Assembly (NCBI GenBank): GCA_030272155.1
Contig: CP126194.1
Span: 2,905,501-2,969,500, forward strand
Direction: 5' to 3'
DNA length: 64,000 bases
From: Tetradesmus obliquus
Lineage: Eukaryota; Chlorophyta; Chlorophyceae; Sphaeropleales; Scenedesmaceae
In this document: positions 1-64,000 of the stretch, piece after piece
How the letters are laid out: each line of letters starts with the position of its first letter
Numbering within the stretch: the stretch's first letter is position 1
The notes under the pieces: generated by a model
What the model was told of the DNA's origin: nothing
The model's database searches: none
The model's input: the letters and a program-made list of their open reading frames with translations, nothing else
Position numbers and translations under genes: made by a program

Positions 1-689
1 TGTGGTACCCATGCAGGGGCTAGCAGCTCAGTGATGTTGTACTGCTGCTGCTGCTGCGGTGGCCCCAGCCCAGAGGCGTTGAATATGGAGAAGCGCAGGA
101 AGGGGATGCGCTGGTCACACAGCTGTGGGTGGTCTGTGAAGTCAACCACGAGGTCAACATCTGGGAAATCCTTGTAAAGGAACATGGCCTGCAGTGCAAG
201 ACATCAGAAAATAAACTCAGCTGGAAAAGATGGGCTGTCAGGTTGCAGTTGAAAGGGTACACCCGCAGCACCAGCAGCAGCAGCACTCACCAGCACCAGC
301 TGCTCGAGGAAGCCATCTCTGTACTGCTTGTACCTTGCATCACTGTGGTCATGGTCAACGTACACCACCCCTTTCACCACCTTGTAGCGGAATATCGGCG
401 CCTCTGCATGGCAGGGCTTATAACTAGATGTCAGCTGCTGCTGGTCTGCTGCTCCTCCGTTCCAGTCGTATGCTGCGAGTATTGGCACCTTAGGCGGCAT
501 GCGCCTGCTGCCACGTGCAAAGCCTGCTGCATCTGGCGGGCTTACACTCCTCAGGCAGAAGCTGGCTTCGTCTGCTGCACACCGCAGACCCAGCAGCAGC
601 AACGACAGCACCAGCAGCAGTAGCTGTAGTGCTTGCTGCTGCTGCAGCAGCTGCTGCTGTCGCTGCCGGGCTAGCAGCTGATTCCACAT
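1..689 (-). CDS. Probable GT90/CAP10-type glycosyltransferase, N-terminal part (runs off left edge)
   Basis: Two exons are visible: 291-689 (133 codons) and 188 down to the window edge. They join in phase 0 across a gtgagt donor and a gcactgcag acceptor. The start is the ATG at 687-689. A Gln-rich stretch is followed by a strongly hydrophobic segment (LQLLLLVLSLLLLGL), read as a signal peptide or signal anchor, so the product enters the secretory pathway. The following text (FRYKVVKGVVYVDHDH, YRDGFLEQLV, then FPDVDLVVDFTDHPQL and IPFLRFSIFNASG) resembles the start of the GT90/CAP10 (DUF821) fold, where an LPDVDLVINxxDxP block precedes PVFSF. Proteins of this family are O-glucosyl- or xylosyltransferases of the ER and Golgi. 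The catalytic C-terminal half lies outside the window, so substrate and activity cannot be judged. The family call is by motif recall only. Confidence 0.5.
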
Positions 690-1014
690 GAGCAATGGGC
701 CATGTTAAATAACGGTGCAAGCTTAATGAGCAAGTGCGGGGATGAAGCAGGCTGCACCTTGTTGTACAAGCGATCGGTCAGAGGAACGCGGGTGACCTAG
801 CGGTGTTACAGTGGCCGATATATAGAGAATACTGAAGCCATGAGCAAGGAAAATTGAATTGAGAACAAGCCGTGGACGTCTGCTGGCTTAGCCTGCAGCT
901 GCCGACGGTAGGGTTTTCAGACTGAGCAGTTGCCCAACTGACAAGAAAGGAACAATACCCTCAACCACCAACAACATGGCTTGCTTGTTTCACAGGCTAC
1001 ACAGGATTACTGCA
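690..1014. promoter_or_regulatory. Intergenic: 5' flank of the glycosyltransferase gene and 3' flank of the IQ gene
   Basis: No coding signal is seen. It must hold the promoter of the leftward gene starting at 689 and the 3' UTR of the leftward IQ gene. A TGTAA poly(A)-type signal on the minus strand (ttaca at 806-810) lies about 200 nt past the IQ stop codon. Confidence 0.4.
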
Positions 1015-3376
1015 TCACTTGATGTCTCTCCTTGACTTGACCACTGCCATGGCCTCCTGTAGCTTGCGGAAGCTGCTGCCAGCCATGGACGTCCTGAGCG
1101 CCAGCTCCGCCTGCTGCTGCTCCTCACTAGCTTGCAGCTTCCCTGCCCTCCACACCAGCTGCCGCGCCAGCTGCTCCGTACATGCTGAGCCAGCACTGCT
1201 GCAGCCATCGCCATGCTGGGTGGCTGTCCGCATGTCAGCAGCACTCCTGATGACCAGCTGCCTGCCAGCCAGCATGTCAACCTTGGAATCTGCTGCGCCG
1301 ACAGCCACAGCATCTGCTGTTGGCCGGCCACTGCCTGTTTTGCTTGAGCTTCTGCAGGTTCCCACAACAATCTCAGCCGGAGGTTGCTGCTCAGGCAGAG
1401 GCATCCCTGCTGTCTGCTTACTGCTGCTGCTGCTGCTGCGACTGAAGTGACGGCTTCCGTGCGATGGTGCAACCTTGCTGCTGCTCCCCCCTCTGCTGGT
1501 CTTGCCATCACCTGGCACACTGCTCCGACTCCTATCACTGAAACTTCTGTCATCACTGCCTTTCCCACTGCTGCATCTACTACTGCTGTTACTACTGCTG
1601 CCGCTGCTGCTGGGGCAGATGGTGGCGACACTGTCTGGCAGCGCTTCACAGACAGGCTCATCAACACCACCACCGCCAGCGGCTGGCTCAACACCAGCTT
1701 GCTGAAGCACAGTATGAGCTGCTGTCTGTCGTGCTGCTGCTGCTGCTGCTGCTGCTGCTTCTATGGCTGCCTTGTGCTGGGCAAGCTGCTGCAGCTGACG
1801 CCTAGCCAGCAAGCCCCTGCACATCGCCTGCAGCACCATCGCCGCCTCCCGTCGCTGCTGCCGCTGCATGTTCAGCACTTGCTGCTGCTGCAGCTTGTGC
1901 TGCTGCTTCTGCAACCTGGTTCGCAGCAGATCTGCAGTGGCTCGGCGCACCAGCCAACCCCTACAGCAGGCCTGCAGGACAGCTGCTGCTGCTTGCTGCT
2001 GCTTGTAGGATTTCCTGGCTCTGTAGCCCCTCCAGTAACGCTGCACAGTGCATGCTGCCTGCTGTCCATGGCGGATGTAGTACCCTCGCCATGCAGCATC
2101 GATGCTCTCCTGCTTGCAGTAAACATTAACCGGCTGCCGCAGTTGCTGCTGCCTGAGCTGCTGCTCCTGCTGCTGCCGGTCGAGTTGCATGTGCAGCATA
2201 GTGCGTCGCGCCTTCCTGCACCTGTATAGCCCTTGCAGGATTGTGGCTGCTTGCAGGACAGCTGCCAGCTGCCGCCGCGCAAGCAGGCCGCGCGTGTGCC
2301 GCTGTATGCTGATGGCTGCACGCTGCTGCACCAAAACCTCCCTGAAGTCCTTGCCAGCTGCCCCTGCTGTGCCTGGCGAGCTGTTGCTTGTTGGCTGGTT
2401 CAGCAGGCCTATAAGTTCATCATCCTCCTCTGCTGCTGCAGCTACTGCTGCTTCTGCTCCCAATGCTTGGACAGCTGGCTGCACTGAATGCTGCAGTGCT
2501 TGCGCTTCAGCTGTCTCTGATGACGGCCTATGCGCACCACAGCTCGCCCCACTGTCAGCTGCTGAGTGACTGCTGCAAGGAGCTGCAGCAATAGGGCTGG
2601 CACCTGGCTTGCAGCTGGAGCCAGCTGTGCCCTCGCTTGCGGATTCCTGGCTGCACCTGCGTCAATTCCACATGAGAGTTTCAAACCAGAAAGGCATTCA
2701 ACACATGCTATACCCTGAGCTGTAGCAGTGCAGAACGCATGTGCACGCACACCATGTACTTCCCGGAGGGCGGGCGAGTCTTACTTGTGTATCTCCTGCC
2801 AGTGGGCTGTTGTGCCTCTGCTGGGTTCTACTGCAGCAGGCAACTGTGGCTCGTCTGTGTCCAGCAGCTCCAACAGGGCCACGGACTCCTTGGCAGTGAT
2901 GCGGCTGGTTAGTGGTTGCCGGGGCGTGCTTGCTGCTGCTGCTTTGCTGCTGTTGCCTGCAGCTGGCGCTGGAGCTATTACGCGGACCTGCTGCTGCTGT
3001 GGTGCTGCTGTTTGGGACTGCTGCTGTGGGCGGGCTGGGAATGCTGCCAGCAACTCTCCGTCCACGTCAACCTCTCCAAGCAACCCCTGAAGCAAGTGGT
3101 ACACAGTCAGTGCTTGCGAGTCGGCTCCCTGTAGCTTTGTGCAAGCACTGCCAGCACTGCGCAAAGTGTGCAGCAAGGAAGCCCTACCTTGCTGAGGAAG
3201 GCATTGAGCTTCTTGCAACGCTCAAGCACGTCAAGTCCCTGCACCTCCTTGCTCTTCTGTTTCCAGTCAGACGTGGCTTGTCGGAGTGCCGCTTCCTTGT
3301 GCACAGCTTTCGTTTTGCCCTGGGCAGGTTGCTGCTGCTTGATGATGTTGTAGCTGACTGCTGTTGAGCGGCTCAT
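1015..3376 (-). CDS. IQ-motif protein with about six calmodulin-binding repeats
   Basis: Three exons (3188-3376, 2785-3128, 1015-2650) join in frame to a 722-aa protein, starting at MSRSTAVSYN and ending KSRRDIK. Donors are gtaggg and gtaaga; acceptors are ctacag and gtgcag. The large last exon carries an array of IQ-like motifs around residues 289-455: AAISIQRHTRGLLARR, AATILQGLYRCRKARR, IDAAWRGYYIRHG, ACTVQRYWRGYRARK, AVLQACCRGWLVRR and AMVLQAMCRGLLARR. IQ motifs bind calmodulin or EF-hand light chains, usually without calcium. The N-terminal ~230 residues have no motif I know; the C-terminal third is Ser/Gly/Ala-rich low complexity. There is no myosin head or other catalytic domain, so it may be a scaffold. 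Ciliary IQ proteins look similar, but nothing here proves that role. Confidence 0.8.
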
Positions 3377-4413
3377 TTGCCTGCTATAACATGCTCATTG
3401 AGCTTAATACGAAGACTACACTGCATGTTTTGGCTGTCTTGCGCGGCAGTGACGACGAACACACTTGGCGCGCTTCTGGGCTGAGCTCGGCATGCGAGCC
3501 CGTTCCTCAAGGCTTTTGCCGTACAAAGAGTGACATTGGCTGCGTTGTCCATATGGGAGCAGGTGTTAAGGGCAGGTGCTTGAACAGGCGCGTTGAACCA
3601 CAGCTGGCATGAGCCTGCACGTCATCTTGCCAACCTCACCGCACAATGCGCATTGCCCTGTAATGCGGTGACAAGGCGTTAGCAGGACAAACGTAGCGAC
3701 GATCATCGCGCTCTCAAGTCAGGAGTAGGACTGCGCCACCACCACCTTGTACTGTGGTGCTGTGCCCTGCAAAGTCGCTGCCCAGCATATCCAGCCTGAA
3801 GCAACTGCCGCAATAGGCCACATTTCCTTCCTTGGAACTACTTGCTTACATTTTGGTGATGATATAAAAAGCCTGGCAGCATGTTCCAGCTGCACAGAGC
3901 TGTGATCAACGTCCCAAATCAGAAGCCTCTGGTGCGCGCCCAACAACGCAAGTCTGCCATGCAAACAGCGTGGAAAAAGGAAGGCATAAGGATGAACAGT
4001 GGTGTACCAGGAGGAACTCATAAGGCTCCTGCGTTCAGAATACCAAGGTGTGCCACGCATGCTGCTGTCCAGTAACAGCACTGGAGCGCAGTTGACGGAG
4101 AGCACCACATGCAGCGGCCCAAACATGCTGACAAAACCAGCAATACCACACAACAAATGGTGCGCCAAGCACTGGCAGCCGCAACAGCAGCAGCAGCCAA
4201 GTGCCTGGCTAGCAGGCCTGGTCAATAGCTCGCCAGTTCATTATATTCAGCTGCAAGCAATGAAACTTGCCTACCACACAGAGTGCGGACGCGGGCCTAA
4301 GCTGAGCAAACTGGCAGGCAGGGCAACACAGCTGCAAACAACATGCTGCCTGGAAGCTACACAAAGCTGAAAGCAGCCACACCACACCAGGCTTGTAGAG
4401 CCCTGCCACAGCT
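3377..4413. other. Intergenic, no gene recognised
   Basis: This is the 5' flank of the IQ gene and the 3' flank of the helicase gene. Open frames here are short and lack splice or family support. A minus-strand TGTAA (ttaca, 3846-3850) could serve the helicase transcript but is far, about 560 nt, from its stop. Confidence 0.4.
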
Positions 4414-8967
<4,554 letters not shown>

Positions 8968-9339
8968 TTTGAAACTTTTGATGCTGATCAATGGCGCGGT
9001 GCGACCCAACAGTGTGAGCAGCTGCCTGTGGTGCACCTACGCAAATGGCCAGGTTGGATGACATACTGTCAACGCTGTACCCTTGCACCCTTGTGATCAG
9101 TTCACATGCTCACTTGTGCTTCATCCCTTGCACATTCCTGACCTCGGTCAAAGCCCATTCACCTGTTGCATGCACTCAACGCCATGGTAGCTGCTGGCAA
9201 GTAACCAGACTGCACTGTTGTGCTGTGCGTGCAGAGCAGCAGCACTCCACTGCCCAGAGTTAGCAGCACGGGCAAAATCATATGCAGTAAGAATATGTTA
9301 GTACGTAACATGGCGTAACGAGCTGCTGATCTGGCTGTC
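8968..9339. promoter_or_regulatory. Shared divergent promoter between the helicase gene and VPS34
   Basis: The ATG of the leftward helicase (8967) and the ATG of rightward VPS34 (9340) are 372 bp apart with no gene between. Both promoters and 5' UTRs must lie here or partly within the genes. No clear TATA box is seen. Confidence 0.5.
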
Positions 9340-10559
9340 ATGGGCTCCAAGGGCAAGCCAGAGTGGCGCTTCTACCTGTCCTGCGATGTGGACCTGCAGG
9401 CAAGCACAGCAGCACTAGCAGCAGCAGCGTAACTTGCGCTACAGCTTACGCAAATATCAGACACTCAGCCTGCACAACAGCAGCCCTATGTTGTTGCCTT
9501 GCCCTCCAGCAGCGCTACCTCCTGCAAGCAAACCAGTAGGCGGGAGTGCCCTTCTCTGTGCCCACCTCTGTGCTGTCCATGCGCTGTGTACTGCACCACC
9601 AAGCAGGTCAAAGTGCGGGTATGCAGCCTGTACGGCTGCCTGCCTGGCGTGCGGCGCAAGCACGACTTGCAGGAAGCAGCGCAGCCCACTGCAGCCTTTG
9701 CAGTAGCGCAGCTGGTAGCAGGGGGTGAGGTGCTGGGCCTAGAGGCCAAGACCACATATGCAGAGACCATGCTTGAGGGCTGCAACTGGTCGGAGTGGCT
9801 GACGTTCTGCGTCAAGGTAGGGGCAGTTGCTGCAGTGTGCAAGCAGGCAGGCAAGCAAGCAGGCAGGCAGGCATCACCCGCAGTGTGTAGCATGCCAGCA
9901 GATGCATGCCCGCTTCTGACAGTGCAGGGTGTTGTTTCTGTACCTGCTTCTCTCCCTCTCTTGCTCTCTAGTCGGTGCTGGGAAGGAGCACCGCATGCAC
10001 ATGCAGCGCGCACACATCACTGGCTGACCCACTCTCCCTATGTTGCCGCTGTACGGTCTATCTGTATCGTCTATCTGTATCTGTACCTGCATCTCTCCCT
10101 GGCTGCAGTACTGCGACTTGCTGCCGGATGCCTACCTGTGCCTGGCACTGTACAAGCTGTGCGAAAGCCTTAAACTGCTCCTCCCAGCATTACTCATGTC
10201 GTTGTAGTGTGGGATCCTCAGAATGAGCAATGATCACATCCGGGTGCCTGTACCGTGCCTGGATGCAGTACCGCGACCTGCCGCCATATGCCTACCTGTG
10301 CCTGCAGTGCACATCACACACCTCCCAACACTGTGCATGTTGTTGCTGTGTGCATTTCTCAAATGCACATTGTGTTCACTTGGGTGTCTGCATCTCCACC
10401 TGGATGCAGTACCGCGACCTGCCGCCGGATGCCTTCCTGTGCCTGTCGCTGTACGAGCTGTGTGAGGGCCGGGCCATGGCCCTGGTGGGCTGCAGCAGCA
10501 TGCCGCTCTTCAGCAAGAAGGGACGGCTCAAGACAGGCCAGCAGCGCCTGCAGGTGCGC

Positions 10560-10594
<35 letters not shown>

Positions 10595-12225
10595 GCACAG
10601 GCAACAGAGCGCAACGGCTGCTGCTGAGGCACCTTCGCAGGAGTGGCAGCTGCAGCGCCTGAGCCTGTCTGTGCAGCTAGCTATCAATGCTGACATGTGT
10701 ACAGGCTTGCCATCACGTTATAGCGTGGGCTAAGCTGTCTCAAGCAACATGCTGTACAGCGGCGTATGTTTGGCATGCTGCTGCTCGCTGTCATTGCCTG
10801 CTTTGCTGCGCTCCCTGCAAACATGCTGTACAGCGGCGTATGTTTGGCATGCTGCTGCTCGCTGTCATTGCCTGCTTTGCTGCGCTCCCTGCATGTTTGC
10901 TGTTGGCACAGGTGTGGGAGGGCGCCGCCCTGGATCCCTCGCAGCCGCAGCTGCTACTGGGCAAGCCTTCCCTCAGCCAACGCAGCCAGGTGGGTAGAAG
11001 CAGCCCGGCAGACCAGCAGCGGCATACTTGAAGCAGATCTGCACCTCTGCCTGCAGTGCATCGCCTGCATCCTCCTCATGAACTTGTTGCAGTGCATCGC
11101 CTGCATCCTCCTCATGAACTTGTTGCAGTGTATCGCCTGCATCCTCCTCATGAACTTGTTGCAGTGCATCGCCTGCATCCTCCTCATGAACTTGTTGCAG
11201 TGCATCGCCTGCATCCTCCTCATGAACTTGTTGCAGTGCATCGCCTGCATCCTCCTCATGAACTTGTTGCAGTGCATCGCCTGCATCCTCCTCATGAACT
11301 TGTTGCAGTGCATCGCCTGCATCCTCCTCATGAACTTGTTGTAGTGCATCGCCTGCATCCTCCTCATGAACTTGTTGCAGTGCATCGCCTGCATCCTCCT
11401 CATGAACTTGTTGCAGTGCATCGCCTGCATCCTCCTCATGAACTTGTTGCAGTGCATCGCCTGCATCCTCCTCATGAACTTGTTGTAGTGCATCGCCTGC
11501 AGCGCATCGCCTGCATCCTCCTCATGAACTTGTTGTAAGGACACAACCGAGCATAAGCTGCGTCAGGGACAGGTGCTGCGTCATATGATTCAACTGACAG
11601 CTGAGCTTTAGGTCCAACCACTTGAAGCTGTGCCAACGTGCCAAGTTGTCGTGCCGGCTGATGAAGGCCCTGCATGCTGGGCGCCTACACAATATCTGTA
11701 CTATGCTGCGCTGCCGTTGTTGCTGCCGCTGCTGCTGCTGCTGGCACCAGGTGGGCCACTTGGAGCACCTGGTGAAGCTGTACAGCAGGGGAGACGTGCC
11801 ACGCTGCGACTGGCTGGACATGCTGGCATTCAAGGTGAATGCGGCAGCAGCAGCAGCTGAAGCAGCAGCAACAGCGCCAGCAGCAGCAGTACCTGGTGGT
11901 ATAGCTGCACATGCGCTTGCTGCATCAGCAACCACGGCAGCAAGGGTCGGATTTTATGTGCAGGGGTGCATCCACCTGCTGCGTGACATATGGGGATGTT
12001 GTTGGCAAAGGTACTGCGGAGCCTGCAGGGCAAGTTTCAAACACTTTAAACAGAAGCGCCAGCCTGGCATCAGGGCTAGCGATGCGCAAGCCCTAGTGTT
12101 AAGACACAGCTTTCACCTGCATGCCAGTGCAGCATATGGCTGGCGTCAGTCATCCTCAGCATATTGTGTGTTTGGAGCTTCTCCTCATGCGCGTTGATGC
12201 TTCATGCTGTCACTGAGCCTTTTGT

Positions 12226-12275
<50 letters not shown>

Positions 12276-12552
12276 AACCCGCAGCAGGTGCAGCGCATGC
12301 GCTCAGCAGAGCTGCAAGAGGCAGTGCAGCAGCAGGTGCTGCTGCTGTCACTTGAGCTGCCAGTCTTCCCTCACGCTGTGCTGTACCAGCAGCCGTTGTC
12401 TGCAGCGGCAGTCGTGGCACAAGGGCCTGGTGTTGCTGCTGCCTCTGCTGCTGCTGCTGCTACTGGGCAGGGGCCGTGGGGCCCCGGCAGTGGCAGCGAC
12501 ATCATCCGCATCCACGACCCTGAGGTAGGGCCACGTGCTCAGCCTCAACACA

Positions 12553-12614
<62 letters not shown>

Positions 12615-12710
12615 CAGCAGCAGTGTTGCGCGGCCACCGCTGCTGATGGCCCCAGTATTTGTGTTGGTCACCCTGCTCTCCTGGCACACTGCAACACATT
12701 GTTGCCGCCT

Positions 12711-12780
<70 letters not shown>

Positions 12781-12849
12781 GAGAACCCCGCCGAGCTCAG
12801 GGTAGCCAAGCCCAACATCACACACCTACCCCTGGCACACGACTCTGCA

Positions 12850-12881
<32 letters not shown>

Positions 12882-15567
12882 TGGGCTGGGAGAACCCTGC
12901 CGAGGTCAAGGCGGCCAAGCTGGCGCGCAGCGCCACACAGCTATGCTTGGCACATAACTCTGCACTGCTGCTGCTGCTGCTGCTGCTGCTGCTAGGTGGG
13001 CTGGGAGAACCCTGCCGAGCTCAAGGCGGCCAAGCTGGCACGAAGCGTCACCCGTGGCGTGATTGACAGGGAGCTCAAGCCCAACAGTGAGGAGCGGCGG
13101 CGCATCGCTGCGGTGCTGCGGCTGCCGCCCAACAAGCCGCTGCAGGCGGAAGCCAAGGCGCTGCTGTGGCGCTTCAGGTGGTTTCTTATTACTGCTGTTT
13201 GTGGTTGATGGTGGTTTTGTTGACGGAGTGCTTAATGGCAGTGCGAGCCGCTGCAGGCGGAGGCCAAGGCGCTGCTGTGGCGCTTCAGGTGCGCGTGTGG
13301 TGGCTGTGTATGGCGATGGTGTGGTTGGCATTGGGTCGGATCTGTTGATGAGTTGCATCTGGCAATGCAGCAGCTGCTGCTGCTAACAGGACTGGCGGAG
13401 GCATGGCCACTGGTGTTGACAGGCGCGCGTTTGCTCGCCAGGCGTGCGTGCCTGCTGCTTGGCACAGCGCGCCACATGTTCTGCCGGCACGCATCCACTT
13501 CTTGTGCACACTGGCTGATGCCTTCGTGGCTGCTGCTGCTGCTGCTGCTGCTGTCTGCTGTCTGCTGTCTGCTGCTGCGGCTGCTGCTGTCTGCTGTCTG
13601 CTGCTGCTGCTGCTGCTGCCAGGTTCTCCCTGGTGAGCGAGAAGCGCGCACTGACCAAGTTCCTCAAGTGCGTGGACTGGAGCGACGCGCAGGAGGCACA
13701 GCAGGTGCGCAGCCGCTACACAACCTTGTGGCTGCTTTGTATCTGCATGCATGCAGCGCTGCCTCTGCCTCAATACCCTGCTTGCTGCCGGCACTCAAAA
13801 CTCAAACTTCCACCTCAGCACTCTACTGGCAGTCACCAAGTGGTGTCTTGCTTTTCATTCCCATGCTCACCTACATGCTGCTGCTGCTGCTGCTGCTGCT
13901 GACATTGCTGCTACCGCCGCCGCCGCCAGGCCTCCGAGCTGATGCAGCAGTGGGCGCCCATTGAGGTGGCTGACGCGCTGGAGCTGCTGTCGCGTGACTT
14001 CAAGAATGACGAGGTCCGCGCCCACGCAGTGGCCACGCTGCAGGCCAAGGATGATGACGAGCTGCTGTACTACCTGCTGCAGGTGCGCTGCACTCTCTTC
14101 TTCTTTGTCAGTTTCGTGTCCAGTTTTGTGTCAGTTTCGTGGCAAGCCGCGCACCCCAAGCTGCTGTTGTGCTGGCCTGCAACCACGTGGTGTTTGTGAG
14201 TATGATTCGCATCAGGCTGGGGTGTCTGCAGTGGATGCGAAGGATCTGTAACTGTGCAGCAAGGTGCAGTTTCGCTGCGGGCGGCTTGCGCGCAAGATTC
14301 CCTGTTGTCCAGCCATGCTGCTGGTGCTGCAGCGCAGAGTTCCCCAGCACGCGCGCTGCTTTCAACACTGCCTGTGTGCGGCTCTGCTGCTGCTGCTGCT
14401 GCTGCTGCAGCTGGTGCAGGCGCTGCGCTTTGAGGCGTTTGACGACAGCAGGCTGGCGCGCTTCCTGGTGGGCCGAGCAGCAGCCAACCCTGCCTTTGCC
14501 ATCTTCCTGCACTGGTGAGGGCAGCAGCAGCAGCAGCAGCCGGCACACTGCAGCATCAGGCTGTGCTTTGCATGCTGTTATACATCGTACAATGTACATT
14601 GGTAGATGGATGGAACGTGGCTTCCATGCATCTTTGGTTTTTGTCTGTAGCATGTGCGCTGTACATCGTAGCAAGCAGATGCCTCCAAGCACTGCCTGCT
14701 GTGGTGCCCTGTAGGTACCTGCTCACGGACTGGGAGGACCCTGCATTTGGCAGGCACGCCTCACACTCAATGCAGTAGTGCCTTTATTACCACTGCCTTG
14801 TGCTGGCGGGTACACACCGCATGTTCACATGGCAGGTACCTGTTCACGGACTGGGAGAACCCCGAGTTTGGCTGGCTAATGTGCCACCGTGCACAACACA
14901 ACCTGCGTTGTGTGCGTCATTGACTGCCACAACAAAGTTCTCTTTCACAACTGCCTGGCCGCAGGTACCTGTTCACGGAGTGGGAGGACCCCGAGTTTGG
15001 CGGGCGCGCCTCTGCTGTGCACAGCGGGCTGGTCAACGCGCTGGCGGGCGCGGGGCGCGTGGGCGAGGCTGTGTGGCTGGCCATACGGCGCCAGACTGAC
15101 ATGATGAGCCAGCTGGCCTACATCAGCAAGGAGCTCAAGGTTGGTGGCTGGTTGGGTTTGAAGTTGAACGTGAATTTGAAGCTGGGTCATAGTGCTCTGT
15201 TTAAGATGTGCGCAGGCGCCAGACTGACATGATGAGCCAGCTGGCCTACATCAGCAAGGAGCTCAAGGTTAGTGGCTGGTTGGGTTTATATTTGAACGTG
15301 AATGTAAAGCAGGGTCGACGTGCTCTGTTTGAAACGTGCGCACGCGCCAGACTGACATGATGAGCCAGCTGGCCTACATCAGCAAGGAGCTTAAGGTTGG
15401 TGGTTTGCTGGGGTTGAATGCTAAGCAGGGTGGTCCACACGAACCCGGCTTGCTGGCACAAACGCTGCATGACAAACAACAACCCCGCCGCTGCTGCCTC
15501 ACTGCCATTTCCTCACAGATGTCCCGTTTTAAGGCCACTCATGCCACCAAACCTGCTGCTTATGATG

Positions 15568-15598
<31 letters not shown>

Positions 15599-16368
15599 TG
15601 CCTTCATGCCTTTCCCACATCTGCAGATGTCGCGCTTCAAGGCCACGCGTGCCACGGAGCGCATGCGCGAGATGGTGGCTGAGAGCGGGCCCTGCAGCGA
15701 GCTGGCCGCGCTGCGCGTGCCGCTGCCGCTGCAGCCCTCAACGCTGCTGGAGGGCCTGCTGCCACAGGTGTGCAGGGTTTGTTGATGGCTGGAAATGGCT
15801 TTGTTTGGTATGCTGATTTTGTGCGGCTGTCGCTGCAGCCGTCCAAGCTGCTGGAGGGCCTGCTGCCACAGGCGTGTGTCAATGGTGTTGGTTGTAGTGT
15901 GCCTGTGCTTTAGGCTTTACATTTTGTTTTGTCAAAGTGCTGATGCGCCGCAGCCCTGTGTGCTGCTGGAGGTTCTGCTGCCACAGGTGTGTGTGGCATC
16001 TGGTGCCGGCTGCAGTGTGCTTGCTGTACTGCTGCGTTTTGAGTGAAGTCGGTGCAGCACCAGTCCAGAACTGTGGATGGCAGTGGAACTGACATTGAGG
16101 CGGGTGTGCTGTGCTGCAGGACTGCACTTGCTTCAAGTCTGCACAGCTGCCCATCAAGCTGGTCTTTAAGGCAGCACCGCAGCCAATAGACTGGACCAGC
16201 CCAGCGCCGCTGGCTGGCTCAGTACATGCAGCAGCAGCAGCAGCAGCGCCGCTAGCAGCAGCAGGCGGCAACTGGCCGGATGCAGCAGCAGCAGCGAGTG
16301 GGACTCAGCTGAGGTCTCAGGCGGCTGCTGCTGCTGCTGCTGGTGATGCCAGCCCGCTGTCAGGCAGT

Positions 16369-16433
<65 letters not shown>

Positions 16434-17163
16434 GCCTGCTGATGGGCGCTGTGTGGTGATCTACAAGAAGGGTGACGACTTGCGCCAAGACCAGTTTGTG
16501 CTGCAGGTGGGAGGGGCACAGCAGGGACCGTGTGCAATTGGTGTAGATATCGGTTGCAGTTGCAGTTGGCCCTGTAGGAGAGGGGCCAGTTGAGGCCAAG
16601 GCAAACCCCTGGTCTGCACCCTTCTAGATCAACATAGCAAAAACCTGTGTGATAGGGTGTTGACCCCTGCACTCTGCCACGCCCCCTGGCAGATGATCAG
16701 CCTCATGGACAACTTGCTCAAGCGGGAGACAGCAGTCTTGATCTGCATGGTCTCCGTCCGCACTCACACCCTCTCACACTCTGTCTCACCTCTCACCCCA
16801 CTTGCACAGATGATCAGCCTCATGGACAACCTGCTCAAGAGGGAGAACCTGGACCTGCGCCTGACACCATACACGGTGCTGCCCACAGGTGGGGCGTGTT
16901 AATATTTTTCAGTTTCGAGTTTTAAGAAGCAGCAGTGCCAATGTGTGGAGCAGTAGGCTGGCCAGGGTGCTATGCTGGTGCTGCTGCTGTGTGCCAGGCG
17001 TAGGTGCACTGATAGGGGCGGTAGAAAGCAGCAACCGTGAAGCCATGCGGCTGCACGCATGCTGAGCAGCACGAGCAATGCCGTACAGCATAAAAGCATG
17101 AGTGCTTCATGCTTTACATAGAAGTCTATGGTATGCCATCCAGGCGTGCTAGCAACAACCATG

Positions 17164-17208
<45 letters not shown>

Positions 17209-18033
17209 GGCTGCGCAGGCTCTGATGATGGCTTGGTGCAGTTTGTGCCCAGCGCCCCCCTCAGCCGCATCCTGGCAGAGCACCGCACCATCCACAAGTT
17301 CCTGGCGCAGACACAGGCAGACCCCCAAGGTGAGGCTGCTGCTGCTGCTGCTGCTGCTGGATGTGTTGCTGCTGCTGCTGCTGCTGCTGCTCAGTGCATG
17401 TGTTGCTGCTGTTACAGAGGTGTGGAGTGCCTGCCGCACCCGTGCATGTAGCCTGCTTAATCTGTTCTAACTCACCATGCGCGCTGACACTGCTGTGCTG
17501 TCACTTCAAGGGTATGACGCTAACAGAAGCGCTTGCAACGCAAACAAATGCAAAGGACAAAAGCGTGCCCGTTAACCAACAGCCTGTCTGCATGGCTGCA
17601 GGTCCCTTCGGCCTGAAGGCTGAGGCACTGGAGACGTTTGTGCGCAGTTGTGCGGGCTACTGCGTGATGACCTACATCCTGGGGGTGGGAGACAGGTGGG
17701 GCAGCAGTCAACACAACTTGTGTTGCACAGCAGCAAGTCGGCATGTGGATGCTGCTGTGATGCTGCTGCGCTTCAAAGGGCAGCTTGCAGGATGAATGCT
17801 CTTCTGACAGCGCCGGCTTGAGGGCGGCCTGCTTGTTGTGCCGGGCATGCCTGCGTACCCACCTCGACGCTATGCGCATGTGCTCCTGACTGCTATCTGC
17901 TGTAATAGAACGTAACACCGGCTGTAACAGCAGCGGTACAATGCATCGAATGCAGCGCTGTCTGTGGCATGCCTCAGCCGTATGCGCTCAGCTGTTACGT
18001 CACCTCTCCGTCACCACTTTGGCCATCACTGCC

Positions 18034-18090
<57 letters not shown>

Positions 18091-19431
18091 CACCTAGACA
18101 ACCTGATGCTGGCACCCGATGGCCGCCTATTCCACATCGATTTTGGCTACATCCTGGGCAACGACCCCAAGCCCTTCCCGCCGCCCATGAAGCTGTGCAG
18201 GGAGATGATCGAGGCCATGGGCGGGCAGGTGCGGTCAAGCGGCGGTCAAACATCAGTCAAATCATGGTCAAACACCTGGCGAACCACGGATGAAGAGCTA
18301 ACTTACAACAGCATTGTTGCCGCTGTGCCTGCAATTTTGAAAAACATGGAGCGGCAAGTCTGAACTGCGGTGTTCTGTTGGTGCGTGTGGGTCATGCTGC
18401 CTTGACGGAGGGAGGACCTGTTGGTGTCAGACTGGGGCAAGCAGGAGGGCGGCAGCAACTGTTGACCAGGTGTGGAGCCTGTGCAGGTGCAGGGCCCTCT
18501 CCACACTATACAGGTCTAGACCCAACGCACATATGTACAGATGGACAGTCTAGCATGAAAAATGCAAAGCTGTGCACCTTCAAGCATATGTTCGAATAGC
18601 AACTGTTTCCCTCCTGTTTCCCTTCACGCCCTGCAGGACAGCAGCTACTACGTGCAGTTCCGCATGTTCTCCTGCGAGGCCTACAACATCCTGCGCAAGA
18701 GCGCTGACCTCATCCTGAGCCTGTTCCACCTCATGGCAGGCGCCTCCATCGAGGCCATCCGCAACAACCCGGAGAACGCTATGCTCAAGCTGCAGGTGCG
18801 GCGGCAGCAGCAGCGATTGCAGTGGCAGTGGCGCTCTGCAGCAGCAGCGGCAGCAGTGGCAGTTGCCTGCGTTATTTACGTCGAAGCTGGTGTTGCGCAT
18901 GGCGGTGTTTGGGGCTGTGCAGCAGCCGTGCAGGCAGGTGGTTGCTGCAGGCGCAGCATCACGTGCCATGCCGTTGTTTTTGCAACAGGCGGGCAAGGCA
19001 GATCATCCAATACGTACCTTAGCTCCTCACATGCCCTGGCCTGTGCTGCGCTGTCTTCTGCTGCGTGCGTGAGAAGCTGCGGCTGGAGTCTGATTGCTGC
19101 TTGCCGATAGCATGTCATGCCACCTTGCCGCCGCCATGCTGCGGTGATAGCTTCACAATGGACATCCAGCTGCCGCGTTTTCACAATCACATGAGCGCGT
19201 TTCACGATCACATCTGCAGTGCCTTTTAGGCACTGGGTCTTGCTTATGTCACGCATGTTTGTTGGCCTGTGCTGCATGTGCACCCGCTGCTGCCTGCAGG
19301 AGAAGCTTCGGCTGGACTTTGACGATGAGCAGGCCATAGAGCAGATGCAGGCGCTGATCAACGAGTCGGCAACAGCGCTGATGCCGCAGATCGTGGAGAC
19401 CACGCACCGCTGGGCGCAGTACTGGCGCTGA
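9340..19431 (+). CDS. VPS34: Class III phosphatidylinositol 3-kinase VPS34
   Basis: VPS34 phosphorylates phosphatidylinositol to PI3P for endosome sorting and autophagy, in complexes with VPS15 and Beclin/ATG6. Nineteen exons give 917 aa in one frame: 9340-9399, 9607-9816, 10410-10553, 10912-10989, 11751-11834, 12285-12524, 12996-13177, 13623-13704, 13930-14082, 14411-14514, 14965-15139, 15627-15767, 16120-16506, 16810-16888, 17219-17329, 17602-17695, 18090-18228, 18637-18795, 19300-19431. The start is [20 protein letters not shown]. The C2 region includes NWSEWLTF. The helical domain includes [17 protein letters not shown] and [10 protein letters not shown]. The kinase domain shows [12 protein letters not shown] (665-676), DRHLDN (774-779), DFG (792-794) and a final AQYWR. 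Oddities are a GC-AG first intron, a low-complexity insert with 20 consecutive Gln (636-655) just before the kinase lysine, and repeated partial exon copies in introns. The exon 6 start is uncertain by one codon. A TGTAA lies at 19907. Confidence 0.93.
10105..10430 (+). repeat. Triplicated head of VPS34 exon 3
   Basis: Three copies of an acceptor plus exon start (tgcag then a reading of [12 protein letters not shown] type) begin at 10109, 10269 and 10410. The first reads [19 protein letters not shown]. The second reads [12 protein letters not shown] and stops matching after about 46 nt. Only the third runs on into the rest of the exon, so the first two are decoy or decayed copies inside the intron. 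Confidence 0.85.
10745..10892 (+). repeat. 74-bp tandem duplication in a VPS34 intron
   Basis: Two near-identical 74-bp units, containing acatgctgtacagcggcg, lie back to back in the intron before exon 4. The intron resumes after the second copy, shortly before the acceptor at 10911. Confidence 0.9.
11056..11535 (+). repeat. 36-bp minisatellite, about 13 copies, VPS34 intron 4
   Basis: The unit contains tgcatcgcctgcatcctcct and repeats with very few substitutions. The period is a multiple of three, so long spurious open frames exist on both strands. It sits inside the intron between exons 4 and 5. The copies are contiguous, without spacers. Confidence 0.95.
12228..12271 (+). repeat. (CTG)n tract before VPS34 exon 6
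   Basis: About 14-15 CTG triplets end just upstream of the acceptor region at 12281-12287. They give a spurious poly-Leu frame. Confidence 0.9.
12556..12779 (+). repeat. (CAG)n and (CTG)n tracts in VPS34 intron 6
   Basis: A CAG/GCA run (about 12556-12613) is followed, after roughly 100 bp, by about 22 CTG triplets (12713-12779). The two runs are complementary and could form a hairpin in RNA or single-stranded DNA. Confidence 0.9.
12775..13045 (+). repeat. Triplicated head of VPS34 exon 7, each after a (CTG)n tract
   Basis: Copies begin near 12779, at 12881 and at 12996. Each follows a CTG run, and each reads WENPAE after translation. The first lacks a usable AG. The second has a good ctgccag acceptor and reads [19 protein letters not shown] before diverging. 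The third continues into the full exon. Confidence 0.85.
13134..13295 (+). repeat. Duplicated tail of VPS34 exon 7 with donor
   Basis: The exon end reading [14 protein letters not shown] with its donor (13134-13177, gtggtt) is repeated about 112 bp later at 13248-13289, again followed by a good donor (gtgcgc). The first copy is contiguous with the exon body. Confidence 0.85.
14711..15010 (+). repeat. Triplicated head of VPS34 exon 11
   Basis: Acceptor plus exon start copies begin at 14715, 14836 and 14965. They read [24 protein letters not shown] and [12 protein letters not shown]. All three have an AG acceptor. Only the third continues in frame into the rest of the exon. Confidence 0.88.
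15085..15400 (+). repeat. Triplicated tail of VPS34 exon 11 with donor
   Basis: The exon end reading [17 protein letters not shown] plus donor (ending 15139) recurs ending at about 15268 and 15395. Each copy is followed by a gttggt- or gttagt-type donor and homologous intron sequence. Copy spacing is about 130 bp. Confidence 0.88.
15510..15660 (+). repeat. Duplicated head of VPS34 exon 12
   Basis: A first copy (acceptor tcctcacag, reading [10 protein letters not shown]) begins near 15520. The functional one (acceptor ctgcag, reading [10 protein letters not shown]) begins at 15627. Confidence 0.82.
15725..15990 (+). repeat. Triplicated tail of VPS34 exon 12
   Basis: The exon end reading LLEGLLPQ with donor occurs ending at 15767, about 15871 and about 15987. 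The second copy has a GC rather than a GT donor dinucleotide. Only the first is continuous with the exon body. Confidence 0.82.
16372..16431 (+). repeat. Coding (CAG)20 run in VPS34
   Basis: Twenty uninterrupted CAG codons encode polyQ residues 636-655, just before the kinase-domain strand with the conserved lysine. Confidence 0.95.
16685..16850 (+). repeat. Duplicated head of VPS34 exon 14
   Basis: The text reading [12 protein letters not shown] occurs at 16693 (acceptor ctggcag) and at 16810 (acceptor ttgcacag). The second copy continues into the full exon. Confidence 0.88.
17166..17211 (+). repeat. (CTG)n tract before VPS34 exon 15
   Basis: About 14 CTG triplets end a few bases before the acceptor gctgcgcag at 17210-17218. 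Confidence 0.9.
18036..18086 (+). repeat. (CTG)n tract before VPS34 exon 17
   Basis: About 17 CTG triplets run directly into the acceptor ccag at 18086-18089. Confidence 0.9.
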
Positions 19432-21456
19432 GCAGCAAACACAGCAGTTGTGGTGTATGTTCACAAAAGCTGCGGCTGGCAGCGCCGACAAACTGGCAGG
19501 CTGTATACAGTACGTACTGCTGTGGGGTACAAGTGCAGCCAGGAGACGCCATGCTCTTGGCAGTAGGGAGCAGCAGCATTGGCAATGCCACTCCACTCAG
19601 TAAGAGAACGACGCAAGTCCCAGCAAGGTTGCTTGCTGAGAGGTGTACAACACAGGCCGATGCTGGTCTAGCTTTTGTGTGAGCATTTGTGTGAGCAGTG
19701 CTTTGCCCATGGTAGCAATGCATGTGGTGGTTGCTTGTCTGTACTCCAGCCTGTTGTACAGCAGCGCCGGCGCCACTGCTTGAACATTACGTGTGCACAC
19801 GTGTCGTGCATGTTGGTGCCATGCCATCATGGCATAGGCCATCTAGCAGTACTAGCACTGCCGGCCTAGATAAAGTTTGGTCTTGCCCTTTGCCCTTTTT
19901 AGGCTGTGTAACCTGGTTGCTGATATTTTACATGCAGGCAGTGGCAAGGGCCTTGCACACCTAAACAATTGCAAGCTTGCACAAGCACAGCTGCTGTGGT
20001 TGCCCAAATGCAAGGGCTGCAGCGTTGCACAAGCACAGCTGCTGTGGTTGCCCAAATGCAAGGGCTGCAGCGTTGCATTGTGACCTTTTCAAGCATCACT
20101 ACATCAAGAGTCCTCAGGATAAACGTAATATGGCGATATTGCAAGAGCAGCTGCACAGCAAAGAGCCATCAGCTGCAGCACCTCAACAGCAGGCATGCAC
20201 TTTCGCAGATCACGCTGCAAACGGCATCAGGCACGACAAACACGCGATGCAGTCACACATTATGCAAGATCACAGATCAGAAAGCAAGATCAAGCTTTGT
20301 TGATGTGTAAAGGCGAGAATTCGCCCGGAAAAATTGATAAGAAGCGCCTGTGCGGGGATGACACGCAGAATTCTCTAGTAAAAGGCGAAAGAATTATCTG
20401 ACTTCGTGCCAACCTCAGCGCATACCGATTACAGTGCACGTCCGGAGGGTGTGACTCTTTCGCGGAGGGCAGCTCACCAGCCGCCCAACACCACCGGAGT
20501 AACAGGTCGCCACGTCACGGTATAAAGCACACTGGTGCCGGGCCACAGCAGGGATCTCGAGGCAGCAATCAGTAGCCATTGATACAACGGATATCTTAAA
20601 GCGCAGTAAATGTGCTCTGGCTGCTGTGATTGCTTCTGCAGAGTGATCTGGCTGCTGCCATTGTCTGCTGTACAGAAGGGCTTGGTGCAAGTACCGATCA
20701 GCACCCATTCGGCATGAAAGTTTTTCATTGGCGATAGAGAAAACGGTTCGATACGTCAAGTTGCGCAATCTGCCTCAGTTACCCTGCAGACCTGGTCAAA
20801 TGCACATTATCCTGCCAGTCAACAGTCAAACTCTCCATCAGCAACACAGCAAGTGGCACTGATGCTGTTGTGCCTGAACATTCAGCTACCTGGGCACACA
20901 TCATCTGTACAACCTGTGGTAAAAGATAGGCAACATCCTTGTGCTGTCGAAACTGGTTCTGATTGAGATATAACTGCAATCATACCACTGGGCCAGCCCA
21001 CACGCAGTCATAACATGGTACCAGCCCACATGCCGTCATAATCAAGACAGGCTGTACAACAATGCAAGTGCAACAGTGACCATGAATCTTCAACAAATTT
21101 CAGACACATACTAAGCTTTCCTGCAGGCACGTGCGAGTACACTTCTATTCACAGAACTGTCAGCACCAAGCAACCACGATATTCAGTACACTACATGTAC
21201 AAAAGCAGCTGCTGCTGCATGACCAATTTCATATGGGCCCTGCAACAGCTGCACAAGATCAGATCAGCCACTTAGACTTGCTGCGATCCTGGTGTTGCAC
21301 TCCAGCTCAACATCGGACACACTTATCCCACTAGATACACAGCTACACACCCTGCGCCCTGAATCTGTCAAACGTTACATGTGACACTGAAGAGCTGCCA
21401 TTGCGTGCGCTAAGCTCAGCGATCACTGCTGCGCCGCCCCAAAGGTGCTGCTGCTC
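19432..21456. other. Intergenic region between convergent genes
   Basis: It is the 3' flank of VPS34 (TGTAA at 19907-19911) and of the leftward unknown gene (minus-strand TGTAA, ttaca at 21375-21379). No supported gene is seen. It contains a 48-bp direct duplication at 19977-20072. Confidence 0.5.
19977..20072 (+). repeat. 48-bp tandem duplication
   Basis: Two adjacent 48-bp units, containing cacagctgctgtggttgccc, appear identical. They lie about 550 bp past the VPS34 stop. Confidence 0.9.
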
Positions 21457-24089
21457 TTACTTGAACATCGTGTACATGCCGTGCACCTGTGCAGCAGCAG
21501 CGACGGCGACAGCAAGAACAGCAGCGACAACATCAGCCATGTACGCAGACGCGCCACACAGCAGCTTGATGCAAGCACACACTCTTGCTTCATGCCTTGT
21601 GCGCACTGCAGCGACAGCACTCCTCGACTCCCAAATGCCAGTGACAATGCCATTCCTTGCGTACCATGTTATAACATGCAGCGCACAAGGCCACCTGCCA
21701 GACATGCGTACAATGCAACTCCTGCATATACTGCGGCCTACCTTGAGCGTTTCACTGCCCTTGTTGTATGTGAACGTCAGGCCCTGCAAGCAGGCAGCAG
21801 TCATGGCTGCATGTCAGTGCGGAAGCGCCAGCCTTAAAGGGCAGTGCAGCATAAGGCTGGCACAGGCTGCAGGAAACACCACTTGCCAGCGCTGTGTACA
21901 GCCGCAACAACCAGCTGCTGGCAGCAGCAGCAAGGTTGCTGTACAGTTGCAACGTCTCAGACTGCACGCAGGACTCCTGTACAACTCCATATGGGCAGTC
22001 AGCCGCCACAGCGGGCTCAGGCACATGTACACGCCTAACACGCGGTACCACATACGCGCACCCACTTTCAGCCATGGCATGTAACGCATCAGCATGCAAT
22101 CTGTCACACGATCAAGCCGCACAGCACTTGACGCCACATACCATGAAGACACTGCAGCAACACAAGGCGTGCGATGTGCAGCTGTGGCGTTATTTGGATG
22201 CCCTGCATTCCATCACACAATGCAGCTGCCTAGCTGCCGCCACTCACATCCACCAGGCCCAGCACTGCCCCGTAGCGCAGCGACTTGCCGAAGCAGCTGC
22301 CGTAGCCCTTGCCGTTGTTGAACATCTGCTGCAGGTCCTCGCTGTTCGCCTTGAGCTGCACCATGGGTTGGGTTGCAGTCCAGCGGCAGCAGCAGCAGCA
22401 GCACACGCAAGGTATGTTGGCAGTGCGCCTCGCATAGCACAGCCAGAAGGCAGCAGAGGGGTTGCAGCAAGGCAGAGCAGCCTGCTGAATGGCGCGCCTG
22501 CTGTCACCGTGCATCAACCTCTGCTTGTTGACAGAGAGTTTGCATATGGCACGAAAGCATGTACATGCTGCAGCCCCAGATGACCAGCTGGCCTAGATGC
22601 AGATATTGCCACAGCTGAGGCGCTTGCAATGCCTATTTGACGAGGTGTCTATCTTGGCGTATGCCGCATGAACACACGAATGTTACCCCTCCAACTTGCA
22701 CCAAAGCAGCACCTGTCCTTGTCACTTGTCTCTCTGTTTTGTTGCTGCTACTGGGCGCGCACCTGCAGCTGCTTCTTGCCATTGCTGGCCTTGGCCGTCA
22801 GCTCAGGCCCCATCAGGGCAGTCACCACAGCCAGTGGCAGGCAGGGCAGCTGCAGGCTGACACGTGAGTTGCTGTCTGTGAATGTTGTAATGCAGCAACG
22901 GCAGTTTCAGCGGCAGCAGCGGTAGCGTCTGCAGAAGTTTCAGTGCAGAGCACGAGCCAGCTGCAGTTGGTTCCAACACGCACACATGAAACCCTGTGGG
23001 CGTATGGCTGCCACAAGCACACATCCAAGCTGCACAATGCTGCGTGCAGAATTGAGTAGCTGGTGCTTGCACTATGAACCTGGCAGAGCTGGCAGTGCAC
23101 ATGGCTCCTGCACGCGCAAGCTGCATAATGCTGCAAGTAACACAGCTTAGCTGGCGCTTGCTCTTTGCGCCCAGAAGAGCTGGCAGCGCACATGCCTCTC
23201 CTGCATGCACACATGCAAGCTGCATAATGCTGCATGTAACACAGCTTGGCTGGCGCGTGCTCTTTGAGTGGAGCAGAGCTGGCAGCGCACGTGCCTCTCC
23301 TGCACTCACAAATGCAAGCTGCATGCTGCTGCAAGTAACACAGCTTGGCTGGCGCTTGCACGCTGAGCCCAGCAGAGCTGGCAGCGCACATGCCTCTCCT
23401 GCACTCACACTTGAGGTTGGGCCTGTAGCTCATCTGTGCATTAATGGCACTCTTGATGCTGCGCAGCGCCGCTGCTGCTGCCTTGGACACCTGCGCTGCG
23501 CTGCCGCTGCCGCTGCTCCTGCCTACTGTGCCCTCGTCATCTGAGCAGTCGTCCGTGTCTGCGTCTGATGCTGCGCGCTGCTTCTTCTTCCTGCCCTGGC
23601 CTGCTGCTGCTGGCCCCTTCTTGGCTGCGCTGCTCTGCATGAGCAAGGCAGGCAGCACACAGCAACGATGTGAGCTTGAGCTGGCAGGCAACAGGGTGTG
23701 GGTATTGCTGGTGAGCCCCTGCAAGCAAGAAGCCTATAAATCGGCAGTTGCTATACCTAAAGTACCTAGACATAACGGCAGCATTTCCTGCAAGCTGGTC
23801 TGTCACAAATTTTGAACCCGCACTAGTGCCAGCAGCCTGTCTGTGGCACCTGCTTCTTCTTCTTCTTGGGCTCATCATAGTCGCTGTCATTGGCTGGATC
23901 GTACTCATCATCATCCTGGTCAAAACCAAGCTCAGCATCTTCATAGTCACTGCAGTCCTCATCATGCTTGACCACCTTGCGCTTGCGCTCGCTGTGCTTG
24001 GGTGCAGTGGCTGGTGCTGGTGTCAGTACTGGTGTCTGGTTCTGCAGCTGTGCCAGCTGCACCAGCTGCGCCTGCTGCGCTGCAAGCAT
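21457..24089 (-). CDS. Unrecognised 245-aa protein, acidic/basic N-terminus and compact C-terminal region
   Basis: Six exons (23850-24089, 23411-23634, 22763-22856, 22248-22355, 21742-21783, 21457-21486) join in frame with regular splice sites, and a TGTAA lies about 80 nt past the stop. The N-terminal half is charged and disordered: an acidic block (DEDCSDYEDAELGFDQDDD) and Lys runs (KKKKK, RKKKQ) suggest a nuclear protein. The C-terminal ~100 residues look folded, reading SYRPNLN, LPLAVVTALMGPEL, then FNNGKGYGSCFGKSLRYG, LTFTYNKGSETLK and a final GMYTMFK. I do not recognise the family. The Helitron-like element abuts the presumed start codon, so the true 5' end could lie elsewhere or be lost. 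The ATG at 24089 is chosen because it opens the exon; upstream is transposon sequence. Confidence 0.6.
23065..23410 (-). repeat. 99-bp tandem repeat starting at a splice donor
   Basis: Three to four copies of a 99-bp unit begin exactly at the donor after the second exon of the 21457-24089 gene and fill most of that intron. Each keeps a diverged copy of the donor context (gtgagtgcaggag type). The unit length keeps a Cys/Ala-rich frame open on the minus strand; I treat that as non-coding. Confidence 0.85.
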
Positions 24090-24475
24090 CCACTACTAGA
24101 AAGAAATACGGTCAGTCCGTCAGTCCGTCAGTCAGAAGCCTGGCTTAGGACCTGGCCCTTGAACCCGAGGGCGATCCGAAAAAGTGCAGAGGACGCAAAC
24201 GAAGGCGCGAGAGCAACAGATTAAAGTTAGTGAAGACATGTGAAGTCGTTTCGAAGCCGTAGGCTGGGTGCAGCGGTGTTCTGTTGCTGGGGTGCTATGC
24301 AAAACATCACGGGCTACAGCAGGAACAGCAGGCAGTGAAGCAACAATATCTGAAAAGCGATGGCGTGAGAATATTACTTTCAGCGAAAAGCGAACGGGAT
24401 AGGGATGATCATGGGTGGCTGCTAAGATTGCAGGTGTTGCAGTTGCTGCCTTGAGGACAGCACCAGCAAGCACGG

Positions 24476-24943
24476 GTGCCTCCCATCCTAGATAAGAGTG
24501 ACGTAGTCACGGGAAACTGCATCAGCGCAGTTACCACTGCATCAGCGCAGTTCTTGGCAGAGGTGACAGTGCCAGCGCAGGCGCACCCGCACCGGCCAGT
24601 CCTTCTTCCAGCTCGCGTGCTGCGGGTGACATCGCAGCAGCACCTGCAGCAGGTGCTTGCTCAGTTGGAACATGAGTTTGACGTACCGCTGCAGTACTCC
24701 GTGCAGTATCTGCTGCCAGCACAGCCACCCATGCAGCCGCAGCTGCCGCCTCAGCAGCCGCCTGTGCAGCCACAGCCTCAGCTGCTGCCTCAGCAGCAGA
24801 CTGTAGCACGCGCAAAGACAGCATCACAGCAAGAACGCCTGCGGCACCAGTTTGTGCAGCAACTGGAGCAGCGGTTTCAAGGCAACGCCACCTCAGACCT
24901 GCCCGGCACAGGTGAGCCGGCATCTGGCACTGCAGTAGGCTGA
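24476..24943 (+). CDS. Gln/Pro-rich open frame inside the Helitron-like element
   Basis: A 155-aa frame reads VTSQQHLQQVLAQLEHEFDV, then a Pro/Gln-rich linker, then RLRHQFVQQLEQRFQGN. Its second half recurs in the tandem copies (26374-26667 and 28098-28391). It could be captured host sequence or an exon of the element. I know no matching domain. Confidence 0.3.
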   Translation: MPPILDKSDVVTGNCISAVTTASAQFLAEVTVPAQAHPHRPVLLPARVLRVTSQQHLQQVLAQLEHEFDVPLQYSVQYLLPAQPPMQPQLPPQQPPVQPQPQLLPQQQTVARAKTASQQERLRHQFVQQLEQRFQGNATSDLPGTGEPASGTAVG

Positions 24944-26205
24944 TGTGGGCCAGTGCAATGGGCTTTGGCGCATTGCATAAGGCTGCAGTGGCCTGCGCAG
25001 CAGGCAGCATGGCAATGCAGAGTGCTGCAGACTGCCGCTAAGCAGCTGTGTGCGAGCCCTAGCATCCCTGTGGCCATTGGGCAGTCAAGCTAAAGGTCCT
25101 GCACTGTGTTTGCTATGCCGCTTTGCAGGTGCTGCTGCAGGCAATGCAGGCATGTTACTCGGTGCTGTTGCTGCCGTTGCGGCAGCTGTTGGTGCCAGTG
25201 GCGCAGCTCCTGCGGCAAAGGGAGAGAGGTCTGTTACAGGGGTGGGCAAGCTATCGCCCTAGAGCGAGTCACTTGCCCCTCTTTCAGCTCACATATCATG
25301 AGAACCCGATAGCAAGCCACAAGATGCAACCAAAGTAATACTCCAGAGGCATCTTGCAGCCCCTACCTCCCCATAAACCAACAAGTACATGCAGTGCAGC
25401 ATGTGCGAAGTGCAGCACGAAAAGCAGCAGGGTGCTCAAAGCACAGGGCACAAAACGCACAAGGGAAGGCAGGCATGGTCCAAACAACAAGCGGGATGCA
25501 CAATGGTGCTGCTTAACATAGGTGTTTGGCATGATTGCACCAAGGCACTGATGTACACACCAGACTGCAGCAAGCAGGAGCACGCGGGACCGACAGGAGA
25601 CACTGCATGTGACATGCAAACTAAGGTGCTACTGCTTCTGCAATCCTCATGGCTGACAAGCACAGAAGCACGCAATGCGACACACAGAGCTGGAAAATCA
25701 AGCACAGTGACACACGACATGCAACATGGCCTTGCCAGAAAGTGGAGATTGGACAACTACTGACAGCACATCATGTAAAAGCAGGAAGGTCAACCAGAGC
25801 GGGGCGCCAGTACAATGCGCAGCTGTGCTGGAAGAAGAAGAGGGGTTACACGGTGTGCACAGGCAACTACGTTGCAACGAACACCCGAAAATCTGGAACG
25901 TCGCAGATGACTCAGCAAAACAGGCTGTCACTCAAGGAGACTCACCCCAAAAAGTCTCGCGGTGTGTGTAACTTGACATATGGCCTTGCAGGCAACTGTG
26001 CTGGATCAGATCGCAAGAACGGGCAAGAAGAAAGAAGAAAAGGGGTTACACGGTGTGGAAGAAGAAGAGGGGTTACACGGTGTGCACAGGCAACTACGGG
26101 CAAACCCCGCCCTCATGTAGGCTTGCAATCGTCTACATGTGGCATCCAACACACGCGAAATGTGTTTGTATGCTAGGTGTCCAATTTGGTCTACTTGGTA
26201 TGCGC

Positions 26206-26397
26206 GCAGGCTTCTATGCTCAAGGATCAGGGATCGAATCCCAGTGAGAGCAATCTGTTGGGTCGCTGGTCCAAGCTATGCTTGGGTTGCTTGAATACTA
26301 CGCAGGCTTCTATGCTTAAGGATCAGGGATCGAATCCCAGTGAGAGCAGTCTGTTGGGTCGCTGGTCCAAGCTATGCTTGGGTTGCTTGATTACTAC
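26206..26397 (+). repeat. 96-bp tandem pair with tRNA-Arg-like segment (copy in unit 1)
   Basis: Two 96-bp units (26206-26301, 26302-26397), each holding ggatcgaatcc, which resembles the pol III B box GGTTCGANTCC. Before the first unit, tggtctacttgg (about 26188-26199) resembles an A box. The segment between aligns by eye with tRNA-Arg(UCU), sharing GCGCG, CTTCTA and the T-loop, but the anticodon stem does not pair, so it is not a working tRNA. Confidence 0.55.
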
Positions 26398-27929
26398 CAG
26401 TTTGACGTACCGCTGCAGTACTCCGTGCAGTATCTGCTGCCAGCACAGCCACCCATGCAGCCGCAGCTGCCGCCTCAGCAGCCGCCTGTGCAGCCACAGC
26501 CTCAGCTGCTGCCTCAGCAGCAGACTGTAGCACGCGCAAAGACAGCATCACAGCAAGAACGCCTGCGGCACCAGTTTGTGCAGCAACTGGAGCAGCGGTT
26601 TCAAGGCAACGCCACCTCAGACCTGCCCGGCACAGGTGAGCCGGCATCTGGCACTGCAGTAGGCTGATGTGGGCCAGTGCAATGGGCTTTGGCGCATTGC
26701 ATAAGGCTGCAGTGGCCTGCGCAGCAGGCAGCATGGCAATGCAGAGTGCTGCAGACTGCCGCTAAGCAGCTGTGTGCGAGCCCTAGCATCCCTGTGGCCA
26801 TTGGGCAGTCAAGCTAAAGGTCCTGCACTGTGTTTGCTATGCCGCTTTGCAGGTGCTGCTGCAGGCAATGCAGGCATGTTACTCGGTGCTGTTGCTGCCG
26901 TTGCGGCAGCTGTTGGTGCCAGTGGCGCAGCTCCTGCGGCAAAGGGAGAGAGGTCTGTTACAGGGGTGGGCAAGCTATCGCCCTAGAGCGAGTCACTTGC
27001 CCCTCTTTCAGCTCACATATCATGAGAACCCGATAGCAAGCCACAAGATGCAACCAAAGTAATACTCCAGAGGCATCTTGCAGCCCCTACCTCCCCATAA
27101 ACCAACAAGTACATGCAGTGCAGCATGTGCGAAGTGCAGCACGAAAAGCAGCAGGGTGCTCAAAGCACAGGGCACAAAACGCACAAGGGAAGGCAGGCAT
27201 GGTCCAAACAACAAGCGGGATGCACAATGGTGCTGCTTAACATAGGTGTTTGGCATGATTGCACCAAGGCACTGATGTACACACCAGACTGCAGCAAGCA
27301 GGAGCACGCGGGACCGACAGGAGACACTGCATGTGACATGCAAACTAAGGTGCTACTGCTTCTGCAATCCTCATGGCTGACAAGCACAGAAGCACGCAAT
27401 GCGACACACAGAGCTGGAAAATCAAGCACAGTGACACACGACATGCAACATGGCCTTGCCAGAAAGTGGAGATTGGACAACTACTGACAGCACATCATGT
27501 AAAAGCAGGAAGGTCAACCAGAGCGGGGCGCCAGTACAATGCGCAGCTGTGCTGGAAGAAGAAGAGGGGTTACACGGTGTGCACAGGCAACTACGTTGCA
27601 ACGAACACCCGAAAATCTGGAACGTCGCAGATGACTCAGCAAAACAGGCTGTCACTCAAGGAGACTCACCCCAAAAAGTCTCGCGGTGTGTGTAACTTGA
27701 CATATGGCCTTGCAGGCAACTGTGCTGGATCAGATCGCAAGAACGGGCAAGAAGAAAGAAGAAAAGGGGTTACACGGTGTGGAAGAAGAAGAGGGGTTAC
27801 ACGGTGTGCACAGGCAACTACGGGCAAACCCCGCCCTCATGTAGGCTTGCAATCGTCTACATGTGGCATCCAACACACGCGAAATGTGTTTGTATGCTAG
27901 GTGTCCAATTTGGTCTACTTGGTATGCGC

Positions 27930-28121
27930 GCAGGCTTCTATGCTCAAGGATCAGGGATCGAATCCCAGTGAGAGCAATCTGTTGGGTCGCTGGTCCAAGC
28001 TATGCTTGGGTTGCTTGAATACTACGCAGGCTTCTATGCTTAAGGATCAGGGATCGAATCCCAGTGAGAGCAGTCTGTTGGGTCGCTGGTCCAAGCTATG
28101 CTTGGGTTGCTTGATTACTAC
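27930..28121 (+). repeat. 96-bp tandem pair with tRNA-Arg-like segment (copy in unit 2)
   Basis: This is the 1,724-bp-displaced duplicate of the pair at 26206-26397, with the same B-box-like core in each half. Its end coincides with the start of the third, partial large repeat unit. Confidence 0.55.
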
Positions 28122-28815
28122 CAGTTTGACGTACCGCTGCAGTACTCCGTGCAGTATCTGCTGCCAGCACAGCCACCCATGCAGCCGCAGCTGCCGCCTC
28201 AGCAGCCGCCTGTGCAGCCACAGCCTCAGCTGCTGCCTCAGCAGCAGACTGTAGCACGCGCAAAGACAGCATCACAGCAAGAACGCCTGCGGCACCAGTT
28301 TGTGCAGCAACTGGAGCAGCGGTTTCAAGGCAACGCCACCTCAGACCTGCCCGGCACAGGTGAGCCGGCATCTGGCACTGCAGTAGGCTGATGTGGGCCA
28401 GTGCAATGGGCTTTGGCGCATTGCATAAGGCTGCAGTGGCCTGCGCAGCAGGCAGCATGGCAATGCAGAGTGCTGCAGACTGCCGCTAAGCAGCTGTGTG
28501 CGAGCCCTAGCATCCCTGTGGCCATTGGGCAGTCAAGCTAAAGGTCCTGCACTGTGTTTGCTATGCCGCTTTGCAGGTGCTGCTGCAGGCAATGCAGGCA
28601 TGTTACTCAGTGCTGTTGCTGCCGTTGCGGCAGCTGTTGGTGCCAGTGGCGCAGCTCCTGCGGCAAACCCCGCCCGTCGCCGCAATTGGGTGCAGAATTT
28701 GTGTGCCCGTGTGCAGCGTGATCAACAACAGCGGCAAAACCGGCAGCAGAACGCACATGCACAGCGTGGCAGTCGGCGCCTACAGCAGCAACATGTGTGC
28801 ACCCCGGCCTGATGG

Positions 28816-29410
28816 TGTCCAGGTTGAGAGCGGTGTGTACAGCAGTGCTGACTCAGTGGTGCGCGGTGAGCAACAAGGTCACCTGTATCCACCAGAGTTT
28901 TTAAACACTCTGCGCATGTCTGGCTTGCCACCACACAAGCTGCACTTGCACGTTGGGTGCCCTATCATTCTGCTGCGCAACATGTCTGCAGGATTGGCGA
29001 ATGGCACACGCATGGTGGTCACGAAACTCATGGACAACTTCATCCAGGCAAAGGTGGCCACCGGCCCTGCAAAGGGCCGAGTGGTGTGGCTGCCACGCCT
29101 GAACCTGCAGCCCTCTGATGCACAGGCTATACCTTTCGATATGTGCAGGCGCCAGTTTCCAGTGCGCGTTGCATATGCTATGACAATCAACAAGGCACAG
29201 GGGCAGACCCTCAAGGCAGCAGGTGTGTACCTGCCTCGCCCTGTGCTCTCGCATGGTCAGTTGTATGTTGCCTTCTCGCGGGTTGGCATCTGGAGTGCTC
29301 TCAAGGTGTTGGTGGTTGGGGGCTTCCGTGCAGCTACTGCGGCTATTGCAGCTGGTGTGTACACTAAGAATGTTGTGTATCGTGAGGTGTTCCAGGGCAT
29401 TGGGGTTTGA
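28816..29410 (+). pseudogene. C-terminal fragment of a Helitron PIF1-like helicase
   Basis: The frame ends at 29410 and reads YPPEFLNTLRMSGLPPHKLH, VGCPIILLRNM, GLANGTRMVV, PVRVAYAMTINKAQGQTLK and GVYLPRPVLSHGQLYVAFSR. These match the last ~200 residues of PIF1-type helicases encoded by Helitrons, including the MTINKAQGQ and SHGQLYVAFSR motifs (IV-VI region). The Walker A and B motifs and the Rep nuclease are absent, so it is a 3' remnant that moves, if at all, in trans. The frame extends upstream to 28571 through the third copy of the large repeat, but that part shows no helicase similarity. Confidence 0.85.
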
Positions 29411-30135
29411 GCTTCACACTCGGCACTGGAACACTGTGCTTGACGAACTCATATTGTGCCTCGCGTGTATAATATGCTGTCTGGCTGCTGCTGCAAGTTG
29501 TTTGGTGTGCCTGAAGTCAGCACAAGTGCTGAGGGTTGTAACAAGCACCTGTCAGTGCTTTGGCTGCAGATGGACCGATGCTTGCAAGCAACAGCCTGTG
29601 CCTTTTTCCTGCGAGTGGCGTAGCCACGGGTAACTACTAGTAGATTTTAGAGTGTCCACATCCGATACGTTGGTCCCCAGTACTGCCTGGTCTGCCATGA
29701 TGGTGATGGGCTGTTGTTGACACAAGCCTTACAGGCTGCAGGACGAGTGCTGTATCGTTTGGAGGTTGTCAGATCTGATCAATTGCAGCAATGGCGATCA
29801 CCTTTGTCGCCAGGCGTAGAAGTTGACGGGGAGAACTTGAACGGTTCAAGTTGAACCTATTCGAACTCCCCCCCAGCCCTGAACCCGCCTGATCAAATTC
29901 CTCAGTCCGCGCATCATACAGAGGGAAGGTTGACCTGGATTCGTAAAGCTGGTTTGGTGCGTATCGAGGATAGAATGGTGGAGGTCGTGCCCTGTCCAGC
30001 TACCCTATGGTTCCAGCAGCAGCTGCAGTTGCCCAGACTCCCCATGAACACAGCCATACTCAAAGACACTGTTGCACACTGCCTAGCTATAGGGACTTCA
30101 ATGTTATGCATCTTGCTTATGTGTGCAGCAGCTGT

Positions 30136-30164
30136 TCAGCAGCAGGACCACACGCACTGCGTTA

Positions 30165-30208
<44 letters not shown>

Positions 30209-30915
30209 CACCTCTGAACTAGTACCTGTGCAGATAGAAATGCAGGCTTACTTACCAGCTGTAAGTCAACCAGTGCATGACGTGCAACAGCAATTTCACA
30301 ATAGTTGTGCCTCCAACAGCATGGATGCTTGCTGTCCTGTGCCACAACAGCGCGCAGACAGTCGCCTTGCACATCATAGCTTGCTTGACACGGATTTTGC
30401 ATGTACGCCAGTCTGAAGTTGGGCTGATGTGAGTGCTGTAGGTTTCCTCTGCACAGCTTCTCCTCCCTACTACCAGCAATCAATGCTGGAGCAGGCACAG
30501 CAGCGGCAGCGGCAGCAGCAGCACGGCCAACTTGCTTGCTGTGCTTAGCAGCCCACCACCTGGATGCGTTTGTATGTTGTTTTGCTTCTGCAACGCAATC
30601 GGTAAGTAGTTGCATCATACAAATGGCGCGTTGTACAACCGTTGGGCTGCTGGTGAAGCTGTTGCCTGTGTTCTGCACAGCACCCCTGCTGCTGTGGCAG
30701 ACCTGATACTGCTCATCACAAGCCGTCTTCTGCTTGCGGAGCGTGACCATGTAGAGTAGCAAACATTGCACATTACAATGTGTGGCAGTATGATAGCAGC
30801 TGTCCAGCGTGTGTGGCTCAGCTGCTGTTACTGCTGCTTGGATCATGGAAGCATACATCGCGTCTAAGGGCACCAGTGGACCAGGGCTGCTCACGTTGAC
30901 GACACACATCTGCAC
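30136..30915 (-). CDS. Hypothetical 259-aa open frame, doubtful
   Basis: The frame is open with an ATG, has no recognisable domain, and contains poly-Ala and a poly-Leu end that comes from a CAG run on the other strand. The middle (VVQRAICMMQLLTDCVAEAK) looks more protein-like than the rest. No splice partners were found. It may be chance. Confidence 0.15.
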
Positions 30916-31049
30916 ACATTGCTCTCATGCAGTTCAACGAGCTGTTGAGACTGCCAATGCTGTGATCAGCGCCGAGAGGTCGGCAGCCTCGGCTACCCTG
31001 TCACAGCAGCACGGCAACGATGCAAGCACAACATGCAGGGTTTCTTTCT

Positions 31050-31500
31050 TTGGTATGTAAGGCAGGGTACCGGCTTGCACCGCCTGCCGTTCAGAAATTG
31101 TGTTGAATCCCCGAAGGAATTCAACACGGGGGTTGGAAATAGTTTTCAATCAGCAATCCTGATGCCTCGCTTTCGCTCATAAGCTATCAGAATGCCCCAA
31201 GCGCAAAGATGAACTGATGGGGGAGGCGCAGGAATATATATTGCCCGCAAGGCCGCTAAGCCTGATCTCTGCACCCTGAGGTCATGATAAGTGACCAGCT
31301 CTGGCCGCTGTATATACTGCAGCGCAGCTGAGGGGGCCTTATCTTTGCGCTTGGGGCATTCTGATAGCTTATGAGCGAAAGCGAGGCATCAGGATTGCTG
31401 ATTGAAAACTATTTCCAACCCCCGTGTTGAATTCCTTCGGGGATTCAACACAATTTCTGAACGGCAGGCGGTGCAAGCCGGTACCCTGCCTTTTATACCA
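31050..31500. mobile_element. Long inverted repeat: foldback/MITE-like element
   Basis: Arms of about 150-160 bp (31050-31210 and 31341-31500) are reverse complements, essentially perfect from ggcagggtac (31061) to gcgcaaagat (31210), with a few mismatches at the outer ends. They flank a 130-bp non-repeated spacer. No open frame or convincing target-site duplication was found. Terminal inverted repeats of this length suggest a non-autonomous DNA transposon, and the CAGGG start is hAT-like, but the family is not established. Confidence 0.75.
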
Positions 31501-32611
31501 AACAAATAATGTATGTTGGGCGTGTTCGCTGTGTTCCTGGACCACAATCATCACAGGACGCCCACCCGCCAAATGCCATCATCAAGAGCCTTGCAGCACA
31601 GGAGGCTCAGCTGATCCTGCAAAAGAAAATTAAATGATAGAATTTGACCACTTGGCTGGCTAGCCTGCATCAAAAAGATGCCAGTGGCAGCTGCGAGGCA
31701 CGCCTTTGATGATCTTTTGGGGACACAGCAGTAGGGGCCCAGTATACTGGACACGACGGCGAAAGAGCTCCAAACAATACTAGTTTGTTTTCATAGCGCT
31801 TCTTGAGTGTGCTACCTTGCGGTCACTGCAAATTGGCCAGACTTTTTGGTCACAACAGCAGCAGCACAGCAAGTCTCACTCACAACAACTCCCTGCAGCG
31901 CAGGCGCAACGTGCAGCGCAAGGGTGGAATAATTAGATACCAGTTGGGAAGCAAGTAATTTCCTGACGTCCAGGCTGAGGCATACGCTGCTCGTAGGCAG
32001 TGGCTGCTGCTGTTGGCAGGCAGTGATTGTATGCTGACCATGCCATTCTGCTACGCTGTGCCAAGATGCTTATCGCAGCAAACGGAAGGCCTTCTCACCA
32101 CCGTAAGACCTTTGGACGAATTAGCATTGCTGTACAGCTACCAGACATATTGAACCCGCAGCGAGCACCCACCAGAAGCAGCGCTCGCAACACGCCGCAC
32201 ACTGTATGCACTGGCAGTGCTTAGCCTATGTCTGCCTGCTGTGATAGCCGATAAGATGGTTGTAAAAGTTTCCCTGCTGGCAGTGCCATCATGTTTGAGC
32301 GTGATGCTGGCCACAATGGCTCAGCATCGGAACGCATGCACTGTCTGCCCACCATGCATGCAGCCATATGGCTACAGACGCCACTACTTCTTATAGGAGC
32401 ATGCACCATGTGCGCACAATCTTGCTCCGAATGCATCTATACCCGTTGCACTGCCACTGGCATCATGCTTTCGGCATGATCGCCGCAGCTGTTGGCATTG
32501 ATGGTGTCAGACCTGCTGCTTACTTCCAACAATGGCAGCAGTCAGGCTGTCGGTCATGACCAGCAGCAATCAACAGGCTGTGCCTGACACGCAACCTGCA
32601 GCGATGGACAC

Positions 32612-32791
32612 ATGAAATCCACACGCCTGCTTGTTAGGAAACAGGCTGCGCTGCAGGCGGGTGCGCCGGATGATGACCTGCTGACTGTGAATGCCAGCTG
32701 GAAAAGAAAGCCAGCTGATCGCTGGGACAGTCCATGGGTTAAGGCAAGCGAAGCATCTACACACCGTGCTTCTGCAGCACTGGTGCTTTGA
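32612..32791 (+). CDS. Small open frame, 59 aa, doubtful
   Basis: It starts MKSTRLLVRKQ and contains PDDDLLTVNASWKRKPADRW. Composition looks more protein-like than neighbouring frames, but I recognise nothing and see no promoter or partner exon. It may be a decayed fragment. Confidence 0.15.
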   Translation: MKSTRLLVRKQAALQAGAPDDDLLTVNASWKRKPADRWDSPWVKASEASTHRASAALVL

Positions 32792-33152
32792 TAAGAAGCT
32801 AATCTAGGACGAGCTGTGCACGCATGCTGTTTCAATGCAGCACAACCCACGATGGAATTATGCCAAGAGTGAGGCAGATCAAGGCACCCTGCGCATGTGC
32901 AGCTGCATCTGCACCGGCAGCGCGGGCAACCGCCACTGATGATGAGACAAGGCATACACCAAGACACACAGAAGGAACAGGCAACGCTGCTGCATGTGTG
33001 CTGCGCGCAAGTAGAACTTGTGGCCATACTATGTAGTACAAGGAAGTATGTACAGAAGCACAGCATAAACAAAAGCGCATTGTAAGAACTGCTGCACCAC
33101 ACCGCGGCTGATAACCATACGCCACAACATATGGTTTGTTTGTCATGCTAAG

Positions 33153-33651
33153 CTATCTAGGAGGCAGCACCACCTGCTCCAGAGTAAGCTGCTTGCCACT
33201 GGCCCTGCTGCTGCTGCGCCCCCGCCCACGCCGACCTGCCTGCTGACCACCAGGCTTGCTGTGGGCGGCTGCCGCTGCTGTGTTTGCCGCATCGCCGCTC
33301 AGCCAGCCAGGAGCAGGTGGAGTGTTGCTGCCTTTCGGTGTCCCGCACAGCTCGCACCGTAGCATGACCTGCTTGTTGCCGCTGAATGTGCAAGCAAGGC
33401 AAGCCCATGTGCTGCTGCTGCTGCTGGTTCCTCTGCTACTTCTGCCGCCCTTTCCGTGCTGCTGTGTGCTTGTGGCGGCAGCTGCTGCAGCATGCATGCC
33501 AGCATGGCTGCCTGCTTCCAGGCCATGCCTGCTGTGGAGCTGCTGCTGCTGCTGCTGCTGAACCCCATCTATGCCGTAAGGCATACATGTAGGGAGTTGG
33601 TCATGCGGCTGTTGTTGCTGCATTTGCTGGGCTTGCTGTCCCTGCAGAGGC

Positions 33652-33686
<35 letters not shown>

Positions 33687-33840
33687 CTGCTGATCAAGAT
33701 TCGGCAGCTGTGATGCTTTGCACCACTGGCTACGCGGAAGTGGCGGACCCCCTTGCTGCTGCTGCTGCTCTTGCGGTTTTGCAGGCTGGTCGGCAGCAGG
33801 GTCGCCTGCAGCACCCCAAGTAGGCGGTAACTGCTGCGGC

Positions 33841-33883
<43 letters not shown>

Positions 33884-33904
33884 GCAGTGCGAGCATGCCA
33901 AGCG

Positions 33905-33935
<31 letters not shown>

Positions 33936-34446
33936 ACAGCCCTCAGCGAAGCTGTGCTGCGGGCAGTTGAGCTTGGCGCGCTTCACCGCAGGGCTGCTCT
34001 GCGCACCCTGCAGCTGTTGTTGCTGCTGCTGCTGCTGGTGGTGAAGAGCAGCCAATTGAGCAACCAGCTGATCACCATGCACGCATTCCAGCTGCCAATG
34101 CTGCCATTGCTGCTGCTCCTGGGGCAGCTCTTGGTGTCCTTCCATCTGCTGCCCTGCTGCTACAGCACCAGCCACACGGCCCATGGGTGCCGTGCCACCA
34201 GCAGCAGCAGCAGCAGCAGCAGCACCAACTTCATCGCTAGCACCCGATGCTGTTGCGCCCTCATCGCCCCAACTGGCGTGGCTGCAGCCGGCACCGCTGT
34301 GCTCAAACCCCTCAGCATCATCCTCGTCGTCATCATCCAGCAAATCAAGCACATCATATGACAGCGCCGCAGCTGCTGCTCGATGCTCCTCCATATGCTG
34401 AGCATGCTGGCCAGACTCCTCCCCAGCTGCCGCACACTGACCTCCA

Positions 34447-34480
<34 letters not shown>

Positions 34481-36861
34481 CTCCAGAGTCCTGCTGATCA
34501 GCAGCCTCACCCTGCTGTTGCTGCTGCTGCTGCTGCTGCTGCCTGCCCTGCAGGATCATGCGCTGCAATGCATTCAGCCTGCCACCGGCTGCAGCAGCAT
34601 CCAAAGCATCACCCGCCGTCACCACTCGCCGCAGCGCTGAGCCCCGCACCCCCATCAGCCGAATCTCGCAGGGCAGCTCGGCCCGCAGCAGCTTCAGCAC
34701 AGGCGGCAGCATCTGCTGCGGCGTGTGCACGTGGCCGGGCAGCGTGACGGCGCGCGTGCGCACCGCAAAGTCGGTGGTTTTGAGCTTCAGGGTGAGGGTT
34801 TTGGCGGCAATGCCCTCCGACTCCATGTCCGCTGCCAGGTGCTGCACCAGCGTCTCAGCCTGCAGGACAGCAGCAGTGCAACGCAGGCACGCCAAAACCT
34901 GCCATCAAACACACACTCATACAACAGCGCACAAGTCGCGGGACAACACCGTGCTGCTTGCCCGCTTGTTGCGCTGGGCTCCCCGCATGCAAAGCATCAA
35001 CCGAGACTTGTTACGCTCCAAGTTTGACCAAACGCAACCCGCCTCACCATCTTCTCCATCTCTGCAGGGCTTGACATGTTGGCAAAGGTGCGCTCGCAGC
35101 TGATGCCCTTGCGGCTCACACCACCACCAGCGCCAGCACCACCCTCATCCCCTCTGCTGCTGCCGTGCTGCGTGGCCCCCAGCCCCAGCCCCACACTGAG
35201 GAAGAAGTGTGACGAGATGCTGCTGAAGAGTGCCGAGATGAGTGCGCGCTGCTGCAGCAGGTGGCCGCAGCTTGTGATGCCGAGCGCATTTAGGGTTTGC
35301 TCGCTGACCTTGCCAATACCTGGCACCTGCAGCAGTGCGTATACACATCTGGTGAGTATCAATCGAAACGAAACGCTGAACGTAGCATGCGTTACCAAGC
35401 ACTGCGTGCTGGGCGTGTTGATATAAGGCATGCTAACTGGCGGCAGGTATTCCACACCCCAGCACAAGTACTGCCAGCAGACACAGAAGCGCACAGCCCA
35501 CATACACCACCACCAGCACCAGCAGCGCATACACATACAACAACGCACATTGAACATGTTACGTGCAGCGTTCACCTTGCGGATCGGCAGGTCCTGCACG
35601 AAGGCCATCACCGCCTCCCTGCTGCTGCCCACCAGAGCCTGCCCGTTGGGCTTGTTCAGATCTGAGGCCACTTTTGCAAGCGTGGCATTAGGCGCCACGC
35701 CTACGCTGCAGGTCAGACGCGTGGCTGCCTCCACGCCAGCGCGCAGCGCGGCAGCAACCTGCAGGAGGCACCGTCACACAAGTTTGACCAGGGTTTGACC
35801 AGCACAGCGCTGCTTACTGTACTGCGCAGCCTTTCACAATTCAAGGCCTGGAAGAAGAGGGCACGCTACATTCACTAACAGCATCTATCAACGTGCAGCT
35901 GGGCCTCCGTAAATCAGGTTCATGATGTCCCCACCTGCTCCCCAGTCATGCTGTGTGCCGCGCAGTAGTCTGTCACATCCAGGTAAGCCTCATCCAGACT
36001 GCCCGCCACAAAGTGCGGGTCGTACAGCTTGAACACCTCGCGCGTTGCTGCGCTGGCCGCCTCATACTTGCGGAAGTCCGGTTTGACAAACAACAGCTGG
36101 TGGAGAAGGCAGATGTCGAGTGTGAGGAGTAGAGTGGTGCAAGGAGGGCGCATGGTAGGGTGCGGGTGTGTGAGCTACACAGTAAGGCGCTCAGCCAGTC
36201 AGGACAAGCTGGGATGAGCTAGCACACCTACTAGCAAGCATTCATGCACGTTGGAGTGACAAGCGCAGCTGACACCAGCAGACATGGCCTGGCTGTGCAG
36301 CACATGCAAATGCTGCAGGCAGTGAAAAAGTTTGGTTGCCGACAGCGCAGGAACAATCCCATGACAGTAGCGCTTTTCAAGTGCACCATGCACCCGCCTG
36401 CTGCCTGCTAGACAAGCTGCAGCCTCACCTGTGGGCACAGCTTGCGCGCAATGAAGCCTGGCATCGCTGATCGCACCCCAAACTTGCGCGCCTGCAGGAG
36501 GAGCATGCGCGCCGCACAAACACAGCATGCCGTCAGCTGTGGTCGACTCCTGCACCCCTGCCACCTTCACCAGTTCATGCAACACTGTCCAAAGCCCAGC
36601 ATAAAGCGGCCTACCTGCAAACCAGCAACTTTCTGTACAATCTTGCTGTGACACGAAAGCTTTCGGCCAAACAACGCTGCATCATCTGCCTGTTTGTTTA
36701 GACACAACACCAGTTTGTAGCAGCTGACTGCCCTGCTGCAGTGCCTGCGCAGTACCTCGTAGTTTGCGGTGGTGATCATTCCCATGCCGCCAACGGCCAT
36801 GGGCTTGCTTGCCAAATCCGGCCGGTCAAGCTCCTCAACACTGCAGAAGCAGCGGGAGCAG

Positions 36862-36903
<42 letters not shown>

Positions 36904-37548
36904 CAGCAGCAACAACAGCTGTAACTGCATGCCAGGAGAGGTAGCCTCAGCTCATTGGCGGCAAGTTTTGCGTCATGGCTGCTGCAGTAGCACTAGCAGC
37001 AGCAAGGCAGACAATCATGTGTCTTACCAAACCAGGAGGGCAGCAGTGTGCAAACTGCAAAACTGCACTGCAGACACGCCACAGGCTTGCAGTTCTGCTG
37101 TCTGCAGTGGCTTAAATGCTAGAGGTACACGTAGTTTGTGTGCGTGTTCACAGTGTGCATGCACATGTGTGAGCATCTGCAATATATACACGCAACGCAG
37201 TTGCATGCAGCCGTGTGTATGTGTTGTATACAGGCGCACAGCTACCTTGCATAGAATGCGTCCATGTCAGCATGCAGCCAGGTGCGGCTGAGGTCCCTGC
37301 CCGCCTCCAGCTGAGCCAGCTTGGCATCAGCAGCCCTGCAGGTGCAGGCGAGCAGCCGCATGATGAGGCAGACATAGGGGCAGCAGCTCAGCTGCGGCCC
37401 ACATGCGCAAATGCAGGTGACAGGCTGTTGCACGGAGGGCTTGCGGAAGCATGCACAAACAAGCATTTTGCACAGCATTCAGTGATTACTGCTCAAGAGA
37501 AACACCGTCGCTGCTGCTGCCACCGCAGCTGCAGCCGGCATCAGTTGT

Positions 37549-37610
<62 letters not shown>

Positions 37611-38503
37611 ACTTCTGGTGTGCTGCCAGCTCTGCTTGTGAAAGGCTTGCTGCCCTGGCCTTGAGCTGCACAATCCGCACATCCACTTGAGCCTGCTTGC
37701 GCTGCTCATTCTTGAAGTGTGCTGAGTCCTGGCAACACACAGGGACGGAGGGTGGAAGCACAACATGCCGACGTCAGTGTGCTACACCAAGGCCAGCTAA
37801 ACCATCACTATTACACTGCACAGGCTGTAGCATCACCTGTCATGCAGTCATCATACTAGGCTGCAAAAAACTTACCGCTTTAATCCCAAAGCCTGATCAA
37901 ACCACTGTGACTCAGTCGGCTGCTGTCAACCTTGGCTAGAGCAACAGCACTGGCAGGGCCATGCAGCCAAACTGTAAAGACAGCCCATCACAAGCTGACG
38001 AGGCGCGTACCTTGCTCATCTCGTACACAATCCGCTTGACCTGCAGTTGCATTTGGACACACTGAACCGTGAGATGGTGCTAATGGGCTGCCTGACGTAC
38101 AAAACCATCCATGCGCAACATGCGTGTGGGGAGCTGCAGGCATAACCTGTGCGCCAGGCTACAGAGCTACATGCACATCGCTGCTGTTCGCTCACCTTCT
38201 CCTTGTCCACGTTTTGCATGCCTGTGCCGTGTTAGCAGCAGCAGAAGCAGCAAGTCAGCCTGTTGTGCATGCAGGGAAGCGGCTGTGTATGCAAGCAAGT
38301 TTCGCACCTGCTTTGGATGCAGTGAACACTGAGTTGTACTGCTGCCATGAGGGCTGCTGGCTCGCAGCAGCAGCTTTGGAAGGCTGAACAGCAACATGTG
38401 CATCCAGAGGACGCACATGCACAGCCTGAGCATCGGCATGACCAGGGGGTGCTTGCCCTGCAAGCCCTGCTGCTGCTGCTCCTGCTGCCTGGTCCTCAGC
38501 CAT
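33153..38503 (-). CDS. POLK: DNA polymerase kappa (Y-family translesion polymerase) with C-terminal NZF zinc finger
   Basis: Eleven exons join in frame to 978 aa: 38308-38503, 38196-38221, 38011-38040, 37613-37728, 37246-37335, 36756-36840, 36429-36491, 35935-36096, 35576-35758, 35048-35326, 33153-34859. The kappa N-clasp is present (ASKAGMQNVDKEK, HFKNEQRKQAQVDVRI). The catalytic acidic residues lie in HADMDAFYAS (D146) and SLDEAYLD (D237, E238). The HhH region is VPGIGKVSEQTLNALGI, and the little finger has CERTFANM, LTLKLKTTDFAVRTRA and IRLMGVRGS. Pol kappa bypasses minor-groove lesions. After the core comes about 400 residues of polyQ-rich disorder, then WACLACTF plus CELCG (895-920), a RanBP2/NZF finger in place of the UBZ fingers of animal Pol kappa, and a PIP-like QLTLEQVV (967-974). 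Exons of 26 and 30 nt are unusually small. Confidence 0.95.
37553..37609 (-). repeat. (CAG)n tract right after a POLK splice donor
   Basis: On the coding strand about 18 CAG triplets begin a few bases after the gtaag donor of the fourth exon (donor at 37611-37612). Similar mixed CAG runs lie at 36868-36910 in the next intron. Confidence 0.9.
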
Positions 38504-39120
38504 TAGTACTGAGCATGTCTAGGTCTCGACGACATACAGAAGTGAAAACCTCGATCAGTTTAATAATCCGCGTACTGACTGCTTGCACGGTCAGAGCTGC
38601 ATCCTCATGCTGCTCGGGAGGCCTGGTGAACACCTTGGAACAGCGGCGATGAGCGGCCCGCGGTTTGATGCCGGCTAACATTCTCATGAGACAAAACTGG
38701 ACCTGCCATACCTAGCGGTTACTGATTGCACCCTGAAACGGGCATGTGTATGCTGCGTGAAGTGACAAATTTCAAACCCCTTCAACGTCACACACCGAAG
38801 CAGTCTTGCCAAACTCCTTCAGAAAGTCGGTGGATGAGCCTGCTTGCCTATGAATTTGCACAGGCAGGCATGTTTAGCCACATCACCAGCAGACACACTG
38901 TACCAATGGGCCGCAGTGCGGCTCAGTTGCAGTGCCATGTGCCAAGTCCATGTCACACCAGTGGCAGCACCAACAACAGCATGCCAGCCACAACACCACA
39001 ATCTTTGGCTGCCACATGGTCATTGGATTCATGCACAGCTGGACTACATCTGCTCCAACAAATACGGTTGCTGCAGCCGGCAGCCTCTACACATGCATAG
39101 CAATCTGCGTGATCTTGTTG
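38504..39120. promoter_or_regulatory. Intergenic: POLK promoter and 3' flank of the coiled-coil gene
   Basis: 617 bp without a supported gene. It must hold the POLK promoter and 5' UTR. No motif stands out. Confidence 0.35.
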
Positions 39121-42100
39121 TCATTTGGCATTAGCTGCTGCCAGGGCACGCAGCAGCCGCTGACGGCCAGGCGACAACTCAGCCAGCCTGCGCAGCTGCT
39201 CCCTTGCCAGCGCAGCATTCACACTGTTGCTTGCACTGCTGCCCCGACCACTGCTCCCATGGCCCCGCTTGCTGCCCCCTCCAGATCCAGCACCGCTGCT
39301 GCCAGCTGCCGCCAGCGCTGCTGCGCTGGTCCCAGCATTGCCTGCCGCAGCAACTAGCTCCTGCATCAGCGCGCCCAAGCGATTGTTGGGGTAGCTGGCA
39401 AGAACAGTCTCCAGCAGCTGCCTGCTGCTGCTGCTGCTCTCCTTGCCAGCCTTTGACCCCGTGCTGTGGCTGTTGTGCGCATTCACACCCGCCGCCCTGC
39501 TGCTCCTGCCATATCCCGCTGCCCCTGCGGACCTCTCCTCACGCCCAGGCGCTAGTGTGCTGCAGCTGCTGATGTCTGACACATCAGTCTCCCTGCTCTC
39601 TAGCGAGCTGCTACGCTGCAACACGTTCAGCACGTTCTTGCTGGTGCTCCTGTGCTGCAGGTTGTAGCAGTCAGTGCTGCCATGACCGGCTGCAGCAGCT
39701 GCTGCCCTGCGCTGCCTGCGGCGCCTAGCGCACTCTGTTGCAGCAGCAGCTTGCGCTGCAGCCAACTCTTCGCTTGCAGCTGAACTGAGGTCATCCCTGT
39801 CTGCCAAGCTGCTACTGCCTGTCATGACACTTGAGCTGTCAGCCTCGCCATCACTTGCCCCATCTGCTGCTGCTGCTGCTATCCTGTGGTAGCTGTTGGC
39901 CGCCAGTCTAGCATACGGAGAACCTCCAGCTCCCTTGCTGTTCTTGCTGCGAGGGCTGCTGTGCTGCTGCAAGTGATGATGCTGTGGTGAGCGCCCTGCA
40001 TCGAGTGCTCCAGCTGCTGTTGCCTTGTGACTGTGGTGTACAGTGTTGGCCGGAGGGCCCTGATCCAGCAGCTGCGTCCTCAGTGCCCCATTCTCAAGGC
40101 TCAGCTGCTCCGTCCTGTTCAGCAGGTACCTCAAAGCGTCATGCAGCTCCTCACTGGCTCCACCCGCGGCTGCTGATCCAGGGCTAGCAGCAGCAGCGCC
40201 GCCAGCGGCATCAGCCAAGCTGCTGCTGTGGCGCAAAGGTGTGCGGTTGCTGGGGCTGTGCATGCTGTGCTGGCCATGGTTCCTAGCCGGGCTGTTGCTG
40301 CTGCTGCTGGCGTGGCGCCTGGGCATGTGACTGCCGGATGAATCAGGCCTGAAGCACAGCAAAGTTGGAACGCACGTCAAGCATACTCGTGAGAATACTG
40401 CTCTTATAAAAGGCAGCAACAAGATATGAACATCCCGTGACTGGAACATCATACACAGCGCCACCTGCAAGCAACAAGCACCTGTGAAGCTGCAGCGTCC
40501 TTTGCAGGTGCAGTGCCACGCCAATGCTCACCTGCGCAGGGCGCCATCAGTACCGGCATTCAAGCTCTCAACAGCGCTGCTCTGCTGCCCCTGCCAGTTC
40601 AGCTGCCGCCTGCTGCTGTGTAGCTGCTGCTGCAGCTTGTCCACATCACTTTGAAGCTCCGACACCAACCCTGCCAGCCCGCCGCTACCCCGCTGCGATG
40701 TCAGCCTCTCGCCCTGCCTGTTGCTGCCATGGCAGCACCGCTCCAATGCCCTGTGGGCAGGTGAAGCAGCCGGGCTGCCACTGTACAGTGCACCCAGTCC
40801 ACCATTGCCATCATCTGCATTGGGTGGTTCATAGCGTCCAGCGCCTGGGCTGCCTGCTGCTAATGCTGCTGCTGAAGTGTTGAAGGGCACTGTGTACGTT
40901 GTGTGCCCGCCACCAATGTCACCCATGCTGCAGGTGGCTTGGCCAAAGCCCTGAGGCCCTGGATATGCTGTCGCAGCAGACAAGGGGCTGCCAGGTGCCA
41001 CACTGTAGCTTGCATGCTGCTGCTGCTGCTGCATGACCTGTGCCAGCGCTGCAAGCGATGCATTGGCAGGCTGTGTTGCAGGCACAGCACCTGCAGCAGC
41101 TGCTGCCGTTGCTGCTGGCGCTGATAGCAGTGGCAGCAGTGTGCTGCGTATGAGGGATAGCTCTTCTGCAAGTGAGCGTGAGCGCTCCTGTGCAACTTGC
41201 AGCTCAGCCTGAGTTCGCAGCCGATCAGCCTGCAGGGCAGAAACATGCAGTAGCCTGGGCCCGCCTGCTAATGACCTGCAACTGTGCATGATCGTGTAAG
41301 CAGCGTGGGCAACAGAACAAGCAGGTGAGGAGCGACACAGTCATGCATGCTGTGCCACAGCCAGGCAGCATTCCCCTGCAGCAGCCTGCAAGCTCTCTGC
41401 CAGCAGCACTCACCTCCAGTGACTTTGCCAGCTCTGCTGCCAGCTGGGGTGTCGACGAGTTGGCCTGCTCAATGACAGCATCAACCAGCCTGCCCCGCTC
41501 TTCAACCAGCTGCGACATCAGCTTTGTTGAGCGCGTCTCAGCAGCTGCAGCAGACGCAATGCATCGCAGAAGCAAGCACAGAATGTGGGCTGCACAAAAA
41601 CTTTGATTGTGCCAACGGCCTGCCTGGCTTTCGTGCTTGTTCATGCAGCACATTGGGACACAAGCAGAACAGCGAGAATATCATGCCCACAAGCATGGCC
41701 ACAACTGATCGACGGCGACAAGAACCAGCCCAAAATGCACTGCTTGCGCGTTCCCCAGTTGCCACCCGTCCATCAGCCTGCTCACCTGCGCAGCGCTTCT
41801 CCAGCTCCACAACTGCCTCAGTGAGCTTCGCCTGGAAGATGTTCAGCTGTGCCTGCGCACCAGCCTGTGCAGTGACCTCGTGCTGCAGTGCGGCCTCCAG
41901 CACGCCTTTCTCAGTCTACAGCAGCCCCGGGTGGCAGTAGGACAAAAGCAGGATGTATCAGCAGGCAGTGGCATGCCAGGCACTGTCAGACCTGCAGCAT
42001 GTTGATGCACGCAGCTGCCACGAGCTTGCGTCAGTGCTGAAGAGCAGCCACGATGCTAGCAGCTCCTCAACGCCGCATTCATGTCAGGATAGTGTAAGCA

Positions 42101-44071
42101 ATCACCTGCAGCTTGGTGATGGTGGTCTCCATCTGCCTCATCTGCTCTCGCAGCACCTTGCGCTCATCCTGCAGCTTCTTCTGCGCTGACGCATACTCCT
42201 GCACCTCCAGGGACTGCAGGGAGCGCAGCAAGTACAGGGTTTGCGCCACAGCCGGCAGCGAAAGGCTGGCATAAGAGCAAAAAAGCGAATTCCACAACCA
42301 TGGTGATGCATTGTAGCTAGCGGATTGCACTGGTGTGTGCTTCTAGCAACATTGCTGCAAATTGGCTGCTGAGCAGAACATCAGCTATGCTGGCAGCTAT
42401 TTCTAACAGAAGCTTCCATCTAACCTGTGCCTGGCATGACTGCTGCATCTCGTTGATGCTCTTGATCAACTTTGTCATGTTGTTTTCATGATCTCCTGTG
42501 GAGGCAGCAATGCTGGATGCCTGCTGCTCAAGCTGCTGCTGCAGCTGTGCAATCAGAGCATCCTTTGCAGAAATAGCCTGCACAGCAGGCAACGCATGCA
42601 GTAGAAGTTAGGCCAACACATGTCTGGTGAGTGGCGATTGCAGCCCATTAGTTCTCAGCAAGCCTTGCTGTTGCTGTTGGCATGCCGCTGCGGAGCCCTG
42701 CTGTGACAGTTGTAAACAGTGCTTACAGCCACCTTGACTGCAGGGCTGCCGCGCATACCTGGGCATGGGTGGCCTCCATTTTCTGTGTGGTATCCAGCGC
42801 AGCACCCAGCTGCCTATGTGCTGCCTCTAGCTCTGCTTCTTTGACTGCAAGAGAGGAACCCAGCATATCCAGCTGCTGTTGTAGCCGCTGCACATGCTCT
42901 GCCTCACGCTCCAAGGCTGACTGCTGCTGTGTGCTGCGCTGCATTGACTCATCCAGAGCAGTCTGCCTGGCCTGCATCAGCTGCTCAAGCCACTTCTCCT
43001 CGGAGTCCTTCAGCTGCTGCCGCAAGGCAGCCACCTCTGCCTCCCTGCAGGACAAGCAGCCGCTTGTTATGTGTCGCAAGGGGTTGTTGCTGTTCTGACC
43101 ACCCTGGTTTGCACGCATTCATGCTGCATGCAGAAATCCCTGGCGCACAAATCGTCAGTGCATGCAGCTGACAGGGGTCCACGCTATGCTGAAGCTTCAC
43201 ACTCACTTGCCCTGCTGCCCTGCCTCCAGCTGTTGCGCCCATTCCTTCTGCTTGGCAGCCAGAAGCTGCTCTGTTGCCAGCCGCTGCTCTGACTCCTGCA
43301 TCCTGAACAGCTCCAGCTCCTGCACCTGAGCCTGAAACTGGGAGAACAACTGCACACAAGCACACAGGCAGACATGGCGCACCGGTTGATTGAATGCATC
43401 ATCATCCTTGTGTCACCATTAAAGCCACAGCAACTTTGCCATCACTGAATGCATGTACAAAAGAGCAGCTGCACAGCACATGCATGCGCTAGGCTAACCC
43501 AGCTCAAGCTTGCTGCCTTTGCTTGCTTGGCGGGGCTTCCTGCCGCATTCTCTTTCTGCCAATTGCTCACGCTGTCCTTCTCTGCCAGCACAGCACGTAG
43601 ACCATCCACAGTGTTGCGCAGCTTTATGGCTTCGTCGTCCTTGGTGGCCAACACCTGGCAGCAGCAAACACACATGCGTATGTCTTGCAATAGTTCAGGC
43701 AGCATCAGCTGCACATGGGTGTCTGTAGCAGCACAACTTCCTGGGTGATGCCTCTGTGCATGCTGTACAGGCACATCATCACTGCGCGAGCTGCAGCCCT
43801 TGAATGCTGCAAGGGCATGGCTTCAATGCCTCACCGCCAGGTTCCGCTTGAGGTCATCTGCCAGCTGCGCCATTTGCTGGCGTAAGGTGCTGATCTCAGC
43901 ATCCTTGATTGCCAGCAGCAGGGTAGCGTCTTCATGGCTCCCGTCAGCTGACTGCAAGTATGAATGCAGTTGGCTTGTTTGACAGTTGCTGCTGAGCTTG
44001 CCTGCCCAGGATGCTACATCATTGAAAGCAAAGACAGCTGAGGCATGGCTACTGGGGACACTCACGTCCAT
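39121..44071 (-). CDS. Long coiled-coil protein with Ser/Ala-rich C-terminal half
   Basis: Eleven exons join in frame to 1,051 aa: 44066-44071, 43835-43951, 43499-43654, 43207-43349, 42759-43044, 42425-42577, 42106-42213, 41786-41915, 41414-41544, 40532-41229, 39121-40348. The first ~430 residues are near-continuous heptad-type coiled coil (AEISTLRQQMAQLADDLKR, EVAALRQQLKDSEEKWLEQL, LQDERKVLREQMRQMETTI). The rest is Ser/Ala/Gly-rich with a short coil (SELQSDVDKLQQQL) and ends REQLRRLAELSPGRQRLLRA. I do not recognise a family. A structural or ciliary/centriolar role is only suggested by the coil and by the head-to-head neighbour CFAP184. The 5' end is uncertain: an open exon-like stretch at 44525-44605 does not join in phase, so I start at the ATG at 44071. 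Confidence 0.75.
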
Positions 44072-44750
44072 GGGTGAGCTTTGTAAAGAGTGTTGCTCAG
44101 CCCAGCAGGACTGCAGCTGCCAGTGTACAGTACACTACTGATGTCAGCGGCAGTACATCACTTGCACCATTGCAGCCATACAAGTAGCAGACTGTTGTAA
44201 AGATTTACGATGTGAACGAGTGCAGAACGGCAAGCAATGCCTAGTAGCTCCAGCTGCTACACAGTTCAAACTCGCAGGTGCCAGAGAACATGAACAGCCA
44301 GCACCCTTGGCTATCGCAGCCACGAATGTCGGACGATTGTAAAAACGTACATTACTTCCACGTTCTGTGCGGCCGTGTCAGTAACAAGTTGACTGACTGG
44401 CTTCTGCTCCAAGTGCAAGCCCTAAACGTTGCGTACGACAATACCGCGTTGTTTCAACAAAACAACTTTATCGGGATACTGCAGCATACAAGCATCGTTT
44501 GAGCACAAGCACATACCGGCAGCAGTAATCGCTGGTTGCATCTGGTTGCTGGCACCATCAGTCATCACAGCAGCATACTCAGGAGCGCTGGTGGAAGCCT
44601 GAAAGTGCACTGCTGGTACAGCTAGCCTGCAGAAATTCGCAGAATCTATTTGCTCAATCTCTCAATACGCTTGAAAGCCTGGTCAGTGCAGCATGTACTG
44701 AGCTGCTGCTGGTAGAGCTGCAGCGGCTTCTGCGCTGGTGATACTGCAGC
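44072..44750. promoter_or_regulatory. Divergent intergenic region between the coiled-coil gene and CFAP184
   Basis: About 680 bp separate the presumed start codons of two divergent genes, so promoters are probably shared. It contains the unplaced exon-like stretch at 44525-44605 (minus strand, reading STSAPEYAAVMTDGASNQMQ), which could be a 5' UTR exon. Confidence 0.4.
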
Positions 44751-48719
<3,969 letters not shown>

Positions 48720-49542
48720 GTCCTGAGAGTTGCAGTGCTCGGCAGCTAGATGTGATGGAGGCAAGGGAAGACCAGGGCACTACGCAGCAGCCATAGGCTT
48801 CAGGTGTTTGTCGGTGGTGACTATTATGGCCACGTCAGTTGTTGATCATACAAGGGCAATTATCAAGTCTGCAACCAGTGTGAAGCTCCCACAGTCGTTT
48901 GCGTGCTCGTAGGTGCAACCCAGGCAGGTGCATACCAACAGCTGGCGTGTAAGTCGCAGTCCGTGCCGTAGCGTGCCATCTGGGTGCACTTGACAGCATT
49001 CAAAGGTTCAGCATTACTTCAACACGCTACATGCAGCTGGCTTTGATCACGACTATCATTATGTGCCCTCTTGGATACCCAAGCGCTAGCGTGCAGCAGC
49101 AGTATTAGTGATGAACTACAGAAACGTAACACGACCTGACAAAAACATGACAGAAGTCATCGCCAAACATGCCAGGTATTGCCTGGCACTGCCACATACT
49201 GTGATGGTGTATTGAGGCTGCACCTGAATGGGTGTTTGAGCATGAGCTCTGCAATTGCCACCAATCGTGTAGCGTAGAACAGCTTTCGCGCCTTGAGCAC
49301 TTTCCATGTGCTGACGCCCACGCAGCGTTTCGAACAACATAAACCAAATCTGGTGAGCACTGAAATGCATCAAGTTGTTATTACGTCGCTAATTGTCGGG
49401 TTGTTCCCAAGGGTGGCGTGGGTTGTTCCCAAACGGTCAACAGTCCACCTGTGCTGTACGCAGGACTTGCTGATGCAACGAGCGCATCAAACGTCATTCC
49501 TATGACTTAATTGCGTCTGCAGGTGTCCTTCTTGACAGCAAC
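48720..49542. other. Intergenic between CFAP184 and the LRR-like gene
   Basis: 823 bp with no supported gene. It holds the CFAP184 3' end (TGTAA at 48948) and the promoter of the downstream gene. A possible acceptor (tctgcag, ending about 49522) just before the LRR frame hints at an upstream exon that I could not find. Confidence 0.35.
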
Positions 49543-51912
49543 ATGACAAGCGGCCATGCAAGACCACAGATGTCTACGGCAGAGCGGCGCAGCCCTTTGC
49601 TGCAGTGTGCAGAGGTGCAGGCAGCCTTGTTGAATCACAAGCTTGTCGGGCGGGATCAGGATGTGCTGCTCAAGCTGCTTCAGTCCTGCAAGGAGCTACA
49701 CACAGAGGTAGCTCGCCATTGTGCAGGGCAAATGACAGCGGTGCTGCGCCCGCACCGCGCAGAGCACGCTGTTGCCTTCGCCAACTGGTTGCAGCGGCAT
49801 GCAGGGCTCCTGCAAGTGATCTACTTGCAGCTGCCTGGCAAAACCGCTGAAGACGCAAACGCGGAGCAAGCAGTAGAAGCCCTTGTTGAAGCCATGTTTG
49901 AGCAGCAGAAGCAGTTGCAGGGGCTGCAGCGCTTCTACCTCACGAGCAGCTACTGGGCAGCTGGCGTCTTGCTGCAGCTACCGACAAGCTTGAAGGTGCT
50001 TGACCTGACAGGCATTGACGCAGCGTCATACAAAAGGGTACTCGCTCTGGCACCCATCACAAGGCTGCAACAGCTGACAGAGCTACGCATAGGGCGGGTG
50101 CGTCCCTACCAGCTGGCCAGTATGAAGCTGCCACCACTGCTGCATCAGCTGGACGTGAGAGTAGAGCTTGGCCTGCAGCACTCGGCTCTGCTGGGGTTGG
50201 CTGACTGGCTGCGGCTGCATGGCCGCAAGGTCAGGTATCTGAGGCTTGATGGCCTGGGAGTGGATGCAAAACTCGCTGCCAATATTGACAGTGAGATTAT
50301 TCTTTGGGGAACAGCCATGGAGGCTGTGGCACAGGGGTTGAAGTCTGCAGAAGAGCAACTGGCAGTACTAGCATCAGCGTCACCAAGCAAGGCAAGCAAC
50401 CCCACTGCCAATCAGACAGCAAAAGCCACAGCAGCACGCCTGCACAATACCGACGCAGCGCCGCAGAGCAGCTGGAAGATGCAGGCACTGGACTGCCACC
50501 TGATATGTGCTAGCAGGCAGATCCCGCTGCCAGGCCTGCTCCTGCGGCAGCTGCCAGCGGCTAGCCTGATGCGGCTGGTGTGCGGCCTCGACTTTCACAC
50601 ACCGGAGCACCTGGCTGCACTGTGCAGCCTGACAGCACTGCGCTACCTTGTTTTGCAGCCTCAACAAAGTGTCAATGCCGGGCCGAGGGGTCTACTTGGC
50701 TGCAGCAGCAACGTGCTCGGCCCCATGTCATCCCTGCAGCAGCTTACGGTCTTGAAGCTGGGTTATGTTTCAGTGCAGCAACTAGCACACCTGAAGCTGC
50801 CGCAGCTGCAGCGGCTGGTAGCTTACGCCCACAGAGCAGCATGTGGGCACACTGCAGAGCAGCAGCAGCAGCAACAGCCGCCAGCAAGCATTGAGCAGGC
50901 ATCTGCACGGCCGCTGCAGCTGCAGCTGGGACATCTGACATCACTTACACACTTGGAGTGCAGATGTAGCACCCTGCTGCATTCTGACCAGCTACCCATC
51001 AGCCTGGTTGCTGTTGATTGGACCTATCAGCAGCTGCATGATGATGAAGAGGCGGATGGTGATTGCAGCGTACAGCCACTGCTGAAGCTTACCCGCCTGA
51101 CAGAGCTACGCATCACCTTCTTTGAGCCACCACCCGCAGCAGAGCAGTTGCAGGAGCTATGCAGCCTGCAGCAGTTGAAATCCCTCAGCATTTAAGACTG
51201 CAGCGGAGGAGCCACATTCGCTGCAGGGATTGAGCAGGCGTGGGGTGTGTTGCCGCTCACACGCTTGGAGCTTAGTGGCTCCACAGATGGCAGCGACAGC
51301 CACCCGTATACAACTATGCCAACTGCAGCATTGCAGATGCTGACTGCAATAATGTTGCTGCAATCCCTTACACTGTCGTACGACAGGCGCTCGGGTTGCT
51401 TCGGCAGGGGTTGCATCCTGCTGTGTGCCACCTTTGAACATCTAGCAGCAGTGCTGCAGCCCCTGACAGCACTGCAGCACTTGAGACTGGTCAATGTGGG
51501 CCTGCTGGGTGACACGCTGAAAACGGAGGACCATGCAGCGTCGCCATGGGCTGCTGGCAGAGGGCTGCAGCTACAGCCGCAGCGCAGGCTGCGTTCAGCA
51601 AATGAGCGCCCTATGTTCTGCGTATTAGAGCACTTCAAGCTGGGCGAATACCACAGAGGGCCTGGCATGCTGACGTTGGCATCAGCCATTTGCAGCCTGC
51701 CCTGCCTGAAGGCTGTGGAGCTGCAGCTGCCTGTCAAGCTACAGTCACTGACTAACTGGCCTTTGGCAGACATGCTGCGTTCAGTGGCGCTGCAGGAGCT
51801 GCAGCAGCAGTTGGCACAGGTGCTGCAGCGCTGCTGCCACTTCAGCAAGGTCGAGTGCTCGCTGCCTGGGCATGGAGATGATTATGTGTTGACAGCACGT
51901 GGTGACATGTAG
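49543..51912 (+). pseudogene. Leucine-rich-repeat-like gene split by one in-frame TAA
   Basis: A long intronless frame starts MTSGHARPQM and reads through Leu-rich units of the irregular type seen in algal LRR proteins (LQGLQRFYLTSSYWAAGVLL, SLKVLDLTGI, RLQQLTELRIGRVRPYQLAS, LTSLTHLECR, LTRLTELRITF). A TAA at 51193-51195 ends 550 codons, but the same frame stays open to 51912 and continues the pattern (LPLTRLELSGS, LTALQHLRLVNVGLL, LPCLKAVELQLPVKLQ), giving 790 codon positions in all. Either it is a young pseudogene, the protein is truncated, or a short intron removes the stop. LRR proteins mediate protein binding; no kinase, NB-ARC or F-box part is seen. In-frame codons continue upstream of the ATG to a potential acceptor. 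Confidence 0.6.
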
Positions 51913-52656
51913 TGCTGAGCCTGGGCCGCTGCGATGGACCTGGTGCATGGACACCATGGCAACTGACAGCTTGGGTGTTTAAGATCGACCAGGCTCCTTT
52001 GCTACTGCAGCAGCTGTATAGGCAGTCGCGTAAGCTGCCAAGTGAAGTTGACACAGTAGCTGTGACCGTAGCAGACGTAACTTTACAATGACGTGCAGAG
52101 CAACTGTCAGCTGGGCAACCCATCTGCGAAGTACTTCGCAACTAGCTGCACAACTAGCCACATGTAGCTGCACGTCTTGGTCACTGCCACGTAGCAATGC
52201 ATCCTGATCAACAGACTGCCAACTGTATTGTCAGTTGCAAGCCAGCAACAGGTTTCTTATGTTGCACCATGACATGGCATCTGGCCAGATCACCCAATCC
52301 TCTCTGCAGACATCAGAGTCTGGCAGTAGGCTGTAAATTGTCTGCTCATCACCACAGAAGCTGCAGTCTATGCACAGAAGCTGCTTGCTTGCTGCATCCC
52401 CAGCTGTCAGCCTCGAGCCAACACGCATTGCTGCGGCACTCTTGCTATCAGCATATAGCAGCACTACATTGAAGGCAACCGGGGTTCAAGCCACAGTACC
52501 ACTATGCACACCCCAAACTGCTGCACACAATTTGCCGTGTTGCTTGTGCATGACTGATGGGCTCGCATGCCTGTACCTCACCCCAAGCGCCCCTACTTGA
52601 TGCACAGCATGTTCCACGACCTACCAGCATCACTGATACCTGGCAGCAGCGCCTGT
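51913..52656. other. Intergenic between convergent genes
   Basis: 744 bp, 3' flanks of the LRR-like gene (TGTAA at 52332-52336) and of the leftward gene. No gene or repeat is recognised. Confidence 0.4.
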
Positions 52657-53388
52657 TCATCCCACCAGCTGGGCCTCTACCACCTCTACTGTCAGCACAC
52701 TGCTGCTTAGGTTCTTCAGCTCGTCATCTAGCCAAGGGTCCACATAGAAGCGCTGCTCGCGCTTCCAGCACGCACGGCCGTCTGCGGTCATGCTCTTGAA
52801 ATTGTCAGGATCAACTGCAGCTGCCTGCTTGCGCTTGGCGCTGCTGCTGTTGCTTTTGCTCTTGCTGCCCTTCCTGCTGCTGGCCGCAGCGCCTCTGCTG
52901 CTGCTGCTGCTCTTCCTTTTGCCCTTTTGTGGCTTGTTGTCTTCCTCCTCCTCCTCCTCCTCCTCCTCCTTTTCCTTGCCAGGACTTCCCTTCCCTTCTG
53001 GCGGCGCCTCTGGGAACGGGTGGTTGGCCTGCAAGCTCACCCACACCAGTGCAGCCTGTTTGTTTGCTTCTTCCAAGCTCTTGAAGACCCGCAGGGTGCC
53101 AGCAGTCCTGTGCAGCCCTGCGGTGCTGTGGTCTGTGCGGTGCTGCAGGTGGCTGCCCGCGTCAAAGAGCCAGTCGCCATCGCCGCATGCCGCACTGTCG
53201 TCAATATCTGCCTGGTGGTCGTCCACTTCTTGTCCCCAGCAGTCTGTGAAGCTCTCATCATCATACTCCAGGACTTCGCTTTTGCGGCTGCACCTGATGG
53301 CATACATAGGCTGAATGCTGCTTGCTGTAGCAGCTGTGTTAGGTGCAGCATTGACTGCACGCTTTGCTCTCTTTGCCCTGCTGGACAT
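52657..53388 (-). CDS. Unrecognised 243-aa charged protein, probably nuclear
   Basis: A single frame from MSSRAKRAKRAVN to a tga at 52657-52659. It starts with a basic stretch, then YAIRCSRKSEVLEYDDESFT, acidic text, TLRVFKSLEEANKQAALVWV, a run of about ten Glu, a long Lys/Ser-rich stretch (KGKRKSSSSSRG, KGSKSKSNSSSAKRKQ) and a more ordered end (ADGRACWKREQRFYVDPW, DDELKNLSSSVL). Alternating acidic and basic tracts suggest a nuclear, possibly chromatin- or nucleolus-associated protein, but I recognise no domain. The frame stays open upstream of the chosen ATG, so an extra 5' exon is possible. It is convergent with the LRR-like gene and lies 855 bp downstream of CFAP57 on the same strand. Confidence 0.55.
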   Translation of the reverse strand: MSSRAKRAKRAVNAAPNTAATASSIQPMYAIRCSRKSEVLEYDDESFTDCWGQEVDDHQADIDDSAACGDGDWLFDAGSHLQHRTDHSTAGLHRTAGTLRVFKSLEEANKQAALVWVSLQANHPFPEAPPEGKGSPGKEKEEEEEEEEEDNKPQKGKRKSSSSSRGAAASSRKGSKSKSNSSSAKRKQAAAVDPDNFKSMTADGRACWKREQRFYVDPWLDDELKNLSSSVLTVEVVEAQLVG

Positions 53389-53649
53389 GGCTAAGACGCA
53401 TACCTGCAAGAAGCAAACGTGCAAGTGTTTGTCAACAGCTGCGCAGTTCATGCGCAACCTTCTGGGGTGCAGAATTCCAATGTGCAGCAAGCATATGCTC
53501 AAGTTGCGGTAATGGTGATGGGACTTGCAAGCTGTGCAATCGGTAGCAGTAAGCATCTGCAGGATGTCGTGGTGTGTGAAAACAAGGATTATTTGCCGAA
53601 AATGTCAGGTTTGGAGGCATGCTGTTTGCTGCGCTGCTGCTAGAAGTGG

Positions 53650-53683
<34 letters not shown>

Positions 53684-54243
53684 GCTGGCTGAAGTCTATG
53701 CTGGGGCGTGCTCTACCGTGGCCACCGCAGATAACAGCAGCAATTGAGACACAATTTCCGCTCACCAGTGATGGAAAGGCTCCGTTCACTCTCACTCTCT
53801 CCGGGATGCCAGCGGTCGTTGATGAGGCTATGCCGTGAAGCTGGGGCTGGCAGCTCAAGCACCACCGATATCGAGTGGTAAATGTTTGCGACTGTATCAG
53901 CTCCTTGTTGCCCTGTCGGGCTCAAGAAATCGGTTACGATGCAACCCTTGTAAACGTTGGGCGGGAACGATTCAGCAACAGCGTCTGGGCGGTGTGGAAA
54001 GCGACAATTCGCTAGGAACATGGGTGAAATGAGTCACGTATCGAGGAATGTCACTACTCGCAGCTATCACGACGTGCAAGCAGCAACCGTTGCTGCAGCT
54101 GAACCCTCACTGCTTTCGGACAGTCTGCTACACATGCATGACACATCGCATACGCTGTTGCGGCCAGTTCTTGAATCCACAGCCCAGCATGGCAAAGGGA
54201 GTGGCAACGTGCTTACACAGACACACTGAGAACATGTGCAGCA
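53389..54243. other. Intergenic between CFAP57 and the charged-protein gene
   Basis: 855 bp. It contains the CFAP57 poly(A)-type signal (minus-strand TGTAA, ttaca at 54213-54217), a short (CTG)n at about 53650-53680, and a 102-aa leftward frame (53713-54021, reading FPPNVYKGCIVTDFLSPTGQ) whose codon use is less GC-biased than its neighbours. That frame ends near a good gtgagc donor and could be an unplaced exon. Confidence 0.35.
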
Positions 54244-57200
54244 TCACTTTGCCCGCCATGCTTCAAGGTCACTACGCAAGCATGCCAGCATCCCAACACC
54301 ACCAGCTGTGGTCGGCCGACGCTTAGGCAAGTTGGCTGGCGGCGTGCGCCTGCCACTGCTGCCAGCACCCACATCCTCCCCTAGCCCTATCAAGTTGCCA
54401 GCGCTGCCAAACGCCAGCCCCTGCTGCTGCCGCTGCTGCTGCTGGCCATCTGACGCATTTACTAAGCTGCCTGTCGGCCTCACTGCAGCAGAAGCAGTCA
54501 TAGGCCTGGTTCTGCCAGCGCTGCTTGGCCTTATGCTGCTGCCATGGCTGCCTGCTGCACCATGCGTGCCGCCTTTGCTAGGGCTGCTGTTCCAGCTGCT
54601 GCGCAGCAGGCTAGCTGCCTGGCTGCCTGGGCTGGCTGGCCTGCTGCTGCTGCTGCTGCTGCCTTGGCCTGCTCTGGCTGCCGCACTGTCTGGGCGCCAG
54701 CCTGCCCCAGCATGCTGCTGCGTCACCGGCTGGGCCTTGAGCCACTTGCTGCCTTTTGTTACGCTGCTGCTGCTGACCGCGGCAGGGTCAGGCGCTGCTA
54801 CATGTGCAGTATGGGGCCCCTGCTCTTGCAGATCATAAGCCAAAGCAAGGCCCTGCACATACTCCCCCATACTAGAATTACCTGCATCGTTGCTGCCAAC
54901 TAGCCGTCCTGATGCCTGCCTGTCTGCGGCACTTGCAGACACAAGCGCATGTGCCCTACCTGTGGGTGATTGCTGCTGCTGCTGTCTGCTGTCAGAGGCA
55001 GTGTCCTGCAGTCGCGTGATTTGCGCTGCCTGTGTGGCCACTACTGCTGCTGTTGATGCCAGCAGGGACTGTAGCTCTGCCAGCTGCTGCTGCTGCTGTT
55101 CGAGTGCTGCGTTCAGCACCCTGCCTGTGCTGGGAGGCAGCAGCCGCCCTGCAGCTGTGGCTCCCTGGCGACGCCTGCACACCAGCAAACACACGATATG
55201 AGTTTGAGCGCTGCTAGAGCATTGCTGGGTCCCATCCTCAACAAAACACACGCATCAGGCTGCACAGTATACCTTGCACCAAGTGCTCTCATTACTGCTT
55301 GCAACAGCAGACAGACACATTCAGCAGGCATGCCAGAACACCTAGACGTCATCCATCACACGCACCCTGGCGAAGCAGGCCGGCTGCCAGCAGCAGTCAA
55401 GAAGGCAGGTACATAGCCTGCTGATCCTGGCCTGCCCTGTGACAAAGCTGCAGACGCAGGCCTGCTGCCAGCTGCTCCAGCATCTGCTACATCTGCAGCA
55501 CCTGCTGTGTAAGCAACCGCTCCGCCGCTGCATGCAGCGTTGGCGCTGTTGTTGCTCGCAGCAAACTGCACGCCAGTGAAGTGCGCCAGCTGGTCTGTTG
55601 CTGCTGCCAGCTGCCTTGCCAGGTCCCTGTTGCTGTGCTGCAGCTCCGCAAGGTCGTTCATCAGTGCTGCATTGTCAGCCATCAAGCGGCGGCCAGTGCG
55701 GGACTTGCCAGCCAGCGCCTGCATGAAGAGCATCAGAACACACAACATAAGCAAATGAGCCATGCGAATGTGCAGCACAAGTGCAGTGCCAACAACGACC
55801 ACAGCATGCACATGCACCCATATATGGGCAGTAGTAGCATGCCAGAGCTGACAGGTAAGGCAAGCAGGTAGGCAGAATCCTTGCAGAGGCTGCAGTGTGT
55901 GGATAGGTATCACCCATCCCAGCAAACTCCTGCAAGCACCCCTCACATGCTTCAGCTGCTCCTCCAGCAGCCTGCTCTTCTTCTCAGCAGCAGCGATGTG
56001 TGCAAGCATCTCAGCCTCAACCTGCACGCTGCTGCGCGCGCCGCCGCCCCTGTTGGTGCAGTACTTGACTGCCAGCTGCTCCAGCGCCTGCTGCCGCGCT
56101 GTCTTGCCGCCAGGTATGCGCTCGTCCGGCTGCTGCAGCACCTGCAGGTATGCACAACATGAGTCAGCAGCACAAGAGTCCTGCCTTGCTAGCCACGTGA
56201 GAGCCAAGCGGAGGATGCATCAGCATTCTGAGCCCTGCGTTTCAGCAGCAGGCGACGCTGTCATGTCCTGCACAGGCTGTCGCCACATCCAGCAGCATCC
56301 CATGCACTGCAGAGCCCATGCCAACTTGGCACACAGCATAACTCCAACCGCACCTGGAAGATGTCGTGTGCAACTGCCTCCAGCAGCCCCGCCTGCCGTG
56401 TCATGGTCTGCTTGGCCTCCCACAGCTCCTGCTTGGCTGCAGCCACTGCCGCGCTCTTTTCACCCAGCACGCGCTGCGCAGCCAGCAGGGCAGAGCGGCC
56501 GGCAAGCAGCTCGCGGCCCTGCGGCGGTCAAGCAAGACACAGCAGCAGACACGCCATCAAGAGGTATAAGAACAGAGAAGGTGTGCAGAAATGGTCAAAC
56601 AGCTGGTGGGTGTGAAAGGCTGCAGAACATGATGCTGCACACCTGCTGCAGTCACTTGGAGGTGCACATCAACAAAGGCATGTACCCTATGCATTGCCGC
56701 TAGCTCTGTGTAGTCTTGCACTGCCAGTGCGTCCATCCCTGCCACTGCTGCTCGCCCAAGCTGAGATCTTTGCCACACACACTCGTCGAGTGTGCATTCG
56801 TGAAGGACGCCACACTTGCCTGTGCATCCAGCGTCTGGTGCATCTCTGCAAGTTGCTCCTCCTTGGGCTGCAGCTGTGAAGCAGCTGCCTCAGCCTGCAA
56901 GCAACAAGCAGTGTAGGGGCATGCAAAAACCACCAACATGCGCTCAATGTTTAATAGGTCTGGTAAGCTGAGCTTGCTGGCTGCACTTGCGTCTAACTCA
57001 GCAGCCACCAGCTTATTGAAGGATACCTGGCTGCTGAAGCACGGGGGTGTGATTTATGCGCACACGCAACTGAGCTGCGAACCTCCTCCTGTCATGCCAC
57101 GTGCAGTACCTAGGACAAGCCAGTGCCTGGTCGTTGTCTGGTGTTGTCTTGCATGCAAGCCGTTTCTCGCATGCGCAGCTCACCTTGTAGCCCAGCACAA

Positions 57201-60200
57201 ACTTGTGCGTCTCCAGCTCCTGCACCCGCCTGCGCAGGCCCTGCAGCGATGCATAGTTGTCGCCAATCACGCCGTCCCTCTCAGCCAGCTCCCCCCGCAG
57301 CTTGTCTGCCACAGCAGCAGCCTCAGCCAGCTGCTGCTTGAGCCCAGAGAGCTGCAAGGCCAGTGCGTCTATCTGCGCTGCATCTGCTGCCTTGTCTGCC
57401 TTGAGGCGGCCGTTGCTGCGCAGCAGGATGTTGATTTCTGCTTTTAGCTTCATCTCAACCTGCAGCAGCAGCGGCAGCAGCAGCAGCAGCAGCAGCAGCA
57501 GCCAACATGTTATCAACAGTCATGCATGTTCAGTACAAGGAGGAGCAGTAAGCATGCTAAGCTTCAGCATCAGGCTACCCTGACATCATGACTTGAACGG
57601 AGCCTGTACATGTCATCTGCCACTGGCTGGCAGTAGCAGTCCACAGCCTGATTGGCTTCCAAGCTGCCGGTGCATACAGGCCTGTCAGAAACAAGAAGCT
57701 GGCTTTCAACACGCTGCGCACCTCTCCTGCTTCATGGCGTGCGGCTGCCAGCCTGTCGCCATCCCGCTCTGCCTGCAGTTCCAGGTCCTCTTCTGTCTGC
57801 ATCAGCACCTCCTGCCAGACTGCGGCAGCCTCTGCTGCAACAGCTGCAGCTGACTCGCCTTTAGCAGCTTCTGCAGCTAGCTGCTGTCTGCAGGAAGCAA
57901 AAGAAAAGCAGTGGGACCGCTTGCAAAGAGCTCAAGCTGAGCATGTGCTCCTGGCTTCTGCTGTTGAACCACTTACAACAGGGCAGCAGAGTGTGACCAG
58001 GTGTGCATCCAACCTCATAAACGACCGAAACGAACATCCGGAAAAAAGGTAAGGCCCTACCCAGGTTCGAACTGGGGTCACTGGATTCAGAGTCCAGTGT
58101 GATAACCACTACACTATAGAGCCGGTAGTGTCGAACTCCTGTGAGAGAGCCGGATTAGGATGCCCATATACATGATTGTGGCATAAATGACCGCCGCGTT
58201 GTGCGGCGCAACTTCGAACCCCGGCGCGATCGTTGCATTTTCGATTTTTGTTTGAGTTGCCCACCCCTGTTTCAGACCTCTCTCTCTCTTTGAGTAACCA
58301 GAGCCAGCTTTCCTGTTGTTTTGCTGATAGGACAGCTAGCGGTATAACGTGTGCACTGATATCCACTGCTCTTCCGCCGCAAAATCATGTTGCCTCGAGG
58401 CTTAAGAACGGTGCCTTGAGTAGTGATGCCTACCACCCTCTGTTGAGCCGTTGACTCTACAGCATGTTGGACATGGCAGCACCCCTGAAACCCCCACTAT
58501 CAAAGCACCACCAGTGAAACATGTCAAAGTCCCGCGATTCCACCCACCTGTACATGTTGTGTACCTCAGCTAGCTGTCGTTCTGCAGTTGCAGCCTGGCG
58601 CCGCATCTCCTCCTGCAGACATACACAGCAAGAAGCCATTCAACAGCAGCTCAGCATAGCAAGCACAAACACCCACATGTCGTGGCGGCACTGCTGGCAA
58701 GCAAACTACCGGCCAGCACAGGGTAGCAGAAGTCAATGCAGGGCCTAAACCACATGTGGATGCACCTGAATGTACCACGCACCCCAGCACATACTTCTGC
58801 CAAACATGTATGCCCCAATGTTCTGCGTGTCAAACCCCGCCCACCTTGAGGCTGAGCTCCAGGTCGTCTTTTGTTGCTGCAAGCTGCGCCAGGCGCTCGC
58901 CCTCAAGCGCTAGCCGCGCCTCATACAGCCCCTCGAGCTGCTCAGCTGCAGCTGCGTGCAGCGACTCCAGCTCCTTCGCCACCTTCGCAGTGCATTGCAG
59001 TAAAAACAGCAGCCGGTGGCAGCAGCAAGTTGGTTGATGACAGAGGGCACTGCGCATATGCTGACAGGACTGCTGTCGCTGTTGGTGCAGCCAAGCACGC
59101 AAAGCATGGTACACGGAGTACGCAGGAGGCGGCAACAGCACTGCGCTCAGGCCAAGGGTCCGGCCATGCAGTAGCGCAGCATGACAGCAGGCAGCGTGGT
59201 CAGCGCTGCCAAGCTGCGCCTGCCTAGCACCTCCCTGCCAACACACCTGCTGCTGGTTGGTGTCGGCTGCCACCTGGGTCTCTGCCAATGCCGTGCGCAG
59301 CTGTGCAACTTCACGTGACAGCTGCGCTGCCTGGCTGTCGCTCAACCCCAGGGACTCTTTCAGCGCCTGAGTCTGGCGCAGCACCTGTGAAGGCATACAT
59401 GTCGCACACATGCATCGGCATGACAGATAAAGCAACGTGCCCGGCTGGACAGAAAACCCCAAGAGCAGGGGGTTCTCTGCTCTCCAGTTCTGTTGCCAGC
59501 AGTGCAGGGGCCTGTGCTGCAGACATGCATTGCATGTAGCATAGCAGCAGCGCTGGGCCCACTGGCCATACAGGCATACCTGGTACTGGGCCTCCTTCTG
59601 TGCTGCCGTCACTGCTGCTGCCATTGCCCTCAGCCGCTCCCGCATGGCCAGCAGCAACCCCTCATCCACCAGCACCACAGGCAGCGGCAAGCCAGGCACG
59701 CCCCCAGCAGGCACGAGCGCCCCCAGGCTGGCAGCCGTCAGCCCTGCGGCAGCGCAGCAGCAACCCCTCATCCACCAGCACCACAGGCAGCGGCAAGCCA
59801 GGCACGCCCCCAGCAGGCACGAGCGCCCCCAGGCTGGCAGCCGTCAGCCCTGCGGCAGCGCAGCAGCCAACTAGTACAATCACTCCCCTGCTGATTGCAG
59901 CGGACTACAGCTGCTCCGCTGGTAGCAAGTAATTGGCACATATGCATGCAGGTGCTTTGCCTCATCAGGCCAGCAGGGTGCCAGAGGCTGCAGGTCACCA
60001 GTATCACAACATACGGTGACTCCTACCTGAGCCAAGCGATATAGCTGCTGCAGCTGCTGTTGCGGCAGAGCCTGCTGCTGTTGCTGAAGGTGGTAGGGCA
60101 AGTGGTGGCGGCTCGGTGAGGATGCCATCAAGCACCAGTGTCAAGCTGCTCATCATCACCAGGCCATCAACACTGCACATGGGGACATGTTTGAAGCAGT

Positions 60201-60381
60201 GTGCTGACATTATTGGTTTGGTGGTTGCAGGCAAGCGTGTTCCAGATGATGTCTGTCAAAGTGGCAGTGCATGTAACGCATGGAACTGCAACTGCTTGCA
60301 ACCACGCCTCCTTGTTGAAAATGCATGTGGCCAACAATGCAGACCCCGTCTATTGTACCCAGCCAGCCGCCCCCATTGCAC

Positions 60382-60422
<41 letters not shown>

Positions 60423-63400
60423 TGTACTGCCTACCTTGCAGTGAACACCACTCCTGCAGTGTGCAGCACCTTGATCGCTGTGATCCTGCTGCTGTGCAGC
60501 CTATACTCCTTCATCCTGCCATGGCCTGGTGTCACAGCAGCTGCTGCTGCACCCTCCTCAGCTGCAGGCCAGGCTCTGCTGCTCCTGCTGGGTGATGCAG
60601 GCGCATGCGACAAGGGGCCAGGTAACAAAGGCCCAGGCGATGCGAGCTCGCTGTAGGCATCTGCTGAGTCAGCGGGTGTACCTGGGGCGTCCAGCACAAC
60701 TTGAAGCTGCTGATGATGCTGATGTGGCTGCTGTGGGTCACTGCCAGGGTGGTGGTTGGCAGCAGCAAAGGAAGGGCTGTTCGCAGCACGCCAGCTGCCA
60801 GGCGTGCGGGCGGAAGCTGCTGCCCCATGGGGTGTTTTGGCGGTGTGAGGCGTCCTTGCTGACAAGGTGCTGCCAGGCGTCTTTGCTGCTGCTGCGTAGC
60901 CAGAGGCCCTAGGGGACAGCAGGGGTCCTGATCCAACTTGCACAGAGAGGTGCTTCATGGCCTGGGCAGCATGACTACCCACTGCTCCATGCGCATCTTC
61001 CATGCCTGCTGCTGTATCTGCAAGCACGGCACCATTGCTTGCTGCTCGGGACTGCTGCTGCTCCTCCTGCTGCCTGCGGCCTGCTGCTTCTGGGTCCTTG
61101 GGCCAAGCAATGCTGATGATGCTGCCCCTGTTGGTGCAGGCGAGCACTACCCTGCCATCCCCAGTGATGGCCATGGGTGATGCATCATTGCCTAGGCCTG
61201 CCAGCTCATACGCCAGCTGTCCATCCTGCAACGTGTGTAGGTAAGAGAAGCAATGATAGTAGGTGAGTGCGTGATGCAGGGACGCTGCATGCCAGCAAGA
61301 TAATCAAGCCAAAATGCTGCCATGTACGGCCTGCTGTGCAGGTGGCAGCACCGCCACTTGGGCAGTGCATGCAGTTGAAGAGCAGCAGGCGTCAGAGCAA
61401 GGCACTCCAAATTGCTGCTGTTCTTCGTACCTGTATGTGCTGCACTCGGCCGTCCATGGTGCGCACCACAGCAGCGGCATGCCTGTCGTTGTAGCAAGCT
61501 GCAGTGGAGAACACAGCAAGGCAGCACAATGCAAGGCAATGTCAGCCACATTTGTCACCACCCACTCAGCACCTGTACACGCAGCAGCCTAGCATCTGCA
61601 GACAGCCTACTGCACACCATGCGAGGCTTGCGCTGTGCAGGTGTGCATTGTGGCACCCTCCAACAAGCATGCAGACTCCTCCACGCCAGCCCTGCTGCTG
61701 CAACTGCCAGTGCCACCCAGCCCGCACTGCCAATGCGCCGATATCACCTACCTGTACAGTACACGCACTGCTTGTCCACATACTCCAGCTCCATGAGCCT
61801 GGCACCTGTTGACATGTCCCAGAAGTACACTGCACCGCCAGCGCCGCTGCTCACCAGCCGCCTGTCATCCCCACTGAACACCAGATCCGTCACAGTGCTC
61901 ACATGCGCCTTGAGCACAAACAGCGGCCGCATCACGCACGCGCCGTCAGTGCCAATGCCAGATGCTGCGGCAGCTGCTGCTGCGGAGGAGTAGCCGCCGC
62001 TGCCGCGGCCGCTGTCTCCGGCGCTGCTGCGCTGCGCATAGTGGCTGCTGCTGCCGCCAGTCGGTGGGCTGGCTCCGCTGGCGCCGCCTCCAGCGCCATA
62101 GTATGCTGGGTAGATGACGATTGCGTTTGTGCGGCCTACTGCGGCCAGCAAGGCCCCGCCATGGCTGTAGCGGGCGACACTGCATTTGGCCACTGGCAGG
62201 TCCGCCACCGGCAGCAGCTCGCGCTGCGAGGACGCATTGCAGTAACAGACAGCGCATACCACGTCATACGACACAGCAGTGGGCGCATTGCACTAGATTA
62301 TTTGCAAGCGCGCAGCATGCCCTGCGGCATACGTGCCATTGCTTTTCTAGGCACATGCGAGTTAAATAACTTGCAGCACTCACCCTGAGGATGTAGTAAG
62401 TGCGCAGGCCTTCGCTGCTGCCCAGGGCCGCCATGAAGCCAGACGGGTGCAGCGCACAGCACAGCGGCTGCTCGTCTGGCACGTGCCTAGCAGCCACGCG
62501 CGTCCTGCGCACCCAGTCCCACACGCGCACCCATCTGCAGCAGCGCGGCGTGAAATTAGTAAAGCACACGAAGCATCAAACACCTTGGTTTCAAGGCGCA
62601 CGAGTTCAATACTTCTCAACCAACTCCCTGGACTATGTGCCATGCATTGCATACAGCCGTGCCACCAGCGAGTACATGATTGTGATCTGTGCACGGATCA
62701 CAATGGCAAGCTTAGCAAGCCAACGCTTCACAGCTTTGATATGGACAGAACGCGCACCTGTCCTCGCTCACAACCAGCAGCAGAGGCAGGTGCAGGCAGG
62801 CATCTAAGCCTACCACACGCGCTGAAGGAAAACCAGCACACAACACCTGCCAGCCACTTGGGTTGGGGTCCTGCACATGTCGGGACAATGAAGGTCAAAG
62901 TATGTGAAATACACACGGGTGTGCTGCCATGCAGACAGGTCTGCAAGTTTCACGACAGTACACAAAGCACTGAGCAAGTGGATATGGCATGTTACAGCAG
63001 TCTCTCAGCATGCACGCAATGCCTGAGACACAATAGCGAGGGCACACAACCGCAAACTTACTGCTGGGTCAAACTCTGACTCAGCTCCAGATAAACTGTC
63101 TGTTGGTGGTGAGCCAACTGCAGCCTCCGCATCACTGCCACCAGCAACAGCACTTGCAGCTGTTGCTGTTGCCGCAGCCACTGCTGCCTCATCCTCCGCT
63201 GCAGCTGCAGCTGTTACGTCTAGCAGCAGCAGCTTGCCGGCTGCAGTTGTGAGTGCGACGTGGTCATCAGTTACTGATACAGATAGGCCAAGTACCCGCG
63301 CATCTGCTGCAAGAGCGCTGCTGCTGTTCTCAATGCCGCTGCTTGTGTTGCTGAATGTTACCACTGTGCTACTGGCTAGGTTGAGCTTAAGCTGGCTGCT

Positions 63401-63989
63401 GCAGCCGACTGCTGCTGCAAACGAGAAGCACCTGGTCATGCCAAACACATCTGGCCCACCAGCCCTGTGTGGCAGACAGCAACAAACGGCGCACACGCAG
63501 CTCAGACGTTGAGCATGCAAGCCAAATGCATTGATGTGAGGCAGTGGCTTTGCCTATACACAAGTCCTGTAATACAGGGCTGCTGTGTGCGCCCTTTTGC
63601 TCAAAGCAGAGCTGGCCTCACCTTTTTGAAGTGGCTCCCGATGGGTCGAACAAATACACATCCCACATGCTGCCAGCTGCAATGAACCCGCGGCCTCGCT
63701 GAACCAGTGCCTGCACCCCATTCACAGCTGCAGAGTGCGGCAGTCGTGGTGCCACTACTGCCCCGGTTTGACTGCTTGGCCTGCTTCTCGCCTGGCTTGC
63801 AGGGCCATGCTGCTGTTGACTGCTGCCGCTGCTGCTGTTGGCTGGGCTGTCTGCTGCTGTGCTGATGTCCATGCTGGCTACTAGGCCTGTTTCAGAGTAG
63901 ACCATGATGCGGCCTGTGCTGGTGCCAACTGCCAGCATACCACCGACCAGGTAGGCAATGCAGGTGATGGCAATGCTGCCGCTATGGTC
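54244..63989 (-). CDS. CFAP57: CFAP57 (WDR65) homologue, WD40 plus coiled-coil ciliary protein; 5' end beyond right edge
   Basis: Visible exons on the minus strand: 63622-63989, 63062-63431, about 62750-62813, 62384-62534, 61752-62223, 61431-61498, 60435-61225, 60027-60172, 59580-59743, 59247-59384, 58845-58982, about 58549-58612, 57722-57887, 57184-57459, 56820-56894, 56354-56518, 55947-56141, 55366-55718, 54244-55174; about 1,700 codons. WD40-type text comes first (VGTSTGRIMVYSETG, VVSEDRWVRVWDWV, VTDLVFSGDDRRLVSSGAGG), then coiled coil with the family signature (ERDGVIGDNYASLQGLRRRV, ELETHKFVLGYK, PKEEQLAEMHQTLD). CFAP57 docks inner dynein arms on the axoneme. The C-terminal ~400 residues are Ser/Ala/Gln low complexity. 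One join (63062 to 62813) is out of phase, so a small exon is missing there. One donor is GC (56818-56819). Confidence 0.85.
57460..57500 (-). repeat. Triplet tract directly before a CFAP57 splice acceptor
   Basis: On the coding strand a (CTG)n run with one CCG interruption leads straight into the acceptor gctgcag of exon 57184-57459, as in several VPS34 introns. Confidence 0.9.
58041..58046 (-). terminator. RNA polymerase III terminator (T6) after tRNA-Gln
   Basis: On the minus strand six T residues follow the tRNA 3' end by 6 nt, as expected for pol III termination. Confidence 0.75.
58053..58123 (-). tRNA. trnQ-CUG: tRNA-Gln, anticodon CUG
   Basis: The minus strand folds into a full cloverleaf of 71 nt. 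The acceptor stem is GGCTCTA with TAGGGCC (one T-G pair). The D arm is GTGT/ACAC around AGTGGTTATC. The anticodon arm is TGGA-CTCTGAA-TCCA, placing CTG at 34-36. The T arm is CCCAG-TTCGAAC-CTGGG, fully paired. No intron; the discriminator base is T and CCA is not encoded. It lies inside a CFAP57 intron (between exons ending 58549 and starting 57887) on the same strand, so pol II and pol III units overlap. It decodes CAG, the codon that makes most polyQ runs in this window. Confidence 0.93.
59651..59862 (-). repeat. 106-bp tandem duplication spanning a CFAP57 acceptor
   Basis: Two 106-bp copies (59651-59756, 59757-59862) each include the acceptor ccgcag and the exon start reading GLTAASLGALVPAGG. 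The copy nearer the exon body (acceptor beside 59743) keeps the frame. Because 106 is not a multiple of three, use of the other acceptor would need different phasing. Confidence 0.9.
60385..60422 (+). repeat. (CAG)n tract in a CFAP57 intron
   Basis: About 12 CAG triplets on the plus strand (CTG on the coding strand) lie just inside the intron after the donor of exon 60435-61225. Confidence 0.9.
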
Positions 63990-64000
63990 CTGCAAGCAAC

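Follow-up and report, generated by a model that had tools for sequence, protein, structure and literature searches.

The window analysed here is a 64,000-nucleotide stretch of the Tetradesmus obliquus genome. Its forward strand carries a gene whose exons, from 9613 to 19431, join over the exon-attached copies of their ends into a single open frame that runs to a stop codon; the model lacks the first exon and the start codon. A 401-amino-acid part of the predicted protein (minus exon 6) was searched against the PDB and matched chains of the phosphatidylinositol 3-kinase catalytic subunit type 3, with a best E value of 1.4e-69. A 416-amino-acid part was searched in the genome, and each of the 10 matches lay at this same locus (13 candidates scored). 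Judged by its predicted protein, the gene is VPS34.

The exon ends of VPS34 are repeated within its introns (Table 1). A lag scan, alignments of seven pairs and the site contexts gave 13 partial exon copies beyond the real ones, distributed over 8 boundaries and spaced 104–160 bp apart. At each of the 8 boundaries the extra copies repeat the same kind of site, a donor for a donor or an acceptor for an acceptor, and lie in introns. An earlier sequence-only reading had claimed at least nine such copies at seven or more boundaries, a spacing of 100–160 bp and usable AG or GT sites in most copies. Both count and spacing agree with this, and 11 of the 13 retain the canonical dinucleotide; the far head copy of exon 7 and the first tail copy of exon 12 have lost it. 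The intron half of the second extra copy of the exon 3 head is 66% identical over the aligned columns. The same reading held that each duplication spans one boundary, which was too strict, as VPS34 also contains purely intronic repeats. The lag scan gave 62 pairs at lags of 30–699 and 6 at control lags of 3000–3669. One control-lag pair (score 543) probably comes from a 1,724-bp repeat in the window.

Table 1. Exons, extra exon-end copies and intronic repeats of VPS34 (positions in the window; lags in bp)
Feature	Position	Strand	Basis
Exon 3, attached to exon body	10410..10553	+	open frame; VPS34 match
Exon 7, real	12996..13177	+	open frame; VPS34 match
Exon 11, real	14965..15139	+	open frame; VPS34 match
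Exon 12, real	15627..15767	+	open frame; VPS34 match
Exon 14, real	16810..16888	+	open frame
Exon 3 head, extra copy 1	10109..10169, site 10109	+	AG kept; lag 301 to real head 10410; 84% over 83 bp from 10087
Exon 3 head, extra copy 2	10258..10304, site 10269	+	AG kept; lag 141; 94% over 47 bp
Exon 7 head, far copy	12781..12811, site about 12781	+	AG lost to CTG run; lags 109, 224; 84%, 87%
Exon 7 head, near copy	12880..12936, site 12881	+	AG kept; lag 115; 93% over 57 bp; TRF 115-bp array
Exon 7 tail, extra copy	13246..13291, site 13288 (real 13177)	+	GT kept; lag 111; 98% over 46 bp
Exon 11 head, far copy	14713..14762, site 14715 (real 14965)	+	AG kept; lag 250; 86% over 50 bp
Exon 11 head, near copy	14832..14876, site 14836	+	AG kept; lag 129; 93% over 45 bp
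Exon 11 tail, first extra copy	15215..15267, site 15267 (real 15139)	+	GT kept; lag 128; 90% over 201 bp including intron; 128-bp array
Exon 11 tail, second extra copy	15344..15395, site 15395	+	GT kept; lag 256; 93% over 75 bp
Exon 12 head, extra copy	15516..15547, site 15519 (real 15627)	+	AG kept; lag 108; 84% over 32 bp
Exon 12 tail, first extra copy	15821..15876, site 15871 (real 15767)	+	GT changed to GC; lag 104; 89% over 56 bp
Exon 12 tail, second extra copy	15946..15991, site 15986	+	GT kept; lag 219; 85% over 46 bp
Exon 14 head, extra copy	16690..16729, site 16693 (real 16810)	+	AG kept; lag 117; 95% over 40 bp
Perfect tandem duplication, 74 bp x2, purely intronic	10746..10893	.	TRF, 100%
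Minisatellite, 36 bp x12.5, purely intronic	11052..11501	.	TRF, 98%

The pattern is not confined to VPS34. Similar arrays occur on other contigs, grouped by gene and spaced mostly 100–140 bp apart. Our sample of 314 kb includes the window and the regions C1 (100 kb), C2 and C6. Pairs at lags of 60–500 numbered 52 in the window, 122 in C1, 49 in C2 and 74 in C6, against 0, 8, 4 and 1 at control lags of 5000–5440. The scan for copied splice sites across the sample covered sites of the same type (donor–donor and acceptor–acceptor). From 215 pairs, 84 clean copies were selected by spacing (85–320 bp), block length (30–130 bp), coding score and a score of at least 1 at both sites, with one copy per site; the 1,724-bp repeat still contributes two pairs to them, and 82 copies have enough intron for alignment. 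The automatic labels for heads and tails contain errors, and tail pairs miscalled as heads include those of exon 7 (13134) and exon 12 (one pair, 15737). Gene models were made with simple repeats masked and intron costs raised, and are uncurated. Three rounds of models were used in parallel because the last one dropped or shortened some VPS34 exons.

A predicted splice junction is overlapped by 49, 47 and 49 of 90 repeat families in the three rounds, while random placement would give 19.7, 21.3 and 21.5, which bears out the boundary bias first suggested by VPS34. These counts are probably a floor, because the gene finder missed a ClpP-like gene at 18–23 kb of C1. Counted at one best lag per family, 41 of 91 families are spaced 100–140 bp and a smaller peak of 11 lies at 220–260 bp, about twice the unit. 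Arrays of at least three copies account for 18 of 82 clusters, 17 of which were used. One array in C6 has a repeat of 251 bp (95%) and two spacers that are 95% alike, atop an older spacing of about 125 bp; therefore units do expand.

Introns that hold a copy (27 of 373) have a median length of 487 bp, compared with 236 bp for the others. The intron halves of 36 of 82 pairs are more alike than the 95th percentile for unrelated introns, which points to common descent, and those of the remaining 46 are indistinguishable from such introns. Duplication-driven intron growth, proposed from the VPS34 sequence, agrees with the longer copy-bearing introns, although longer introns also offer copies more room.

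The splice sites of the copies score close to the real ones (donor 4.41 versus 4.61, acceptor 5.74 versus 5.88, background 1.31 and −0.07), a strength that is partly ascertained because good site scores were required for inclusion. At the inner ends of the copies, a partner splice site is not found above chance in the group (44 tail and 40 head copies; single copies may differ). Scores above 3 occur in 0.32 of tails versus 0.42 at random and in 0.12 of heads versus 0.15; scores above 5 occur in 0.20 versus 0.24 and 0.10 versus 0.08, respectively. Complete mini-exons or mutually exclusive exons are therefore rejected for the group of 84 copies. The spacers of at least 25 bp form no family, as 59 of 62 were intercompared and matched only among neighbours of one array and in simple or short repeats; a mobile element or introner was rejected on this basis. 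As for a paralogue or second locus as the source, four queried exon-end copies and the 416-amino-acid part of VPS34 matched locally only, in a search so coarse that one copy returned itself alone and missed its own neighbours.

Identity between copies drops at the splice site, from about 0.9 to about 0.6 over a few bases, in pairs that had been found by their similar exon blocks. Exon halves that are 96–100% identical often pair with an unalignable intron half. Codon differences were counted in 61 pairs; pairs lacking a frame, and those of the window at 25–29 kb and beyond 59 kb, were excluded. A gene-model frame is available for 55 of them, and for 54 after a 3'UTR duplication at C1 22438 was dropped; this case is still inside the other counts (61, 55 and 26 pairs, and the contrast of C1 with the rest). 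With the expectation for a dead copy taken as 0.5, pN/pS over the 54 pairs is 0.27 (0.20–0.37). It comes near the dead-copy value outside C1 (0.46, 22 pairs) and in exon parts of at most 60 bp (0.42, 0.30–0.59, 36 pairs). Where the intron halves can be aligned (26 pairs), nonsynonymous differences reach 0.35 (0.23–0.49) of the dead-copy expectation and synonymous differences 0.81 (0.62–1.05). Synonymous differences in C1 equal intron divergence (63.0 versus 61.2 expected), which disfavours there both pure gene conversion of exon halves and pure RNA-level constraint. Outside C1 they fall to 12.0 versus 31.5 expected (10 pairs), a deficit that looks like homogenisation instead of constraint, and gene conversion is not disfavoured.

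The genes differ in this respect. VPS34 has pS of 0.07 and pN of 0.05 (5 pairs), and its codon pattern is near neutral, unlike the slow decay across the sample; the mitochondrial-carrier gene (pS 0.09) is likewise near neutral, and pS in the C1 genes is 0.19–0.28. Over 55 pairs pS is nearly uniform (chi-square 68.7, 54 df, p = 0.087) and pN is not (p = 5e-7). In-frame read-through is not favoured, since pN/pS is no lower at spacings divisible by three (0.32) than at others (0.24). The exon halves appear to evolve more slowly than dead copies should, despite having no second splice site. We treat this as a lead, because the signal comes mostly from C1 and is weak in VPS34. The proposal that splicing hides duplications where it can discard them fits the geometry of VPS34, where each extra copy sits within an intron and leaving the copies out yields an open frame, whereas the hidden exon halves of the sample decay too slowly for dead sequence.

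Our preferred reading, held at a probability of about 0.5, is one of splice-buffered tandem arrays in which slippage exchanges the copies and lets each be tested at times as a real exon end. Tandem duplications would arise locally in genes of T. obliquus, preferentially with a unit of roughly 100–140 bp, a size for which the model gives no reason. If the unit lies across one splice junction, the spliceosome could use the copy adjoining the exon body and excise the rest as intron; the duplication would survive and the intron would lengthen. Two filters may then act, as mid-exon duplications would be removed by selection and mid-intron ones would soon become unrecognisable through fast intron divergence, and together these would yield the boundary bias. 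By deleting units, slippage between the direct repeats may exchange the copy joined to the exon body. Every copy would then serve as the real exon end in some lineages or haplotypes and be exposed to selection there, which we infer to be the cause of the exon-half conservation. The near-uniform pS counts against this reading, because duplications of differing age should differ in pS. A further step, which we consider doubtful, would be that the genome keeps a large class of exchangeable exon ends, with partial exon copies in introns held under coding constraint by such swapping and forming a reservoir of tested spare junctions.

It is doubtful that plain tandem duplication left dead decoys, with the bias arising from a viability filter and from easier detection beside a conserved exon. 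The geometry, the boundary bias and the longer introns all fit this, as do the near-neutral ratios in VPS34, the mitochondrial-carrier gene and the short exon parts. However, dead decoys should show exon divergence of at least about half the intron divergence, and the abrupt step in identity at the splice site, the nearly identical exon halves beside unalignable intron halves and the shortage of nonsynonymous differences all argue otherwise. Diverged alleles or a hybrid partner offer an unlikely origin, in which template switching between homologs that match only in exons leaves a tandem second exon end, and a mixed-haplotype assembly would look similar. Similarity confined to exons would be accounted for, and synonymous divergence is near 0.2, nearly uniform and, in C1, equal to that of introns. 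One report describes a Scenedesmus genome of similar size as likely diploid with alleles separated (PMC7955037), which would favour this origin, its kinship to the present genome being a guess. Yet several arrays hold, by eye, three to four different versions rather than two, some copies have plainly degenerated, and near-perfect tandem arrays reveal local duplication at work. Moreover, pS is lower in VPS34 and the carrier gene than in the C1 genes, and the coarse search matched the four queried copies nowhere else in the genome.

It is very unlikely that a mobile intron or the filler of a staggered break was inserted as foreign DNA, with the long target duplication taking in a splice site by chance. 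The intron halves that resemble unrelated introns would suit such an insertion, but the spacers compared form no family, related intron halves exist, and so do full-length arrays such as that of the exon 11 tail. Least probable of all is direct selection on the extra copies, perhaps for a role as decoy sites in regulating or slowing splicing. Their site scores do resemble real ones and their exon halves are conserved; the score requirement accounts in part for the former, and an RNA-level function does not predict synonymous freedom combined with amino-acid constraint in C1. Translation in place is unlikely as well, as tail copies with spacing not divisible by three share the ratio of 0.24 (16 pairs). 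As a counterpoint, 25 of 54 framed pairs have a spacing divisible by three (18 expected), yet among all 84 clean copies the number is only 31 (28 expected).

Related systems are known. Potato RdRp is reportedly a case of intron gain through tandem genomic duplication. Such gain from an exonic segment bearing AGGT, as reviewed in PMC3443670, likewise involves an intragenic tandem duplication whose extra sequence is spliced out with the protein unchanged, but it creates a new intron within an exon, with one copy serving as donor and the other as acceptor. In the present arrays it is boundaries already in place that are duplicated, with the same site type in VPS34, and the introns concerned are longer; AGGT-type gain does not describe VPS34, where each of the 8 boundaries is matched by its own type and the copies sit inside introns. 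Gao and Lynch (2009) are said to have described internal gene duplications across exon–intron boundaries, which share a splice site inside the duplicated unit. The present copies differ in being partial exon ends of about 20–120 bp, in arrays of 2–4 that are dense in some genes, and their exon halves look protein-constrained in part of the sample, though they are not exons. Tandem exon duplication with mutually exclusive exons also places duplicated coding sequence beside the original, whereas our copies have no second splice site above chance. A further case in which splicing and tandem repeats interact and repeat units are removed is that of dual-specific splice sites in tandem-repeat genes, UBC among them (PMC10809524); there coding monomers are cut at AGGT, and here the copies are intronic with one site type.

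Titles and abstract openings searched in the open-access literature yielded no account of partial exon ends arrayed within the introns of algae. If our reading is true, the arrays would provide a live and datable system for intron growth and for the tolerance of splice sites to nearby copies, with many natural experiments within one genome. Gene finders and homology searches may call false exons in such genomes. If the coding-like constraint is real, selection would be at work on sequence that should not be translated from any transcript of the sampled genome.

Thirteen additional partial exon copies lie at eight boundaries of VPS34, spaced 104–160 bp apart, as revealed by reading of the region, self-comparison at lags of 30–699 and alignments. 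The tandem boundary copies claimed in the sequence-only reading are therefore present, and its view that most keep AG or GT sites is borne out by 11 of the 13. When the exons are joined via the exon-attached copies, the frame is uninterrupted to the stop codon, the start codon lying outside the assigned part. A 401-aa part of the product (without exon 6) matched chains in PDB labelled phosphatidylinositol 3-kinase catalytic subunit type 3 (best E = 1.4e-69), which gives the real boundaries good support. The window (G000:C4:2905501-2969500, from a genome of 104.66 Mb in 17 contigs) contains CAG/CTG runs throughout. The size of the genome, its genes and its repeats suggest a green alga resembling Scenedesmus.

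Exon-end copies are not a VPS34 oddity. We compared 250 kb from contigs C1, C2 and C6, then 40 kb from C10 and C14. Tandem-repeat families scoring at least 25 numbered 15 in the window (64 kb), 43 in C1 (100 kb), 8 in C2 (100 kb) and 26 in C6 (50 kb), against 0, 8, 4 and 1 pairs at far larger control lags, respectively. A similar scan (score at least 24) gave 8 families in 20 kb of C10 (control 0) and 12 in 20 kb of C14, where control lags gave 13 pairs and many families are long repeats of another kind. In the C1 and C6 alignments an exon end can be recognised together with its splice core, in most cases by eye. The copies are concentrated in particular genes (permutation p = 0.006 across predicted genes).

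Features of the window and sampled contigs, with exon-end copies in the filtered clean set (L004 and L029, locus handles)
Feature	Position	Clean-set copies	Remarks
VPS34	9613-19431	8	assigned exons
36-bp minisatellite	11052-11501		VPS34 intron; 12.5 copies, 98% matches
CAG-type run	16370-16432		VPS34 coding exon; 21 units, read as glutamines
1,724-bp head-to-tail repeat	24675-28422		300-base test stretches of three units 100% identical, hence either a tandem array of very recent origin or an assembly repeat
Predicted exon, IMS_C domain (Y-family DNA polymerase)	34170-34859		E = 4.6e-11
CA dinucleotide run	44864-45079		perfect, 108 units
tRNA-Gln (ctg)	58052-58123, minus strand		genome rich in CAG runs
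106-bp tandem duplication	59649-59867		perfect; within predicted gene; not a multiple of 3
Gene with Tic110 match		15	name from Pfam
Mitochondrial-carrier gene		6	Pfam name via two exons, one below Pfam cut-off
COX15-like gene		3	name from Pfam
Twelve C2 genes together		only 3
Five other window genes together		only 1
ClpP-like gene	C1, 18-23 kb		also rich in copies; missed by gene finder; name is our own reading
ClpP-like gene, last-exon end and 3'UTR duplicated	L004, 2439-2822		6 of 6 counted coding differences at third codon positions; UTR nearly identical
Two repeats resembling exon-end copies	C14, 14121 and 14717		by eye
Long near-identical repeats	C14, L029, 1453-8464		spacing mostly 290–370 bp, unlike exon-end arrays; possibly satellite or transposon array

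The proposed preference for exon-intron boundaries also held up. Junctions were predicted with an uncurated gene finder, run three times; those overlapped by a family numbered 49, 47 and 49 of 90 families in turn, versus 19.7, 21.3 and 21.5 from random placement within 3 kb. The real figure is probably higher, because several "intergenic" or "intronic" families sit in missed exons, those of the ClpP-like gene and exons 7 and 14 of VPS34. Spacing fell at 100–140 bp in 41 of 91 pooled families and at about double, 220–260 bp, in 11; as a single best-scoring lag stands for each family, the latter rise may partly reflect next-but-one copies.

Ungapped identity profiles of the 44 donor and 40 acceptor clean copies run at ~0.9 across the exon part, fall to ~0.6 by intron base 6–10 and reach chance by about base 22. 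The plateau height is ascertained, since similar exon blocks served to find the pairs; the position of the step is not obviously a product of ascertainment. For the clean copies as a group, a partner splice site making them into exons was absent, and the spacers, compared with one another, formed no repeat family. Intron halves of one unit share descent in 36 of 82 cases, at least part of the set, which points to tandem duplication as the origin of those copies; the other 46 were indistinguishable from unrelated introns. Introns holding copies are longer.

The exon halves evolve slowly across the sample. By our reckoning, a dead copy next to a constrained exon would give pN/pS of ~0.5, and its exon part would diverge no less than roughly half as much as the intron. 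The 54 framed pairs gave a pN/pS of 0.27 (0.20–0.37). In 26 pairs the intron halves could also be aligned (mismatch 0.252); there, nonsynonymous differences were 0.35 (0.23–0.49) and synonymous differences 0.81 (0.62–1.05) of the dead-copy expectation. The low ratio is carried by C1 (0.46 without its pairs) and by long exon parts (0.15 above 60 bp versus 0.42 for shorter ones). Outside C1 (10 pairs), synonymous (0.38) and nonsynonymous (0.41) differences were lowered alike, which would fit homogenisation. Extras compared mutually in arrays of at least three copies gave 0.40 (29 non-independent pairs, 17 clusters), and VPS34 is near neutral (pS 0.07, pN 0.05; 5 pairs). Because the signal sits in C1 and long exon parts and VPS34 is near neutral, coding-type constraint is a lead rather than a result for the window. 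Spacing is divisible by 3 in 25 of the 54 framed pairs, leaning that way, and in 31 of the full 84, with no leaning.

The near-uniform pS would be explained if the extra copies derived from diverged alleles. We consider such an origin, weighed jointly with one from a hybrid partner, unlikely; diverged alleles leave unexplained both the arrays of three or four versions (judged by eye) and the lower pS seen in VPS34 and in the mitochondrial-carrier gene.

Internal duplications spanning exon-intron boundaries are reportedly already recognised as a general class (Gao and Lynch 2009). Tandem duplication is an established route of intron gain (PMC3443670). Of the density, unit size and slow exon halves seen here, we found no description in the open-access literature searched. 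In the reading we favour, the spliceosome would pass over the extra copies, and slippage between direct repeats would exchange the copy attached to the exon. Such swapping would account for coding-type constraint in copies untranslatable in place, such as tail copies whose spacing is not divisible by 3 (ratio 0.24, 16 pairs).
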